From positions 1,736,001 through 1,800,000 of the forward strand of contig NZ_CP039543.1 in NCBI RefSeq assembly GCF_013085545.1: 64,000 nucleotides of DNA, in the 5' to 3' direction. Under the pieces are notes generated by a model. It was not told the DNA's origin, made no database searches, and worked only from the letters and a program-made list of their open reading frames with translations. This document shows, one piece after another, positions 1-64,000 of this stretch (position 1 is the first letter of the stretch; each line of letters begins with the position of its first letter). The translations under genes and the position numbers were made by a program. This DNA is from Oceanidesulfovibrio marinus. GTDB taxonomy: Bacteria; Desulfobacterota; Desulfovibrionia; Desulfovibrionales; Desulfovibrionaceae.

Positions 1-16
1 ATCCCAATTTGGGGTC

Positions 17-65
17 AAGGGGCCAATGGTCCCTTGCGGGGTGTCCGAGGGGCAGAGCCCCTCGG
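17..65. repeat. composite palindromic element, copy 1
   Basis: Two palindromes upstream of dnaE. The first is imperfect (AAGGGGCCA / TGGTCCCTT, 18-35). The second is perfect, with arms CCGAGGGG and CCCCTCGG around CAGAG (45-65). The same CAGAG-loop palindrome recurs near 55008, and the GGGGACCA/TGGTCCCC type near 46936 and 54941. It lies just before the dnaE start, so it could act as a terminator for an upstream gene outside the window. No T-run is visible. Confidence 0.7.
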
Positions 66-172
66 AGTCTCGAGCGTCCTCTGATAGACGCCTCCTTCTG
101 CGCATTGCCCCTGCGCACGCCTTCTGGTACCCTTTCCCGATCAATCCGTAACCTCCACAACACGCTGATATC

Positions 173-3100
173 ATGCCTGATTTCGTACACCTGCATTGTC
201 ATACAGAGTACTCGCTCCTGGACGGGGCGATCCGCCTCAAGGACCTCATTTCCCGCGCCAAGGAGTTCGGCTGCCCGGCCGCGGCCATCACCGACCACGG
301 CAACCTCTACGGCGCCTTGTCCTTCTACATGAAGGCCAAAGCCGAGGGCATCAAACCCATCCTGGGCAGCGAGCTTTACGTAGCCCATCACAACCACCAG
401 GACAGGGAAAGCACCGAGGCCAAGCGCCGCTACCACCTCGTACTTCTGGCCCAGAACGAGGTCGGCTGGCGCAACCTGGTCAAGCTGGTCAGCACCGGCT
501 ACCTTAAGGGCTTTTACCACAAGCCGCGCGTGGACAAGGAGCTCTTGCGCCAGCACAGCGAAGGCATCATCGCCCTGTCTGCCTGCCTGGCCGGCGAGAT
601 CCCGCGCAAGCTCATGAATGACGGCGTGGAAGCGGCCATCCCCCTGGCCCAGGAGTATGCCGACATTTTCCCCGGCCGGTTCTACCTGGAGCTGCAGGCC
701 AACAACCTGCCGGAGCAGGCCGAGCTCAACGAGAAGGTCATCGCCCTGTCCAGGCAAACCAACCTGCCTCTGGTGGCCACCAACGACTGCCACTACCTGG
801 CCGCGTCGGACTATGAAGCGCACGACGTGCTGCTCTGCATCCAGACCGCGGCCTGCGTGAACGACGAGAAGCGCATGCGCTTCACCACCAGCGATCTCTA
901 CTACAAGTCGCCGGAGGAGATGGCCGCGCACTTCCCGGAGCTGCCCGAGGCTATCGCGAACACGGCGCTCATCGCCGAGCAGTGCGATGTGGAGCTGGAC
1001 CTCAAGTCGCACCACTTCCCGGTCTACTCCCTGCCGGAGGGCAAGTCCCTGCACGAGGAGTTCGTGGACCTGTGCCGCCGGGGTCTGGAGGAGCGCATCG
1101 CCAAGGCGCCGTACGAGGTGGACCGCCAAGTCTACGACGAGCGGCTAGAAAAAGAGATCGGCGTTATCGCGGAGATGGGCTTCGAGGGCTACTTCCTCAT
1201 CGTGCAGGACTTCATCAACTGGGCCAAGGGGCAGAACATTCCGGTGGGTCCGGGCCGCGGATCGGCGGCCGGCTCCCTGGTGGCGTGGGCGCTCAGGATC
1301 ACCAACCTCGACCCTATCCCGTACAATCTGCTGTTCGAGCGCTTCCTGAACATCGAGCGCGTCTCCATGCCGGATATCGACGTGGACTTCTGCGAGCGTC
1401 GTCGCGGCGAGGTAATCAAATACGTGACCGAGAAGTACGGTGACGACAGCGTGGCGCAGATCACCACCTTCGGCACCATGAAGGCCAAGGCCGTGGTGCG
1501 CGACGTGGGCCGCGCCCTGGGCATGAGCTTCGGCGAGACCGACCGCATCGCCAAGCTCATTCCGGAAGATCTCAAGATGACCATCGACAAGGCTCTGGAG
1601 CAGGAGCCGGAGCTCAAGATCCTGGCCGAGGAAGATCCCACCATCGGCCAGCTCATCGACGTCTCCCGCCGGCTGGAAGGCCTCTCGCGCCACGCCTCCA
1701 CCCATGCGGCCGGCGTGGTTATCGGCGACAAGCAGCTGGACCACTACCTGCCTCTGTACCGCGGGAAAAAGGACGAGGTCGTCACCCAGTTCGACATGAA
1801 GATGGTGGAGAAGGTCGGCCTGATCAAGTTCGACTTCCTGGGCCTGCGCACCATGACCGTGGTCCAGGACGCTCTGGAGCTCATCGGTCGCCAGGGCAAA
1901 GAAGTGCCGGACCTGGACACCATGATCCTGGACGACGAGGAGACCTACCAGCTTTACTCCCGCGGTGACACGGACGGCGTGTTCCAGGTGGAAAGCTCGG
2001 GCATGCGCAAATATCTACGTATGCTCAAACCTTCATGCTTCGACGACCTCATTGCCATGCTGGCCTTGTACCGGCCCGGCCCGCTCAACTCCGGCATGGT
2101 CGACGAGTTCATCAAGCGCAAGCACGGCGAGGTCCCTGTCACCTACCCCGTGCCCCAGCTTCAGGACACTCTCGAATCCACCTACGGCGTCATCGTCTAC
2201 CAGGAACAGGTCATGAAGATCGCCCAGGTGGTGGCCAACTACACCCTGGGCGGCGCCGACCTGCTGCGCCGGGCCATGGGTAAGAAGAACGCCGCGGCCA
2301 TGGCCGAGGAGCGTGTGAAGTTCGTGGCCGGCGCCGCCGAGAACAACATCGGCGAGAAGAAGGCCAACGAGATCTTCGACTTGATGGAAAAGTTCGCCGA
2401 GTACGGCTTCAACAAGTCGCACTCCGCGGCCTATGCGCTCATCAGCTACTACACCGCCTACCTCAAGACGTATTACAAGGCCGAGTTCATGGCCGCGCTG
2501 ATGACCTCGGAGCTTTCCAACCAGGACAAGCTGCTCAAGTACATCAACGCCTGCCGCGACATGGGCATTCCGGTGGTGCCGCCGAACGTCAACGTGGGCC
2601 GCCGCGAGTTCAACGTCTCCGAGGGCGAGGTTGTCTACGGCCTGGGCGGCGTGAAGAACGTGGGCGACGAGGCCATCAACGAGATCGTCCGCGAGCGCGA
2701 GGAGAACGGGCCCTACATCAGTCTGCTCGACCTGGCCTGCCGCATCAACCTGCGCAAGGTCACCAAGCGCGTCTTCGAGCACCTCATCAAGGCCGGCGCG
2801 TGCGACTGTCTGGGCGCGACACGGCAGGGACTGCTCGCCTCCCTGGACCAGGTGGTGGCCCGGGCGCAGAAACGCGCCAAGGACAAGGAGTCCGGCCAGA
2901 CGTCGCTCTTTGCCATGGTGCCGGAGTCCGAGGCGCCGGTCACGCCTGGCGTGGGCTTCGACTGCCCGGAGCAGGGGATGGAGGAGTGGGAGGACGAGCT
3001 GCGCTCCGGTTTCGAGAAAGACGCCCTCGGCTTCTACCTCACCGCCCACCCGCTGCTGCCCTACCGCCGTGAGCTGCCGCGCCTAGGGCTGGAGACGCTG

Positions 3101-3700
3101 GAAACCTGCGCGGACAAAGCGCCCAAGCAGCCGGTCCGCACCGCCATCCTGATTACCTCCAAGAAGGAGTACATCACCAAGAAGGGCGACAAGATGGCCT
3201 TCCTGGGCATCGAGGACCTCACCGGCCAGGGCGAGGCCGCGATCTTTCCGGAGTCGTACCGGACCTACAAGGAGTTCATCAACGCGGACAAGCCGCTGAT
3301 CATCGAAGGCACTGTGAGCGACCGCTCCGGCCCGGAAGAAGAGGAAGGCCCCAAGCAGGCCAAGCTGCTGATCAACTCCTGCATGTTCCTGGCCGAGGCG
3401 GCCCAGGAGTGCACCGAGCCCGTGACCTTTGACCTGCGCGCCGAGCAGCTCACCGGCGAGGGCCTGGCCGCGTTCAAGGCGCTTGTCTCCCGCCACTCCG
3501 GCCCGGCCGAGGTCAACCTGCGCGTCCACTACCCGGACGCCTGCTGCCTGCTCAAGCTGGGCGCGAGCTACCGCGTGTCCCCATGCCCGGAGCTGGAAAA
3601 GGCCATCCAGCGGCTGGAGTGCCGCGCCCTGGATCCCTGCGAACTCAACGGGCGCGCCCAGGCGTCCGCATCACACTCTGCGGAGGCCAGCCATGCCTGA
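173..3700 (+). CDS. dnaE: DNA polymerase III subunit alpha
   Basis: Replicative polymerase of the C family, which extends primers at the chromosomal fork. The 1175-residue product is the usual size for DnaE. It begins with a PHP domain (FVHLHCHTEYSLLDGA at about residues 4-19, with the later HGN motif). It carries the catalytic PDIDVDF motif at residues 400-406 and further palm and finger motifs (GPGRGSAAGS; YGFNKSHSAAYA). An OB-fold region follows at about 985-1040 (KKGDKMAFLGIEDLTG). No 3'-5' exonuclease domain is present, so it is DnaE type rather than PolC. The start at 173 places the PHP motif immediately, but the ribosome binding site is weak. Its stop overlaps the downstream queD-like gene by 8 bases, implying cotranscription. 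Confidence 0.97.
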   Translation: MPDFVHLHCHTEYSLLDGAIRLKDLISRAKEFGCPAAAITDHGNLYGALSFYMKAKAEGIKPILGSELYVAHHNHQDRESTEAKRRYHLVLLAQNEVGWRNLVKLVSTGYLKGFYHKPRVDKELLRQHSEGIIALSACLAGEIPRKLMNDGVEAAIPLAQEYADIFPGRFYLELQANNLPEQAELNEKVIALSRQTNLPLVATNDCHYLAASDYEAHDVLLCIQTAACVNDEKRMRFTTSDLYYKSPEEMAAHFPELPEAIANTALIAEQCDVELDLKSHHFPVYSLPEGKSLHEEFVDLCRRGLEERIAKAPYEVDRQVYDERLEKEIGVIAEMGFEGYFLIVQDFINWAKGQNIPVGPGRGSAAGSLVAWALRITNLDPIPYNLLFERFLNIERVSMPDIDVDFCERRRGEVIKYVTEKYGDDSVAQITTFGTMKAKAVVRDVGRALGMSFGETDRIAKLIPEDLKMTIDKALEQEPELKILAEEDPTIGQLIDVSRRLEGLSRHASTHAAGVVIGDKQLDHYLPLYRGKKDEVVTQFDMKMVEKVGLIKFDFLGLRTMTVVQDALELIGRQGKEVPDLDTMILDDEETYQLYSRGDTDGVFQVESSGMRKYLRMLKPSCFDDLIAMLALYRPGPLNSGMVDEFIKRKHGEVPVTYPVPQLQDTLESTYGVIVYQEQVMKIAQVVANYTLGGADLLRRAMGKKNAAAMAEERVKFVAGAAENNIGEKKANEIFDLMEKFAEYGFNKSHSAAYALISYYTAYLKTYYKAEFMAALMTSELSNQDKLLKYINACRDMGIPVVPPNVNVGRREFNVSEGEVVYGLGGVKNVGDEAINEIVREREENGPYISLLDLACRINLRKVTKRVFEHLIKAGACDCLGATRQGLLASLDQVVARAQKRAKDKESGQTSLFAMVPESEAPVTPGVGFDCPEQGMEEWEDELRSGFEKDALGFYLTAHPLLPYRRELPRLGLETLETCADKAPKQPVRTAILITSKKEYITKKGDKMAFLGIEDLTGQGEAAIFPESYRTYKEFINADKPLIIEGTVSDRSGPEEEEGPKQAKLLINSCMFLAEAAQECTEPVTFDLRAEQLTGEGLAAFKALVSRHSGPAEVNLRVHYPDACCLLKLGASYRVSPCPELEKAIQRLECRALDPCELNGRAQASASHSAEASHA

Positions 3701-4076
3701 AGGCCGCTACCGCCTTTCCATCCGTGAATCCTTTGCCGCCTCGCACTGCCTGCGCCACTACCAGGGCAAGTGCGAAAACCTGCACGGCCACAACTTCGAG
3801 GTCGAAGTGGCCGTGGAAGGCACAGAGCTCGACCCCAAGATCGAGTTCCTCATGGACTTCAAGGAGCTGCGCACCCGGCTCAAAGAAGCCGTCGCGCCCT
3901 TTGACCACGCCCACCTCAACGAGGTCGCGCCCTTTGATCTGCAGAACCCCTCCTCGGAAAACCTCGCGCGCCATATCTATGCACGCCTCAGCCCCACCCT
4001 GCCGGATCACGTGATCCTCGTGGCCGTCAGCGTCTCGGAAAAACCCGGCCAGACAGCCACGTATTATCCGGGCTAG
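3693..4076 (+). CDS. queD: 6-carboxytetrahydropterin synthase (QueD/PTPS family)
   Basis: Converts 7,8-dihydroneopterin triphosphate to 6-carboxytetrahydropterin in the queuosine (7-deazaguanine) pathway. The 127-residue product has the family layout: the first zinc histidine in ESFAASHCLRHY, then CENLHGHNFEVEV, which contains the catalytic cysteine and the HGH zinc pair. Near the C-terminus the NPSSEN motif (substrate pocket) is followed by the SVSEKPGQTATY end. The open frame extends upstream inside dnaE. I chose the ATG at 3693 because the protein then starts at the family's N-terminus and overlaps the dnaE stop by 8 bases, typical of translational coupling. Membership of the PTPS superfamily is firm; the exact reaction is by similarity. 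Confidence 0.9.
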   Translation: MPEGRYRLSIRESFAASHCLRHYQGKCENLHGHNFEVEVAVEGTELDPKIEFLMDFKELRTRLKEAVAPFDHAHLNEVAPFDLQNPSSENLARHIYARLSPTLPDHVILVAVSVSEKPGQTATYYPG

Positions 4077-4080
4077 TTCT

Positions 4081-4142
4081 GGGGACGCTGTCCCCCTGGC
4101 CCCCGGACCCCACTATATGGGAACAGGGAGCTTAGCTCCCTG
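4081..4142. repeat. composite palindromic element, copy 2
   Basis: Downstream of queD. In order: GGGGAC-GCT-GTCCCC (4081-4095), a degenerate GGACCCC...GGGAAC palindrome, and CAGGGAGC-TTA-GCTCCCTG (4124-4142). This is the same module order as at 54916-55000. A further hairpin (CGATTTTTC / GAAAATCG, 4157-4179) follows. The remaining DNA up to the insertion sequence holds no gene I can support. Confidence 0.75.
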
Positions 4143-4279
4143 GCAAGGGTGTTCGACGATTTTTCAGGATAGAAAATCGGAATGGTGGCAACATAAACGG
4201 ACCAGAGGTGAGCCCATGGCAAGACGCGCCAAGGAACGCCCCGGAGTCTGAAGCACTAGTTTCTTTTGAGGCGACTCCG

Positions 4280-5493
4280 TGTGAACTGAGATGGATATAA
4301 CCTGACACCTGGGCCACCAAAAGGTTGTGGTCATGCCGTCCCTGGCTGGGTATCGATGGAGTTGCGAAGCTTCACGAACCCTTTCGAGGAGAACGCCATG
4401 ACCACGAAACGCAAAGTAGCACGAAGGAAGATGAGTCTGCTAGAGCTGGCCACTGAATTGGGCAACGTCAGCAAAGCGTGCAAAATCATGGGCTATTGCA
4501 GGCAGCAGTTCTACGAGATCCGGCGCAACTACCAGACCTTCGGCGCCGAAGGTCTATTGGACCGCCTGCCCGGGCCGCGAGGCCCGCACCCCAACCGCGT
4601 CGACGAGGCTGTCGAGCAGGCAATCCTCGACTACTGCCTGGACCACCCCACGTACGGGCCGCTCCGCGTCGCCCAACAGCTTGTCCTGCAGGGCGTTCAG
4701 GTCAGCTCCGGCGGCGTCCGCGGCGTCTGGAGCCGGCACGGCTTGCTCACCCGACACGAGCGACTGCTACGGCTGGAGAAGAGCGTGCGGGCGCAGCGCC
4801 TCGAACTCTCGGACGAGCAAATCCGTGTCCTGGAGCGCTTCAGTCCCGAGTTTCGTGACCGGCACATCGAGACGCGCCACACCGGCGATCTCGTGGCCGT
4901 GGACACCTTCTTTGTGGGCACGCTCAAGGGGGTCGGACGCGTGTATTTGCAGTCGGTTATCGATTGTCATAGCCGCTACGCCTGGGGCCGGCTCTACACC
5001 ACCAAGCTGCCAGTGACCGCGGTCCACGTGCTCAACGAGGACGTGCTGCCGTTCTTCGAGGAGCACGGCGCGCGCATTTCGACGATTCTCTCGGACAACG
5101 GTCGCGAGTTCTGCGGTCGCCCGGACAAGCATCCGTACGAATTGTTCTTGCAATTAGAAGGGATTGAGCATCGCACGACGCAGGTACGCAGGCCGCAGAG
5201 CAACGGCTTTGTGGAGCGGTTGCATCGGACATTGCTCGACGAGCATTTCCGCATCAAGGGCCGCGAGAAGTGGTACGAATCGGTGGAGGAAATGCAAGAG
5301 GATCTGGACAGTTACCTGAACCACTACAACCGGGAACGCACCCACCAGGGTCGCGGCATGGACGGCCGAGTGCCCTACCAAGCGTTCCTGGATGGCATCG
5401 TAACCGGCGAGGCAGAGGCAGAAGTAATCGAAGAAGCAGCGTAACCATCACCCCGCCAGGGGCGGAGTGTCAGGTGAATACTATCTCTGTACA
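4280..5493 (+). mobile_element. IS481-like insertion sequence, 1214 bp, with target duplication
   Basis: The element is bounded by imperfect terminal inverted repeats beginning TGT and ending ACA. The left end (TGTGAACTGAGATGG, then ACCTGACAC) matches the reverse complement of the right end (TGTACAGAGATAG, then ACCTGACAC). The pentamer CTCCG directly flanks both ends (4275-4279 and 5494-5498), the expected target-site duplication. It contains one DDE transposase reading frame and no passenger gene. The intact ends, duplication and open frame suggest a fairly recent insertion. Confidence 0.85.
4398..5444 (+). CDS. IS481-family DDE transposase
   Basis: Transposase of 348 residues. An N-terminal helix-turn-helix region (LLELATELGNVSKACKIMG) suits recognition of the element ends. 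The rve-type catalytic core carries the triad D169 (AVDTFF), D233 (LSDNGREF) and E273 (GFVERLHR), followed by the YNRERTHQG segment common in this family. The frame is open from 4356, but ATG 4398 has a GAGGAG ribosome binding site about 7 bases upstream and starts the lysine/arginine-rich DNA-binding end, so I prefer it. No frameshift or stop is visible, so it is probably functional. It is the only gene inside the IS. Confidence 0.92.
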   Translation: MTTKRKVARRKMSLLELATELGNVSKACKIMGYCRQQFYEIRRNYQTFGAEGLLDRLPGPRGPHPNRVDEAVEQAILDYCLDHPTYGPLRVAQQLVLQGVQVSSGGVRGVWSRHGLLTRHERLLRLEKSVRAQRLELSDEQIRVLERFSPEFRDRHIETRHTGDLVAVDTFFVGTLKGVGRVYLQSVIDCHSRYAWGRLYTTKLPVTAVHVLNEDVLPFFEEHGARISTILSDNGREFCGRPDKHPYELFLQLEGIEHRTTQVRRPQSNGFVERLHRTLLDEHFRIKGREKWYESVEEMQEDLDSYLNHYNRERTHQGRGMDGRVPYQAFLDGIVTGEAEAEVIEEAA

Positions 5494-5511
5494 CTCCGTG
5501 CTATGCCGGCC

Positions 5512-6039
5512 TCATTGCAGCAGCGTTGCTATTCTCTGCTTGAACTCAGGCGTTGGAATCTCACTTCGTCGCATACATGCACTATTCAACAAGGGTCCTT
5601 TTCCACTAGTCGCCTGCATTACTTTTATCTGAACCAATTTTTCAATGTACTCTATGCGCGCTGTACGGAAAGGCTCTTGCTCTCCATGCCTCAACATAAA
5701 TGGAATCTCGATAAAAAGCAGATCATTCTTTGTTATTTGATATTTTTTTGATCCGAACTTATCAAGCTGTTCTAAAACTCTTTGGCATGTCCTTCCCCCG
5801 CTATGTCCTGACTTTCTGCTTGTAGCTGATTTATAAAATGCTCTGATTCTAACTCGTAACGCTCTGTTCGTCATTCCAACATAGCATGTTCGTTTATATG
5901 AAAATTTCTCTCCTTCCGACCCCAGAAAAGTTATTACATAGACGCCTGGGAAATCAGAACAATACGCTATATTTTCATATGTGAGAGGCTGCCACCTCTC
6001 CTCCCTAAGATTCTCTAGGATATTATCATACATTCCCAC
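5512..6039 (-). CDS. GIY-YIG-like nuclease domain protein (AT-rich islet)
   Basis: Product of 175 residues with an apparent GIY-YIG fold signature: PGVYVITF at about residues 31-38, then CYVGMTNRALRVRIRAFY about 20 residues later, where the second half of the motif and the catalytic arginine are expected. A basic patch (KSATSRKSGHSGG) follows. The domain is known from homing endonucleases, UvrC and some restriction or retroelement nucleases; which role applies here is unknown. The gene and its flanks (about 5500-6280) are visibly richer in A/T than everything around them, and the IS481 copy sits 14 bases beyond its stop. Together these suggest recent acquisition. No partner gene is evident. 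Confidence 0.6.
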   Translation of the reverse strand: MGMYDNILENLREERWQPLTYENIAYCSDFPGVYVITFLGSEGEKFSYKRTCYVGMTNRALRVRIRAFYKSATSRKSGHSGGRTCQRVLEQLDKFGSKKYQITKNDLLFIEIPFMLRHGEQEPFRTARIEYIEKLVQIKVMQATSGKGPLLNSACMRRSEIPTPEFKQRIATLLQ

Positions 6040-6284
6040 TCTCCCAGTAGAACTAAATCAATTTGTCCTTTTTAAGACGTTACTCCAAGCTATACGCCTA
6101 CCCTACACTTTTTTACTATATTCCAAGCGTGCTAACGTCCAGCTTGATACATTCACCGACAACTCTATGCAAGTACGGCAGGATGCTGCATCTTATATTT
6201 CTCATCTTTACCTCCCGTGATTCTTTAGGTATCGCCAAATGAGGTGATTCGCTCCACTGTTTTTGGCTTCGGAGATATGATCGC

Positions 6285-6752
6285 ATGCGGATAGTGGCGC
6301 AACGAGTGAAGGAGGCCCGGGTGGATGTGGCCGGCGAGACGGTCGGCCGTATCGACACGGGCATTTTGGCCCTGGTGGGTTTCGGCGCCGGCGACGGTCC
6401 GGAGCTGCCAGGCTCCAAGGCGTGGCGCGCGCTGCTGTCCAGGCTGCTCACCCTGCGCATCTTTCCTGACGATCAAGGCAGGTTCAATCTCGGCCTGGGC
6501 GACGTGGAAGGCGGGCTGCTGCTCGTCTCCCAGTTCACCCTGTATGCGGACTGCCGCAAGGGCCGCCGGCCGTCCTTTACGGGAGCGGCTGCGCCGGAGC
6601 TGGCCGCGGCCCTGTTCGAGCGCTTCGTGCAGGATGCGACCGCGGCGTATCCCGGCCAGGTGGAGCAAGGCGTGTTTGCCGCGAACATGGACGTTTCCCT
6701 GGTCAACTGGGGACCGGTGACCATAACACTCGATGGTGCGGATTTCGCATGA
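6285..6752 (+). CDS. dtd: D-aminoacyl-tRNA deacylase
   Basis: Hydrolyses D-amino acids mischarged on tRNA, a cytoplasmic quality-control step. The 155-residue product matches Dtd along its length: MRIVAQRVKEARV at the start, the SQFTLYADCRKGRRPSF block around residues 83-99 (catalytic loop) and the NWGPVTI motif near the C-terminus, where the family's GP dipeptide excludes L-aminoacyl substrates. It follows the AT-rich islet; base composition returns to the local norm at its start. Its stop overlaps the next start (ATGA at 6749), so it heads the signalling/motility operon, although functionally it is housekeeping. Confidence 0.95.
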   Translation: MRIVAQRVKEARVDVAGETVGRIDTGILALVGFGAGDGPELPGSKAWRALLSRLLTLRIFPDDQGRFNLGLGDVEGGLLLVSQFTLYADCRKGRRPSFTGAAAPELAAALFERFVQDATAAYPGQVEQGVFAANMDVSLVNWGPVTITLDGADFA

Positions 6753-7906
6753 CAACCAACGCCATGCAGCAAAACGTCCGGATTCTGATCGTCGATGATT
6801 CCAGGACGATGCGCCAAGCCCTGGAGACCATCCTTGCCGAGCGGTACGAGGTGCGCACCGCCCGGGACGGCCGTCACGCTCTGGAGGTTCTGGACTCCTT
6901 CGCTCCCAATATTCTGCTGCTGGACATCATCATGCCGCGGCTCGACGGCTTCGGCGTCATCGAGCATATCCGCCGTGTCCGTCGCGACGAACAGACCTTC
7001 ATCATCATGCTCACGGCCGAGAGCGCCCAAGACATCAAGCCCAAGGCGCTCAACCTGGGGGCAAACGACTTTCTGCTCAAGCCATTCGACCAGGTGGAGC
7101 TGCTGGCGCGCATCGGCGTGGCCGCCAGACAGGTGCGCCTTACGCAAGAGCTGCACCACTCCATGGAGCGCATCAGCCGCGAGATAGAGACGGTGGCCGC
7201 CTTGCAGACGCGGCTGTTGCCCAAGGAGAGCCCCTATCTGGAGAAGGTGCAGCTACAGAGCCTCTACCGCCCTTCCGGCCAGGCCAGCGGCGACTACTTC
7301 GACTACGCCGTGCTGAACGACGACGTGCTGCGGGTGGCCATTGCGGACGTCTCCGGCCATGGCGCCCGCGCCGCGTTCCTCATGGCCATCGTGCGCACTC
7401 TCTTCAAGCTCTCGCTGGAACACGACCTGAGCATTGAAGAGACCATGCGCACCATCAACAGTCAGCTTGTGGACATCATCGGCGACGAGGCCGACTTCGT
7501 GACAGCCTTCGCCGCCGACCTGAATCTGAAAAAAAGCACGCTTTCCTACATCAACGCCGGCCACTGCCCGGGGCTGCTGCACACGGCCGGCGGGACCAAT
7601 GTCCAGTTGAACTCCACCCACCCGCTGCTGGGCTTCTTCCCCATAGATTTCGGATGCCGGACCCTGCCTTTCTCGGAGGAGTACTCTCTTTTTCTCTTCA
7701 CCGACGGCTTTTACGAGTGGGAGCGCAAGCCCGGCGTATTCTTCGAGCTCGACGACTTCCTGGAGCTCGCGGAGGGGCTCATGCCCACAAAAGAATCATT
7801 CCTGGAGAACCTCATCGCCAGCCTCAAGGCAGCCGGCGGCAAGCTGCCGGTATTCCGTGACGATCTCACGGCGCTTTGGGTGCATCGTGGAGAAGCCGAT
7901 GGCTGA
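6749..7906 (+). CDS. receiver-domain PP2C-type phosphatase (RsbU-like response regulator)
   Basis: Two-domain signalling protein of 385 residues. The receiver domain (about 10-130) has the acidic pair D16-D17, phospho-acceptor D59 (LLLDIIMPRLDG), T89 and K111. A short coiled linker leads to a SpoIIE/PP2C phosphatase (about 185-385) with the metal-binding SGDYFDY and ADVSGHGARAAFLMA motifs and FTDGFYEW near the end. In partner-switching systems such proteins dephosphorylate a STAS antagonist so that it can bind an RsbW-like kinase. Both partners are encoded directly downstream with overlapping genes, which strongly supports that role. No histidine kinase for the receiver is present in the window. 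Confidence 0.93.
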   Translation: MTTNAMQQNVRILIVDDSRTMRQALETILAERYEVRTARDGRHALEVLDSFAPNILLLDIIMPRLDGFGVIEHIRRVRRDEQTFIIMLTAESAQDIKPKALNLGANDFLLKPFDQVELLARIGVAARQVRLTQELHHSMERISREIETVAALQTRLLPKESPYLEKVQLQSLYRPSGQASGDYFDYAVLNDDVLRVAIADVSGHGARAAFLMAIVRTLFKLSLEHDLSIEETMRTINSQLVDIIGDEADFVTAFAADLNLKKSTLSYINAGHCPGLLHTAGGTNVQLNSTHPLLGFFPIDFGCRTLPFSEEYSLFLFTDGFYEWERKPGVFFELDDFLELAEGLMPTKESFLENLIASLKAAGGKLPVFRDDLTALWVHRGEADG

Positions 7907-8369
7907 CGACCTGCGTACCTTTGATGAGAGCAAGCAGCACTATGTTCTGCGAACCCAGGCAAGCCCGGCCGCGAGCAGGCGCCTGGCCAAAGCGGTTCTG
8001 ACCATACTGAACGACGCGATCACCGATCACGATCTGATGTACAACATCGATCTCAGCCTGTCCGAGGCGTGCGCCAATGTGGTCCGCCACGCCTACGCCA
8101 AGGAGCCCTTCTCCAGCAAGCAGCAGATAGAGATCGACCTCACGCTTTACGAGGGCCGGACCATCGAGATCGAGATATCGGATTGGGGCTGCGGCTTTCC
8201 TGAATTTCCTGTGGATATAAAGAATGCGAGCCCGGAGGCCGAAGGAGGACGTGGGCTCTTCATCATGTCGGAGCTGGCCGACGAGTTCGAGCTCCGGCGC
8301 AACGGCGACCGCAACAGCGTGTATCTCAAGATGCGCGTCGAGGAGAACCGATGGAACCCTTCCGGATAA
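7899..8369 (+). CDS. RsbW-like serine kinase / anti-sigma factor (GHKL ATPase)
   Basis: Small 156-residue GHKL ATPase. The N-box lies in DLSLSEACANVVRHAY, with the Mg-binding E and N positions. The G1 region is SDWGCGFP and the glycine-rich lid EAEGGRGLFIMSELAD. This is the architecture of RsbW/SpoIIAB switch kinases, which phosphorylate a STAS protein and sequester a target such as a sigma factor. The ATG at 7899 overlaps the phosphatase stop by 8 bases and has GTGGAG just upstream; the longer frame from 7857 would lie inside the upstream gene. The regulated target is not identifiable. No sigma-factor gene is nearby, while the next genes encode motility functions. Confidence 0.9.
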   Translation: MADDLRTFDESKQHYVLRTQASPAASRRLAKAVLTILNDAITDHDLMYNIDLSLSEACANVVRHAYAKEPFSSKQQIEIDLTLYEGRTIEIEISDWGCGFPEFPVDIKNASPEAEGGRGLFIMSELADEFELRRNGDRNSVYLKMRVEENRWNPSG

Positions 8370-8695
8370 CCAGTGACGGGCCCCTGGTTCGCGTGGAGAT
8401 TCATGGAGAGTTCAGTCTCGAGTTTACCGATATGCTCAAGCGGCAGCTTGAGCCGTGGCTCGATTCGAAATCCTGCCAGGCCGTGGCCATAGACCTCTCG
8501 GAGACCACGTTCATGGACAGCTCCGGCATAGGCTTCCTCGTGGCCAAGGCCTCACGCCTTCGCTCCGAAGGCAAGGCGTTCTACCTGCTCAAACCCAGCC
8601 CCAAGGTTCGCCGCATCCTCTCCCTGGTCAAGCTGGAACGTTTCTTCACGAGCCTGGACAACGACGAGGAGCTCGACAAGCTCCTGCCGCACTAG
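8351..8695 (+). CDS. STAS-domain anti-sigma factor antagonist (RsbV/SpoIIAA-like)
   Basis: Single STAS domain of 114 residues. The phosphorylation loop reads TTFMDSSGIGFLVAKA, with the conserved D-S-S-G in which serine is the kinase target and phosphatase substrate. It overlaps the end of the kinase gene by 19 bases, so phosphatase, kinase and antagonist form one translationally coupled module. The unphosphorylated form is expected to bind the upstream RsbW-like protein and free its client. A flagellar or envelope client would fit the motAB genes downstream but cannot be shown from sequence. Confidence 0.92.
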   Translation: MEPFRITSDGPLVRVEIHGEFSLEFTDMLKRQLEPWLDSKSCQAVAIDLSETTFMDSSGIGFLVAKASRLRSEGKAFYLLKPSPKVRRILSLVKLERFFTSLDNDEELDKLLPH

Positions 8696-8722
8696 ACAAC
8701 CTACGAGCCAGGAGCGGACCCC

Positions 8723-9844
8723 ATGCCCTACTACATCCGCCATCATTTCGACCCACATTTCGATTATCACCGTCTGTGCCCCCGCGAACGCCTGGACGGC
8801 GGCGTGGACCACTATGACCTGGGCTATGTCCAGAACGTGAAGCAGGACCAGCTTCTTGCCGAGATCGTGGATCTGGACGAGGCCGGATCTGATATCGAGC
8901 AGCGGTTCGTTGTTGACGAGCCCGTCCTGCCAGCCGGAGAGAACACCAAGCTTGATCCGGAAAATCCACGCCGGCTCCTGGCCGCCGTGAACGGCTACGT
9001 ATTCTGCGATAATGGCCATATCCATGTCCACGACATCCTTAACGTTCGCCGCGACGTGGACTTCCATACCGGCAATATCAACTTCCTTGGCGACATGATC
9101 GTGCATGGCGCAGTGCGTACAGGCTTCTCCCTCAAAGCACGTAATATCAAGGTGTTGGACATTATCGGCGGCGCCGACCTCACAGCCCACGGATCAATAC
9201 TTGCGCAAGGCGGCATCAAAGGGCAAAAGAAGGCGTCCCTTACAGCACAGAAGGATATGCGTGTCGCCTTTTGCGAAAACGCCCAGCTTACGGCCGGGCG
9301 GCATATTCGGGTGGACGGCTCGGCCATGCATTGCCAGCTTTCAGCCAGCGGCAATATCCTGGTCGATGGTCGGCTGCAGGGCGGCAGAGTCGTTACCGGC
9401 CGTATCCTATTCGTGCGCGAAATCCTCGGCGGCGGCGTAGGAACCACGACCAGTCTCGTGCTCGGACAGGACCCGCGTCACCTCATCGAGCTGGAAATGA
9501 TCGAGGAAGAGTTGCTGGATATTGAAGAACGCATGGAATACTACGGCGAACAAATCACATTCGGCCCTGCCCTGCACAGCGAATACAGCGCCAAAATCGC
9601 GCGGACGCAGCGCAGGAAGAAGCTTCTGGAGCAACGACGCGACAGCCTCATTGAAATCCTGGACAATCCCCCGGCCAATCCCGATGCGCACCAGATCATC
9701 GTGGAAGGAGAAATCCGCCCCGGAGTCATGGTGACGATGGGCAAGGAAAGCATGTTCATAGACGAGATCCGCGGTCCGGCGCGAATCCGCCTCGATGCGG
9801 AAGGCCGCCTGGCCATCTTCGATTACATACCAGCCAAATCGTAG
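8723..9844 (+). CDS. FapA/DUF342 family protein
   Basis: Protein of 373 residues. The central part (about 70-235) has the repeated G/D-rich beta-helical pattern of FapA/DUF342 proteins (GDMIVHGAV, GGADLTAHGSILAQGG, GRHIRVDGSAM, GNILVDGRLQGG). A helical coiled segment follows (EMIEEELLDIEERMEYYG), then a C-terminal EGEIRPGVMVTMG region. FapA-type proteins are linked to polar flagellar assembly or polymer scaffolds. Its place between a partner-switching module and motAB agrees with an envelope or flagellar role. The start has a CCAGGAG site about 8 bases upstream. The molecular function is unknown. Confidence 0.8.
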   Translation: MPYYIRHHFDPHFDYHRLCPRERLDGGVDHYDLGYVQNVKQDQLLAEIVDLDEAGSDIEQRFVVDEPVLPAGENTKLDPENPRRLLAAVNGYVFCDNGHIHVHDILNVRRDVDFHTGNINFLGDMIVHGAVRTGFSLKARNIKVLDIIGGADLTAHGSILAQGGIKGQKKASLTAQKDMRVAFCENAQLTAGRHIRVDGSAMHCQLSASGNILVDGRLQGGRVVTGRILFVREILGGGVGTTTSLVLGQDPRHLIELEMIEEELLDIEERMEYYGEQITFGPALHSEYSAKIARTQRRKKLLEQRRDSLIEILDNPPANPDAHQIIVEGEIRPGVMVTMGKESMFIDEIRGPARIRLDAEGRLAIFDYIPAKS

Positions 9845-9852
9845 TCTTACTC

Positions 9853-10605
9853 ATGGATATCGCAACTCTTATCGGCCTTATCGGGGCGATGGGCCTCATT
9901 GCCGGCGCCATCTTTATGGGCGGCGGCGTCGGCGGCTTCATCGACATGCCTTCGGTGCTCATCGTCATCGGCGGCACCTTTGCCGTCACCTTTGTCATGT
10001 TCCCCCTCAAAACGGTCTTGAGCTCCTTCAAGGTCGCCATGAAAACCTTCCTCGGCTCCTCCCCGGACCCCAAGCAGAACATCTCGCAGTTGGTCAGCCT
10101 GGCGGAAACTGCGCGCAAGGAAAGCCTCGTCGCCCTGGAAAAGGTCTCTCTCGACGACCCTTTCATGGCCCGCGGCGTCCTGCTTGTGGCCGACGGCACC
10201 GACGAGACCTTGGTCCGCTCCATCATGGAGTCCGAGATCCAGTCCATGATCAAACGGCACCGCACCGGCCAGAACGTGTTCAAGGGCATGGGGACGTTCT
10301 CCCCGGCCTTCGGCATGATCGGCACGCTCATCGGCCTGGTGCGCATGCTCCAGAACCTCGACGATCCTTCCTCCATCGGCCCGGCCATGGCCGTCGCCCT
10401 GCTCACGACGTTCTACGGCGCCGTGCTCGCCAACGTCTTCTTCCTGCCCATGGCCAACAAGCTGGCCGAGCGCTCCCAGGAGGAAGCCCACTATATGGAG
10501 ATCACCACAGAGGGTGTGCTCTCCATCCTTAATGGCGAACACCCCAACATCCTCAAGGAAAAGCTCGCATCCTACCTCGCGCCCAACCAGCGCGAGTCGT
10601 CCTAG
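9853..10605 (+). CDS. motA: flagellar motor stator protein MotA
   Basis: Ion-channel half of the flagellar stator, in the inner membrane. The 250-residue product has the four-span MotA/PomA layout: two spans near the N-terminus (IATLIGLIGAMGLIAGAIFM; VLIVIGGTFAVTFVMF), a large cytoplasmic loop, then GTFSPAFGMIGTLIGLVRML and VALLTTFYGAVLANVFFLPM. The charged cytoplasmic loop that contacts FliG lies between spans 2 and 3. It precedes motB by 12 bases, so the two are cotranscribed. Whether H+ or Na+ is the coupling ion cannot be told with confidence. Confidence 0.95.
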   Translation: MDIATLIGLIGAMGLIAGAIFMGGGVGGFIDMPSVLIVIGGTFAVTFVMFPLKTVLSSFKVAMKTFLGSSPDPKQNISQLVSLAETARKESLVALEKVSLDDPFMARGVLLVADGTDETLVRSIMESEIQSMIKRHRTGQNVFKGMGTFSPAFGMIGTLIGLVRMLQNLDDPSSIGPAMAVALLTTFYGAVLANVFFLPMANKLAERSQEEAHYMEITTEGVLSILNGEHPNILKEKLASYLAPNQRESS

Positions 10606-10617
10606 GGGAAATCGGCC

Positions 10618-11376
10618 ATGCCACGGAAGAAAGAGGCTCCACCACCACCGCCTCCGAAAAAGAACGACGAGCCGCCTGTCGAGGAAGGTCTGCCCATATG
10701 GATGGCGACCTTCGCCGACATGATGAGCCTGCTCCTCTGCTTTTTCATCCTGCTGCTCTCCTTCGCCCAGCAGGACATCTCCAAGTTCAAGACGCTCATG
10801 GGCTCCATCAAGGAGGCCTTCGGCGTCCAGGTGGAGCGCAAGGAAGCATCCTACGCCGCGTTTTCCCCCTCCAAGTTCGAGCGTAAGGATGTGGAGCTGG
10901 AGAAGGACGAAAAGGCCCTGCTCAGCATGGTCCTGCAAATGAAGTCCATCACCAGCGAGCTGAAGATTGAAGACAGCATGAAGATCACCACCGAGGACGA
11001 CGGCGTCATCGTGCGCATTCCCAACGACGACATCTTCAAGCAAGGCTCGGTGGAGTTCAAACCCGGTGCGGACAAGTACTTCGAGTCCGTGGTGAGCCTG
11101 CTCAAGGACCACAACTTCGACGTCGTGGTCCGCGGCAACACGGACGACTCTCCGGCACCGGGCAATCTCTATCCCTCCAACTGGGAGCTCTCCTCGGCGC
11201 GGGCCGCTGCGGCGCTTCGCAAGCTCATGCAGATGGGCGACATCTCCGCCGGCCGGCTCAAGGCCGTGGGCTACGCCGACACCCTGCCCCTCTTGCCCAA
11301 CACCACCGCCGAGAACCGCCAGGCCAACAACCGTTTGGAGTTCTTCTTCCACAAGCCGGATGAACGTAGCTGGTAG
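10618..11376 (+). CDS. motB: flagellar motor stator protein MotB
   Basis: Partner of MotA that anchors the stator to peptidoglycan. The 252-residue product has a proline/lysine-rich cytoplasmic N-terminus, one membrane span at about residues 27-47 (IWMATFADMMSLLLCFFILL) and the ion-binding aspartate D34. A periplasmic linker leads to an OmpA-like peptidoglycan-binding domain (VVRGNTDDSPAPG, NWELSSARAAA, NRQANNRLEFFF). The run of seven prolines at residues 8-14 is a small peculiarity. It sits immediately after motA. Confidence 0.95.
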   Translation: MPRKKEAPPPPPPKKNDEPPVEEGLPIWMATFADMMSLLLCFFILLLSFAQQDISKFKTLMGSIKEAFGVQVERKEASYAAFSPSKFERKDVELEKDEKALLSMVLQMKSITSELKIEDSMKITTEDDGVIVRIPNDDIFKQGSVEFKPGADKYFESVVSLLKDHNFDVVVRGNTDDSPAPGNLYPSNWELSSARAAAALRKLMQMGDISAGRLKAVGYADTLPLLPNTTAENRQANNRLEFFFHKPDERSW

Positions 11377-13155
<1,779 letters not shown>

Positions 13156-13171
13156 ACTGACTCAGGTAATT

Positions 13172-13216
13172 CGAGGGCTCCGCCCCCGAGCACCCGCCAG
13201 GGAGCACTGCTCTGTG
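13172..13216. repeat. composite palindromic element, copy 3 (degenerate)
   Basis: Two modules between the glycosyltransferase genes: CGAGGG-CTCCG-CCCCCGAG (13172-13190), then CCAGGGAGCACTGCTCTGTG (from 13198), whose right arm has decayed. The order matches the copy at 52811-52859. It may end transcription of the motAB-glycosyltransferase run, but no T-tract follows. Confidence 0.6.
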
Positions 13217-13276
13217 CAACCGAGGAAGCCATCACACCAATTTGCTTTTGCCAGAAATCACCGGTAGATACCCGTC

Positions 13277-14719
13277 ATGACAGGCAAGCGCCCGATTCTC
13301 GTCCTCCAGCTCCAGCGCATGGGGGATCTTGTACTCACGTTCCCGCTGCTGTTGTGGCTGGGCCGGCGGTTTCCGGGCCATCCGTTATGGGTGGCGGCCG
13401 AGGAGCAGTTTTCGAAGCAGCTCATCCCCATCAGCCCGCCGGCAACGTATCTGTCCTGGTCCAGTCTGCAGGGCATGCTCCAGCAGCAGTACGAGCTGGT
13501 CATCAACCTGAGCCATAGGCCCGAGGCAGCGGCTCTGGCCGGCAGGGTGCAGGCCGAAGAGGTGGTGGGGCCTGTGGAGAAGGACGGGGCCACGTACGTC
13601 CGGGGCCACTTCCAGCTCTACCGGGCCAGCCTGGTGCACAACAACCGCCACAACCGCTTCCATTGGGCGGACATGAACGCCCTGGATGTGATCCCGCTGG
13701 CTGAGGTGGCCGCCACGAGGTTCTCCGGACCGCGACACATGGGGACGCAGAACCACAGCGTGGGGTTGTTCGTGGGAGCGAGCCAGCCGGAGAAGCGGCC
13801 TGACCCGGCGTTCTTTGCCCAGTTGGCCGACGCTTTGGTGAAGCGCGATCTGCGGCCCATGTTCTTCGGCGGACCGGATGACAGGCAGCTCGCTGCGGAA
13901 GCGCGGAAGCTCAGCCGCTCCAAGCCCCCGAACCTTGCCGGCAAGTTCGACCTCCCTGGTCTGGTCAAGGCCGGCCAGGGGCTCGCCCAGTTCATCACGC
14001 CGGACACCGGCCCCATGCATCTGATGTCCTGGACCGGCGTGAAGACCCTGGACCTTTCCATGGGACCGGTGAACCCGCGCGAGACGGCGCCGCACACACC
14101 GGGCCACGCCGTGCTCCAGACCTCTCTTTCCTGCGTGGGCTGCTGGGAATGCGCCGCCGGCCTGGGATACGCCTGCCGCGAGCGGTTCCAGCCCGGCCGC
14201 ACGGCCATGCTCGCCGAAAGGCTCATGGAGGCGCCTACCCCGGCTGCGTTTGGCACAACAAACGCACTCGACGGCATACGCTTCCGCGGGGTCCGGCTCT
14301 TTGCCACAGACCGGGACCGGGACGGCCTGCACTGCCTTGCCCCGCTGAGCGGACGGCCGCCGGCCCCGGCGCGGGAGTTGATGAGCCTGTTCTGGCACGC
14401 GGCCTTTGGCGCGCACTTCGGGTTGTGGACGCAGGACCGCCTGGTCACGGCCCGGAAGCAGCTGGCCGAGGCGTTCCCCAAGCTGGACCGCGCCCTGCTC
14501 CGCCATCTGCGGACCATGCTGCGGGAGCTGGCTGGCCACGCCGCGCACCGGTCCTCGCAGCAACCTCTGCCCCAGGCGTTCTGGTCATCGCGGCCGCCGT
14601 GCACGCGTCCTCTGGCCGGATACATCCAGATGTATGTGGAGAACGAGAACGCCTCGCGAGAGTCGCTGACCCACGCCGCGGCCCTGGTCGAATCGGTCCT
14701 GTCAGCCTGGGTGAGCTGA
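13277..14719 (+). CDS. glycosyltransferase family 9 (heptosyltransferase-like)
   Basis: Product of 480 residues. Its first 350 residues resemble ADP-heptose:LPS heptosyltransferases: N-terminal RPILVLQLQRMGDLVLTFPL, then VGLFVGASQPEKRPDPAFFA and the donor-site GLAQFITPDTGPMHLMSW. The family adds heptose-like sugars to LPS core or, in some bacteria, to proteins. The C-terminal 130 residues are an extension without a recognised motif. A cysteine cluster (SCVGCWECAAGLGYAC) in the middle is unusual for the family and could bind metal. Its position before the flagellar operon suggests a role in glycosylating the flagellin or hook, or in LPS; this is inference. Confidence 0.82.
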   Translation: MTGKRPILVLQLQRMGDLVLTFPLLLWLGRRFPGHPLWVAAEEQFSKQLIPISPPATYLSWSSLQGMLQQQYELVINLSHRPEAAALAGRVQAEEVVGPVEKDGATYVRGHFQLYRASLVHNNRHNRFHWADMNALDVIPLAEVAATRFSGPRHMGTQNHSVGLFVGASQPEKRPDPAFFAQLADALVKRDLRPMFFGGPDDRQLAAEARKLSRSKPPNLAGKFDLPGLVKAGQGLAQFITPDTGPMHLMSWTGVKTLDLSMGPVNPRETAPHTPGHAVLQTSLSCVGCWECAAGLGYACRERFQPGRTAMLAERLMEAPTPAAFGTTNALDGIRFRGVRLFATDRDRDGLHCLAPLSGRPPAPARELMSLFWHAAFGAHFGLWTQDRLVTARKQLAEAFPKLDRALLRHLRTMLRELAGHAAHRSSQQPLPQAFWSSRPPCTRPLAGYIQMYVENENASRESLTHAAALVESVLSAWVS

Positions 14720-14863
14720 TCCCGGCTCTGTCTCCTCCTTTTTCCGCTGATCCTTCCTCAATATAAGCGAACCATGGCGCGGGTCCTGTGCCTGCTCACG
14801 CCTGGCCTGTTCCACTCTGTTCGCGTCCGCTTTGCGCCAGCTTCCTGCTGCGTGCATTCGCTC

Positions 14864-14879
14864 TGGCACGGCTCTTGTT
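14864..14879 (+). promoter_or_regulatory. sigma-54-type promoter of fliK-flgD-flgE
   Basis: TGGCAC-N5-TTGTT matches the -24/-12 consensus (TGGCAC-N5-TTGCW) at all but one position. Transcription would begin near 14890, between the promoter and the ATG at 14905. This argues against the upstream in-frame ATG at 14788 and fits middle-class flagellar gene control by a sigma-54 activator. Confidence 0.7.
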
Positions 14880-14904
14880 AATTACTCCGGCGAGGAGCAT
14901 CGCC

Positions 14905-16848
14905 ATGCAGATTTTTCCCGAATATGCAGAGAGAGCCGAGCAGGCCATGAACGCCCTGGGCAAGAGCGCGTCCCAGTCCTACAGCAACGGATACGCCTCA
15001 TCGTCCCAGCCCTTCGCCGACCTGCTCGACACCCTTGCATCCGCTGACAGCGCGGCCCGCAGCACGGCCCAGAGTACGGCGGATACCCTATACGACACCG
15101 GCCGCCGTGCGACCGAATCATATGCCTCACAGACCGCCTCTTCCCCGGACGACTCCCTGGAAGACAGCGCAGCGGGACTCCTGGTCAGTCAGGAAGATTT
15201 TGCCGATCTGCGCGGCGATCTGGAAAAATACGGCCTGGACAGCGACGACATCGACGCTCTGGAAGAGCAGGTCAACAGCCCGGAGGGCATGACCTGGCGC
15301 GAGCTGATGAACAAGGTGAGCACGCTGGCCGCGCAGCACGTCGAGGGCGGCCAGAGCCTGGACGTGGAGACCAAGCGGCTGCTCACCGGCTTCCTGGGCC
15401 GCATTGGCTGCAATATCACGGAGACAAAGGACATCATTGCCGACCTGGACGAGAGCAAGCTGGACGCCGCATGGCAGAAGATAGCGTCCAAGCTCGCCAC
15501 CCTTTCTCCCACCGATCAGATCACGGTCTCCCGCGACGAGGTCAAGGCCCTGGCCAGGGCCTTCAACGTGCCTGGCACCAACGACGCCTCCCTGTCCGCA
15601 TTCTTTGCCGGCGGCGGCAAGCTGACCATGAACGCGGCCGGATTGCAGAACCTCGTGTTCATGCTCAAGCAGGCCTCGGGCACGCAGAGCTCGGAAGCGT
15701 TGGAAAATGCAGCCGAAAGCCTCAAGTCCATCCACGAGAAGCTCCAGGACGCCATCAGCAACGCCATGGATCGGGCCAAGCGGGAAGAGCTGGCCGACAA
15801 CAAGGAGACCAAGAGCGTCTCCCAGGCCAAGGTCCGCATCAAGAAGGCCGCGGAAGAGAACTACGGCGAGGCCGCCGGCCGCGTCTCCCGTCCGAACGGC
15901 ACGGAAGCCGAACAAAGTGACACGGACCACTTCTTCAAGAAGCCCGTGATGGAAAACTCTGCCGACGCCGGCAAGACCGCCGATGCCAAAGACGCCGCCG
16001 CAAAGGACGCCAAGGACGGCGATCTGAAGGCCGCCGCGGTCAACAACACCAAGGATGGGGCCGACGAGCTGGCCGAGACCAAGAAGGCCGCCGACGCAGC
16101 CACCGACCGCTTCGCCAAGAACCGCGCCGAGAACGCCGCAGTGGCCCAGGACAAGGCCGCCGGCCAGGGCAAGGACAATGCCGGGGGCGGAGGCTCAGAC
16201 GGCTCCAGCGACCGTGGCGAAAATGGTTGGTCCGCGTTCTGGAACAAGGTCTCCAAGGGCGAAGCCACGGCCGACACGACCAAGAATTTCTACTCTGTCG
16301 CGGATACTGCAGCCCAGGCCGAGGCTCGCGCAACCAGCGCGACACAGCGCGCCGACCAGGCGCTGGGCCGCCAGGGTTCCCTGCCGCGCCAGACCCTGCG
16401 CAGCCTGGAGCAGGCGTTCATGAAGAATCTGGGCCAGGGACAGCGGCAGCTGACCTTGCGCCTCGATCCGCCGCAGATGGGCCGCGTGCAGGTGATGCTT
16501 ACGGTGCGGAACAACGAGGTTTCCGCCGTGCTGCGCACCGAGAAGCACGAGACCGGCCAGATGCTGGCCGAGCAGATGCAGCATCTCCGGCACAGCCTGG
16601 AGCAACAGGGTCTCAAGGTGCAGAAGCTCGACGTGCAGACGCAGCTCAACAACGACATGAACTCCCAAGGCTGGCTGGGCATGGACCAGCACAACTCGGC
16701 TCAGGAGCAGAACGCCCGGCAGCAGGCCATTCACGCCTGGAAACAAATGGGCGGCCGCGGCTCGGATGCCGCATCATTGGCCCACGATGTGCAGAATGGG
16801 AATGTGCAGGAACTAATTTCCCAGGGCGGACTGCACCTGATCGCATAA
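14905..16848 (+). CDS. fliK: flagellar hook-length control protein
   Basis: Secreted ruler that sets hook length and switches export specificity. The 647-residue product has a low-complexity Ala/Lys/Asp-rich middle (about residues 345-480) and the FliK C-terminal domain at about 505-590 (GQRQLTLRLDPPQMGRVQVMLTVRNNEVSAVL), followed by a Gln-rich helix. The frame is open from 14788, but ATG 14905 has GAGGAG upstream and lies just after a sigma-54-type promoter, so I start there. It is followed at 31 bases by flgD and then flgE, a classical hook operon. Confidence 0.92.
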   Translation: MQIFPEYAERAEQAMNALGKSASQSYSNGYASSSQPFADLLDTLASADSAARSTAQSTADTLYDTGRRATESYASQTASSPDDSLEDSAAGLLVSQEDFADLRGDLEKYGLDSDDIDALEEQVNSPEGMTWRELMNKVSTLAAQHVEGGQSLDVETKRLLTGFLGRIGCNITETKDIIADLDESKLDAAWQKIASKLATLSPTDQITVSRDEVKALARAFNVPGTNDASLSAFFAGGGKLTMNAAGLQNLVFMLKQASGTQSSEALENAAESLKSIHEKLQDAISNAMDRAKREELADNKETKSVSQAKVRIKKAAEENYGEAAGRVSRPNGTEAEQSDTDHFFKKPVMENSADAGKTADAKDAAAKDAKDGDLKAAAVNNTKDGADELAETKKAADAATDRFAKNRAENAAVAQDKAAGQGKDNAGGGGSDGSSDRGENGWSAFWNKVSKGEATADTTKNFYSVADTAAQAEARATSATQRADQALGRQGSLPRQTLRSLEQAFMKNLGQGQRQLTLRLDPPQMGRVQVMLTVRNNEVSAVLRTEKHETGQMLAEQMQHLRHSLEQQGLKVQKLDVQTQLNNDMNSQGWLGMDQHNSAQEQNARQQAIHAWKQMGGRGSDAASLAHDVQNGNVQELISQGGLHLIA

Positions 16849-16879
16849 CGCGATCCTCCGCCCCGCAAGGAGACATACC

Positions 16880-17677
16880 ATGGCCGTCGTGAACACTAAT
16901 GAAATCCTGGGCCTTACCAGCTCGTACGGCGCCGCACGCGACCCGAACGAACCGGTCGGCAAATCTGACCTGGACAAAGAGGATTTTCTCACCCTGCTCG
17001 TTGTCCAGCTGCAGAACCAGGACCCCCTGAACCCGATGGAAGACACCCAGTTCACCTCGCAGCTCGCCGAGTTCTCCAGTCTGGAGCAGTTGACCAACAT
17101 CAACAAAGGCGTCGAGTCTCTCAACGGTGGTTCCGAGCGGACAGACATGGTCACGGCCGTGAACTTCATCGGCAAGCAGGTGCGCGCCACAGGCGACGTG
17201 GTCGGCAAGACCAACGACGGCGTCTCCACGCTCTACTTCGAGCTCGAAGAGCCCATCGCCCACGGCTTCATCAATATTTTCGACTCGGCTGGCGGCATCG
17301 TGAACACCATCCGGCTCAACGCGATGCAGGAAGGCAGCTACGAGATCACCTGGAACGGTGAGGATTACGACGGCAACGAAGCGCCCAATGGCGTGTACCA
17401 GATTGCCATGGCCTGCGAAGATCACAACGGCCAGCCCGTACTGGTGGACACCGACGTAAGCGGTACGGTCGTCGGCATCCAAAAGGAAAACGGCGAGTTC
17501 TATATGCGTCTGGCTGACGGCCGTATGGTCGACTTCACTTCCATCAAGGAAGTGGTCAACCCCACTACCCCGGCAGACACTACGGACGAAGGAAACAACA
17601 CAGGCGATGGCGACACGACGGAAGAAGATGGCGCCACCGACGAGGAAGAAGATTCCGGGTCCGACTCCTCCGCATAG
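16880..17677 (+). CDS. flgD: flagellar hook-capping scaffold protein
   Basis: Cap for hook assembly, removed after completion and exported through the flagellar secretion system. The 265-residue product has the conserved N-terminal region (DFLTLLVVQLQNQDPLNPMEDTQFTSQLAEFSSLEQL, read across residues 35-72) and a FlgD Ig-like/Tudor body (VNTIRLNAMQEGSYEITWNG, DGNEAPNGVYQI). The last 35 residues are an unusual acidic tail of Asp, Glu, Thr and Ser not needed for the fold. An AAGGAG site precedes the ATG. It lies between fliK and flgE. Confidence 0.95.
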   Translation: MAVVNTNEILGLTSSYGAARDPNEPVGKSDLDKEDFLTLLVVQLQNQDPLNPMEDTQFTSQLAEFSSLEQLTNINKGVESLNGGSERTDMVTAVNFIGKQVRATGDVVGKTNDGVSTLYFELEEPIAHGFINIFDSAGGIVNTIRLNAMQEGSYEITWNGEDYDGNEAPNGVYQIAMACEDHNGQPVLVDTDVSGTVVGIQKENGEFYMRLADGRMVDFTSIKEVVNPTTPADTTDEGNNTGDGDTTEEDGATDEEEDSGSDSSA

Positions 17678-17750
17678 GCGGTAGATCCGGACAACATACG
17701 TACCTTATGCGCCGCCCAGACGCGGCAGCATTCACGCAAGGAGGCCTGAT

Positions 17751-19448
17751 ATGAGTTTGTCAGCATCGATGTGGACCGGAGTCTCCGGACTGCTCGCCCA
17801 CGGTGAACGAATGAATGTGCTCGGCAACAACATCGCCAACACAAACACCGTCGGTTTCAAGGCGTCGCGCATGCACTTCGCCGATTTCATCAGCCAGGAC
17901 GTCGGCACCACCGGCGACTACCAGGCCCAGGTCGGACGCGGTGTCAGCGTCCACGCCATATACGGCGATTTCAGCCAGGGCGCTTTCGAAACCACCAACG
18001 AGGCCACGGACCTGGCCATCGGCGGCAAGGGCTTCTTTGGCGTCTCGCCCAAGGGCTCCGAAGACCGCTATTACACCCGCGCCGGCAACTTCCGTTTCGA
18101 TAAGGACGGCTACCTGATCGATCCCAACGGCTTTGTCGTGCAGGGCTGGCAGCTTGAGTCCCAGCCCACCACGCCGGCCCAGGAGGTCACCCGCTCCTCC
18201 GACCAGATCGGCCTGGAGCAGGTCAACCGCATCGGCTCCATCGGTGATATCCGCATCGGCGCCGGCGGCGTGGCCCAGCCCCAGCACACCAACAACATCA
18301 CCATGATCACCCAGCTGGACAAGGACAACGGCGGCGACAACTCCCAGTCCGTCAGCGATGCCAACCCGTTCTTCGCCCTGGCCGGGGCCTGGGACGGCAC
18401 TCAGGACGAGCCGCTCTCGCCGCAGCAGTACGCCTACCAGTCCACCCTCAAGGTCTACGATGAAGGCGGCACGGCCCACGACATCACCATCTACTACGAC
18501 CAGGTGAGCACCTCCAACGTGGGCGACACCAATGTCTGGGAATACATCGTGACCATGGACCCGGACGAGGACAAGCGCTTCCTGGGCGGCAACGCGGTGG
18601 AAGGCGAGGCCAAGGGCCTGCTGATGATGGGCACCCTGACCTTCAACTCCGCGAACCAGATGACCGACATGTCCGCCTACACCATCGTTTCGAACGCGGA
18701 CTTTTCTGCCGGCTCCAACTCGACGCTGGACTTGAACGAGTGGTATCCTACCCAGATATCCAACAACGGGTACCCCATCTTCTCCGCAAACTTCACCGGC
18801 CTGTCCAACGCCAGCGCCGTGCTGGACAGCAGCGGCGACTTCATCAAGCCGCCCATGGAGAACGCACAAGGCAAGCTCATCGAGCTCAACCTGGGCCTGC
18901 GCACTACGCCCAACGGCGACTGGGACTACGGCAGCGACGGCAGGACCTCGGCCGCGGGCATCGGCAACACGCCGGACGTGCTCGACCGCATGCCCGGCTT
19001 CGGCACCGACGCCACCCGGAACGCCTCGGCCACCACGAGCTACGATGCCTCGTCGGCCACGCTTTTCCAATCCCAGGACGGCTATACCTTCGGATTCCTG
19101 CAGTCCATCAACGTCACCCAGGACGGCATCCTGCAGGGCCGCTACTCCAACGGCGTCACCCTGGAGCTCTTCCAGGTCGCGCTCTTCGACTTCGCCAGCC
19201 AGGTGGGTATGCGGCGCGAGGGCAACAACCTGTTCTCCGAAACGCGGGAATCGCCCCTGACGAGCTCGCAGCCGCCCAACACGGCCGGGCTCGGCACCAT
19301 CTCGTCCAACTCGCTGGAGCAATCCAACGTGGACCTGGCCAGGGAGTTCGTGGACATGATCGCCACGCAGCGAGGCTTCTCGGCCAACGGCAAGGTCATC
19401 ACCACCACGGACCAGATGCTTTCCGAAGTCATCATGCTCAAGCGCTAA
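17751..19448 (+). CDS. flgE: flagellar hook protein
   Basis: Subunit of the extracellular hook. The product is 565 residues, longer than the about 400 of enteric FlgE but common in this lineage. The N-terminal rod/hook signature is MWTGVSGLLAHGERMNVLGNNIANTNTVGFK (residues about 5-35, given here with its key ANT-N-GFK core), and the C-terminal one is SNVDLAREFVDMIATQRGFSANGKVITTTDQML, which forms the D0 coiled coil. The extra length is in the central outer domains (about 150-430). A strong AAGGAGG precedes the start. A terminator follows, closing the fliK-flgD-flgE operon. Confidence 0.96.
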   Translation: MSLSASMWTGVSGLLAHGERMNVLGNNIANTNTVGFKASRMHFADFISQDVGTTGDYQAQVGRGVSVHAIYGDFSQGAFETTNEATDLAIGGKGFFGVSPKGSEDRYYTRAGNFRFDKDGYLIDPNGFVVQGWQLESQPTTPAQEVTRSSDQIGLEQVNRIGSIGDIRIGAGGVAQPQHTNNITMITQLDKDNGGDNSQSVSDANPFFALAGAWDGTQDEPLSPQQYAYQSTLKVYDEGGTAHDITIYYDQVSTSNVGDTNVWEYIVTMDPDEDKRFLGGNAVEGEAKGLLMMGTLTFNSANQMTDMSAYTIVSNADFSAGSNSTLDLNEWYPTQISNNGYPIFSANFTGLSNASAVLDSSGDFIKPPMENAQGKLIELNLGLRTTPNGDWDYGSDGRTSAAGIGNTPDVLDRMPGFGTDATRNASATTSYDASSATLFQSQDGYTFGFLQSINVTQDGILQGRYSNGVTLELFQVALFDFASQVGMRREGNNLFSETRESPLTSSQPPNTAGLGTISSNSLEQSNVDLAREFVDMIATQRGFSANGKVITTTDQMLSEVIMLKR

Positions 19449-19476
19449 CGCTTAGCTCGACAGGCACTCTTGCAGA

Positions 19477-19508
19477 GCCCGCTCCGGAATGTCCGGGGCG
19501 GGTTTCTC
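19477..19508 (+). terminator. rho-independent terminator after flgE
   Basis: G/C-rich hairpin formed by CCCGCTCCGGA and TCCGGGGCGGG around ATG, followed by TTTCTCTT. It lies 29 bases past the flgE stop. Confidence 0.75.
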
Positions 19509-20216
19509 TTGTTTGGGCCAGTCGAACGCTCAACTGCACACTTCTGCCGGGTGCCAGCTCTTGTCCATGGACCAGGCGCACGCCAAGCCCCGGAGCGCAC
19601 ATTTCCCGCCTTGGCCACGTGAGCCGTCAGGCCCGATGCGCGCATGCGGACAGATCTTCCCGGTGTTCTCTCACACGCAGTCGCTGCTCCCGGAGGAAGG
19701 CAGCGTGCTGCGCCAGTCAATGCGACAAGAACCGGACGCCCCTCGGCCATGTCCTGAAGACGAGGCGGCACAACCTGCCTGCCGGACGTTATCCGACATA
19801 CCTGGCCATGGTTCCCGGACTGGCCGGAACCCGCGTGAACCAATCAATATCGCCGGCTCAGCGCGGCAGCCCTCTCCCTCACAAGGCACTGCGTACAGCT
19901 TCGCAGACATGAGCCCGCCGCGCTCCCATCCTTGTTGACGTTCGTGCCTGACGCGGGATGCAGATTTTGCCTCCCCCTGACCTGCCTGGGAAAAATCTCC
20001 AGCCATTACGGGCTCTTTGTCGCTCCATCCCAGCCGGGAACGCCGCAAACAAGTACTCCACGGCCAGAATGCCGGGCCTGCACGCGCTTGGCAGCGTCGA
20101 AGAACCGCCAAGAGGCACTGATTGTAGGGAAAAATATTGCCGTCAGGGTGGCTGGAAATGCCGCCCAAAAGTCTAGAAAATATTTAACAAGTTGAATTTA
20201 CGTGGAAAGATTACTT
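19509..20216. other. intergenic region upstream of flagellin, no gene supported
   Basis: About 700 bases between the flgE terminator and the flagellin promoter. Open frames exist (for example one of 149 codons from 19489), but their composition is not protein-like, they resemble no family I know and they lack ribosome binding sites. No tRNA-like or strongly palindromic structure was noticed. An upstream activator site for the sigma-54 promoter or a small RNA could be present but cannot be shown. Confidence 0.5.
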
Positions 20217-20232
20217 TGGCATCGCCATTGCT
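20217..20232 (+). promoter_or_regulatory. sigma-54-type promoter of the flagellin gene
   Basis: TGGCAT-N5-TTGCT fits the -24/-12 consensus with the invariant GG and GC correctly spaced. Initiation near 20243 would give a leader of about 24 bases that contains the AAGGAGG ribosome binding site (20251-20257). Confidence 0.75.
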
Positions 20233-20266
20233 TCATCATGGCCAAATAACAAGGAGGTTATGAACC

Positions 20267-21157
20267 ATGTCTTTGGTCATCAATCACAACTTAATGGCTA
20301 TGAACGCCTCCCGCAATCTGGGCGAGAGCTATGGAAGGCTCTCTGTCTCGACGCGGCGGCTCTCTTCCGGCCTTCGCGTTGGCACCGCAGCTGACGACGC
20401 CGCCGGTCTCGCCATCCGCGAGCTCATGCGTGCCGACATCGCTTCCCTGAACCAGGGCGTGCGCAACGCGAACGACGCCATCTCCATGATCCAGACCGCC
20501 GACGGCGCGCTCCAGGTCGTTGACGAAAAGCTCATCCGGCTCAAGGAGCTGGCCGAGCAGGCGGCTACCGGTACCTACAACTCGGACCAGCGTATCCTCA
20601 TCGACTCCGAGTTCCAGGCCATGGCCTCGGAAATTACCCGTATCGCTATCGCCACGGACTTCAACGGCGTCAAGCTGCTGGACGGCACCCTCTCCGCATC
20701 CGCCGGCCAGACCCTGCTGCAGCAGCACGACGGCACGGGCCTGCAGTCCACCGGTCCCATCAAGATCCACTTCGGCACCGGCAACGACAGCGACGAAGAC
20801 TACTACTTCATCAACATGGGCAATGCGACCTCGTCCGCATTGGGCATCCATGGCCGCATCAACACCCAGTCTCTCGCGCAGGCCATGCTCGTGAGCCTGA
20901 ACAACGCCATCATCTCCAAGGACACCATCCGCGCCCAGCTCGGCGCCTTGCAGAACCGCCTGCAGAACACCATCACCAACCTCTCCATCCAGGCGGAAAA
21001 CCTGCAGGCAGCTGAATCGCGCATCTCCGACGTGGACGTCGCCTCCGAGATGACGGAGTTCGTGCGCAACCAGATTCTCACCCAGTCCGCTGTGGCCATG
21101 CTCGCCCAGGCAAACTCCCTGCCCAGGCTCGCCATGCAGCTCATCGGCGGCGGCTAG
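20267..21157 (+). CDS. fliC: flagellin
   Basis: Filament subunit of 296 residues. The N-terminal D0/D1 part (MSLVINHNLMAMNASRNLG, RLSSGLRVGTAADDAAGLAI) and C-terminal part (ISDVDVASEMTEFVRNQIL, MLAQANSLPRLAMQLI) are highly conserved. The variable middle is very short, so the filament has little outer domain. It has its own sigma-54-type promoter and a strong AAGGAGG, as expected for an abundant late product. The two glycosyltransferases upstream could act on it. It is monocistronic as far as can be seen: the next gene faces the other way. Confidence 0.97.
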   Translation: MSLVINHNLMAMNASRNLGESYGRLSVSTRRLSSGLRVGTAADDAAGLAIRELMRADIASLNQGVRNANDAISMIQTADGALQVVDEKLIRLKELAEQAATGTYNSDQRILIDSEFQAMASEITRIAIATDFNGVKLLDGTLSASAGQTLLQQHDGTGLQSTGPIKIHFGTGNDSDEDYYFINMGNATSSALGIHGRINTQSLAQAMLVSLNNAIISKDTIRAQLGALQNRLQNTITNLSIQAENLQAAESRISDVDVASEMTEFVRNQILTQSAVAMLAQANSLPRLAMQLIGGG

Positions 21158-21221
21158 GCCGCGAGCAGGTAGGACAAAATACGAATGCGACACACGCACG
21201 AGACCAAGGACATGCAGGCTT

Positions 21222-21243
21222 GGGGGCGGCACCGTCCGCCCCC
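21222..21243. terminator. hairpin between convergent flagellin and rnc genes
   Basis: Stem GGGGGCGG / CCGCCCCC with a 6-base loop, lying between the flagellin stop (21157) and the rnc stop (21249). No T-run on either strand, so any terminator role would be rho-assisted or only structural. Confidence 0.45.
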
Positions 21244-21248
21244 GGGCC

Positions 21249-21965
21249 TCACCTCGGATTCTCGCGCTCCAGAAGCCTCAGCGCTATGCCTGCCGCTTCC
21301 TGTTCGGCCTTCTTCACTCCCGGCCCCTGTCCGCGGATGACGCGTCCGTCCGGCAGTGTCAGCTCCACCTCAAACTCCTTTTCGTGTTCCGGGCCACGGC
21401 TCGCCACCAGTGCGTACACGGGTCGTTCCTTGTACAGCTCCTGCGTCACTTCCTGCAGGGCGCTCTTGTAGTCCTTAGTGTACCGGCGCTCCGGACCGCC
21501 CGGCCAGAGATCCTCGTAGAGCCGGCCGACAAATACCCGCGCCGCGTCGAACCCTCCATCCAGAAATACTGCGCCGATGATCGCCTCCAGCGCGTCGGAA
21601 AGCAGCGAACCCCGCATCCGGCCACCCTGGCTCTCCTCACCCTTGCCCAGCAGCAGATAGCTGTTCAGGCCCAGCTCCAGGGCGATGTCCTTGAGCGCCG
21701 TCTTGCTCACCAGCTTGGCGCGCATCCGCGTCAGCTCTCCTTCCCGCTCGTCCGGAAAACGGCCGAAGAGCTCCTCGGTCACGCAGAGCTCCAGCACCGC
21801 GTCCCCGAGAAACTCCAGCCTTTCGTTATGCTCTATGGCCTCGCGCTCTTCGCAGGTGCCCTGCTCATTGGCGAACGACGAATGCGTAAGCGCCGTGCGA
21901 AGAAGCTTGACGTCTCGAAACGCATAGTTGATAACATTTTGTACTGTCTTGATTTGTTCTTCCAT
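21249..21965 (-). CDS. rnc: ribonuclease III
   Basis: Endonuclease for double-stranded RNA that processes rRNA and some mRNAs. In the 238-residue product the catalytic signature [13 protein letters not shown] (about residues 48-60) is followed by the second acidic site [17 protein letters not shown]-terminal double-stranded-RNA-binding domain starts near residue 165 ([21 protein letters not shown]...) and ends with [22 protein letters not shown] lies upstream of its ATG. It is divergent from the acyl-CoA synthetase gene with only 35 bases between the starts. Confidence 0.96.
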
Positions 21966-22000
21966 TCCATCTCCTGTGCCCGATCGAGGTAAGCTGCTCT

Positions 22001-24136
22001 ATGGTCAGCAACAAATCACTCGCCGCACTGTTCGAGCCCGGCTCCGTGGCCGTGATCGGCGCGTCCGCGACTCCGGGCAAGATAGGCAATATCATAGTCT
22101 CCAACTTGCTGGATGCCGGGTATACGGGAAAAATCTACCCGGTCAATCCCGACCCCGGCGAGATTCTGGGCTTGCCGGTGACGCAGGACGTGGCCGATCT
22201 GCCCGAGGGGCTCGACCTCGCCGTCATCGCCATCCCGCCCGCAGCCGTGGTCGAGGTCATGAAAGACCTTGCAGCCAGGAAGGTCAAGGCCGTGGCGATC
22301 ATTACCGCCGGTTTCCGCGAGGTGGGCCGCGAGGGCTACTACCTGGAGGAGGAGATCGCCAAGATCGCCCGGGACAACGACATCGCCCTGCTGGGCCCCA
22401 ACTGCCTGGGCCTTATCGCCACCGACTCCGATCTCAACGCATCCTTTGCCACCGGCTATCCCGAAAGCGGGCACATCGCCTTTTTTTCCCAGTCCGGCGC
22501 GCTCTGCGTCTCCATCCTGGACTGGGCCCTGGGCAACAACATCGGCTTTTCCAAGTTCATCAGCCTGGGCAACAAGGCCGTGCTGGACGAGTCCCACATG
22601 CTGGACTACCTCGCCGAGGATGGCCAGACCAACGTCATTCTCGGCTACATTGAGGGCGTGTCCGACGGCAAGCGGTTCATGGAGTCCGCCTCGGCCATGA
22701 CCATGAAGAAGCCGGTGGTGATGATCAAGTCCGGCACCACGGCCTCCGGCGCCAAGGCGGCCTCGTCCCACACCGGAGCCATCGCCGGCAGCGACCAGGC
22801 CTACGACGCCGCTTTCCGGCAGACAGGCGTGATCCGCGTACATGACGTGGCCAGCCTCTTCAACCTCGCCACCTGCTTCTCCACCCAGCCGCTGCCCAAG
22901 GGGCCGAACCTGGCCATCATCACCAACTCCGGCGGCCCCGGCATCCTGGCTGCCGACGCCACAGAAAAAAGCGGCCTGAACCTCTCCAGCCTGACGGCCA
23001 GGACGTCCAAGGCCCTGCGCGAGTTCCTGCCCGCCTACGCCTCGCTGTACAACCCCATCGACATCATCGGCGACGCCTCGGCCGAGCGCTACGCCAGGAC
23101 GCTGGAGGTGGTCGCCAAGGATGAGCTGGTCCACGCCATTCTCGTGCTCCTCTCGCCCACGGCGTCCGCCCAGATAAAGGAGACGGCGCAGGCCGTCATT
23201 GAGATCGCCGAAAAGCTCGATAAGCCGGTCTTTGCCTGCTTCATGGGCGACAAGGTGGTGGGTCCGGGCAAGCGCATGCTCCAGGACGCCTCCATCCCGG
23301 TCTACTCCTTCCCGGAGCCGGCCATCGCCGGCATCGAGGCCATGTACGAGTACCACGAGCGCAGGAACCGACCGGCCCCGGCCGAGCTCTGCATCCGCCG
23401 GGACATCGAGGCCGCACGCACGGTCATTGCCGATGCGCGAGAACGCAACGCCCTGGAGATCGTGGAGTTCCAGGCCCAGGGCCTGCTCAACTCCTACGGT
23501 CTGCCAGTGCCCAAGACGGAGCTGGCCCGCACCTCGCAGCAGGCCGTGGAGGCGGCCGAGCGTATCGGCTACCCCGTGGTCCTGAAGATCGCCTCGCCCC
23601 AGATATCCCACAAGTCCGACGTGGGCGGCGTGCGCGTCAACCTGCAGGACTCCTCGGAAGTCGTCGCCGCGTTCATGGACATCACCTCCCGGGCCCAACG
23701 TCTGCGCAAGGACGCCTTCATCTCCGGCTGCCTGGTGCAGTCCATGGCGGCGTCCGGATCGCGCGAGGTCATCGTGGGGTTCAAGCGCGACGACCAGTTC
23801 GGCCCGCTCATCATCTTCGGCCTGGGCGGCGTGTACGTGGAGGTGCTCAAGGACATCTCTGCGCGACTCGCCCCCTTGACGCTGGACGACGCCAAACAGA
23901 TGATCCGCGAAATCAAATCGTTTCCTGTGCTGCGCGGAGTCCGCGGCGAACAACCCGTGAACTTCGCGGCCCTGGAGGAGATCATCCTCATCATGGCGCA
24001 GCTTGCCCTGGACTTTCCGGAGATCGACGAGGCCGAGTTCAACCCCGTGCTCGTCAACCCGGATGGCGCCGTGGTGGCCGACGTGCGCGTGATTTTGGCC
24101 CCTCAGGAAAAGGCCGCGGAGAACGGGGACGCATGA
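22001..24136 (+). CDS. acyl-CoA synthetase (NDP-forming) / acetate--CoA ligase (ADP-forming)
   Basis: Interconverts acyl-CoA, ADP and phosphate with the free acid, CoA and ATP, so it can conserve energy from acetyl-CoA. The 711-residue product is the fused alpha-beta form. It has a CoA-binding Rossmann domain (PGSVAVIGASATPGKIGN at about 12-29), two ligase subdomains with the phospho-histidine H257 in SSHTGAIAGSD, and a C-terminal ATP-grasp domain from about 480 (YPVVLKIASPQISHKSDVGG, FGLGGVYVEVLKD). GAGGT precedes the start. The following DRTGG gene resembles a phosphotransacetylase regulator domain, linking both to acetyl-CoA metabolism. Acyl specificity is not determined by sequence alone. 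Confidence 0.92.
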   Translation: MVSNKSLAALFEPGSVAVIGASATPGKIGNIIVSNLLDAGYTGKIYPVNPDPGEILGLPVTQDVADLPEGLDLAVIAIPPAAVVEVMKDLAARKVKAVAIITAGFREVGREGYYLEEEIAKIARDNDIALLGPNCLGLIATDSDLNASFATGYPESGHIAFFSQSGALCVSILDWALGNNIGFSKFISLGNKAVLDESHMLDYLAEDGQTNVILGYIEGVSDGKRFMESASAMTMKKPVVMIKSGTTASGAKAASSHTGAIAGSDQAYDAAFRQTGVIRVHDVASLFNLATCFSTQPLPKGPNLAIITNSGGPGILAADATEKSGLNLSSLTARTSKALREFLPAYASLYNPIDIIGDASAERYARTLEVVAKDELVHAILVLLSPTASAQIKETAQAVIEIAEKLDKPVFACFMGDKVVGPGKRMLQDASIPVYSFPEPAIAGIEAMYEYHERRNRPAPAELCIRRDIEAARTVIADARERNALEIVEFQAQGLLNSYGLPVPKTELARTSQQAVEAAERIGYPVVLKIASPQISHKSDVGGVRVNLQDSSEVVAAFMDITSRAQRLRKDAFISGCLVQSMAASGSREVIVGFKRDDQFGPLIIFGLGGVYVEVLKDISARLAPLTLDDAKQMIREIKSFPVLRGVRGEQPVNFAALEEIILIMAQLALDFPEIDEAEFNPVLVNPDGAVVADVRVILAPQEKAAENGDA

Positions 24137-24149
24137 CGAAAAAACCCTT

Positions 24150-24178
24150 TTGCCTACAGAGGGTTCGCGCGGTATAGT
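24150..24178 (+). promoter_or_regulatory. sigma-70-type promoter of the DRTGG gene
   Basis: TTGCCT, 17-base spacer, TATAGT, 32 bases before the ATG at 24211. The -35 matches at four of six positions and the -10 at five of six. It suggests the DRTGG gene can be expressed independently of the synthetase. Confidence 0.6.
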
Positions 24179-24210
24179 GCGCACAGCCCTTTCCCAAGGA
24201 GGATATCACA

Positions 24211-25275
24211 ATGGCTGGCGGCATCTACATCGGTTCCACCGCAGGGTACTCCGGCAAGAACATGGTCGTCATGGGTATCGGCCTGCGGCTGCAGAAGGAA
24301 GGCTACAACGTCGGCTACATGAAGCCCGTCGGAGCCATGCCCATGGACATCGACGGCAAGATGGGTGACGAGGACGCGCACTTTGTACAGGAAGTGCTGG
24401 GCCTCCAGGAAGATCCCACCGACGTCACGCCCGTTGTCGTAACCCAGGACTTCAAGGTCAAGGCGTTCTCGGGCCAGTGCGACGACCTCATGCCGAACAT
24501 CGTGGGCTCCTACAAGAAGCTCTCCGATCAGCACGACGCCATGGTTGTGGCCGGCTCCGGCTCCATGTACTCCGGCCGCTACTGCCGCCTGGACGGCATC
24601 AACGTCGTGCGCCAGCTCGGCATCAAGTGCGTGGTCATCGACCGCCTCCAGAAAGAGCTCAACTACGACTACCTCGTTGTGCTGAAAGACACCCTGGGCG
24701 ACTCCCTGGCCGGCGTGATCCTCAACGATATTCCGCCGAACTTCATGCCCGAGGTGGACGGCCTCATCAAGCCCTTCCTGGAGCACAACGACGTGAAGGT
24801 GGTGGGCGTGATCCCCAAGGACCCGCTCATGGGCGCCATCAAGGTGGGCGACCTGGCCGAGCGTCTGGGCGGCAAGATCATCTCCGCGCACAACAAGTCG
24901 GACAAGGTTGTGGAGAACTTCCTCATTGGCACCATGCAGGTGGAGAACTTCATGACCCATTTCCGCAAGAACAAGAACTCCGCGGTCATCGTGGGCGGCG
25001 ACCGCTCCGACGTACAGCTCGTGGCGCTGGAGGGCAACTGCCCCTGCCTGGTGCTCACCGGCAACCTCTATCCCAACGACATCATTCTGACCCGCTCCGA
25101 GGTGCTCTCCATCCCCATCATCGTGGTCCGGGACGACACCTACACCGTGGCCAAGAAGATGGAGGCCATCCTCTCGCGGCACAAGCTCCGCGCGGTCATC
25201 AAGATCAAGCAGGGCGCGCAGCTCGTCTCCTCCTCCATCGACTTCAACTACCTCAAGGAGCAGATGGGCATCTAG
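24211..25275 (+). CDS. DRTGG-domain protein with BioD/Pta N-terminal-like P-loop
   Basis: Protein of 354 residues. The N-terminal half resembles a dethiobiotin-synthetase-like P-loop domain as in the N-terminus of long phosphotransacetylases (GIYIGSTAGYSGKNMVVMGI, YMKPVGAMP, VVAGSGSMYSGRYCRLD). The P-loop is atypical (STAGYSGKN). The C-terminal half has a DRTGG domain at about 215-320 (SAHNKSDKVVENFLIGTM, VIVGGDRSDVQLVALEG), a regulatory nucleotide-binding module. The catalytic Pta domain is absent, so it is probably a regulator or partner in acetyl-CoA/acetyl-phosphate metabolism rather than an enzyme. AAGGAGG precedes the ATG, and a terminator follows. Confidence 0.82.
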   Translation: MAGGIYIGSTAGYSGKNMVVMGIGLRLQKEGYNVGYMKPVGAMPMDIDGKMGDEDAHFVQEVLGLQEDPTDVTPVVVTQDFKVKAFSGQCDDLMPNIVGSYKKLSDQHDAMVVAGSGSMYSGRYCRLDGINVVRQLGIKCVVIDRLQKELNYDYLVVLKDTLGDSLAGVILNDIPPNFMPEVDGLIKPFLEHNDVKVVGVIPKDPLMGAIKVGDLAERLGGKIISAHNKSDKVVENFLIGTMQVENFMTHFRKNKNSAVIVGGDRSDVQLVALEGNCPCLVLTGNLYPNDIILTRSEVLSIPIIVVRDDTYTVAKKMEAILSRHKLRAVIKIKQGAQLVSSSIDFNYLKEQMGI

Positions 25276-25337
25276 TCCATTATCTTGGACGGCTCTTGTC
25301 TGTCATCTTAGACGACAAACCCCATATCGATATGCAC

Positions 25338-25374
25338 AAGGCCCGCGCCGAAATATCCGGTTCGGGCCTTTTTC
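25338..25374 (+). terminator. rho-independent terminator after the DRTGG gene
   Basis: Stem AAGGCCCG / CGGGCCTT followed by TTT, about 60 bases past the stop. Confidence 0.8.
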
Positions 25375-25429
25375 ATGTTGATCGCGGCAACGTGATGCAC
25401 GGACCGTCCGTGCCAGGGCTACATCGGTA

Positions 25430-26461
25430 TCACCCGGCCACAGGCCCGGCGCACAGCCAGCAGGAGAACTCCGCGTTGGCCTTGTAGCCCACGCCCACGG
25501 CACCCTTGTGCAGATAAAGGTTGAAGGTCCAGTCCGGTTCAAACGCGCTGGTGGTGGAGGACCAGTACGCCTCCTGCGGATTTTCGAAGGGATGGCCGGC
25601 CGGCAGCGCCGGATCGTGGGCCGAGCAGTCCACCAGGGATTCGAGCTCGTTGATGTTGGGCAGCCGCCACGGCCCGGCCGGCGAATTTCCAGCCTGCGTG
25701 GCCACGTCCAGCGCCTCCTTCCAGGTGGTCAGGCGGCCGCACTCGTGGGCGTTCACCCGCCACAGCAGGCCGGTCAGCCGGTCCAGCACCGCATTTTCGT
25801 CATCCGGATGCGGCGTAAACCGTGGCCCTGGCCAGGCAACGCCCATGCCCAACGCACCGTCCTGGCCCGTGCCGTCGCACTCGATGACACGCCCCACATC
25901 ATCGAAGCACTCGGATTGTCCGGTTTTGGGTAAAATATCGCTCGTCCCGGCCACGGCCCAGACCATGGAGCCCTCGTCCTTGCGGCCGTAGAACATCCGC
26001 CCGCCGGCCATGTGTACGCGCCAGGCATAGCCCGGCTCTTTGGCCGCCGTGGTGGAGGTCCAGTACCAGTTCTGGAAGACCGAGGCGAAGGGGTGATCCT
26101 CGTCCAGCACGGGCCTGCGGCGGCCGTGGTTCACCAGGCTGCGCAGCTCCCGGCGGTTGGGCAACCGCCAGTCTGCGCGACCATGGGCCGAATCGGCATT
26201 CATCTGCGCGATGTACTCCAGCGCCTCCCGCCAGGACACGGGAAATCCGCCCTGGCTGGCGTCGCGCGTCCAGTAGAGCCCGGTCAGCCGGTCGCGCACG
26301 ACCTCGCCTGCCGTATCCAGCTCGAACCGCGCTCCGTCCACGCGCAATCCCAGCCCATACGCCGCGTCCTGCCCGCTGTCGTCGCAGGGGACCTCCCTGC
26401 CGCCCGTGTCGTGGCACTGCTCCAGCCCCGTGGCCAGGGGCGTCACCCATTGGAAATCCAT
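25430..26461 (-). CDS. protein with two tandem DUF1566 (Lcl C-terminal-like) domains
   Basis: Product of 343 residues containing two related DUF1566 domains: residues about 40-165 (DRLTGLYWTRDASQGG, DWRLPNRRELRSLV, NWYWTSTTA) and about 205-335 (DRLTGLLWRVNAHECG, PWRLPNINELESLV, AYWSSTTSA). Family members are mostly secreted or surface proteins of unknown function, but no signal peptide is evident here. The frame is open from 26509, but ATG 26461 has AAGGA about 8 bases upstream, and the longer start would place a perfect 16-base palindrome inside the coding region. It is divergent from the TspO-like gene. Confidence 0.75.
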   Translation of the reverse strand: MDFQWVTPLATGLEQCHDTGGREVPCDDSGQDAAYGLGLRVDGARFELDTAGEVVRDRLTGLYWTRDASQGGFPVSWREALEYIAQMNADSAHGRADWRLPNRRELRSLVNHGRRRPVLDEDHPFASVFQNWYWTSTTAAKEPGYAWRVHMAGGRMFYGRKDEGSMVWAVAGTSDILPKTGQSECFDDVGRVIECDGTGQDGALGMGVAWPGPRFTPHPDDENAVLDRLTGLLWRVNAHECGRLTTWKEALDVATQAGNSPAGPWRLPNINELESLVDCSAHDPALPAGHPFENPQEAYWSSTTSAFEPDWTFNLYLHKGAVGVGYKANAEFSCWLCAGPVAG

Positions 26462-26489
26462 AGCTCGTCCTTGTGAGAGTTCATCGCCG

Positions 26490-26505
26490 ATAGCACGCGT
26501 GCTAT
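26490..26505. promoter_or_regulatory. perfect palindrome in the divergent promoter region
   Basis: ATAGCACGCGTGCTAT, a 16-base perfect palindrome between the DUF1566 gene (start 26461) and the TspO-like gene (start about 26569). Its position upstream of both starts suits an operator for a dimeric repressor or activator; no regulator gene is adjacent. Confidence 0.45.
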
Positions 26506-26568
26506 ACATTCCCGCCGTGCTTGCCAGCGCTCCACCAGCAGACTACATACTAATTGTTTGCCGCCGAC

Positions 26569-27396
26569 ATGCAACCATCCCCAGGAGATACCGTGTCGTT
26601 CACAACACGCTCGCAACGCGAATCCCTGCTGGCCTGGACCATAGTGGCGCTCGCCATCGTCCAGGTCCTTGTAATGTTCCTGCCCAACCTGGGCGTTGGC
26701 CAGACCGTGGCGGTCCGGGCCGAGGCAGTGCGCACACCGCTCACCCCGGCCGGATGGGCCTTTGCCATCTGGGCCGTCATCTATCTCTGGTCCTTCCTCT
26801 ACGCCGTGTACCAGCTTCTGCCCGGCCAGCGGTACGACGCCATCCTTGCGGTCATCCGCCTGCCCTCGGCCATCGTCTTCGCGCTCAACGCGCTGTGGGT
26901 TGTGGCGGCGCAACTTACAGGGCTCTCCTTCGTCACCGTGCTCATCGCCGCGGCCGAGCTCCTTCTGCTGATCGTTGTGCTCTTCAACATCCAGCCGGAC
27001 GCCTTTGTGCTCACCAAACGCCGACGGGCCTTCATCCACTGGCCCTTCCTGCTCTTCACCGGCTGGATCTCCCTGGCGCTCTTCGCCAACATTTCCTCGT
27101 TCCTCGCATTCATCAACATACGCCTCTTCGGCCTGGGCGAGACAGGCGCGGCCGCCGTGCTGCTCCTGTGCGCGTGCACACTGTGCATAGGCGTGCAGCG
27201 CCAACTGCGCGGCGCCATTCTGTATGCGCTCCCTGTGGTCTGGGGATGCGTGGCCATAGCCGCCGCCAATGTGCAGCATGGCCCGCACTACTGGATGGCC
27301 GCCCTGGCTGTGCTGGCGGCCGCGGGTGTGGCGTGGTTCACGTACTGGACGCGCGCCAGATCGACGCGGCTACGCAACAGCCCCTGGCGCGGCTGA
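26569..27396 (+). CDS. TspO/MBR-like tryptophan-rich membrane protein
   Basis: Integral membrane protein of about 275 residues. The segment TPAGWAFAIWAVIYLWSFLYAVYQLLPGQ carries the G-W-x-F-x-I-W-x-x-I-Y pattern of the TspO/tryptophan-rich sensory family. Around eight hydrophobic spans are visible, more than the five of classical TspO, and a basic C-terminus ends the protein. TspO proteins bind porphyrins or steroids; the ligand here is unknown. ATG 26569 is preferred, although the frame also offers 26554. It is transcribed away from the DUF1566 gene across a short palindrome-containing spacer. Confidence 0.65.
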   Translation: MQPSPGDTVSFTTRSQRESLLAWTIVALAIVQVLVMFLPNLGVGQTVAVRAEAVRTPLTPAGWAFAIWAVIYLWSFLYAVYQLLPGQRYDAILAVIRLPSAIVFALNALWVVAAQLTGLSFVTVLIAAAELLLLIVVLFNIQPDAFVLTKRRRAFIHWPFLLFTGWISLALFANISSFLAFINIRLFGLGETGAAAVLLLCACTLCIGVQRQLRGAILYALPVVWGCVAIAAANVQHGPHYWMAALAVLAAAGVAWFTYWTRARSTRLRNSPWRG

Positions 27397-27551
27397 CGCC
27401 GTGAAGTGCGGATAGACGCCGTCCGGAATATGGCGGCGGGATGAGGCAGGAGTGCAACGGGATCAACCCTGCTGAAGAGGGCAGCCCTACTGCTGGCGAC
27501 GAGAGATCGACCGGCTTGGAGACGCCGGCAGGCCCCCAAGCTTGAGCCGTG

Positions 27552-27585
27552 GGACCCCGGGGCGGGAGTTGCCCGCCCCGGGTCC
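27552..27585. other. strong GC hairpin downstream of ftsZ
   Basis: Arms GGACCCCGGGGCGGG and CCCGCCCCGGGTCC around AGTTG, with one bulged base; a CCACGTGG palindrome overlaps its right end (27584-27591). It lies about 75 bases past the ftsZ stop, between convergent genes. It lacks a T-tract, so it may stabilise or end the division-cluster mRNA rather than act as a classical terminator. The rest of 27397-27660 shows no gene. Confidence 0.5.
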
Positions 27586-27660
27586 ACGTGGAGTGGGGGT
27601 GGAGAAGCCGCATCACCGCACCGGATCATTCCGGGCGGCGGTACGGCAACGCTCGTTGTC

Positions 27661-28965
27661 CTAGTCCGCCTGCTTGCGGATAAAGGACGGAATTTCGAAC
27701 TCGTCTTCGTCGAAGATGAAGTCATCCTCGCCGGGCGCGTGGTTGTTCACAGCCTGCTGCATGTGCTCATCCTGGCCCTTCTTATAGCGGAGGTAGCTGG
27801 GGATGTTCCAATCATCTTCCTGGTTGCGACGGGTCTGGCGCTGACCGCCGCCCACACGGGCCTGGCCGGTCTTGGGCTGTTCGGCGCGGGAGCGGCCAGG
27901 CAGCTTGGTGACGTTGCCGCCATTGCCGCCACCACCGCCGCCGCGCAGGGATGCGGCGGACTGGCCCTGCTGGATGGAGAAGCCGCGGTCCGTGCCGTCG
28001 CACTCCATCTCCAGCTCGATGCCCGTGGCGATGACGGTGATGCGCATCTCGTCGCTGGTGTCCTGATCGAAAACCGTACCGAAGTAGATCTTGGCGTCCT
28101 CGTGTGCGGCCTCGGAGATGGTGGAGGCGGCCTCGCTCACCTCGTCGATGGTCAGGTCCGGTCCGCAGGTGATGTTCATGAGCACGCCGCGGGCGCCCTC
28201 AATGGAGACATCCTCCAGCAACGGGCTGGTGATGGCCTTCATGGCGGCCTCACGCGCGCGGGACTCGCCGCGGGAGATGCCCGTGCCCATCATGGCCAAG
28301 CCCATCTCGCTCATCACGGCCTTCACGTCGGCAAAGTCCAGGTTGATGAGGCCGGGCACCATGATCAGGTCGGAGATGCCCTTCACCGCGTAGTAGAGGA
28401 CCTCGTCCGCCTTTTTGAGCATCTCGATGAAGGTGGCCTTTTTGGAAGCCAGGGCAAGGAGACGGTCGTTGGGGATGGTGATCAGGCTGTCCACGTACTC
28501 CTTGAACTCCAGGATGCCCTTGTCCGCCTGCTCCCGGCGCTTCTTGCCCTCGAAGTAGAACGGCTTGGTGACAACGCCCACGGTGAGCGCGCCGCACTCC
28601 TTGGCCACCTGGGCGATGACCGGGGCAGCGCCAGTACCGGTGCCGCCGCCCATGCCGCAGGTCACAAAGACCATGTCGCAATCGCCCACCACTTCCTTCA
28701 CCTGGTCGATGGACTCGATGGTGGCTTCCTTGCCGATGTCCGGGTTGGCGCCGGCGCCCAGGCCCTTGGTCAGCTTTTCGCCGAGCTGGATCTTGAACTC
28801 CGCGCGGCTGCGGTTGAGCGCCTGGATGTCCGTGTTCGCCGCAACGAAACGCACGCCCTTGAGCGCCGAGTTGATCATGTTGTTCACGGCGTTTCCACCA
28901 CCGCCGCCAACGCCGATGACCTTGATCTTCGCCATCTGATCGCCGTCGATTTCCATGAATTCCAT
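27661..28965 (-). CDS. ftsZ: cell division protein FtsZ
   Basis: Tubulin-like GTPase that forms the division ring. The 434-residue product has an N-terminal glycine-rich strand ([18 protein letters not shown]), the GTP-binding GGGTGTG signature near residues 105-112, and T7-loop/synergy motifs ([11 protein letters not shown]). The C-terminal linker (about 330-385) is Gly/Arg-rich. The tail contains two copies of the partner-binding motif: [10 protein letters not shown] about 45 residues from the end, and the terminal [18 protein letters not shown] precedes the ATG. It is the last gene of the division and cell-wall cluster, 52 bases after ftsA. Confidence 0.97.
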
Positions 28966-29017
28966 AACGCGTCTCCTTTCCCACTCCTTAGATGTTGCTC
29001 CTATGGGACCCCCGCCC

Positions 29018-30244
29018 CTAGGAGATGTCGGAAAACCATTTGCGCATCCGCGAGAGGATGCGATTGAACACGTTGGCGTCTCGGATCCGGAACTTGTGCT
29101 CCATCCCTTCCTTTTCCGCGCCGTACATCAGAAGCCCCACGGCCGTGGCGTACATCGGGCTGTTCACCACGTCCTTGAGACCGCCCACTCCGCTGGGGAA
29201 ACCAACCCGCGTGGGCATGTTGAAAATCTGTTCGCCCAGCTCCTGCATGCCCTCGATGAGCGAGGTGCCGCCGGTGAGCACCACACCCGCGCCGATCTGG
29301 TTCTTGAAGCCGGAGCGTACGAGCTCCTGGTCCACCAGGGAGAGCATCTCCTCCACCCTGGGCTCGCAGATCTCGGCAAGCACCTGGCGGGAGAGGCGGC
29401 GGGCGTCCCGCCCGCCCACGCTGGGCACCTCTATGGTGTCCGAGCTCTTGACCAGCTCTGCCAAAGCGCAGCCGTACTTGATCTTGATCTTCTCGGCCGC
29501 GACCATGGGCGTGCGCAGGCCGAAGGCGATATCGTTGGTCAGGTTGGCGCCGCCCAGGGCCAGAACCCCTGTGTGCTTGATGGAGTCGTCGGCGAACACG
29601 GCGATGTCCGTGGTTCCGCCGCCCAGGTCCACCAGGGCCACGCCGATCTCGCGCTCTTCTTCCGTGAGCACGGCCTTGGACGAGGCCAGGGACTCCAGTA
29701 CGATATCGGCCACGTCCAGGCCGGAGCGGTGGCAGCTGCGCACGATGTTCTGCGCCGAGGTGACGGCTCCGGTGACGATGTGCACCTTCACCTCCAGCCG
29801 CACGCCGGCCATGCCCTGGGGATCGGCAATGCCCCGCTGGTCGTCCACGATGTACTCCTGCGGCAGGATGTGGATGACCTCGCGATCCAGGGGAATGGCC
29901 ACGGCCTTGGCCGCGTCGATGGCGCGTTCCACATCTTTGGGGCCGACCTCGCCGCCCTTCACCGCGATGACGCCGTGGCTGTTGAAGCCCTTGATATGGC
30001 TGCCAGCGATGCCCGCGTACACGCTGCGGATCTCGCAGCCGGCCATGAGCTCCGCCTCTTCCAGGGCTTTCTTGATGGATTGGACCGTCTGCTCGATGTT
30101 GACGACCACGCCCTTGCGCAAGCCAGTGGATGGGCTCGTGCCGATACCGACGATATCGACGCCTTCCTCGGTGGGCTCGCCCACCACAGCGCAGATTTTC
30201 GTGGTCCCTATGTCCAGTCCGACGATGAGTTCGCCTTTGGCCAT
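29018..30244 (-). CDS. ftsA: cell division protein FtsA
   Basis: Actin-like ATPase that tethers FtsZ to the membrane. The 408-residue product begins [18 protein letters not shown], the phosphate-1 motif. It has a 1C-subdomain-like segment and the later ATPase motifs [16 protein letters not shown] and [16 protein letters not shown]. The C-terminus ends in an amphipathic helix-like stretch ([15 protein letters not shown]), the usual membrane-targeting sequence. AAGGAG precedes the start. It lies between ftsQ and ftsZ in the standard order. Confidence 0.96.
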
Positions 30245-30278
30245 TGAAATCTCCTTGCCTTCGCCTTGAAAAGCCGCC

Positions 30279-31160
30279 CTACCCGGCGGCGCTGCCGTGT
30301 GTTTGCACCCAGACGCGCCGGCCGTGTGCGCGCAACGCCTTGACTCTATTCAGCTCTCCGCGCCTGACCAGGTCCTGGTAGACCAGGGAGAGCCGCTGCA
30401 CGTTGCCGTCGAGGTCGTCCGTTCCCAAACCCATGGTGAGCCCCGCGTCGTCGAAGCGCAGCTCGATCTCGCCTGCCTGGCTTGCACGTATCCAACTCGC
30501 ATGCTGCACCGTAAACGGCAGTCCCGCGTCCGCCAGCAGGGACGTCAGCTCCGGCAGCCGCGAGAACACCGCGCCGTCATGCATGTCTGCCTGCTCTTCG
30601 AGCAACGGCATGGACGTGAACTGGTTCGCCGTGACCGGCGCGATGGTCCGGCCCTGGGCGTCGGCGTAGTAGAGCTCCTCGTTCTTGCGGCGCCAGTAGC
30701 GCGGCGTGCGCTCGAAAATCGTGATCCGGAACGTGGACGGCAACACCCGCTTGACCATGGCGCGCTCCACCCAGGGATTGGCCAGGAGCCCGGACTCCAC
30801 GTCGCGCATGTTCAGCTCCAGCGTGTTCTGCCCCAGGGCCACGCCGGCCGCCGAGAGCACCTCCACGTTGGCCAGTCGCTTGTTCCCGCTCACCTCCAGC
30901 TTCTTGAGCGCGAAGTACTCGTGATGGGTCAGGTATCGGTAACCGATCAGCAGGCCGCAGCTCACGACCAGGAAGAAGACCACGGCCAGAACCACCGAGC
31001 CGCCGATGGTCATGGTCTTGAGGAACGCGGGCAAGAGCCCGCGGCCCCCGGCGGCAATCGCCTTGACGGCGGCGCCGGCGCGGTCCTTGCGCACGCTGTA
31101 GCGGTTGCCCGCCTTCTTGCGGCGGACCATCCCGCCCTGTTTTGCTAGCTGCACGGCCAA
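30279..31160 (-). CDS. ftsQ: cell division protein FtsQ
   Basis: Bitopic membrane protein linking early and late divisome parts. The 293-residue product has a basic cytoplasmic N-terminus, one span at about residues 50-72 (VVLAVVFFLVVSCGLLIGY), a POTRA domain (FALKKLEVSGNKRLANVEVLSAAG) and the FtsQ beta domain (WVERAMVKRVLPSTFRITIFER). The frame starts at a TTG (31160) with AGGAGGT well placed upstream and overlaps the murB stop by 16 bases. GTG 31154 or ATG 31130 are alternatives. The neighbours (murB, ftsA) confirm the call despite low general conservation of FtsQ. Confidence 0.9.
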   Translation of the reverse strand: MAVQLAKQGGMVRRKKAGNRYSVRKDRAGAAVKAIAAGGRGLLPAFLKTMTIGGSVVLAVVFFLVVSCGLLIGYRYLTHHEYFALKKLEVSGNKRLANVEVLSAAGVALGQNTLELNMRDVESGLLANPWVERAMVKRVLPSTFRITIFERTPRYWRRKNEELYYADAQGRTIAPVTANQFTSMPLLEEQADMHDGAVFSRLPELTSLLADAGLPFTVQHASWIRASQAGEIELRFDDAGLTMGLGTDDLDGNVQRLSLVYQDLVRRGELNRVKALRAHGRRVWVQTHGSAAG

Positions 31161-32041
31161 ACCCTGACCTCCTTCACGAGCGTGTAACCGCTCCGCTCCG
31201 CCACGGCTTCTTCAGCCATGGCCAGAAGCTCGAACGCCTCGGTAGACGTTCCTTTTCCATAATTCACCAGAAAGTTCGCATGCTTCTCCGAGAAACCGAC
31301 TCCGCCCAGCGTCTTGCCGCGGAAACCGGCCTCGTCCAGCAGCCACCCGGCGGCCACGCCCAGAGCCGGGTTCTTGTACACGCAGCCCGCGCTCCAGGCG
31401 GACAGAGGCTGCGCCGCCTTCTTCTTGGCAATGGCCTCGTCGGCCGCCGCCTTGGTCGCCTCGGCCCCCGTCTTGGGCAGCCGGAGCCGCGCCGCGGTAA
31501 CGACCATCCACGAGACCGGCCTGGTCAGCGTGAACGCCCGGTACGCCGTGGCAAAACCGTCGCGGTCCAGCCACTCCAGTCCGCGCTCCGGCGAAAAAAT
31601 CTGCACGGCTTCGAGAACGGTGCCAATCTCGCAGCCAAAGGCCCCGGCGTTCATGGCCACGGCCCCGCCCACGGAGCCGGGCACGCCGAGCAGCCCTTCC
31701 AGACCCGAGAGCCCTGCCGCCACCAGCTTGCGCACCAGGGCCGGCAGGGAGAGCGAGGCGGACACATGGACCACGGCGGTGTCCTTGGCCTCGTGCTCCA
31801 TGGTCATTGCCGGCTCGGCCTCGTCGAACTGCACCAGCGTGGCGGCAATTGCGCCGTCCTTGGCCAGGATGTTGGAGCCGCGGCCCAGCACATGGATCGT
31901 TCCGCCGAGCTTTTCCAGCGTCTCGGGCAGCGCATCCAGATCACCGCTCCCGGAGGCGCGCACCAACGCGACCGCATTGCCGCCGAGGCGCAACGTGGTC
32001 AGCTCTGCGAGCGAGGGAGATTCGATGATCGTCAGGGCCAT
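31145..32041 (-). CDS. murB: UDP-N-acetylenolpyruvoylglucosamine reductase
   Basis: FAD enzyme that reduces UDP-GlcNAc-enolpyruvate to UDP-MurNAc in the cytoplasm. The 298-residue product shows the FAD-binding motifs (TTLRLGGNAVALVRA, LGRGSNILAKDG, GVPGSVGGAVAMNAGAFG). The catalytic proton donor, a serine in E. coli MurB, is a cysteine here (SAGCVYKNP, Cys220), a substitution known in other MurB enzymes. Its length and the compact SEKHANFLVN region fit the shorter (type II) MurB class. It is placed between murC and ftsQ; AAGGA precedes the ATG. Confidence 0.95.
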   Translation of the reverse strand: MALTIIESPSLAELTTLRLGGNAVALVRASGSGDLDALPETLEKLGGTIHVLGRGSNILAKDGAIAATLVQFDEAEPAMTMEHEAKDTAVVHVSASLSLPALVRKLVAAGLSGLEGLLGVPGSVGGAVAMNAGAFGCEIGTVLEAVQIFSPERGLEWLDRDGFATAYRAFTLTRPVSWMVVTAARLRLPKTGAEATKAAADEAIAKKKAAQPLSAWSAGCVYKNPALGVAAGWLLDEAGFRGKTLGGVGFSEKHANFLVNYGKGTSTEAFELLAMAEEAVAERSGYTLVKEVRVWPCS

Positions 32042-32046
32042 ATTCC

Positions 32047-33411
<1,365 letters not shown>

Positions 33412-33420
33412 TGTTCCACC

Positions 33421-34512
33421 CTATGCGGCCAGCGCCTCGATGCGCTGCGCCATTATCGCGGCGGCCTGGGGCATGGCTTGGCTTTTTGCCGCCTTGGCCA
33501 TGGCCGCGAGCCGGTCGCGGTCGCTTGTCAGTTCAATAACCATCTTCGCCAGCCGTTCGCCGCTGAAGTCCTGCTGCAGGACCAGCTCGGCCGCGCCAGC
33601 CTTGGCCAGGTACTCGGCGTTGACGCGCTGATGGTCGTGGGTTGCATACGGAAACGGCACCAGCACGGCCGGCGTGCCGGAGGCCGCGAGCTCGAACACG
33701 GTGGAGGCGCCGCTGCGGCACACGGCGAGGTCTGCCCAGGCGTATGTGCCGGCCATGTCCTCGATGAACGCCCGCGGGCTGTTCACATCCGCGCCGCTGC
33801 TCTTCAAACCTTCGTATCCCTGCCGGACGCGCTCGAAATCGCGCGGTCCGGTCTGGTGGACGATTTCGATGCCGGCCTCCAGCAACACAGGCAGGGCTTC
33901 GAGCATGGCGTCGTTGAGCGCTTTGGCCCCCTGGCTGCCACCCAGCACAAGAAGGCGGCGCTTCTCGCCCGCAGGCTTCGCGGGTGCGTTCGCCAGGGCG
34001 CGGATGTCCTGGCGCACCGGGTTGCCCACCAGTTCGGTCTTCTCCGCCTGGAAGCGCTTGTGCGTGTCCGGGAAGGAGAGGAAGATCGTACGTACGATCC
34101 GGCCCAGGAGCCTGTTGGCCACGCCGGGCACGCTGTTCTGCTCGTGCAGGGCCGTGGGCCGGTGCAGCAGAAAGGCAGCGGCCACAGCGGCAAAGGAGGC
34201 GTAGCCGCCGAAGCCCACCACTGCATCGGGCCGGTAGCGCAGCACCAGCGGGATGGCCAGAGCCAGCCCGGCGATGAGCGATGCGATCCCGGAGACGGAG
34301 CGCAAACCGCGCCCCAGCACGCCGGCCGAGGGCAGCGCCTTGAACTCCAGGCCGCGACTCCGCGCCAGGTCGCCCTCGGGACCGCGCTTCGTGCCCACAA
34401 AGAGCACGCGGCAGCCGGGGTTGTGCGCGGTGATCTCTTCGGCCACTGCCAGGGCCGGGAAGATGTGGCCGCCGGTGCCGCCGGTGGTCAGGATGACGCG
34501 CGACAGGCTCAT
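33421..34512 (-). CDS. murG: UDP-GlcNAc:lipid I N-acetylglucosaminyltransferase
   Basis: Peripheral membrane GT28 enzyme that makes lipid II. The 363-residue product starts VILTTGGTGGHIFPALAVAEEI, the lipid I-binding loop, followed by GFGGYASFAAVAAAF and HEQNSVPGVANRLL. The donor-site motif is LLVLGGSQGAKALND and later CRSGASTVFELAASGTPAVLVPFP. A much longer frame is open upstream, but the ATG at 34512 gives the canonical N-terminus and overlaps the ftsW stop by four bases (ATGA). Confidence 0.96.
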   Translation of the reverse strand: MSLSRVILTTGGTGGHIFPALAVAEEITAHNPGCRVLFVGTKRGPEGDLARSRGLEFKALPSAGVLGRGLRSVSGIASLIAGLALAIPLVLRYRPDAVVGFGGYASFAAVAAAFLLHRPTALHEQNSVPGVANRLLGRIVRTIFLSFPDTHKRFQAEKTELVGNPVRQDIRALANAPAKPAGEKRRLLVLGGSQGAKALNDAMLEALPVLLEAGIEIVHQTGPRDFERVRQGYEGLKSSGADVNSPRAFIEDMAGTYAWADLAVCRSGASTVFELAASGTPAVLVPFPYATHDHQRVNAEYLAKAGAAELVLQQDFSGERLAKMVIELTSDRDRLAAMAKAAKSQAMPQAAAIMAQRIEALAA

Positions 34513-35666
34513 GCCGCACCTCCCACCGCCGCCCGCCGCACCACGGGGTCCGTCTCCCTGGAAAGATTGAGCAGGATGCCCGCGCAGACAAAGGATGCCA
34601 GCAGGCTGGAGCCGCCGTAGCTCACGAACGGCATGGGCACACCCTTGGGCGGCGCCACGCCCAGCACCACGGCCATGTTCAGGATCGCGCCCAGGCCCAG
34701 GATCAGCGTCATGCCGTACGCCACCAGACGGCGGTGCAGATCCTCCTGCTTCACGGCCACGTTGAACCCCCGCCAGAGCAGGATGGCCACGAGGAAGAAG
34801 AGCAGGCTGAGGCCGGCGAATCCGAGCTCCTCGCCAATCACCGCCACGATGAAGTCGTTGTGCGCCTCGGGCAGGAAGAAGAGCTTCTGCTTGCCCGCGC
34901 CCAGGCCCACGCCCCAGAACCCGCCGGCGCCAAAGGAGTACAGCGACTGCACCAGCTGGTAGCCCGTGTCCATGGCGTCCTTGAAGGGATCGAGGAAAGC
35001 CAGCAGTCGGCGCGAACGGTACGGTGAGTTGACGATAAGCAGGAATGCGCCGCCGGCAGCCATGGATACGGACATGAAAAGATAGACGAGCCGGGTGCCG
35101 CCGGCCAGGCACATCAGGAACAGGAGCATGGCGAGCATGGCCGCGCCGCCGAAGTCCGGCTGCATGAGCAGCAGGACGCCGAACAGGCCGGTGACCGCGA
35201 ACGGCGGCACCACGCCCACGCTGAAGGTGCGCACCAGGTCCTTCTTGTGGCTCAGGAACCAGGCAAGGTAGAGCACCAGCGCGATTTTGGCGAACTCCAT
35301 GGGTTGGATGCGCGTGATGCCCAGGGATATCCAGCGCCGCGCGCCGTTGACCTCCACCCCCAGGGGCGTGAACAGCGCAGTGAGCAACAGTGCGCAGGCA
35401 ATGCCCAGCAGGAAGTAGTGCGTCTTGAGGAATATCTGCTGCGGAGCCAGAGCCAGGAAAACCATGAGACCGGCGCCAACCACGCAGCATGCGAGCTGGC
35501 GCACAAAGAAGTAGTAGACCCCGCCGAAGTACTTCTCGGCCATGATGCCGCTGGCCGAAAGAACCATGACCAGTCCAAAGACGGCCATAAGCACGGTGGC
35601 GAGGAGCAGCCAGAAGTCGAACCCGGCTAGGATCTCGCGGAATTCCTGTCTCGTGGGCGCACGCAT
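34509..35666 (-). CDS. ftsW: peptidoglycan glycosyltransferase FtsW (SEDS)
   Basis: Polytopic SEDS protein that polymerises lipid II at the septum with FtsI. The 385-residue product has about ten hydrophobic spans. Conserved family segments are visible: GARRWISLGITRIQPMEFAKIALVLYLAWFL, LMQPDFGGAAMLAMLLFLMC, VQSLYSFGAGGFWGVGLGAGKQKLFFLPEAHNDFIVAVIGEELGF and VPMPFVSYGGSSLLASF (named here by their cores QP-EFAK, QPDFG, PEAHNDFI, YGGSS). The position between murD and murG is that of ftsW rather than rodA. Confidence 0.95.
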   Translation of the reverse strand: MRAPTRQEFREILAGFDFWLLLATVLMAVFGLVMVLSASGIMAEKYFGGVYYFFVRQLACCVVGAGLMVFLALAPQQIFLKTHYFLLGIACALLLTALFTPLGVEVNGARRWISLGITRIQPMEFAKIALVLYLAWFLSHKKDLVRTFSVGVVPPFAVTGLFGVLLLMQPDFGGAAMLAMLLFLMCLAGGTRLVYLFMSVSMAAGGAFLLIVNSPYRSRRLLAFLDPFKDAMDTGYQLVQSLYSFGAGGFWGVGLGAGKQKLFFLPEAHNDFIVAVIGEELGFAGLSLLFFLVAILLWRGFNVAVKQEDLHRRLVAYGMTLILGLGAILNMAVVLGVAPPKGVPMPFVSYGGSSLLASFVCAGILLNLSRETDPVVRRAAVGGAA

Positions 35667-35669
35667 CGT

Positions 35670-36959
35670 CTACGCCTCCTCCGCCAGGCGGCGGAACTCG
35701 TTGCCGCGTTCCGCGTAGCTCTTGTACTGGTCAAAGCTGGCAGTGGCCGGCGAGAGCAGAATCGCCTCGCCCTCCTCGGCCTCGGCCATGTGCCTGGCGA
35801 ACGCCTTGGTCATGGTCTCTTCCCAGAACACGGGAACCGCACCGGTCCAGGCCTTTTCGAAGACCTCGCGCGCCCCGCCGAACAGCCCAACACTGCGGAC
35901 CTTTTCCGCAAGCAGCGGCCGCAACGCTTCCAGGTCCCCGCCTTTGTACTTGCCGCCGGCCAGCAGCCGCACCGGGCGGTCCATGGCCTTGAGCGCCGCC
36001 ACCAGGGAGTCCACGGTGGTCGCCTTGGAGTCGTCGATAAAGATGATGCCCCGCTTGTTGGCCACGATCTGCAACCGATGCGGCGGCGGTTCGAAGTCGT
36101 ACGCCGCGGCACGGGCGTCCTCTTCGGATACGCCCATCTCGCGCACGGCCTTCCACGCCGCCTCCAGGTTCTGGCGGTTGTGCGCGCCCAGCAGGTGCGG
36201 GGTACTGAAATCGATTTCAGTCGTCAGCCACTCCACCCGGGCAGCCACCCCGCCGCGCTTCTCGATCTCGCCGCGCAGGGTCTGATCGATGAGCGCCACG
36301 TCCTCGCCGGTCTGGTTCTCGAACAGCTTGAGCTTGGCCTCCAGGTACTCCTCCAGAGAGGCGTGGTAGTCCAGGTGGTCCGGCGAGAAGTTGAGCAGCA
36401 CGCCTACACGCGGCCGGAAGGTCTCGCAGTGCTGGAGCTGGAAGCTGGAGACCTCGAGCACGATCACGTCGGCGCGGTCTTCGGTCAGCAGGTACTCGGA
36501 CAGGGGCGTGCCGATGTTGCCACCCAAAAAAACCTTCTTGCCGGCGCGGCGGAGCATGAAATCGGTCAGGCTGGCCGTTGTGGTCTTGCCGTTGGTGCCG
36601 GTGATGGCGATGGCCGGCTCCTGCACCTGACGGGAGGCGAGCTCCAGCTCGGAGATCACGGGCAGGTCGGCCGGCAGAAACGGCTCGATGTCGCGCACAC
36701 GCGCGCCGGGGCTGACCACCAGGAGGTCCAGCCCGGCGAACTGCGCCGGCTCGTGCTCGCCGCTCACCAGCTCGAAGAGGCCACCCTCTTTTGTGCCGTC
36801 GTAGACCGAGGCGAGCCGTGCGGCGTCTTTGTCCACCACGCGCACCGCGGCGCCCATGGCATGCAGCACGCGGGCCGCAGCCTGGCCGGAACGGCCGCTG
36901 CCCAGCACGCCGGCGCGGCGGCCTGCCAGGGGGGTGGATGTTATCTTGGTTCCTTGCAT
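35670..36959 (-). CDS. murD: UDP-N-acetylmuramoyl-L-alanine--D-glutamate ligase
   Basis: Adds D-glutamate to the stem peptide. The 429-residue product has an N-terminal UMA-binding Rossmann domain (GVLGSGRSGQAAARVLHAMG), the P-loop ITGTNGKTTTASLTDFML at about residues 115-132, then FSPDHLDYHASLEEYLEAK, GAHNRQNLEAAW and a C-terminal domain with IIFIDDSKATTVDSLVAALKAM and LLSPATASFDQYKSYAERG. All are MurD hallmarks. It lies three bases before ftsW and after mraY. Confidence 0.96.
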   Translation of the reverse strand: MQGTKITSTPLAGRRAGVLGSGRSGQAAARVLHAMGAAVRVVDKDAARLASVYDGTKEGGLFELVSGEHEPAQFAGLDLLVVSPGARVRDIEPFLPADLPVISELELASRQVQEPAIAITGTNGKTTTASLTDFMLRRAGKKVFLGGNIGTPLSEYLLTEDRADVIVLEVSSFQLQHCETFRPRVGVLLNFSPDHLDYHASLEEYLEAKLKLFENQTGEDVALIDQTLRGEIEKRGGVAARVEWLTTEIDFSTPHLLGAHNRQNLEAAWKAVREMGVSEEDARAAAYDFEPPPHRLQIVANKRGIIFIDDSKATTVDSLVAALKAMDRPVRLLAGGKYKGGDLEALRPLLAEKVRSVGLFGGAREVFEKAWTGAVPVFWEETMTKAFARHMAEAEEGEAILLSPATASFDQYKSYAERGNEFRRLAEEA

Positions 36960-36995
36960 TTTCTTATAAACCTGTTGATGACGAATCAGTTGCCT

Positions 36996-38075
36996 TTAGC
37001 GCAGCTTGAGGGTTGAAAGGGCCGCCAGCCCCAGAAGTATGGACAGAATCCAGAAGCGGATGATGATCTTGGACTCCGGAATCCCCTGCAGCTCGAAATG
37101 GTGGTGGATGGGGGCCATCTTGAACATCCGCTTGCCGCCGCTCATTTTGAAGTAGCTCACTTGCAGGATCACGGAGAGGGTCTCCACCACAAAGAGCCCG
37201 CCCACGATGAGCAGCACCAACTCCTGCTTGGCCAGCACGGCGATGAAGCCCAGGGTGCCGCCGATGGCCAGCGAGCCCACATCGCCCATGAAGACCTGCG
37301 CCGGATAGGCGTTGAACCACAGGAAGCCGAGGCCCGCGCCGATAAGCGCGCCGCAGAACACCGTGACCTCGCCCACGCCGGGCACATACGGCACCAGCAG
37401 GTGCTCGGAGATAACCTTGTTGCCGGCCACGTAGATGAACACGGCAAAGCAGACGTCGGCCACGATGGAGGGGCCGATGGCCAGGCCGTCCAGGCCGTCG
37501 GTGAGGTTCACGCCATTGGACGAGCCCACGAGAACGAGTACGGCAAAGGGGATGTAGAACCAGCCCAGGTCCGGCTGAAACATCTTGAAGAACGGCATCG
37601 AGAGCTTGGTGGAGTACGCCGGCTCCCAGACCAGGATGATCAGGGCAAGCGCGGCCACGCCGATCTGTCCCAGAATCTTGGCCTTTGCGGACAGCCCCTT
37701 GTTGGTCTTGCGCTTGATCTTCAGGTAGTCGTCCAGGAAGCCAACACCGCCAAAACCCAGGAAGACCAGCATGGTAAGCCAGACGTAGTGGTTGGTGAGG
37801 TCCGCCCAGAGGAGCACGGACACGGCCACGGTGAGGCTCATGAGCAGGCCGCCCATGGTGGGGGTGCCGGCCTTTTCCTTGTGCGCGGAGACACCGTCCT
37901 CCTGGATGTACTGGCCGAATTTGATGCGCCGTAGCCAACGGATGAACATCGGACCCAGGAAGATGCTGAGGATGAGCGCCGTGAGCATGGCCCAGATGGA
38001 CCGGAACGTGATGTACCGGAACACGTTGAAGATGACGAACTCGTCACTCAAGGGCACGAGAAGATTGTATATCAT
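36996..38075 (-). CDS. mraY: phospho-N-acetylmuramoyl-pentapeptide-transferase
   Basis: Membrane enzyme that forms lipid I from UDP-MurNAc-pentapeptide and undecaprenyl phosphate. The 359-residue product has ten predicted spans and the characteristic loops: [41 protein letters not shown] (with the DDY motif), [20 protein letters not shown] (with the NLTDGLDGL core), [15 protein letters not shown] and [18 protein letters not shown] (HHHFE). Its ATG at 38075 overlaps the murF stop as ATGA; the longer frame upstream lies inside murF. Confidence 0.97.
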
Positions 38076-39508
38076 GCTGCACGCTCCTTGATGAACGCCT
38101 GGGCAAGCTGCTCCATGCGGATGGTGCGCGAAGCCTTGAAGAGGATCACGCCGCCGTCCAGCGCATCCATTCCGAGGCTCTTCCATGCGTTCATGAAGTC
38201 GTCCGCCCCGGAAACCAGCGTGTGCTTGCCTTGGTAACCGCTCTCTTGCAGGCCGCGGCGTATGGCCTCGTACTCCCCGCCCTTCCAGAAAACCGCGGCG
38301 GGCTGCGCCGCGGCGATCTGCCGGCCCAGGGTCTCGTGCGCGCTACCTGCCGAGGAGCCGAGCTCGCGCATCTCGCCCAGGGCGACGACCAGGTTCCCGC
38401 CAGCGGCGGCCTCACGCGCGCTGCTCAGGGCCCGGCCCATGGACAGGGGATTGGCGTTGTAGGAATCGTCGATGACCAGCCACGGCCCGGCCTGCCGCCT
38501 GGCAAAGCGCTGCTGCGGGTACTCGATGGCGGCCAGCCCGGCGGCGATGACCTCCGGTTCCACGCCCAGCAGGTGCGCGGCCGCGGCGGCCGCTGTGATG
38601 TTCTCGGCCATCAGCGCCCCTGGCACATCCAGGGCCAGGTTGATGGTCGCGCCGTCCAGGGTGATTTCGAAGCGGGATTTGCCCTCCTCGTCCATGCCCA
38701 GAAACTCGCCGTGGTAGCGGGCTAGCCCCTTGAGCTTGCTGGCCTCGTCGTGCTCCAGCGCTTTGGCGGAAAAACCGATGCAGCGAGGCTCCAGCGAGAA
38801 GGCCGCGCTCACCAGCTCCGGGTAGTCGAGGTTGATGAGCCCGCGTCCATCCTCAGCAAGGTGCGCCAGGATGCGTGACTTGTTGCGCGCCACGCCGTCC
38901 ACGTCGCCCAGGCCTTCCAGGTGGGCGGGGCCGACGTTGACGATGACCGCGAGATCCGGTCCGGCCGCGGCGCCCAGATCGTCCATCTCGCCTTCCATGT
39001 TGATGCCGGCCTCCAACACCCAGAAAGCGGCGTCAGGATCGGCCTCGAAAATAGAGCGCGGCAGCCCCAGCCTGTTGTTCAGGTTGAGGTGGTTCTTGCA
39101 GGTGGTTCCCACGCGGGAGAGGATCTGCGCGAGCATCTCCTTGACCGTGGTCTTGCCGGCCGAGCCCGTGACCACCACAACCTTGGCCGAGGCGTCGTCG
39201 CGCACCCGACGTGCCAGACGGCCCAGGGCTGTCACGGTATCCGGCACCATGAGGTACGGAACGCCGAGGTCCTCCGGGCAGCCAAGACCGGGGGGCTGGG
39301 AGCCGACAACGGCCATGGCGCCCTTCTCCACGGCCTCGCAGGCAAAGTTGTGGCCGTCGAAGTTCTCCCCGGATACACAGAAGAAAATCTCACCGTGCTT
39401 GAGAATGCGCGAGTCGGTCTGCACGCCCGAGGGCGCAACGTTTTCCAGCGAACCCAGATCGCCCACGGCGCCCATGGCGGCGGCTATTTCGGCGAGGGTC
39501 AGCTTCAT
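38072..39508 (-). CDS. murF: UDP-N-acetylmuramoyl-tripeptide--D-alanyl-D-alanine ligase
   Basis: Adds D-Ala-D-Ala, completing the pentapeptide. The 478-residue product starts with the MurF N-terminal domain ([40 protein letters not shown]). It has the P-loop [20 protein letters not shown], the block [28 protein letters not shown] and the later [17 protein letters not shown], all diagnostic of MurF. I start at ATG 39508, where murE ends with an ATGA overlap, rather than at the longer frame start 39694 inside murE. No ddl gene is present in the cluster, so D-Ala-D-Ala must be made elsewhere. Confidence 0.96.
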
Positions 39509-40998
39509 GCGATCTCGCCCTCCAAATACTCGCGGATCACGGCCTGGTCGCTGAAGGGCCGCTTCTCGCGGCCGATGATCTGATAGTCCTCGTGCCCCTT
39601 GCCGGCCACGAGCAAGGCGTCGCCAGGCCGCACCAGGTCCAGGGCGATGCCAATGGCCTTGCGGCGGTCCACCTCGGTAACGGACTCGGCGCAACCGGCC
39701 ATGCCGGCGTTGACGTCGTCCAGGATAGCCTGGGGATCTTCGGTGCGCGGGTTGTCTGACGTGAGCACCACGATGTCGCTGTACTTGCAGGCGGCCTGGG
39801 CCATGAGCGGGCGCTTGGTGCGGTCGCGGTCGCCGCCACAGCCGAACACGGTGACCAGCTTGCCCTCGGTCAGGGGCCGCATCTCGCGCAGCACGTTGTC
39901 CAGGGCGTCCGGGGTGTGCGCATAGTCCACAAAGATGTTCAGCCCGCTGGAAGCAGCCACGCGCTCCAGCCTGCCGGGCACGCCGTGGAAGTCGGCCAGC
40001 GCGCTGAGGTCGTCCGGGTGCAGGCCCAGGCTCAGCCCGGCGGCCATGGCCGCCAGCAGGTTGTGGGCGTTGTACGCGCCCACGAGCCCGGTCTGCAGGT
40101 TGAACCCGTCGCCGTCATACGGGCCGCCCATGCACTCCACGGCCAGGACCATGCCGTCGATGGAGGATTTGACCAGCGATCCGGCCAGCCCCCAGCCGTC
40201 GTTGCGCAGGATGGTCTCCGGCATCTCGCCCATGCCGTAGCCCACCGGGTTCACCACCCGCGGCAGCAGGGTGCGGCCGAACTCGTCGTCCCAGTTGAGC
40301 ACGGAGTACTTGTCCGCCTCGGGCAGATTCTCGAAAAGGATGGCCTTGGCTTGGCCGTAGGACTCCATGTCCTTGTGGTAGTCCAGGTGGTCCTGGGTCA
40401 GGTTGGTGAGCACGGCGCAGGCGAACTGCAGACCGGCCACGCGGTTCTGGTCCAGGGCATGGGAGGAAACCTCCATGAACGCAGCCTCCACGCCGGCGTC
40501 GATCATCGCGGCCATGCACTCGTGCAGCTCCCAGCAGCCCTGCGTGGTGAGCTCGGCCGGCCGATCCTCGCCGGGCCAGCGCTCGCGAATGGTGCCCAGC
40601 AGACCGGTGTAGCGGCCTGTGGCGCGGAACAGGTGCTCCAGAAGATGGCAGACCGTGGTCTTGCCGTTGGTGCCGGTCACGCCGACCAGCGGGAACGGCA
40701 GGATGCGCGTATTGAAGTGCGCCGTGGCGAGCCGGCCAAGGGCTGCGCGAACGTCGTCCACCACAACCCAATACACGCCGTCGGTGTCGGTGGAAGCCAT
40801 ATCCGCTCCCGACTCCCCGGTGACCACCCAGGTCGCGCCGCGTTCGATGGCCTGATCCACAAAGTCCAGTCCGGACTTGCCGCCGGTGGACGGTAGCGCG
40901 AGAAACGCCTCGCCCGGCTGCACCCGGCCGGAGTGGGTCCGCACGATCAGACCCCGCGAGACCTTCTCGATCAATTCCTCAAACATTGCCTTCATCAT
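39505..40998 (-). CDS. murE: UDP-N-acetylmuramoyl-L-alanyl-D-glutamate--2,6-diaminopimelate ligase
   Basis: Adds the third stem residue. The 497-residue product has the family's early TGESGAD-like region, the P-loop GVTGTNGKTTVCHLLEHLF, NLTQDHLDYHKDMESYGQAK and the C-terminal domain with FVDYAHTPDALDNVLREMR. The DNPR motif (residues 415-418, in TSDNPRTEDPQAI) selects meso-diaminopimelate rather than lysine and so indicates Gram-negative-type peptidoglycan. Start candidates are ATG 40998, 40995 and 40986. It is adjacent to the ftsI stop. Confidence 0.96.
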   Translation of the reverse strand: MMKAMFEELIEKVSRGLIVRTHSGRVQPGEAFLALPSTGGKSGLDFVDQAIERGATWVVTGESGADMASTDTDGVYWVVVDDVRAALGRLATAHFNTRILPFPLVGVTGTNGKTTVCHLLEHLFRATGRYTGLLGTIRERWPGEDRPAELTTQGCWELHECMAAMIDAGVEAAFMEVSSHALDQNRVAGLQFACAVLTNLTQDHLDYHKDMESYGQAKAILFENLPEADKYSVLNWDDEFGRTLLPRVVNPVGYGMGEMPETILRNDGWGLAGSLVKSSIDGMVLAVECMGGPYDGDGFNLQTGLVGAYNAHNLLAAMAAGLSLGLHPDDLSALADFHGVPGRLERVAASSGLNIFVDYAHTPDALDNVLREMRPLTEGKLVTVFGCGGDRDRTKRPLMAQAACKYSDIVVLTSDNPRTEDPQAILDDVNAGMAGCAESVTEVDRRKAIGIALDLVRPGDALLVAGKGHEDYQIIGREKRPFSDQAVIREYLEGEIA

Positions 40999-43071
40999 TT
41001 ATCCTTTACCCTGTGCCGGTCCGAGCCAGAGGGTTGCCTTGCTTGCATCTTTCCATTCGGCGCCCGCCTTGGGCGTTTGCCGCGATACGATCTCGCCCGC
41101 GCCCTTGAGCGTCGGCACGGCGCCGCCGGCTGCGAAGAGCTCCACGGCCTTGCGCAGCGGCATGCCCACCACGTCGGGCACGGCGCCCTGCACCGTGGGA
41201 GCCTCGGCCTTGGCCTGGGCTATCTTCAGCTCCTCCGGCTTGCACGCAGGCGACGGCTTGTCGGCCTTCTCGCAGGCCATGGGCATGTCAGGCAGATCGC
41301 CCCGGTAAGCCAGCGTCTTCACGGCGATCTCATGGAACGCCGGGGCCGAGACCACGCCGCCGTAGTGGGACTTCTGAGGCTCGTCCACCACCACAACGAT
41401 GAGATAGCGCGGCTTCTCGATGGGCAGGAGCCCCAGGAACGTCGCGACGTACTGGTTGCCGTATCCGCCTGTGGGCCCGGCCTTCTGTGCGGTGCCGGTC
41501 TTGCCGCCCACCTGCATGCCCGTGATGCGGGCGCGGGTGCCGGTGCCGTCCTCTTCCACCACCTCGCGCATCATGGAAAGCACCTGGGCCGAGACCTCGG
41601 GCGAGAAGATGCGCACGGCGTCGGCGGCCTCGGGCTCGGGCTTTTTCACGAGCGAAAGGGGCCGAAGGACCCCTTGGTTGGCAATGCACGAAAAAGCCTT
41701 GGAGAGCTGCGGTATGGTAGCCGAAAAGCCCTGACCAAAGGCGGCTGTCGCAAGGTCGATATCTCGCCACGAACCCGGCGGCCGGAGAATGCCCGGGCTT
41801 TCGCCTGGCAGATCCAGCGAGGTCTTGTGGCCGAAGCCCAATCTGTCCAGATAACCATGGTAGGCCTTCTTGCCCATGGTCATGGCGATCTTGGCCGAGC
41901 CGATGTTCGACGAGTAGCGCAGGACCTCATGCGCCGGCAGCCAGCCATACTTGTGGGTGTCGCGGATGGTGTTGCGTCCGATTTTGTAGCGCCCGTTCTC
42001 GCAGAAATAGAGCGAGTCGGGGTCGATAACTTTTTCCTGCAGCGCGGCGGCCATGAGGAACGGCTTCATGGTGGAGCCCAGCTCCATGGCGTCAATGGCC
42101 AGGGCGTTGCGCCATGCGGCCTGCCCGTACCGCTGATAATCGTTGGGGTTGAAAAACGGATACTGCGCCCAGGCGAGCACCTCGTTGCTCTCCACGTCGA
42201 GCACGATGCAGCCCCCGCGCTTGCCGCCGCTCTCGGTCACCGCCTTGGCGAGCTCCTCCTGTGCGACGAGCTGGATGTGCGCATCGATTGTCAGAGTGAT
42301 GTCGCCGCCCTTGACGGAGGCGAGATCGTCCACGGAGGGGCCGAAGCTCAGCACGTTGCCCTTGGCGTCGCGCTGGACCTGCAGATGCACCTTCTTGCCG
42401 GCCAGATAGTCGTCGTATGCGAGCTCCAGTCCGGAGAGCCCCTGCTCATCCAGGCCGACGAATCCGAGCAGCTGACCGGCGACGTGCTTGTTGGGATACT
42501 GCCTGCCGTATTCGGTGGTCAAGTAGATGCCGTCGAGATGCGCGTTGCGCACTGCCGAGGCCACGCGGTCCGGCACTTTGCGATCCAGCCAGACAAAGGT
42601 GGTCTTGCTGCCGATGAGCTTGCGGACCTGCGCCGGCGTCCTGTCCAGGATGGGGGCCAGGGCGCGCGACGCGGCAGCCACGTCGTTGATCTCCAGGGGA
42701 CGGGCGAACACGGAGTACAGCTCCACGCTCTTGGCCATGATCCGGCCGGTGCGGTCGTAGATGTTGCCGCGCGGGCCCATGACCGTAAGCGAGGTGAGGT
42801 GCTGGCGTCTGGCCATGGCGGCCAGCTCCGGGCCATCCACGAGCTGGACCTGGAAGGCGCGGCCCCAGAGCGCGACCCACAACAGCGCAAAGACCACGCC
42901 CACCACGATGACGCGCGGCTTGGCGCTGCGCACGGCGGCAGGCGATTCACGGTCCGCGGCAAAGGGAAGCCTGGCCGAGAACGGCTTGGAACGGTAGCCG
43001 TTCCGGGCCTTCCTGACCTTGGGCTTCTCCGCTTTTTCGCGGCGCTGTCTGGAGCGTTTTTCGTACGCCAT
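40999..43071 (-). CDS. ftsI: division-specific penicillin-binding protein (FtsI/PBP3-like) with PASTA domain
   Basis: Class B transpeptidase that crosslinks septal peptidoglycan with FtsW. The 690-residue product has a basic cytoplasmic N-terminus, one span at about 50-70, a PBP dimer domain and the transpeptidase with all three motifs: STMK (S333-K336), SSN (in RYSSNIGSAK) and KTGT (524-527). One PASTA domain closes the protein (AVPDVVGMPLRKAVELF to LWLGP). A C-terminal PASTA is uncommon in enteric FtsI but occurs in this group. The frame opens at a TTG (43077), but ATG 43071 is more likely. The neighbours ftsL and murE support division specificity. Confidence 0.95.
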   Translation of the reverse strand: MAYEKRSRQRREKAEKPKVRKARNGYRSKPFSARLPFAADRESPAAVRSAKPRVIVVGVVFALLWVALWGRAFQVQLVDGPELAAMARRQHLTSLTVMGPRGNIYDRTGRIMAKSVELYSVFARPLEINDVAAASRALAPILDRTPAQVRKLIGSKTTFVWLDRKVPDRVASAVRNAHLDGIYLTTEYGRQYPNKHVAGQLLGFVGLDEQGLSGLELAYDDYLAGKKVHLQVQRDAKGNVLSFGPSVDDLASVKGGDITLTIDAHIQLVAQEELAKAVTESGGKRGGCIVLDVESNEVLAWAQYPFFNPNDYQRYGQAAWRNALAIDAMELGSTMKPFLMAAALQEKVIDPDSLYFCENGRYKIGRNTIRDTHKYGWLPAHEVLRYSSNIGSAKIAMTMGKKAYHGYLDRLGFGHKTSLDLPGESPGILRPPGSWRDIDLATAAFGQGFSATIPQLSKAFSCIANQGVLRPLSLVKKPEPEAADAVRIFSPEVSAQVLSMMREVVEEDGTGTRARITGMQVGGKTGTAQKAGPTGGYGNQYVATFLGLLPIEKPRYLIVVVVDEPQKSHYGGVVSAPAFHEIAVKTLAYRGDLPDMPMACEKADKPSPACKPEELKIAQAKAEAPTVQGAVPDVVGMPLRKAVELFAAGGAVPTLKGAGEIVSRQTPKAGAEWKDASKATLWLGPAQGKG

Positions 43072-43104
43072 GTCCAACGTATCCTTACTTACTGCACGGA
43101 CTGC

Positions 43105-43434
43105 CTACAGGGCGCTGCCCGTCGCGGGCGGCGTGTCCGGTCCGTTATCGCGTTGCACCACAGGACCCTGCCGGAGCTGGCCGGGCTTGGCCGGCCCCAA
43201 TCCATACTCCTGCGCCTTTTTGCGCAAACGGTACGGCGAGGTCAGATTGTCCTTTTCGAGCTGCAGCTTGGCGCGCAGGTCGTTCGTATCAGCCAGCCGC
43301 TTCTCCAGCTGCTCCAGCCGGTAGGCCGTATCCAGGCGCTCGATGTTCACCCAGACCACGGCGAGGCCCAGCACCAGTGCGGCTCCGGCGGCCAACAAAC
43401 ACTGCATGACGGCGCGGCTGGGCAATCTGGCCAT
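43105..43434 (-). CDS. ftsL: FtsL-like division protein
   Basis: Small bitopic protein of 109 residues. There is one membrane span at about 10-29 (MQCLLAAGAALVLGLAVVWV), then a periplasmic heptad-like coiled segment (about 32-62: LDTAYRLEQLEKRLADTNDL) and a proline-rich tail. Primary sequence is poorly conserved in FtsL, so the call rests on architecture plus its place between rsmH and ftsI, the canonical ftsL slot. Its ATG overlaps the rsmH stop by one base (TAATG). Confidence 0.8.
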   Translation of the reverse strand: MARLPSRAVMQCLLAAGAALVLGLAVVWVNIERLDTAYRLEQLEKRLADTNDLRAKLQLEKDNLTSPYRLRKKAQEYGLGPAKPGQLRQGPVVQRDNGPDTPPATGSAL

Positions 43435-44450
43435 TACGCCGCCTCCACCAGCCGTTCCGCAGCGCGCAGCTTGGCGCTTCTGGCACGACTGTTCCGCGCA
43501 ACCTCCTCTTCCGAGGGGGTCAGCGGTTTTTTGGTCAACACCTTGAGCCGCGGCACGCGACCGCAGCGGCACACCGGCACGTTGCGCGGGCAGTTGCAGC
43601 CCTTGGCCTCGTCCCGGAAGGTATGCTTCACGGCGCGGTCCTCCAGCGAGTGGAAGCTGATGACGACCACGCGTCCGCCCGGGGCGAGCCGCTCCGTGAT
43701 GTGCTCCAGAAAGTATGCGAGCTCCTCCAGCTCCCTGTTCACGGCCATGCGCAGGGCCTGGAAGGTGCGGGTGGCCGGATGGCGCCGTGCCGTGGCCCGC
43801 CACTTGGCCGGGTAGGCCTGCTCCACGATGTCGGCCAGGCGCGCGGTGTTCTCGATGGGCTCCTTGGACCGGGCCTCGATGATTGCGCGGGCGATGCGGC
43901 CGGCCATGGGCTCCTCGCCCAGGCGGTGGATGATGGCCTTGAGTTCGGCGTGGGAGAGCTTGTTCACCAGGCGGTGCGCCGGGGCGTCGCCTTCGCTCGC
44001 GCCCATGCGCATGTCCAGCGGCCCATCGTGCAGAAAGCTGAAACCGCGATCGGCGTCGTCCAGCTGGATGGAGGAGACGCCCAGGTCGAGCAGCGCACCG
44101 TCGAGCGTATCCCAGCCCAGCTCATCCATGAACTCCTCGAACCGGCTGTAGGAGCCCTGGAAAAACGAGGCGCGCCCCCCCCAGGGGGCGAGGCGTTTCT
44201 GCGCGGTGTCCAGAGCCAGGGAATCGCGGTCGATGCCGAGGAGGGAGATGTCGCCGCCGGCCGCCTCGAAGATTGCGGAAGAGTGGCCGCCCAGGCCGAG
44301 GGTTCCGTCCAGATAACGGCCGCCGGACTTGGGCGCGAGATACTCCAGCACCTCCGGGACCATGACCGAGACATGGGCGAACTCTTCCGTTTCGCCGGTG
44401 CCTGCGGCTCCCTGCTGGTCCGACATATGCTTCTGGTGCTGCTCCGCCAT
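43434..44450 (-). CDS. rsmH: 16S rRNA (cytosine(1402)-N(4))-methyltransferase
   Basis: SAM-dependent enzyme (formerly MraW) that modifies C1402 of 16S rRNA. The 338-residue product has HVSVMVPEVLEYLAPKSGGRYLDGTLGLGGHS at about residues 26-57 (SAM-binding core DGTLGLGGHS), LLDLGVSSIQLDDADRGFSF, and the C-terminal HPATRTFQALRMAVN and VISFHSLEDRAVKHTF. Start 44450 was kept; ATG 44426 (MSDQQ) is an alternative that also preserves the conserved part. It follows mraZ by about 40 bases. Confidence 0.96.
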   Translation of the reverse strand: MAEQHQKHMSDQQGAAGTGETEEFAHVSVMVPEVLEYLAPKSGGRYLDGTLGLGGHSSAIFEAAGGDISLLGIDRDSLALDTAQKRLAPWGGRASFFQGSYSRFEEFMDELGWDTLDGALLDLGVSSIQLDDADRGFSFLHDGPLDMRMGASEGDAPAHRLVNKLSHAELKAIIHRLGEEPMAGRIARAIIEARSKEPIENTARLADIVEQAYPAKWRATARRHPATRTFQALRMAVNRELEELAYFLEHITERLAPGGRVVVISFHSLEDRAVKHTFRDEAKGCNCPRNVPVCRCGRVPRLKVLTKKPLTPSEEEVARNSRARSAKLRAAERLVEAA

Positions 44451-44492
44451 AGTTGAAACTCGTCAATTAAATATCAGGGTATCCCCGACCCC

Positions 44493-44942
44493 CTAGAGAG
44501 GAATGTCGATACCGCTATCCGCAAGCTCATCCGCCACGTCGGAGAAATCCTGCTCCGTAAGGGCGGTAAAGCGTTCGGGGTTCCAGATCTCGAACTTGTC
44601 CAACTGGCCGACGATCTCGGCATCGCCGTCCAGGCCTGCATAGTCGCGGTGTGCCTTGGAAAGCCGCACGCGGCCCTGCTTGTCCACGGTGAGCTCTTCC
44701 GCTCCACCGATGACGAGCCGCCGAAAGTCTCTCAATTTTCTAGAAGGACTCTGGAGTCGGCTGATCTTGTACTCGAACTCCTCCCAGACCGGCAAAGGGA
44801 ATCCGACCAGGCAGTTGTCGTAGGTGGTGCAGACAAACTTGCCTTCTGCGCAGGAAGAGACCACAATGTCCCGGAATTCCGGGGGCATCATGAGTCTCCC
44901 TTTGTCGTCGAGGCTGCGCTTGGTTCGACCGCGGAAGGACAT
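44493..44942 (-). CDS. mraZ: transcriptional regulator MraZ
   Basis: SpoVT/AbrB-like DNA-binding protein that represses its own division-cluster promoter. The 149-residue product begins [20 protein letters not shown], and the duplicated DxxGR motif reappears as [20 protein letters not shown] at about 80-100. Both repeats of the fold are therefore present. AAGGAG lies 6 bases before the ATG. It heads the cluster, as in most bacteria, and the expected binding repeats are found just upstream. Confidence 0.95.
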
Positions 44943-44958
44943 GCCGGCTCCTTGTTAC

Positions 44959-44980
44959 CACCTTTTCCCACGTTTTCCCA
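44959..44980 (-). promoter_or_regulatory. MraZ-box direct repeats
   Basis: Read on the minus strand: TGGGAAAACG, TGGGAAAAGG, TGG. These are TGGGA-type repeats with an exact 10-base period, the documented form of MraZ operators. They lie between the likely promoter and the mraZ ribosome binding site, so binding would autorepress the division cluster. Confidence 0.75.
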
Positions 44981-44981
44981 C

Positions 44982-45010
44982 GGTATCTATGTTTTTCTTA
45001 CAACTGTCAA
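44982..45010 (-). promoter_or_regulatory. promoter of the division/cell-wall cluster
   Basis: On the minus strand a perfect TTGACA (45005-45010) lies 17 bases from GATACC (44982-44987); TAGATA overlaps at 15-base spacing. The -35 is strong and the -10 weak. It directly precedes the MraZ-box repeats. Confidence 0.6.
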
Positions 45011-45403
45011 GAACAAAATGATTTTTTGTCTAGAGAATCAGATGTCTTGAAGGCACTGTTTCTGCATCACAGTCGCATGAACATGCAACATCGTCGGACT
45101 TGCAATCGGCGGTTCTGCGCCGCCCCATGCAACACCCGGCCAGCCGCCGCCATGCAAGGCATCCTGGCGGTCAGTGTTTCCGCAGCATTGCGTTGCGGGC
45201 CAATGCGGTTTATGTTGGCGGCGCAATTCGTTTCTGCAGCGGGCATGGCGCCTCGAAGAGCCGCGGAAAGACAGCCGTCTCCCCGAACAATGCCTGCCAG
45301 GGACCTCCGGGTCCGCGCTGCTGCGAATGCGCATGTCGCGACGCACCAAGACGGCGCCGGACGGACACGCGCCTCCTGCAACGATGCCACCAGGAACGGA
45401 CCC
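45011..45403. other. intergenic region between mraZ and the HD-GYP gene
   Basis: About 390 bases. The HD-GYP reading frame remains open back to 45026, but that part encodes a Cys/Arg-rich stretch unlike any domain and lacks a ribosome binding site, so I treat it as non-coding. No RNA gene recognised. Confidence 0.45.
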
Positions 45404-46399
45404 ATGTGCGCAGTGAAGACGACGATCCCCGACAATGTTTCCGAAGAGTACTACCAGATCGCTCCGGAAATCCTCGCCAGCTTCCCCAAGTATCGGCCGC
45501 CCATCGACCTGTTCCTGTTCAAGGAGTCCATAGCCTCCCTCGAACCGTACAGCCGCAAGGGGCAACGGCTCACCGCCGACCAGGTGGACAAGGTCCATGA
45601 GCTGTGCAACGAGGGCATGCTTTTCGTGTCCCGCTCCGACCACCCGGTGTACTCCAAGCACATCGTCAAGCAGCTCGACCTGGTGCTGGTGGACAAGAAC
45701 CTCAAGGAATCCGAGATCGCCGACGTCTTCATGAATGCATTCCAGCTCCGGCTGGAGGAGTTCTACGACCAGCCCGTGCAGGTGGTCTTCGACAAGCTCT
45801 ACACGGACATCATGGTGCTCACCGAGTACCTCAGCGTGGACTGGTTCCGCATCAAGGCCCTGCTCAAACGGCTCTTCACCGAGCACACCCTGGTGAACCA
45901 CTCTATCAACTGCGGCGTGCTGGCCACCTGGCTGTACCTCAAGGTGCGCAAAGGCCATTTCAAACGCCGGGAGTTGGACCGCGCCGTGCTCGCCTTTTTC
46001 CTGCACGATATGGGCATGGCCAAGATCCCCCCCTTCATCCGCACCAAGAGCGTGCCCCTGACCATGGAGGAGCGGCAGAAGCTCAACTCCCACCCCATGC
46101 ACGGTGCCAAGCTCGCCCAGAAGCTGGGCCTCTCCTTCAACGAGATCATGGCCTGCATCATGGAGCACCACGAGCGCTTCGACGGCTCCGGCTACCCGCG
46201 CAAGGTGAAGGAAGGCGAAATCTCCAAGCTGGGCAAGCTCTGCGCCGTGGTGGACTCCTTCTGCGCCATGACCACCGAGCGGCCCTACGCCAAGGCCATG
46301 GAGCCCGTGGCCGCAGCGCAGTCCCTGGCCCAGGACAAGCGCTACGATGAGAACTTCGCCACCATCATCAAGACCGCCTACATCACGGGCAACTTCTAA
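45404..46399 (+). CDS. HD-GYP domain protein (putative c-di-GMP phosphodiesterase)
   Basis: Cytoplasmic protein of 331 residues. The C-terminal HD-GYP domain (about 150-331) has HD at 201-202 (FFLHDMGMAKIP), HHE in IMEHHERFDGSGYP and GYP at 263-265; a conserved CAVVDSFCAMTTERPY follows. HD-GYP proteins hydrolyse cyclic di-GMP, which controls motility and biofilms. The N-terminal 150 residues match no domain I can name. I chose ATG 45404, with AGGAA about 8 bases upstream, over the longer open frame from 45026. The next small gene starts 20 bases downstream. Confidence 0.88.
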   Translation: MCAVKTTIPDNVSEEYYQIAPEILASFPKYRPPIDLFLFKESIASLEPYSRKGQRLTADQVDKVHELCNEGMLFVSRSDHPVYSKHIVKQLDLVLVDKNLKESEIADVFMNAFQLRLEEFYDQPVQVVFDKLYTDIMVLTEYLSVDWFRIKALLKRLFTEHTLVNHSINCGVLATWLYLKVRKGHFKRRELDRAVLAFFLHDMGMAKIPPFIRTKSVPLTMEERQKLNSHPMHGAKLAQKLGLSFNEIMACIMEHHERFDGSGYPRKVKEGEISKLGKLCAVVDSFCAMTTERPYAKAMEPVAAAQSLAQDKRYDENFATIIKTAYITGNF

Positions 46400-46418
46400 T
46401 CCCCCCGGAGACGCACAC

Positions 46419-46931
46419 ATGCCCACGCCCCAGCTGCCTTCCACGCCGCGCGCCGTGCACTGGCTGGGAGGGGAACGGCTGGCGCCGCGTTCTCTGTACC
46501 ACGGCCACGACCAGCTGGTGCGTCTCGCGCCGGGCAGCGCCCTGCTCTACCGCGGCCGGCTCTGGTGCATCGTCCGCACGAGTCGCCTGGCCGTGCCCTT
46601 CTGGGGCGTCAAACGCCACGCCCTTTCCACCTTCGAGCACGAGCCCTACGCCCTGCTGCTCCTGGACGGCCCGGGAACAGGCTGGTGCCTGCCGCGCATC
46701 GAGGTCGAAGCCCTGCTGCGCCGCCGCGCCTGGCCCGTGTCCCGCGCCGGCGAGTATAAGATCAAGCCAGCCAATCTCTGCGAATCCTCACGCTTCACAT
46801 CCACGGCGCAGCTCTTCACCCGGCTCGACGCCTTTGTGGCCATGTTTTTAGAGCATGCCCGCTGTGGTTCGAGGGACTCCGCCCCTCGCGCTCCCCGCCA
46901 GGGAACTCTGTTCCCTGGACCCTCAATATAG
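46419..46931 (+). CDS. uncharacterised protein whose C-terminus is encoded by a palindromic repeat
   Basis: Product of 170 residues that I do not recognise. Residues 1-148 form a compact, mostly polar sequence with a Trp/Arg-rich region (GRLWCIVRTSRLAVPFWGVK). The last 22 or so residues (from CGSRDSAPRAPRQGTLF) are translated from two palindromes of the composite repeat family (46870-46918), and the stop lies in a third, so the natural C-terminus has probably been replaced or extended by an element insertion. It follows the HD-GYP gene by 20 bases and is probably cotranscribed. No signal peptide or membrane span. Confidence 0.6.
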   Translation: MPTPQLPSTPRAVHWLGGERLAPRSLYHGHDQLVRLAPGSALLYRGRLWCIVRTSRLAVPFWGVKRHALSTFEHEPYALLLLDGPGTGWCLPRIEVEALLRRRAWPVSRAGEYKIKPANLCESSRFTSTAQLFTRLDAFVAMFLEHARCGSRDSAPRAPRQGTLFPGPSI

Positions 46932-46980
46932 GGGTCCGGGGACCAGTGGTCCCCGGCAGAGGGACTGGGGGACAGAGTCC
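46870..46980. repeat. composite palindromic element, copy 4 (complete, inverted order)
   Basis: Five palindromes in a row: CGAGGGA / CCCCTCG (46870-46888); CCAGGGAAC-TCT-GTTCCCTGG (46898-46918); GGACCCT / GGGGTCC around an AT-rich loop (46917-46937); CCGGGGACCA-G-TGGTCCCCGG (46936-46956); and GGACTGGGGGACAGAGTCC (about 46962-46980). This is the module order of 54916-55026 reversed, as expected for an inverted copy. The first two modules are translated as the end of the upstream gene. Confidence 0.8.
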
Positions 46981-47083
46981 ACCAGAAAAAAGCTCCGGAA
47001 ATCTTTCAGACCATGCACCTCAGCAGTGGTGGAGTACTGTTACCCAATAGTGACGCGAACCCCAGCACGAGCGAGGACATCCC

Positions 47084-47803
47084 ATGCCGAACCATGATAA
47101 GCCGCTGTTGACCACAGCCGACAAGGAACGCTATACTAAAAATCCGTTGGCATTGTGGCGCTGGAAAGCGAATCCTGGGGCATGTGAAACGTGCCTGGCG
47201 CTCAACGGAAAGACATATCGATATCCAGATATTCCGGACCGCCCACACCCTAACTGCAAATGCACGGTAGTGCCCGTTCCAAATGCATCCTACCGTACCG
47301 CCATCGCGGATGCCGACGATAATGACGATGCCGCAGGGTCCTCCGACAACACCGGCGGTGGCCTGCTCCACAATACCGGCGAGGCCTTGCGCGAGATCGC
47401 GCGATCCAAGCTGTGGCAGGAAGCTGCCGACAACACCTATGCGGCGGTCGAGGAGATCGTGAACTCCGAACGCTGGGGAGAGATGGCGGAAGGGACGAAC
47501 CAGGCGATTTCAGAGGTATGGGATAACCCCTGGGGCCGAGGCGCACTGTTATTTGCAGGAACTACATTGCTCCCTGCAATAAGCATCGCCACCGAAGGTG
47601 CAGCATTGCAGCTTGGCACACGCCTGGCTGTAAGCCCCGCTGCCGTTGAGCTTGGAAGGCGAATAAGGGAGTCTGACTTATTGGGACAACCTTCTATCGA
47701 CCTAGCCAATGGGGCTCTTACACAGGGTCCTCCCCCATTCTCACTTGCTGGTCTTTCTGGATACACCTTGAGATACCTATACGATGATTATTCCGGGGAT
47801 TGA
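47084..47803 (+). CDS. Mu-F-like small protein with variable C-terminus (toxin-like head of the cassette array)
   Basis: Product of 239 residues. The N-terminus carries CETC (34-37) and PHPNCKC (54-60), the pattern of the C-terminal part of phage Mu F-like minor head proteins, also used as a module in bacterial polymorphic toxins. A Gly/Asp linker (75-98) leads to two copies of a helical repeat, WQEAADNTYAAVEEI (111-125) and WGEMAEGTNQAISEV (131-145). A hydrophobic segment (153-175) and a unique tail follow. The second repeat is exactly where the downstream orphan fragments begin (WGETSQAIGEV), so the C-terminal part appears exchangeable. GAGGA precedes the ATG. The next gene begins 3 bases after the stop. 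A membrane-active toxin is plausible but unproven. Confidence 0.6.
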   Translation: MPNHDKPLLTTADKERYTKNPLALWRWKANPGACETCLALNGKTYRYPDIPDRPHPNCKCTVVPVPNASYRTAIADADDNDDAAGSSDNTGGGLLHNTGEALREIARSKLWQEAADNTYAAVEEIVNSERWGEMAEGTNQAISEVWDNPWGRGALLFAGTTLLPAISIATEGAALQLGTRLAVSPAAVELGRRIRESDLLGQPSIDLANGALTQGPPPFSLAGLSGYTLRYLYDDYSGD

Positions 47804-47806
47804 TTC

Positions 47807-48208
47807 ATGAAACGACCCGTCATCAACCTGTACAAATATCTTCTCACCTTTCTCGGACTTGCCTTTGTATACTGGGGCGGCAAGGTCATTATCGTCACGA
47901 AGTATTACAGCAAGCGGTATGATCTGATCATGGACCATACAAACGTTCGCTGGCCGTTGGGGCTCGCACTTCTTGCGTTTGGCGTCTTCTTCCTCTACAG
48001 AGCGTACAAGGAATCAAGCAAGCGTAATACATCGTCAACACAGCTGGCTGAGACCGAAACGATCTGTGTTGCCTGCCAAACTCCATGCCTCATCGACGAC
48101 TTTGAAGAGATGACGTGCCCCCACTGCGGCGGCGAACTCGAACCGCTGGCCGGATTCTACGAGCGCCATCCGGAGCTGCTGGACGAGGATACCGAGCCTG
48201 GGCACTAG
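47807..48208 (+). CDS. two-span membrane protein with zinc ribbon, type alpha (putative immunity)
   Basis: Product of 133 residues: spans at about 10-30 and 49-66, a short loop between them with MDHTNVRWPLG, a basic Ser-rich linker, then a zinc-ribbon-like cysteine cluster (CVACQTPC...CPHCGG, about 87-108) and a conserved tail (GFYERHPELLDEDTEPGH). It is coupled to the preceding gene by a 3-base gap, as immunity genes are to toxins. A near-identical copy ends the array at 51655. Loop motif D-[FYH]-[ST]-[NK] and tail are shared with the beta and gamma types; the membrane halves differ. Function is inferred from arrangement. Confidence 0.6.
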   Translation: MKRPVINLYKYLLTFLGLAFVYWGGKVIIVTKYYSKRYDLIMDHTNVRWPLGLALLAFGVFFLYRAYKESSKRNTSSTQLAETETICVACQTPCLIDDFEEMTCPHCGGELEPLAGFYERHPELLDEDTEPGH

Positions 48209-48334
48209 CCTTCCATGACAACACTATGGACTTCATATCCTCAGCCACCCAAAAGGCACACCTGCGCCGTCGCTCTCTGGGGACGCTGGAGGCCTTGCAG
48301 GCTATCTACATGATAACATCATAGCCGACGACAC

Positions 48335-48529
48335 ATAAAACTATCCATAATATTGTGTGGAGTATTTTCTCTAATCTTTGGGATAAGCATTCTACAGAAA
48401 CCAGTATACTACAATAGCATTTGGACATATACTATCGATTTCACAAACACACGCTGGATTCTTGGCCCCCTCTGCATTGTTGTCGGCGCCCTCTTAATCT
48501 GGACAGAGGTCAGGAAACGACGCAAATAG
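48335..48529 (+). pseudogene. 64-codon two-span membrane ORF, copy S1, start codon lost
   Basis: Nearly identical to the intact copy at 50447-50641, but the ATG is ATA here (CACATAAAACTATCC). The rest of the frame is open to TAG 48529. No alternative start is apparent, so it is probably not translated. Confidence 0.65.
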
Positions 48530-48887
48530 CGTCGTAACGCACTGGGGAGAGACGAGCCAGGCGATCGGCGAGGTGCGCAACCATCCAATCGCCGGGCCGC
48601 TACTGGACTCGGCCATCGCCATCGAGGGGCTGGCGCTTGGGTACGTGGCGGTGCCGCTTATTGACAGCGCATTGTCCACAGCGGAAAGAGCGCTTGCTAT
48701 GAACGCGCCAATATTGCCAAAGGTTGTGGACTTCGTCTCAGGCATGCTGCCTGGGATGCCTGAGAATGAATGGCAACAGTGGGGCTACCTTGCAACCGAG
48801 GGCGTGAAATATCTTGAAGATACCAGAAGCGCCCTCCTGCATGATCAAATTTACTACGATCCAGACGAGTATAATGATGCTATTTAG
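48498..48887 (+). pseudogene. orphan C-terminal toxin-like fragment T1 (beta type)
   Basis: Open frame without a convincing start: the preceding in-frame stop is TAA at 48495, and the first GTG (48573) has no ribosome binding site at proper distance. The sequence reads HWGETSQAIGEVRNHPIAGP, then a hydrophobic/amphipathic stretch, PKVVDFVSGMLPGMPENEWQ and a tail ending YYDPDEYNDAI. It aligns with the head protein from its second helical repeat (WGEMAEGTNQAISEV), so it is a displaced alternative C-terminus. It could only be expressed after recombination with the head gene. Confidence 0.6.
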
Positions 48888-48909
48888 CCTGCCTCTAATG
48901 GGAGAATAG

Positions 48910-49263
48910 ATGAGCTTGCTTATCTCATTTATCATTTTATTCATTGGCATCATGATCTTCTGCAATCCTGAATGGTACAATGATTATCGTGGAATATTCT
49001 ATGACTTCTCAAACCTCAGGATATTGGCCTCCTCAACTTTTGTCATTGTTGGGCTGATAGGGATCGTCACTTCTTTCCGCGCCCTAAATCGAGATTCCCA
49101 AAAAAACGAGATGATGATTTGCCCTGAATGCCAGCAAACGATTACCGCCTACACGGCTCAGAACGGCCGCTGTCCGCAGTGCGGCGGCGAACTCGAACCG
49201 CTGGACGGATTCTACGAGCGCCATCCAGAGCTGCTGGACGAGGATACCGAGCCTGGGCACTAG
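48910..49263 (+). CDS. two-span membrane protein with zinc ribbon, type beta (putative immunity)
   Basis: Product of 117 residues: spans at about 2-18 and 38-56, loop motif FYDFSNLRI, zinc ribbon CPECQQTIT...CPQCGG at about 71-92 and the shared tail GFYERHPELLDEDTEPGH. GGGAGA precedes the ATG. It follows toxin-like fragment T1 by 22 bases. A copy at 51021 differs at only a few residues. The two-span plus cytoplasmic ribbon design would suit protection against a membrane-active toxin; this is inference. Confidence 0.6.
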   Translation: MSLLISFIILFIGIMIFCNPEWYNDYRGIFYDFSNLRILASSTFVIVGLIGIVTSFRALNRDSQKNEMMICPECQQTITAYTAQNGRCPQCGGELEPLDGFYERHPELLDEDTEPGH

Positions 49264-49389
49264 CCTTCCATGACAACACTATGGACTTCATATCCTCAGC
49301 CACCCAAAAGGCACACCTGCGCCGTCGCTCTCTGGGGACGCTGGAGGCCTTGCAGGCTATCTACATGATAACATCATAGACGACGACAC

Positions 49390-49584
49390 ATAAAACTATC
49401 CATAATATTGTGTGGAGTATTTTCTCTAATCTTTGAGATAAGCATTCTACAGAAACCAGTATACTACAACAGCATTTGGACATATACTGTCGATTTCACA
49501 AACACACGCTGGATTCTTGGCCCCCTCTGCATTGTTGTCGGCGCCCTCTTAATCTGGACAGAGGTCAGGAAACGACGCAAATAG
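49390..49584 (+). pseudogene. 64-codon two-span membrane ORF, copy S2, start codon lost
   Basis: Same ATG-to-ATA change as copy S1, otherwise open to TAG 49584. A few substitutions distinguish it from the intact copy at 50447. Confidence 0.65.
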
Positions 49585-49588
49585 CGTC

Positions 49589-49944
49589 GTAACGCACTGG
49601 GGAGAGACGAGCCAGGCGATCGGCGAGGGGCGCAACCATCCACAATCGCCGGGCCGCTACTGGACTCGGCCATCGCCATCGAGGGGCTGGCGCTTGGGTA
49701 CGTGGCGGCGCCGCTTATTGGCAGCGCATTGTCCACAGCGGAAGGCGCGATCGCATCGAGTGCTCCAATTCTGCCGGATGTTGTTGATTTCACGTCCGGC
49801 ATGTTGCCGGGAATGCCGGATAACCCCATGCAACTGTATGGCAGTCGTTTCAGTGAAGGGATTAAGTGGTTAGAGTCTTGGAGAAAGGAGTTGGAAAAGA
49901 ACCAAGTCTACTACAACAAAGAGGATTATGACGATGCAATATAG
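49589..49944 (+). pseudogene. orphan C-terminal toxin-like fragment T2 (gamma type), frameshifted
   Basis: Starts like T1 (WGETSQAIGE), but two extra bases (CCACAATCGCC against CCAATCGCC near 49640) break the frame. The last 80 codons are open (from GTG 49702) and read PDVVDFTSGMLPGMPDNPMQ, then a gamma-specific tail ending YYNKEDYDDAI. It overlaps the start of the following membrane gene by 17 bases, so toxin-like end and membrane gene were inherited as a pair. Confidence 0.6.
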
Positions 49945-50320
49945 CATCATGCCGATAAAAAGCTGGCATGTCCTGCTCGGTTCGCTCGCTGTCCTCTCAC
50001 TGGGAGTCGAGATACTTATAGACCCAACATGGTTCGACTCGACTCGTGGTGTCTATTTTGACTACTCAAAATGGCAATACCCGTTATCATGCTTGATGAT
50101 TGCTGTGGGCCTTGCAGGCACAATTGCCTCTCTTGTGTCCATGAACAGAAAAGATCGTTGGGACGAGATGATGATTTGCTCCACGTGTGAGCAAACGATC
50201 ATCGCCTACAAGGCTCAGGACGGCCGCTGCCCCCACTGCGGCGGCGAGCTCGAACCGCTGGACGGCTTCTACGAGCGCCACCCGGAGCTGCGGGACGAGG
50301 ATGCCGAGCCTGGGCACTAG
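49928..50320 (+). CDS. two-span membrane protein with zinc ribbon, type gamma (putative immunity)
   Basis: Product of 130 residues: spans at about 13-31 and 51-70, loop motif YFDYSKWQYP, zinc ribbon CSTCEQTIIAY...CPHCGG (84-105) and the shared tail ending DEDAEPGH. The membrane half is unlike the alpha and beta types, while ribbon and tail are nearly the same. It overlaps toxin-like fragment T2 by 17 bases; ATG 49934 or 49949 are alternative starts. Confidence 0.6.
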   Translation: MTMQYSIMPIKSWHVLLGSLAVLSLGVEILIDPTWFDSTRGVYFDYSKWQYPLSCLMIAVGLAGTIASLVSMNRKDRWDEMMICSTCEQTIIAYKAQDGRCPHCGGELEPLDGFYERHPELRDEDAEPGH

Positions 50321-50446
50321 CCTTCCATGACAACACTATGGACGTCATATCCTCAGCCACCCAAAAGGCACACCTGCGCCGTCGCTCTCTGGGGACGCTG
50401 GAGGCCTTGCAGGCTATCTACATGATAACATCATAGACGACGACAC

Positions 50447-50641
50447 ATGAAACTATCCATAATATTGTGTGGAGTATTTTCTCTAATCTTTGGGATAAGC
50501 ATTCTACAGAAACCAGTATACTACAATAGCATTTGGACATATACTGTCGATTTCACAAACACACGCTGGATTCTTGGCCCCCTCTGCATTGTTGTCGGCG
50601 CCCTCTTAATCTGGACAGAGGTCAGGAAACGACGCAAATAG
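50447..50641 (+). CDS. 64-residue two-span membrane protein (intact copy S3)
   Basis: Small membrane protein with spans at about 4-20 and 41-57, a loop reading YYNSIWTYTVDFTNTRWILG, and a basic end (EVRKRRK). The loop has the same D-F-T-N motif as the zinc-ribbon proteins of the array, so this is a shortened, fourth (delta) type lacking the ribbon and tail. It is the only copy of four that still has its ATG. There is no strong ribosome binding site, so expression is uncertain. Confidence 0.5.
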   Translation: MKLSIILCGVFSLIFGISILQKPVYYNSIWTYTVDFTNTRWILGPLCIVVGALLIWTEVRKRRK

Positions 50642-50645
50642 CGTC

Positions 50646-50998
50646 GTAACGCACTGGAGAGAGACTAGCCAGGCGATCGGCGAGGTGCGCAACCATCCAA
50701 TCGCCGGGCCGCTACTGGACTCGGCCATCGCCATCGAGGGGCTGGCGCTTGGGTACGTGGCGGCGCCGCTTATTGGCAGCGCATTGTCCACAGCGAAAAG
50801 AGCGCTTGCTATGAACGCGCCAATATTGCCAAAGGTTGTGGACTTCGTGTCAGGCATGCTGCCTGGGATGCCTGAGAATGAATGGCAACAGGGGGCTACC
50901 TTGCAACCGAGGGCGTGAAATATCTTGAAGATACCAGAAGCGCCCTCCTGCATGATCAAATTTACTACGATCCAGACGAGTATAATGATGCTATTTAG
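50646..50998 (+). pseudogene. orphan C-terminal toxin-like fragment T3 (beta type), frameshifted
   Basis: Copy of T1 with a one-base deletion (CAACAGGGGGCTACC against CAACAGTGGGGCTACC near 50890), which ends the frame early. The downstream tail ending YNDAI is present but out of frame. Confidence 0.6.
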
Positions 50999-51020
50999 CC
51001 TGCCTCTAATGGGAGAATAG

Positions 51021-51374
51021 ATGAGCTTGCTTATCTCATTTATCATTTTATTCATTGGCATCATGATCTTCTGCAATCCTGAATGGTACAATGATTATCG
51101 TGGAATATTCTATGACTTCTCAAACCTCAGGATATTGGCCTCCTCAACTTTTGTCATTGTTGGGCTGATAGGGATCGTCACTTCTTTCCGCGCCCTAAAT
51201 CGAGATTCCCAAAAAAACGAGATGATGATTTGCCCTGAATGCCAGCAAACGATTACCGTCTACACGGCTCAGGACGGCCGCTGCCCCCACTGCGGCGGTG
51301 AGCTCGAACCGCTGGACGGCTTCTACGAGCGCCATCCGGAGCTGCTGGACGAGGATACCGAGCCTGGGCACTAG
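51021..51374 (+). CDS. two-span membrane protein with zinc ribbon, type beta, second copy
   Basis: Product of 117 residues, nearly identical to the protein encoded at 48910; the few differences are in the zinc-ribbon part (TVYTAQDGRCPHCGG here). Spans, loop motif and tail are unchanged. It follows fragment T3 as its twin follows T1. Its preservation while T3 is broken fits selection on the membrane protein rather than on the fragment. Confidence 0.6.
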   Translation: MSLLISFIILFIGIMIFCNPEWYNDYRGIFYDFSNLRILASSTFVIVGLIGIVTSFRALNRDSQKNEMMICPECQQTITVYTAQDGRCPHCGGELEPLDGFYERHPELLDEDTEPGH

Positions 51375-51654
51375 CCTTCCATGACAACACTATGGACTTC
51401 ATATCCTCAGCCACCCAAAAGGCACACCTGCGCCGTCGCTCTCTGGGTATGTTGAAGATGCTGCCGGCTACATGCGTCACGAGGGGAGAATAATAAAGAT
51501 ATCAGCAACTCTCGTGTGTATTACAACACGATATGGACTTATATGGTAGATGCGTAAACAGGCGTTGTGTCATAGCCCCCTCTGCAACGTAGCCGACGCC
51601 CTCTTGATCTGAACAGAAACCAAGAAGTGCCGCAAGTAGCGGCGTAATATCTCT
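51372..51654 (+). repeat. partial repeat unit 4 with decayed 64-codon ORF
   Basis: The conserved spacer is present for about 75 bases (to CTCTCTGGG) and then diverges. From about 51505 to 51640 a decayed copy of the 64-codon ORF is recognisable (TATTACAACACGATATGGAC; CGCCCTCTTGATCTGAACAG), now with stops. No toxin-like fragment remains before the last alpha gene. Confidence 0.65.
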
Positions 51655-52056
51655 ATGAAATCTCATGTCATCAATCTGTACAAATACCTTCTCGTCTTTC
51701 TCGGACTTGCCTTTGTATACTGGGGCGGCAAGGTCATTATCGTCACGAAGTATTACAGCAAGCGGTATGATCTGGTCATGGACCATACAAACGTTCGCTG
51801 TCCGTTGGGGCTCGCACTTCTTGCGTTTGGCGTCTTCTTCCTCTACAGAGCGTACAAGGAATCAAGCAAGCGTAATACATCGTCAACACAGCTGACTGAG
51901 ACCGAAACGATCTGTGTTGCCTGCCAAACCCCATGCCTCATCGACGACTTTGAAGGGATGACATGCCCCCACTGCGGCGGCGAGCTCGAACAGCTGGACG
52001 GCTTTTACGAGCGCCACCCGGAGCTGCGGGACGAGGATGCCGAGTCTCGACACTAG
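51655..52056 (+). CDS. two-span membrane protein with zinc ribbon, type alpha, second copy
   Basis: Product of 133 residues, nearly identical to that encoded at 47807 (changes include W to C in the loop, DHTNVRCPLG, and AGF to DGF in the tail). Spans at about 10-30 and 49-66, zinc ribbon about 87-108. It is the last gene of the array and no toxin-like partner precedes it, so it would be an orphan immunity gene if the immunity reading is right. Confidence 0.6.
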   Translation: MKSHVINLYKYLLVFLGLAFVYWGGKVIIVTKYYSKRYDLVMDHTNVRCPLGLALLAFGVFFLYRAYKESSKRNTSSTQLTETETICVACQTPCLIDDFEGMTCPHCGGELEQLDGFYERHPELRDEDAESRH

Positions 52057-52145
52057 CTCAGACGCGTCAATCCTGCGTCGCTTGCGGACGAGTCCTTACC
52101 GCGATGCTTGGCGTTTCGCCGCCGTTCGCATATAGTGCCTGCATT

Positions 52146-52769
52146 ATGGAACTGCATCTGTACCTCACCTATCTGCTGGCCACCGTGGTGGTGCTCGTGG
52201 TTCCCGGCCCCACGGTCATGCTGGTCACCAGCTACGGCCTGACCCATGGTCGGCGGGTGGCCCTGGCCACGGCGGCCGGCGTTGTCTGCGGCGACGCCAC
52301 GGCCATGACCTGCTCCCTGCTCGGCGTCAGCGCCGTGCTTGCCGCGTCCGCCATGCTCTTCACCGCGCTCAAGTGGCTGGGCGCCTGTTATCTCATCTGG
52401 CTGGGCGTCAAGATGTGGCGCAGCGCTTCGTCTGCCGCCTGCATGCCGGAGAGCGAGGTGGTCCCGGCCGTCTCCCTGCGCCGGGCTGCCGGCCACGCCT
52501 TTGCCGTCACGGCCACCAACCCCAAGGGCATCGTGTTCTTCACGGCATTCCTGCCGCAGTTCGTGAACCACACCGCGCCGCTCACCCAGCAGTTCGCCCT
52601 GCTGTGCGGCACGTTCCTCATCCTCGGCTTTGCCAATGCCTTCTGCTACGCCCAGCTTGCCGCGCGCATGGGCAGGCTGGCCCGCCGTCCGCGGGTGATG
52701 CGCTGGGTGCGGCGGACCTCGGGCGGCGTGCTGATCGCAGCCGGCGCCACAGTGCTCGCGCGGGATTAG
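52146..52769 (+). CDS. LysE/RhtB family exporter
   Basis: Inner-membrane efflux protein of 207 residues with six hydrophobic spans. The N-terminal signature YLLATVVVLVVPGPTVMLVTSYGLTHG and the segment KWLGACYLIWLGVKMWR are typical of RhtB-type amino-acid exporters, as is ATNPKGIVFFTAFLPQFV later on. Substrate unknown. The frame is open further upstream, into the array, but ATG 52146 gives the family's N-terminus. It marks the return to high-GC chromosomal sequence after the cassette array. Confidence 0.9.
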   Translation: MELHLYLTYLLATVVVLVVPGPTVMLVTSYGLTHGRRVALATAAGVVCGDATAMTCSLLGVSAVLAASAMLFTALKWLGACYLIWLGVKMWRSASSAACMPESEVVPAVSLRRAAGHAFAVTATNPKGIVFFTAFLPQFVNHTAPLTQQFALLCGTFLILGFANAFCYAQLAARMGRLARRPRVMRWVRRTSGGVLIAAGATVLARD

Positions 52770-52810
52770 CCGGCCCCTCGCACACGATGCGCTTGATCCC
52801 GGACATGCCC

Positions 52811-52859
52811 TGAGGGGCGCTCTCCCTCAGACTCCCAGCCAGGGAGCACTGCTCTCTGG
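52811..52859. repeat. composite palindromic element, copy 5
   Basis: TGAGGG-GCGCT-CTCCCTCA (52811-52829), then CCAGGGAGC / GCTCTCTGG with a short loop (52839-52859, one mismatch). Same two modules and order as at 13172-13216. It lies between the exporter and the molybdoenzyme genes. Confidence 0.7.
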
Positions 52860-52882
52860 ACCCTTACCTTCTGGAGAAAACC

Positions 52883-54904
52883 ATGTGGAAACGTGCAGTT
52901 TGCACCAAGGACTGTCCCGATACCTGCGGTCTGCTGATCAAGGTGGAGGACGGCTGCATCACCGCGGTCAAAGGTGACCCCGAGCACCCGTACACCAACG
53001 GCTTCACCTGCAAGAAGGCCACCTTTTTTCCGGAGCACGTGCACGCCGACACGCGCATCACCACCCCGTTGAAACGGACCGGCCCCAAGGGCAGCGGGCA
53101 GTTCGCGCCCATCTCCTGGGACGACGCCCTGGACGAGGTGGCCTCACAAATGCGGTCTGTGTCCGAGCAGCACGGGCCGCAGTCCATCCTGCCCTACTCC
53201 TACGCCGGACACATGGGACTGATCCACCGCAACATCGGCCAAGCGTTCTTCAACAAGCTGGGGGCCAGCGCCCTCGACTACACCATCTGCGGCCCGGCAG
53301 CCTCGGCCGGGTTCAAGGCCAGTCTTGGCAAGGGGCCCAGCACCGAGATTCAGGAGGCGGCCAAATCCGACTTCGTCATCATCTGGGGCAACAACACCCT
53401 GACCACCAACATCCACGCCTGGCCCCACATCAAGCAGGCCCGCAAGAACGGCGCGCCCCTCGTGGTCATCGACCCTTACCGCAACCGGACCGCGCAGACC
53501 GCGGACACGCATCTGATGCTCCGGCCCGGCACCGACGCCGCCCTGGCCCTGGCCATGATGCACGTGCTCATCAAGGAAAACATGGTGGACATGGCCTTCA
53601 TCGCCGAGCACACCGTGGGCTTCGAGGAGCTCAGGGCCCGCGTGGACGAGTACCCGCCCTCCCGGGCCGCCGAGATCTGTGGCATCGACGAGGCGCAGAT
53701 CATCGCGCTGGCCCGCGGGTACGGCCAGGCCAAGGCCCCGTACATCCGCACCGGCTGGGGACCGGCACGCCAGCTCCGCGGCGGCATGGCCATGCGCACC
53801 ATCGCCTTGCTGCCGGCCCTGGTGAACGCCTTTGCCAAGCCCGGCGGCGGCATCACCCGCAGTCTGGGCGGCGGCCCCTCGGACATCACCTGCCTGAAAC
53901 GCCCTGACCTGCGGCCCGCCGGCACACGCGTGGTCAACATGGTGGAGCTGGGCAAGGCCCTGACGCAGCTCGACACCCCGCGCGTCCACATGCTCTACGT
54001 CTATCTTTCCAACCCGGCAGTCGTGGCGCCGCAGTCCAAAATGGTGCTGGAAGGTCTTGCCCGCGACGACCTCTTCACCGTGGTCCAGGAGATGTACATG
54101 ACCGAGACGGCCCGCCACGCCGACATCATCCTGCCGGGCGCAAGCTTTCTGGAGGTGGCCGACCTCTACCGGGCCTACGGCCACAACAACATCCAGTTCG
54201 TCCAGCCGGTCATTTCGCCCGTGGGCGAAAGCCGCTCCACTCTCGCCATCTTCCAGGCCCTGGCCGCCCGCCTCGGCTTTGACGAACCGGTCTTCACCAG
54301 CACCGAGGCGGAGCTGCTCGACCAGATCCTGGCCGACAACAACACCGGCTACATGGAAGGCATCGATACCGCGGCCCTCAAATCCGGCCGCCCTGTCCGG
54401 CTGAACATCCCGGCCAACCCCTTTGCCGACGGCTTCAACACCCCGTCCGGCAAGGCGGAGTTCTACTCCCAGGCCATGGCCGACCAGGGACTCCCCCCAC
54501 TGCCCGACGGCGAGCCCTGGCGCGACCCGGACGGCGGCGACCGCTACCCCCTGGAGTTCATCACCCCGCCGCACCACCTGCTGCTCAACTCCGCCTTCAA
54601 CGAGGTGGCCGCCATCCGCGAGCAGATCGGCGACGCGACCGTGAAAATCCACCCGGAAACAGCGACCAATCGAGGCATCCAGGACGGCTTCCCGGTCCGC
54701 ATCTTCAACGACCGCGGCGAGTGCATCCTCCAGGCCGAGGTCACCGAGGACACCCGCAGCGACCTCCTCGTGGCCGAAGGTCTGCACTGGCCCAGCCTCC
54801 TGCCCCGCGGCGGCGCCAACCAGCTCACCAGCCAGCGCATCACCGACATGGGCAATACCTGCGCCTTCCACTGCAATAAAGTCGAGATTGAGCCTGTAGC
54901 TTAG
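52883..54904 (+). CDS. molybdopterin-dependent oxidoreductase, catalytic subunit only
   Basis: Protein of 673 residues in the DMSO-reductase superfamily. The N-terminus binds a [4Fe-4S] cluster through C7-x3-C11-x3-C15 (CTKDCPDTC) and a later cysteine in GFTCKK. Molybdopterin domains follow (IIWGNNTLTTNIHAWPHI, VVIDPYRNRTAQTADTHL, DIILPGASFLEVADLYR) and a C-terminal dinucleotide-binding barrel (VKIHPETATNRGIQDGFPVRI). The Mo ligand cannot be assigned; CGPAASAG near residue 137 is in the right region. There is no Tat signal peptide, so it should be cytoplasmic. No iron-sulfur or membrane subunit lies beside it. Substrate unknown. Confidence 0.88.
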   Translation: MWKRAVCTKDCPDTCGLLIKVEDGCITAVKGDPEHPYTNGFTCKKATFFPEHVHADTRITTPLKRTGPKGSGQFAPISWDDALDEVASQMRSVSEQHGPQSILPYSYAGHMGLIHRNIGQAFFNKLGASALDYTICGPAASAGFKASLGKGPSTEIQEAAKSDFVIIWGNNTLTTNIHAWPHIKQARKNGAPLVVIDPYRNRTAQTADTHLMLRPGTDAALALAMMHVLIKENMVDMAFIAEHTVGFEELRARVDEYPPSRAAEICGIDEAQIIALARGYGQAKAPYIRTGWGPARQLRGGMAMRTIALLPALVNAFAKPGGGITRSLGGGPSDITCLKRPDLRPAGTRVVNMVELGKALTQLDTPRVHMLYVYLSNPAVVAPQSKMVLEGLARDDLFTVVQEMYMTETARHADIILPGASFLEVADLYRAYGHNNIQFVQPVISPVGESRSTLAIFQALAARLGFDEPVFTSTEAELLDQILADNNTGYMEGIDTAALKSGRPVRLNIPANPFADGFNTPSGKAEFYSQAMADQGLPPLPDGEPWRDPDGGDRYPLEFITPPHHLLLNSAFNEVAAIREQIGDATVKIHPETATNRGIQDGFPVRIFNDRGECILQAEVTEDTRSDLLVAEGLHWPSLLPRGGANQLTSQRITDMGNTCAFHCNKVEIEPVA

Positions 54905-54915
54905 ATACTGTCTGG

Positions 54916-55026
54916 GTGACGCTGTCCCCCAGGCCCCCTGCCGGGGACCACTGGTCCCCGGACCCCATTGTTTATGGGTCCAGGGAGCTTAGCTCCCTGG
55001 CGGGTGCCCGAGGGCAGAGCCCTCGG
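54916..55026. repeat. composite palindromic element, copy 6 (complete)
   Basis: Five modules in order: GGTGAC-GCT-GTCCCCC (about 54916-54930); CCGGGGACCA / TGGTCCCCGG (54941-54961); GGACCCCAT / ATGGGTCC (54960-54981); CCAGGGAGC-TTA-GCTCCCTGG (54980-55000); and CCGAGGG-CAGAG-CCCTCGG (55008-55026). The best-preserved copy, between two convergent genes, where it could end transcription from both sides. Confidence 0.8.
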
Positions 55027-55044
55027 TACATTATTCAGCGTGTC

Positions 55045-56301
55045 TTAATCGAAATCGGCGAGAAGCGCGCCCACGTGGATCTTGCCGCTGCCGATCACGG
55101 TTTTGGCGTACTTCTGGCGCATGCGGAAAAGGCCCTGCTGCAGCTCGTCGGAGGAGATGCCATTGCGCAGGGCGGTGTAGGCTTCGATGAAGGCGGCCAG
55201 GGTATCGCAGACCTTGAGCATGGAGCCGTCTTTGGGGTCGAAACGGTCTTGGTTATAGACTGTCTCCAACTCCTCGTCGGTCACGGCGCGGGGCACGCCG
55301 TCCTCCATGATGCAGGCCCGAAACTCGGAGCCCACGGTGAGGCCGAGGAAGTAGGAGAGCCGCTCGGCCAGCTGCTCGCGGTTGGCATTGCGCAGGGGCT
55401 CCAGCACGCGGCGGTTCAGCTCCTTGCGCTCGTACTCGCTGATGAGCTCCGAGATGTGGGAGACGGACTTCTTGACCGGGGAGATGATGTCCCGCGTGAG
55501 CAGCTCCGGCATGTCGTGGAACAGCCCGGAGAAGAAGTTGTTGACCAGCCGGGCCGGGCAGGCGTCCACAGCCATGGAGAAAAAGGTGCCGTAGCAGGCC
55601 ACCAGGAACATGTGGCCGATGACCGATGTCTCGGGGATGCGCGGCGTCTGGGACCAGCGTTTCTGGAACCGGAGCTGCCCGCAGAGGTGGCAGAACTTGC
55701 CCAGGGTGGAGGCCGGACCGCGCATGAGCTCCTCCACGCCGATCAGATCCTTGTGCGCTTCGAGCCCGTCCTGGAAGGAGCGGTCGATCTCTTCGAGCTC
55801 CTCGTCCTGTGGCGAGAGCCGCTTGATGAGCTCGAACTCCCAGTTGGAGGCGTAGAGATGCGCGGCGGCGAGGATGCGCCGGCCCAGCCCTTCCAGGCCG
55901 TCGGCCTCGGTCTTGCGCAGGTAGTTGGTGATACGCTCCCAGAACTCGTCGCCCAGGGGCTGCACCCGCGGCTCCAACTGCTCCAGCACCCACTCCGTGA
56001 GCATGGCGTAGTGCTCCGGGTTGGCCTTGATCTGATAGAAGATAGGCGGCTTCACGTCCGTGATGATCAGCCGGTACATGTAGTCGAAGATGCCACCTTC
56101 CACTACGACGCGGCCCAGCTCGATGCGCTCGTCATGGGGCAGGTGCTGGGAGTTGAGCTCGTACAAAGCCCAGGCCGCGATCATTTTGTGCGCCTGCTTG
56201 TCGAGCTCGATAAGCTCCATGGGCCTGAGCTTATCGTTCCAGCGCTTCATGAACGAGCCGGCAAAGGTGAATTGGAGCAGTGACTTACGTATAGATGTCA
56301 T
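55045..56301 (-). CDS. HD-domain phosphohydrolase-like protein
   Basis: Product of 418 residues with an HD-type metal site: the first histidine in SVIGHMFLVACYG, then HD in NFFSGLFHDMPELLTRDIISPVKKS, and a later aspartate in LKVCDTLAAFIEAY. This is the pattern of YfbR-like/HD_3 nucleotidases and related phosphohydrolases, but the protein is about twice their size, with an extra N-terminal half (1-190) that I do not recognise. Probably cytoplasmic. No cotranscribed gene gives a hint of substrate. Confidence 0.75.
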   Translation of the reverse strand: MTSIRKSLLQFTFAGSFMKRWNDKLRPMELIELDKQAHKMIAAWALYELNSQHLPHDERIELGRVVVEGGIFDYMYRLIITDVKPPIFYQIKANPEHYAMLTEWVLEQLEPRVQPLGDEFWERITNYLRKTEADGLEGLGRRILAAAHLYASNWEFELIKRLSPQDEELEEIDRSFQDGLEAHKDLIGVEELMRGPASTLGKFCHLCGQLRFQKRWSQTPRIPETSVIGHMFLVACYGTFFSMAVDACPARLVNNFFSGLFHDMPELLTRDIISPVKKSVSHISELISEYERKELNRRVLEPLRNANREQLAERLSYFLGLTVGSEFRACIMEDGVPRAVTDEELETVYNQDRFDPKDGSMLKVCDTLAAFIEAYTALRNGISSDELQQGLFRMRQKYAKTVIGSGKIHVGALLADFD

Positions 56302-56358
56302 GCGCTATGGTGGCGTCCGCGTTGTGGTGAAGTGGGAGGCCCCGGCGGACCGCTGCGA

Positions 56359-57615
56359 TCAGCGGCCGGCCGAGAGCTTGGGGATATCTTCGATGGCGAT
56401 GCCCACGGAGACGAAGACCGAGCCGTCCGGCCTGCGCTGGGGGTCGGAAATGAGCAGGTACTGGATGGGCACCTCGGTGAGCCGTGCGCCGCTGCTCAGG
56501 CCTTCCTTGTCCTGGTAGGCCTGCACGCAGAGCAACAGGGAACGCTTGGCCTGGTCCACGGCGATGCGCTCGGCACGCAAGGGCTCGTCGGCGCGGCCCA
56601 CGGCGGATGCGACCAGGTTGCCGTTCTTCTCCTGGCAGGCGGCCGATCCGGCAAAGGTCGGCGGAGCAGACGGCGGGATAATGCCGCTCTTGGCCTGGGG
56701 CTCACTCACCGCCCGTTTGCTCACAGAGGCAGTCTGTGTGCCGGCGGCGACCTGATTCGTCGCGGCAGGGGCCTGCTGCTGCATGGGCGCGCGGTAGCTC
56801 GGGCCGAGCAGCGGGTCCTGCTGCTGAGGCGTCTGGGCCGCCGATCCGGCCAGAGCGTCGCCCGGAGGCGGCGGCACCTGCACATCCTCGGAGGCATAGC
56901 CCGTGCCGTCATAGGCCGGGGCCTGCTCCCCTTCGAGCTGCGCCGGAGCGCCGGAGGACATGGCCGTGGACGGCGCAGGCTCCTGCCAGGTGGAGCCATA
57001 CGGCGCGGCTGTCTGGTTGCCATAGGGAGCAGCAGAGACGCCGGGCGCGGTTTCCGGCGCGGCAGGCGCGTAGGCGGAGCCGGTCGGGTACGGGGTCGTA
57101 GCGCCCTCGATGCGCATTCGGCTGCGCTGCACGGGGTTCACGCCGAGCTTGGCCAGGGACTGCTTGATCTCGTCCTCCGTGCCGCGGATGGAGCCGATGA
57201 CGCGGTAGTAGGTCTGGCCGTTGACCATGGCATCTTCCAGCCGAACGTCGAAGCCGGCGTCGCGGGCCTGGCGCTCGAAGCCTGTGGCGTACTCCTGCTG
57301 GGAAAACGAGGCGAGCTGGTAGACATCCTCGAACACCGGGACGGATTCGCCGGTGGACGTGTAGACCGGAGGCTGCGCCTCGGGCAACGCCTGCTGCTGG
57401 CCGAGGTCCTGCTCCGGTATTGCCTGAGCAGGGGCCGGAGGCGGCGACCATGCCTGCTGCTCGCCGGTGGTGGAGGGAGCGCCTCCATAGCGGGACGGGG
57501 CCAGGGGTTTCTTGCCGCAGCCGGCGGCGCCGAGAACGAGAGCCGCGGCCAGCCCGAGAAAAAGAACGAGGCTGACAACGCGACGCGGTGCATATATAAA
57601 GGGATGTGGGCGCAT
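56359..57615 (-). CDS. SPOR-domain lipoprotein with C-terminal LPP20-like region
   Basis: Lipoprotein of 418 residues. The signal peptide ends in the lipobox LGAAGC, with the modified cysteine near residue 33. A Pro/Gln-rich linker precedes a SPOR-like domain at about 85-155 (VYQLASFSQQEYATGFERQA, YYRVIGSIRGTEDEIKQSL), a fold that binds denuded septal peptidoglycan. A long Ala/Pro/Gln-rich low-complexity region follows, then a conserved C-terminal block (about 325-415: VASAVGRADEPLRAERIAVD, VPIQYLLISDPQRRPDGSVFVSVGIA) resembling LPP20-type lipoprotein domains. Likely outer membrane or periplasm, perhaps at division sites. Confidence 0.75.
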   Translation of the reverse strand: MRPHPFIYAPRRVVSLVLFLGLAAALVLGAAGCGKKPLAPSRYGGAPSTTGEQQAWSPPPAPAQAIPEQDLGQQQALPEAQPPVYTSTGESVPVFEDVYQLASFSQQEYATGFERQARDAGFDVRLEDAMVNGQTYYRVIGSIRGTEDEIKQSLAKLGVNPVQRSRMRIEGATTPYPTGSAYAPAAPETAPGVSAAPYGNQTAAPYGSTWQEPAPSTAMSSGAPAQLEGEQAPAYDGTGYASEDVQVPPPPGDALAGSAAQTPQQQDPLLGPSYRAPMQQQAPAATNQVAAGTQTASVSKRAVSEPQAKSGIIPPSAPPTFAGSAACQEKNGNLVASAVGRADEPLRAERIAVDQAKRSLLLCVQAYQDKEGLSSGARLTEVPIQYLLISDPQRRPDGSVFVSVGIAIEDIPKLSAGR

Positions 57616-57743
57616 GGAAGCTCCTTGGTGTGCCGATGTATCCGTGTTATGTATACGGTGGCACGGCCGGGGGTCAATGTCGCGACCGGAAAGATTCTGT
57701 AGAGGATGAAACCGGCCGGTCGCGTTTTTTTGGTTTTTTCCCC

Positions 57744-57772
57744 TTGACAGAGCGGCCGGTACCCTCTATCAA
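57744..57772 (+). promoter_or_regulatory. sigma-70 promoter of rplM-rpsI
   Basis: Perfect TTGACA, 17-base spacer, TATCAA. A GC-rich leader of about 95 bases (57783-57877), containing complementary runs such as GGGGGCGCGCC and GGGGCGCC, separates it from rplM; such leaders can carry ribosomal-protein feedback sites, but I do not recognise a specific structure. Confidence 0.75.
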
Positions 57773-57877
57773 ATTCGTCTTTGCGATTTCGGGGGCGCGC
57801 CAATGTGCGCCCGCTAACTATATCATCCCGGGGCGCCTTGCGCGCCACCTACTGAGAGCACGAAGGAGCGGCGATTC

Positions 57878-58306
57878 ATGAAGACTTTCACTCCGACGCC
57901 CAAGGATATTAACCGCGACTGGTTTGTCGTGGATGCTGCCGACCAGATTCTCGGCCGCCTCGCCACCCAGATCGCGCATCGCCTCAGGGGCAAGCATAAG
58001 GCCGAGTTCGCGCCCCACATGGACAATGGCGATTTCATCGTCGTGGTCAATGCGGAGAAGATCAAGGTCACCGGCAACAAGTTGAACGACAAGTTCTACT
58101 ACCGCCACACCGGTTATCCGGGCGGCATCAAGAGCCGCAGCCTGGCTGAGACCCTGGAGCGCAAGCCCGAGGACGCTATTATGACGGCCGTCCGCGGCAT
58201 GCTGCCCAAGAACAAACTCGGCCGCGCGATGCTCAAGAAGCTGAAAGTTTATGCCGGTCCCGAGCATCCCCACGAAGCCCAGAACCCTCAGCAGCTTCCG
58301 CTGTAA
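57878..58306 (+). CDS. rplM: 50S ribosomal protein L13
   Basis: Early-assembling large-subunit protein. The 142-residue product matches L13 along its length: DRDWFVVDA-type start ([20 protein letters not shown]), [22 protein letters not shown], and the conserved [21 protein letters not shown] and [15 protein letters not shown] lies 9 bases upstream. It forms the standard operon with rpsI, 16 bases downstream. Confidence 0.98.
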
Positions 58307-58322
58307 TTCCGAGGAGTAGCGC

Positions 58323-58715
58323 ATGAGCACCGAAGAATTTTACGGTACCGGCCGTCGCAAGAACGCCGTAGCCCGCACCCGTGTTACCTCCGGCACCGGC
58401 CGGATTCTCGTCAACGGCCGTCCCTTTGACGAGTACTTCCCCCGTGCCTCCCTGCAGCAGGTCATCCAGCAGCCCCTGACCCTGCTCAACCTGCTTGGCA
58501 AGTACGATGTGAAAGCCAACATCGCCGGCGGCGGCGTGAGCGGCCAGGCCGAGGCTCTGCGCCACGGCATTGCCCGCGCCCTTCTGCAGGTTGATCCCGA
58601 GCTCCGCCCGCAGCTGAAGAAGGCCGGCTACCTGACCCGCGACGCTCGCAAGAAAGAGCGTAAAAAGTACGGTCAGCGCGGCGCTCGTGCCCGCTTCCAG
58701 TACTCCAAGCGGTAA
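58323..58715 (+). CDS. rpsI: 30S ribosomal protein S9
   Basis: Small-subunit protein whose C-terminal tail reaches the P-site tRNA. The 130-residue product has [15 protein letters not shown], the central [19 protein letters not shown] and the [24 protein letters not shown] tail with the invariant terminal KR. It follows rplM as usual, with GAGGAG upstream of the ATG, and ends at a strong terminator. Confidence 0.98.
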
Positions 58716-58766
58716 GTCGTCCCTCCGTCGGCCGCGGCCGATGCGATACGCTGTCTTGTTATCAAG

Positions 58767-58793
58767 GGCCCGCCTGTGTGCGGGCCTTTTTCC
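58767..58793 (+). terminator. rho-independent terminator after rpsI
   Basis: GGCCCGC / GCGGGCC stem with a 6-base loop, followed by TTTTTCCTTT; closes the rplM-rpsI operon. Confidence 0.88.
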
Positions 58794-58856
58794 TTTCCGG
58801 ACGTTCGCGCGCGGTCATTGCACCGCCGCATGCAAGAGGGTACGAAGAAGTCCACC

Positions 58857-59399
58857 ATGACGGCTGCCACCCCAAATCCCCAAACGCGCCTCTCGGAAGA
58901 GACGTCGGTCACGCTCATCGGCATGGCCGGCACAGGCAAGTCCACCGTGGGCCGGGAGCTCGCCGCAGCCCTGGGACTCGGCCACGTGGACACCGACCGC
59001 GTGATCGAATCCTACTTCGGCGCCGACCTCGAATCCGTGTTCCAGCGCCTCGGCCGGCAACACTTTCTGGAGGCCGAGGAATCCCTTGTCTCCGGCCTTA
59101 CCGTGCGCCACTGCGTCATCTCCACCGGCGGCAGCGTTATCTACGGCCCCAGCGCCGTGGCGCGGCTCAAGGAGCTGGGCCCCATGGTCTTCCTGCGCAC
59201 CCGGCTGGAGACCATCCAGCACCGGCTGGCCCAGGCCGGCGAGCGCGGCTTGGCCATCGCGCCCGGCCAGACCCTTGAGGATCTCTATGCCGAGCGCCAG
59301 CCTTTGTATAAAGAAGCCGCAGATTTCATTGTGGATACCGACGAGATCGCCCCTCCGGCCGTGGCCGGGGCCATCGTGCGCTGGCTGAACGAGGAGTAG
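58857..59399 (+). CDS. shikimate kinase-family protein
   Basis: Product of 180 residues with the shikimate kinase fold: Walker A in LIGMAGTGKSTVGREL (about 21-36), HVDTDRVIES in place of the usual DTD motif, the glycine-rich substrate loop STGGSVIYGP and the lid region. It would phosphorylate shikimate in aromatic amino-acid synthesis. However, the active site has HVDTDRVIESYFGADL rather than the canonical D-x-D-x-x-I, and the lid arginines are less clear, so a related small-molecule kinase is possible. The frame starts upstream inside the terminator; ATG 58857 is preferred. The GTG of the next gene is two bases after its stop. Confidence 0.75.
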   Translation: MTAATPNPQTRLSEETSVTLIGMAGTGKSTVGRELAAALGLGHVDTDRVIESYFGADLESVFQRLGRQHFLEAEESLVSGLTVRHCVISTGGSVIYGPSAVARLKELGPMVFLRTRLETIQHRLAQAGERGLAIAPGQTLEDLYAERQPLYKEAADFIVDTDEIAPPAVAGAIVRWLNEE

Positions 59400-59401
59400 C
59401 C

Positions 59402-60031
59402 GTGGCAGGACGACGCAATCCCCCCAAGGCGCAACGCACCCGCAAGGTTTTCGACCGCCTCGCCGCGCTGTACGAGCGCATGGACGCGGCCTACGACAGC
59501 TCTGCCACACCGCTGGGCTTCACCTGCGCGAACTGCGAGCAGAACTGCTGCATCAGCCACTTCCAGCACCACACCTATGTGGAGTGGGCGTACTTCCTCC
59601 ACGGTCTGGAGCAGGCCGCCCCAGAGCTCGTCGCCCGCATCACCGAAAACGCCCATGAAAACGTGGAGGCCATGCAGGCGGCCCTGGCACGCGGCGAGCG
59701 GCCTCGCGTCATGTGCCCGGTCAATGTGGACGGCCTCTGCACCATCTACAAGCACCGGTTGATGATCTGCCGGCTCCACGGCGTGGCCCATGTGCTGCAG
59801 CGGCCGGACGGCCGATTCGTGCACTACCCCGGCTGTCCGCGCTTCGACGCTTTGGCGGCCAGGGAGCCCATGGCGCCCGGCTCCAACGTGCGCGGCCCGG
59901 TCATCGACCGCACCCCCCTCTACCGCGAGCTCGCCGCCATCGAACAGACATTCCTCGGCGCCAAGGCCGGAAAGCTCCCCAAGGTCGACTGCACCCTGGC
60001 CGAGATGATCGTGCAGGGAAAGCCTTTCTAG
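59402..60031 (+). CDS. YkgJ-family cysteine-cluster protein, 3' end altered by a repeat element
   Basis: Product of 209 residues starting at GTG. Cysteine cluster CANCEQNCC at about 41-49, later VMCPVNVDGLCTIYKHRLMICRLHG and YPGCPRF, match the YkgJ-type Fe/Zn-chelating family, whose members are of unknown function. The stop codon at 60029-60031 shares its last base with the left end of a 125-bp inverted-repeat element. Beyond that element, a stretch reading EDYFNSLLEATKPFQPGEH continues open to a TGA at 60265, as if the original C-terminus had been cut off by insertion. It is two bases downstream of the kinase gene. Confidence 0.75.
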   Translation: MAGRRNPPKAQRTRKVFDRLAALYERMDAAYDSSATPLGFTCANCEQNCCISHFQHHTYVEWAYFLHGLEQAAPELVARITENAHENVEAMQAALARGERPRVMCPVNVDGLCTIYKHRLMICRLHGVAHVLQRPDGRFVHYPGCPRFDALAAREPMAPGSNVRGPVIDRTPLYRELAAIEQTFLGAKAGKLPKVDCTLAEMIVQGKPF

Positions 60032-60155
60032 CAGGCTGTTGAAAATCTTCCGCTGGCTGCGTTGCGGCTAAAAGTTCAAACCCTCGCGTATCTTTTATAC
60101 GCGTCAGCCTTGAACTTTTCTTGCGCCTTGCCAGCGGGATTTTTGAACAGCCTGC
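60031..60155. repeat. 125-bp inverted-repeat element (MITE/REP-like)
   Basis: Long imperfect palindrome. The outer arms are GCAGGCTGTTGAAAATC and GATTTTTGAACAGCCTGC. Within them are CCGCTGGC / GCCAGCGG, AAAAGTTCAA / TTGAACTTTT and a central hairpin GCGTAT-CTTTT-ATACGC. A further copy of the terminal motif (TTTCAACAGCCTGCT) lies at 60168-60182. It has no coding capacity. Confidence 0.8.
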
Positions 60156-60275
60156 CGTAGAGGACTATTTCAACAGCCTGCTCGAGGCCACCAAGCCTTT
60201 CCAGCCGGGCGAACACCCGCACACCTCGGTGCTGCGTTGCGCCCTGCCGGCGGTCTCTGTTGTATGAAGTGGCTT

Positions 60276-60650
60276 CTAGAACAAGAGCGTAATTTCGTAG
60301 CCCACCACAAGCAGCCAGGTCAGGATGCTCACGCCGGTGGCGGCCGCCGCCATGTCCTTGATGAGCTTGATCTTCTCATCCTCATGCGTCTCGACGAAAT
60401 CGCAGATCGCCTCGATGGAGCTGTTGAAGATCTCGGCCATCAGCATCTGCGAGGTAGCTACGAATATGAGCAGGAAATCCACCCACATGCGTAGAAAAAA
60501 CATGGTCGAGAGCAGGGCCACGGAGATAACGACCTTGTAGGCCACGCTCAGGTCGTAGCGCATGGCGGAGACGAATCCGCTGGCCATGATCCTGATTTTA
60601 TGCAGGGGGTGGAAGCCCGGTGTTCCGGTGTTCAGGAACTTGTTACGCAA
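60276..60650 (-). CDS. dgkA: diacylglycerol kinase
   Basis: Small inner-membrane kinase that recycles diacylglycerol or undecaprenol. The 124-residue product has three spans (about 37-54, 57-72, 106-123). The catalytic block AEIFNSSIEAICDF (E73, N76, E80) precedes the charged loop HEDEKIKLIKDMAAAATG, all as in DgkA. Its start overlaps the metallophosphoesterase stop by 8 bases, so the two are translated from one message. Confidence 0.94.
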   Translation of the reverse strand: MRNKFLNTGTPGFHPLHKIRIMASGFVSAMRYDLSVAYKVVISVALLSTMFFLRMWVDFLLIFVATSQMLMAEIFNSSIEAICDFVETHEDEKIKLIKDMAAAATGVSILTWLLVVGYEITLLF

Positions 60651-61413
60651 CGCTGCCGTCCCCTGAGCTTCGCCACCCGCCGCGCACGCGCACGAACCGG
60701 TTCGACGACTCCAGCTCGAACCGGCCCCCTTCCCAGAGCATCAGGTCCACCTCCACGGCATTGCGCTCTACCCGCAGCAGGTTGAAGGAGTTGGTTTGCC
60801 CCCGCAGCCGGCGCGACACCGCCGTGCCTGCATGGATGGTCAGGCAGCCGGGCGTCCCGGCCGTCTCCACCAGTGCGTGCCGGCCGATGTGGTGGTGGCC
60901 GGTGAGCACCATGTCCACGGGATGGGTCCGCGTCAGTGTGGCGAGCTTGTGCCCGGGCAGCGGATGGTGCGCCACCACGATGCGCACGTCGTGTTCCGGA
61001 ATGCGGTCCAGGATGGAGGCCAGGTGCGCGAACCGCCGCCGTGAGAACCGGCCCTCCTTCCAGCCAAAGGGCTTGGTGGTGTCCATGCCCACCAGGGCCA
61101 TTTCCCCGTCCTCGTAGAACGTGGGCAGCTCCCCCACGGCGCGGCGGTAGCCGGCCAGCGGCTTGGTCCAGCGCCGGTAGAGGTTGTATAGCGGCATGTC
61201 GTGGTTGCCCGGCACCGTGAGCAGCGGGAACGGCAGTGACGCAAGAAAGGCGGCGGCCTGTACGAACTGCCACCGCCTTGCGCGTTGAGTCAGATCGCCG
61301 CTGACGGCGACGATGTTGGGCGAGAGATCGAGCAATGCATCGCGGAGGTTGCAGACAAGGTCTCCGCGGATGGCGCCGAAGTGTAGATCAGAAATATGTG
61401 CGATGGTGCGCAC
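60643..61413 (-). CDS. calcineurin-like metallophosphoesterase
   Basis: Product of 256 residues with the complete metal-binding series: DLHFG (D-x-H), SGDLTQR (GD), VPGNHDMPLYN (GNHD), VVAHHPLPGH and LTGHHHIGRH (GHHH). Such enzymes hydrolyse phosphodiesters; a cAMP phosphodiesterase or lipid-related (LpxH-like) substrate is possible but cannot be chosen. It is coupled to dgkA, a phospholipid-recycling gene, which slightly favours a lipid role. No signal peptide. Confidence 0.9.
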   Translation of the reverse strand: MRTIAHISDLHFGAIRGDLVCNLRDALLDLSPNIVAVSGDLTQRARRWQFVQAAAFLASLPFPLLTVPGNHDMPLYNLYRRWTKPLAGYRRAVGELPTFYEDGEMALVGMDTTKPFGWKEGRFSRRRFAHLASILDRIPEHDVRIVVAHHPLPGHKLATLTRTHPVDMVLTGHHHIGRHALVETAGTPGCLTIHAGTAVSRRLRGQTNSFNLLRVERNAVEVDLMLWEGGRFELESSNRFVRVRGGWRSSGDGSVA

Positions 61414-61562
61414 GAGCGATTATCCTGAGTTGGTAGATTTCGCGGACACCAGGGGCGTACCGCCCGTCCGCCGGTTACCAAGCATACCCTGGATTTGCGG
61501 CGTTGGCGACAACCAACGCCGCATCTCCTTCGGGAAATCGCTCCTGTGCGGGGGGATAGCAG

Positions 61563-63989
61563 CTACGAACTCGCGATGTTGCGCAGCCTGTCTGCCTGAT
61601 CCATCAGACCGCGCACCGCGGAGCTGACCTCGTCCATGCTGCGGGCCGTCTCCTGGGCAATGCGATTCACCTCGCTCACGGCCTGGCTGATCTCCTCGCT
61701 GGCCGCGGACTGCTCCTCGGCCGCCGTGGCGATGGACTGCACGCGGTCCGTGGTGGTGACAACCAGGTCCACAATCTGACCCAGGGACCTGCCGGACTCG
61801 TCGGCCAGCTCCGAGGACTGCTCCACCGCTTCCGCGGCTACGTCCACAACCTGCATGTTGCGACGCGCGCCTTCCTGAATCTCGCGAATGGCGGAGCCCA
61901 CCTCGCTGGTGGCGGACATGGTCTTTTCGGCCAGCTTGCGCACCTCGTCCGCGACCACGGCGAATCCGCGTCCGGCCTCGCCGGCGCGCGCCGCCTCGAT
62001 GGCCGCATTCAGCGCAAGGAGGTTGGTCTGGTCGGCGATGTCGTTGATCACGGCCATGACCTGACCGATGCCCTCCACCTGGCCGCCGAGCTCGCCCATG
62101 GATTCCTTGAGCGCCAGGGCCTGGTTGCGCACCTCGCCGATGGACTGCATGGCCTGGTTCACCACGTCGGCGCCGGCCTCGGCGCGTTCGCGCGCGCTAC
62201 CGGCCTGCTCCGCCGCATCGCTGGCGCTTTTGGCAACCTCCAGCACCGTGGCGTTCATTTCCTCCATGGCCGTGGCCGTCTCGCCGGAGCGGTTGGACTG
62301 CTCCTCGGCGCCCTGGGTGATGTCCTTGAAGCGTTCGGCCATCTGCTTCGCCGCGCTGGCAATGCCCGCCGTGGCCTCGATAATCTCGTCGTTGATCCGG
62401 GCCAGGCGATCCATTGCCGCCTGGTTCTCCTGATCTTTTTCAACGATTGCGGTCACATCGCGCGCCACCTCCACATAGCCGGACTTCTTGCCGTAGCAAT
62501 CCCGAAGGATGTCGCCCACAGGCTGGATGTAGTGGGGTTTCTCGTCGCTGCCGATGTTGATGATCTCGGACTGGTACGCGCCGTTGATCTTCTTGGCCAT
62601 GGCGATGGGACACTTATCCGTGTTGCAGACCTTGGTCTTGAACTGGTCGTGGCACTTTTTCTTTTTGAGCTCCTCGGCCGAGCAGCCCAGGAATCCCTCG
62701 GTGGCCGTGTTGGCAACCAGGAAGTTGAAGTCTTCGTCCACGGCGAAGATGGGATCCGGCACGGCATTCACCAGGTTCTGGTAGCCCTCGACATTGCAGA
62801 GGATGTCCTCGATCTTGCCCATGAGACGGTTGAACCACGTGGCCAGCGCGCCTATCTCGTCGTTGTGGCTGTCATCCAGGCGTTCCTTCAGGTCGGCGCG
62901 ATCTTCGGCGATGGCCTTGATCTTGCCGATCATCGTGTTGACCGGCTTGGCCACGTAGCGCGAGATGACGAAAAATCCCACGATGCCCGGGATGATGAGG
63001 ATTGCGGCCAGCAAGCCGATCAGGGTCCAGAGCGTGTTGTCGATGGCGCCCACCTGGCCGGAGAAATCGGCGGCGAACGCGATGACGCCGATCTGGTGGC
63101 CCTGGTAATCCACAACCGGAAACGCCGAGAGCGCCGTCTTATCCTGAAGCTGCGTCGCTACCGTGTCGCGGCCCGCATCCAGCAGCGATATCGGCACGTC
63201 CTTGGACTCGTACTGGTACGCACCGGCACCGGCCACGTACACATACTTGTCTCCTACCAGGGGAAATTTCGCCGTATCCTGCAGACGCGTGGTGATGGCC
63301 AGGTTGTCCTTGTTCATGAACAGGAACAGCTTCTGCTGCGATCCGCTGGCCGCGCCCTCCAGCACCGGGGTGAAGTCGGTGAGCGCCTCCACGGAGCCGA
63401 GCTGCCTGCCGTCCGGTCCGACCACGGGCGAGATGCCGCGCATGACGAACCCCCCGCGGCCGAGCTCGATGCCTGACACGGCTTTCTTGTTCGCGTTGAC
63501 ATCCAGAACCGTCTGCCGGAACGAGGTCAGGTCGTCGGAGATATCGGCCCACTTGCCGTTGCGTTTGGCCTGCTTCTCCCGCCAGAGCCGCACGAGGCTC
63601 TTGCCATTGGCCAGATGGAAATGGATGCGCAGCTGCTGCCCGTTGAGGTTCTTGCCGACCATATCCGCTGCCTTGGCGAACTCCTTGCGCAGCATCTCCC
63701 TGGCCTGCTGCGAGTCCGGGCTCTCGGGATCGTCGATGTTGCCGGAAAGCGCCGTCTCGTAGGCATCCACAACTCCAGCACGGCTGGCGGCCATGCTCGC
63801 CATGGCCAGCGACAACCGGGAGCTGGTGGCGATTGCCAGGCTGAGCTCCTCGGCCTTGTTTTCCGCAAGAGTCGTAAGGCTGCGCTTTGTCAGCCCATGA
63901 AGCTGGCTTTGAACAACGACGTAACTGACGGCCCCGAGTGCGATAGTGAAACAGATGAGCGGAAGGCTGAGCTTCAAACGAATCGTCAT
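61563..63989 (-). CDS. methyl-accepting chemotaxis protein with PAS domain
   Basis: Receptor of 808 residues. An N-terminal span (about 8-28) precedes a large periplasmic sensor domain of double-Cache-like length (about 30-310). A second span (about 320-345) is followed by HAMP ([20 protein letters not shown]) and a PAS domain (about 405-490) with a cysteine group [19 protein letters not shown] that might bind metal or haem. The signalling domain carries the hairpin tip [40 protein letters not shown] (cited by its core [16 protein letters not shown]). Complete in the window. Ligand unknown. Confidence 0.93.
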
Positions 63990-64000
63990 GTATTCCCCCG

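Follow-up and report, generated by a model that had tools for sequence, protein, structure and literature searches.

A putative HsbR/HsbA-like partner switch, split over three genes and usually linked to the flagellum, in Oceanidesulfovibrio marinus and other Desulfovibrionales

Gene organisation of the locus

Genes for a serine phosphatase, a serine kinase and its antagonist stand at the start of a flagellar gene cluster in Oceanidesulfovibrio marinus, raising the question of what a partner switch would act upon where stator genes follow and no sigma factor is encoded alongside. The window, that is, the whole stretch of DNA analysed, comprises 64,000 nucleotides (contig NZ_CP039543.1, positions 1,736,001 to 1,800,000); all of its genes named here lie on the forward (+) strand. 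A sequence-only reading had recognised genes for a receiver-PP2C protein, an RsbW-like kinase and a STAS protein, and a Pfam profile search of the contig stretch agreed with the identities and coordinates of all three, as well as with those of FapA, MotA and MotB.

The module follows dtd, encoding D-Tyr-tRNA deacylase (6285..6752; PF02580, 1.7e-48). Its first gene (6749..7906) encodes a receiver/PP2C serine phosphatase of 385 amino acids (REC-PP2C; Response_reg, PF00072, and SpoIIE, PF07228), a putative input protein similar to RsbU and HsbR. The second (7899..8369) encodes an RsbW/SpoIIAB-like anti-sigma/serine kinase of 156 amino acids (RsbW; PF13581, HATPase_c_2) and the third (8351..8695) a STAS anti-sigma-factor antagonist of 114 amino acids similar to SpoIIAA, RsbV and HsbA (PF01740, with TIGR00377 above cut-off). 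The best start for RsbW is the ATG at 7899, preceded by a ribosome-binding-like stretch, GGAGAAG, the listed frame beginning at GTG 7857. Downstream neighbours are a FapA/DUF342 protein of 373 amino acids (8723..9844; PF03961 and FapA_N), the stator genes motA (9853..10605; PF01618) and motB (10618..11376; MotB_plug and OmpA), and a DUF3880/Glyco_trans_1_2 glycosyltransferase identified in the Pfam profile search (11419..13155). The hook genes of the same cluster, fliK (Flg_hook domain) and what we take from sequence and position to be flgD and flgE, occupy 14905..19448, where the ATG at 14905 was taken as the fliK start and the listed frame begins at GTG 14788.

The genes had been described as fused by overlaps as far as motB. 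This is correct for dtd, REC-PP2C, RsbW and STAS, which overlap by 4, 8 and 19 bp, respectively. Gaps of 27 nt (STAS-FapA), 8 nt (FapA-motA) and 12 nt (motA-motB) follow, so the module is packed tightly with FapA-motAB but not joined to it by overlaps; a further 42 nt separate motB from the glycosyltransferase gene.

Active-site residues and predicted structure

REC-PP2C (PF07228, 3.2e-35) retains Asp 182, 200, 319 and 372, which we take to be the metal-site positions of the family, in 36 of 36 homologs, and the receiver Asp59 in 33 of these. Residues E56, N60, G97 and G117-R118-G119 of RsbW were kept in all 77 homologs and D95 in 76. The antagonist carries a DSSG motif with serines at 57 and 58; D56 and S57 were conserved in 74/74 homologs and S58 in 68/74, the set being one in which 73 members directly follow RsbW.

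The AlphaFold2 model of RsbW (pLDDT 89) most closely matched structures of the SpoIIAB/RsbW/UsfX group (Z 14-17; SpoIIAB 17, RsbW 15.8), followed by LvrC (14.2), Rv1364c (14.0) and SiaB (12.7), while other GHKL proteins scored 9.2 or less. Several of the matched SpoIIAB, RsbW and UsfX structures are complexes with an antagonist or a sigma factor. R27 of RsbW, kept in 75 of 77 homologs, is a candidate counterpart of an arginine of SpoIIAB that contacts both partners; the profile alignment places R27 one residue off, and the two were not equated, leaving this as a lead only. Column 15 of RsbW, a valine in the window protein, was not used in the residue comparison.

The locus therefore encodes a PP2C phosphatase, a GHKL kinase of predicted RsbW-SpoIIAB fold with N-box and G-boxes, and a STAS protein with a phospho-acceptor serine. 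Judged from sequence, the parts of the switch are complete and the catalytic and phospho-acceptor residues checked are intact.

Distribution and neighbourhood in the Desulfovibrionales

An RsbW ortholog was found in 76 of 278 genomes of the order. This is a lower bound, since diverged RsbW proteins (25-33% identity) hold the same place at loci L095, L098, L099 and L100, and since G095 alone among the seven g48 group genomes passes the threshold. In a phylum-wide sample of 394 genomes, whose division between orders is unspecified, RsbW was matched at E 1e-25 in four: the genome that contains the window and three others from the same family. Neighbourhoods were compared at 77 loci, drawn from 75 of the 76 ortholog genomes (the window's own excluded), G027 and an additional copy in G014. 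Denominators differ because each test took in only those loci that were long enough for it. Absence denotes no tblastn match to the window protein at E 1e-3, by which diverged copies may be missed, and REC-PP2C query matches shorter than 200 amino acids (bare receivers) were discarded before counting.

Conservation of the gene order in relatives, which had been proposed as a check, was observed: RsbW orthologs hold the same place across the order, and the arrangement is thus not due to chance. A STAS gene directly follows RsbW at 73 of 77 loci (missing in G032, G085, G086 and G087), dtd lies upstream at 62 of 73, and the DUF3880 glycosyltransferase, the most constant downstream neighbour besides STAS, lies within 4.2 kb at 67 of 73. 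FliK, FlgD or FlgE was detected within 12 kb at 36 of the 66 loci with enough flank and was not detected within that distance at the other 30. FliG was detected in 71 of the 76 genomes that have the ortholog and in 162 of the other 202 (Fisher p 0.006, kinship ignored); the latter 162, lacking the ortholog at the threshold used, indicate that it is dispensable for flagella.

The ribosome-binding-like stretches, overlaps and domains of the module genes favour their reading as one switch. Against it, the parts do not always occur together: REC-PP2C is absent before RsbW at 39 of 75 loci, all three parts stand side by side at 33 of 75 only, STAS is missing at the four loci named above, and five genomes of family f5 have REC-PP2C and STAS with no RsbW detected. 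Of the 36 loci that have REC-PP2C, 12 carry it as an in-frame fusion with RsbW, in one open frame. On the RsbW tree, a quick tree with long branches on which counts of change are minima only, the fusion state changed at least four times and the STAS state at least once. A supposed fusion of STAS with the glycosyltransferase in G178 and G179 was discounted, a stop codon lying between them. Pieces of the module have been split, fused, swapped or lost between lineages.

Comparison with known partner switches

None of the six Sigma70_r2 matches of the genome falls in the window, so that the statement of the sequence-only reading that no sigma factor is present holds there as regards this domain. 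The six proteins are RpoD, one of sigma-32/RpoH type, FliA and three ECF-like proteins; none is of SigB, SigF or RpoS type by NCBIfam cut-offs. The further suggestion, that the switch has a target instead of a sigma factor, stands in so far as no Sigma70-type gene is encoded with the module. It does not extend to an axis in trans, which is possible given that FliA and FlgM are both encoded in the genome, FlgM far from the module, and that the HsbR/HsbA model acts in trans.

HsbR/HsbA is a close functional model, described in PMC6482189 as acting in trans on FlgM/FliA and RpoS and as having the domain order REC-PP2C-kinase in HsbR. According to PMC5085249, hsbA, hsbR and hptB of Pseudomonas also lie in flagellar regions. 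HsbR-HsbA (PA3346-PA3347) of Pseudomonas aeruginosa thus shares with the window receiver, PP2C and RsbW-like kinase domains, a STAS antagonist and a flagellar region, and the HsbR order recurs in the natural fusions of the relatives. It differs in that two genes encode the system, with the kinase in one polypeptide with REC-PP2C, whereas the window has three genes, set among dtd, the DUF3880 glycosyltransferase and fliK-flgDE. CrsR-CrsA of Shewanella oneidensis agrees with the module in its set of domains and in the phosphorylation logic proposed for it (PMC6482189), but its output is RpoS, for which no protein of the window genome exceeds the cut-offs.

The Bacillus systems RsbU-RsbV-RsbW/SigB and SpoIIAA-SpoIIAB/SigF share with the module the folds and sequence motifs of their kinase and antagonist. 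Unlike it, they include a sigma factor in the operon, and their phosphatases are without the receiver domain found here; the window proteins score below the NCBIfam equivalog cut-offs. RssB-RssC of Pseudomonas likewise pairs a REC-PP2C response regulator with a STAS protein. Among NCBIfam models REC-PP2C scores best with NF045505 (RssB), at 96.9 bits against a cut-off of 700, and STAS scores 22.9 bits against a cut-off of 250 for NF045506 (RssC), both far below equivalog level. The best PDB sequence match of REC-PP2C, 3eq2, is annotated 'probable two-component response regulator' and is presumably RssB/PA2798.

Proposed mechanism

The reading that we favour, and to which we give about an even chance, is that of a split HsbR/HsbA-like (RsbU-RsbW-RsbV) partner switch, usually linked to the flagellum, whose partner, FlgM/FliA or some other regulator, is encoded in trans. 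It is supported by the domain make-up, the active-site residues and predicted structure, the order-wide neighbourhood and the natural REC-PP2C-RsbW fusions. For the phosphorylation cycle, the direction of signalling and the partner, we infer the following. A putative cognate histidine kinase or phosphotransfer protein would phosphorylate the receiver Asp59, activating the PP2C domain, which would strip phosphate from the STAS serine; unphosphorylated STAS would then bind the RsbW-like kinase and/or a second partner. With the phosphatase idle, RsbW would phosphorylate STAS at the expense of ATP and be free for another partner. Because the module is so strongly linked to flagellar genes, its output would most probably be a choice between motile and sessile life, made through FlgM-FliA or an enzyme of c-di-GMP, by analogy with HsbA.

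Loci outside the flagellar setting

Genome G036, rated 100% complete, keeps dtd-REC-PP2C-RsbW-STAS with no FliG, FlgM or above-cut-off FliA. Strict dependence of the module on flagella was rejected on this genome, and an exclusively flagellar target does not fit it. The remaining ortholog genomes without FliG at E 1e-60 (G071, G075, G183 and G271) are rated 85-92% complete and therefore say little. At the G036 locus the opposite strand carries genes that, judged from their sequence, are TrkH/TrkA-like. In G045 and G053, of one family (f3), RsbW-STAS is found apart from dtd and from the flagellar genes. It adjoins HAMP-PP2C sensor proteins there, with an MscS-type channel gene (G045) or GH65/trehalose phosphatase genes (G053) in the vicinity. 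In G039 RsbW-STAS follows dtd with no flagellar gene detected downstream.

These loci, including the opposite-strand genes of G036, are consistent with a general switch, for example for osmotic or envelope stress, acting on a non-flagellar sigma factor or enzyme, its flagellar placement being inherited gene order; the dtd side is also nearly as constant as the glycosyltransferase side. Retention of that flagellar-side glycosyltransferase at most loci and the co-occurrence with FliG argue against such a switch, which we consider possible but rather unlikely.

Sigma factors, promoters and other targets

Direct anti-sigma activity, in which RsbW would bind FliA (sigma-28) and STAS would release it, in parallel to FlgM, is suggested by the proximity of the RsbW model to SpoIIAB, RsbW and UsfX, which are anti-sigma factors acting on the SigF/SigB type, and by FliA and the sigma-32/RpoH-type protein being the only non-ECF-like alternative sigma factors of the six. 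FlgM is already present, however, and G036 keeps the module though no FliA scores above cut-off there, making this interpretation doubtful.

Promoter scans gave little at the module itself. With up to one mismatch, the -24/-12 pattern did not occur upstream of queD, dtd, REC-PP2C, RsbW, STAS, FapA, motA or motB (35-77 loci per gene), against 3/38 for FliK and 9/32 for FliC; the control strand gave a single match in total. On this basis sigma-54 control of the module was discounted, and the lack of such a promoter counts against the favoured reading, although the absence is weak evidence because FlgD, FlgE and the glycosyltransferases also gave no match. The window has a -24/-12-like site at 14864-14878 by fliK; with two mismatches the pattern was not enriched over the whole window (23 found, 30 expected). 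Matches to the sigma-28 pattern numbered 23 in the window against 17 expected, a count reached by 8 of 100 shuffles, with nothing convincing at the module.

As doubtful as direct anti-sigma activity is a reading in which RsbW-STAS is a portable output core and lineages have exchanged its input phosphatase (REC-PP2C, separate or fused, a HAMP-PP2C protein, or no phosphatase at the locus). In flagellate Desulfovibrionales such a core would act on a protein related to the flagellum or the surface, and neither on FlgM nor on a sigma factor.

For the motility or envelope target first envisaged, the candidates are the stator (MotA/MotB) or FapA just downstream, in keeping with the tight spacing in the window. 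FapA follows STAS at 36 of 73 loci and FapA-motA-motB at 35; at the other 38, among which G095 has FapA alone, FapA-motAB is absent downstream, so that synteny with motAB proved partial. The FapA-motAB state changed at least seven times on the RsbW tree and showed no obvious coupling with the presence of REC-PP2C (table 21/16/15/20). FapA-motAB also stands without an RsbW ortholog in 8 of 20 ortholog-lacking genomes inspected, hand-picked from those relatives (33 of 59) that had no high-scoring ortholog. The eight comprise G037, G034 and G002, in which no gene of the module was detected, together with the five of f5. As FapA-motAB follows at fewer than half of the loci and also occurs without the ortholog, a special tie to the module is not supported, and a dedicated stator or FapA target was rejected as the leading reading, being very improbable.

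Significance

The split HsbR/HsbA-like switch preferred here resembles, by analogy, the known swim-or-settle switch of Pseudomonas. No description of such a switch in sulfate reducers was found among the titles, abstracts and few passages of the literature covered. If the preferred reading is true, sulfate reducers would have a switch based on protein phosphorylation at a locus for flagella, offering a concrete entry to their decision to swim or attach. The repeated splitting, fusing and partial loss of the module represent a natural experiment on the rewiring of partner switches.

Gene organisation of the locus

The genome is a single contig of 4.76 Mb, with its relatives in the Desulfovibrionales. 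All of the genes named in the sequence-only reading were present. Upstream of them, dtd (6285-6752) overlaps a receiver-PP2C phosphatase gene (REC-PP2C, 6749-7906) by 4 bp, which overlaps that of an RsbW-like kinase (7899-8369) by 8 bp, which in turn overlaps that of the STAS antagonist (8351-8695) by 19 bp. The proposed continuation of these overlaps into FapA and motAB was not borne out, since gaps of 27, 8 and 12 nt separate STAS, FapA (8723-9844), motA (9853-10605) and motB (10618-11376), followed by 42 nt before a DUF3880 glycosyltransferase (11419-13155). Downstream lie a GT9-type glycosyltransferase, FliK, and then flgD and flgE, the last two named by sequence and position.

Between queD and dtd lie two ORFs (4356-6039), one for a transposase with an integrase core (rve/HTH) and the other with no Pfam match. 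The two flanking genes are nearly adjacent in relatives, e.g. genome G015, and a conserved dnaE-queD-dtd-switch run appears to have been split by insertion. A sigma-54-like -24/-12 element with one mismatch in 11 was located at 14864-14878, just ahead of the fliK start (14905); in relatives, such sites were found upstream of FliC (9/32) and FliK (3/38), and none upstream of module genes. A low-GC array of small ORFs with a period of about 1055 bp (47807-52057; families D1-D5, copies 68-100% alike) is preceded by an ORF with a CETC...NCKC motif. Several of its ORFs end with a CPxCGGELEPLDGFYERHPEL-like tail, and the array looks like a repeat array of toxin/immunity type.

Protein integrity and distribution

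Every reported protein scored above the cut-off for its principal Pfam family. RsbW residues E56, N60, G97 and G117-R118-G119 were retained in all 77 homologs and D95 in 76; STAS D56 and S57 were invariant (74/74), with S58 in 68 of 74 (3 Ala and 3 Thr in the remainder). PP2C residues D182, D200, D319 and D372 were found in all 36 REC-PP2C homologs, and receiver D59 in 33. In the other three (G042, G071 and G081) the phospho-acceptor position holds Gly instead of Asp, with the PP2C Asp residues still in place, and on sequence grounds their receiver would be a pseudo-receiver input. The AF2 model of RsbW (pLDDT 89) matched SpoIIAB (Z 17), Bacillus subtilis RsbW (15.8) and UsfX (14-15), then LvrC (14.2), Rv1364c (14.0) and SiaB (12.7), with remaining GHKL proteins from 9.2 down.

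Single-protein RsbW searches gave matches in 33 of 59 genomes, including that of the window, and an RsbW profile yielded 27 high-scoring loci (at least 133 bits; next match 86 bits) in 26 of the 59. Within the order, 76 of 278 genomes carried the ortholog at E 1e-30; across a phylum-wide sample of 394, only this genome and three of the same family were matched at E 1e-25.

Conservation and modularity of the neighbourhood

The module at this locus is real and conserved. STAS follows RsbW directly at 73 of 77 loci, in support of their pairing. On the upstream side, dtd is found at 62/73 and REC-PP2C, either immediately ahead of RsbW or between it and dtd, at 36/75; on the downstream side, FapA-motA-motB is found at 35/73 and the DUF3880 glycosyltransferase within 4.2 kb at 67/73. 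The complete gene order was shared by 16 of 69 loci. At the four loci with no STAS gene detected directly after RsbW (G032, G085, G086 and G087; G085 has only a weak, distant STAS match), E56, N60 and the glycine boxes of the kinase are intact, so its substrate must lie elsewhere or its role must differ.

REC-PP2C and RsbW form one open frame at 12 of 36 loci. On the RsbW tree this fusion state changed at least 4 times, the presence of REC-PP2C and that of FapA-motAB at least 7 times each, and that of STAS at least once. Among 20 genomes lacking the ortholog, five of one family (f5) carry dtd-REC-PP2C-STAS-FapA-motAB-glycosyltransferase with the kinase absent and the STAS DSSG motif kept (5/5). 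In three (G002, G034, G037) FapA-motAB-glycosyltransferase is present and tblastn (E 1e-3) gave no match to any module gene, and three (G046, G054, G058) have the glycosyltransferase directly after dtd. G009 retains a weak STAS match and FapA, and G011 FapA alone; none of these genes was detected beside the glycosyltransferase in the other seven, one of which (G048) gave a bare receiver-domain match. Within one slot, the switch and the stator cassette thus appear and disappear separately.

Association with flagella

FliK, FlgD or FlgE was detected within 12 kb at 36 of 66 loci. FliG was present in 71 of the 76 ortholog-bearing genomes versus 162 of the 202 others (Fisher p 0.006, kinship ignored). 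G036, rated 100% complete, is the clear exception: it has no FliG, FlgM or FliA above cut-off and an intact dtd-REC-PP2C-RsbW-STAS run, with TrkH/TrkA-like genes on the opposite strand. In G045 and G053 (family f3), both with FliG, RsbW-STAS lies apart from the dtd/flagellar locus and adjoins HAMP-PP2C proteins, with a gene for an MscS-type channel (G045) or a GH65/trehalose-phosphatase gene (G053) nearby. The flagellar linkage is thus strong, not obligate. The RsbW-STAS ortholog of G083 also lies off the dtd/flagellar locus.

The window's own genome has a second hook/flagellin locus at about 4300000-4319000 of the contig (FlgE 38%, FlgD 38% and flagellin 73% identical), with the gene of a divergent ECF-like sigma factor close by.

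Target and comparison with known systems

The absence of a sigma factor beside the module, as previously proposed, holds for Sigma70_r2 genes within the window. Elsewhere the genome encodes RpoD, a sigma-32/RpoH type, FliA and three ECF-like factors of the Sigma70_r2 kind, none passing RpoS cut-offs, together with a clear FlgM and a second, weak FlgM-like protein. It also carries another partner-switch set some 18 kb upstream of the window (about 1714215-1718000), in which HATPase_c_2 and STAS are fused in one protein of 281 aa and a GAF-PP2C protein is encoded nearby.

Among known systems, HsbR-HsbA offers the nearest functional model. There, HsbR is described as a REC-PP2C-kinase; HsbA binds FlgM when unphosphorylated, freeing FliA, and the diguanylate cyclase HsbD when phosphorylated; Shewanella CrsR binds RpoS (PMC6482189). 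The Pseudomonas genes are reported to sit in flagellar regions (PMC5085249), and, according to a review, operons for motility or chemotaxis can contain STAS-only proteins (PMC8256260). The HsbR domain order is that of the natural REC-PP2C-RsbW fusions in relatives. HsbR is a single polypeptide, whereas REC-PP2C and RsbW are split in the window; the likeness is therefore one of probable mode of working, and membership of the HsbR/HsbA system is not claimed. Given this model, the fusions and the lack of Sigma70_r2 in the window, the favoured reading is a split HsbR/HsbA-like switch whose partner would be encoded in trans.

No description of the locus in Desulfovibrio was found in the titles and abstract openings of the papers listed. 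The available main text of a D. vulgaris sigma-54 paper (PMC4641369) mentions neither anti-sigma, STAS nor motA, and that of a response-regulator paper (PMC3333781) neither anti-sigma, PP2C nor phosphatase. The module is informative, yet a variant of an already known kind of partner switch.
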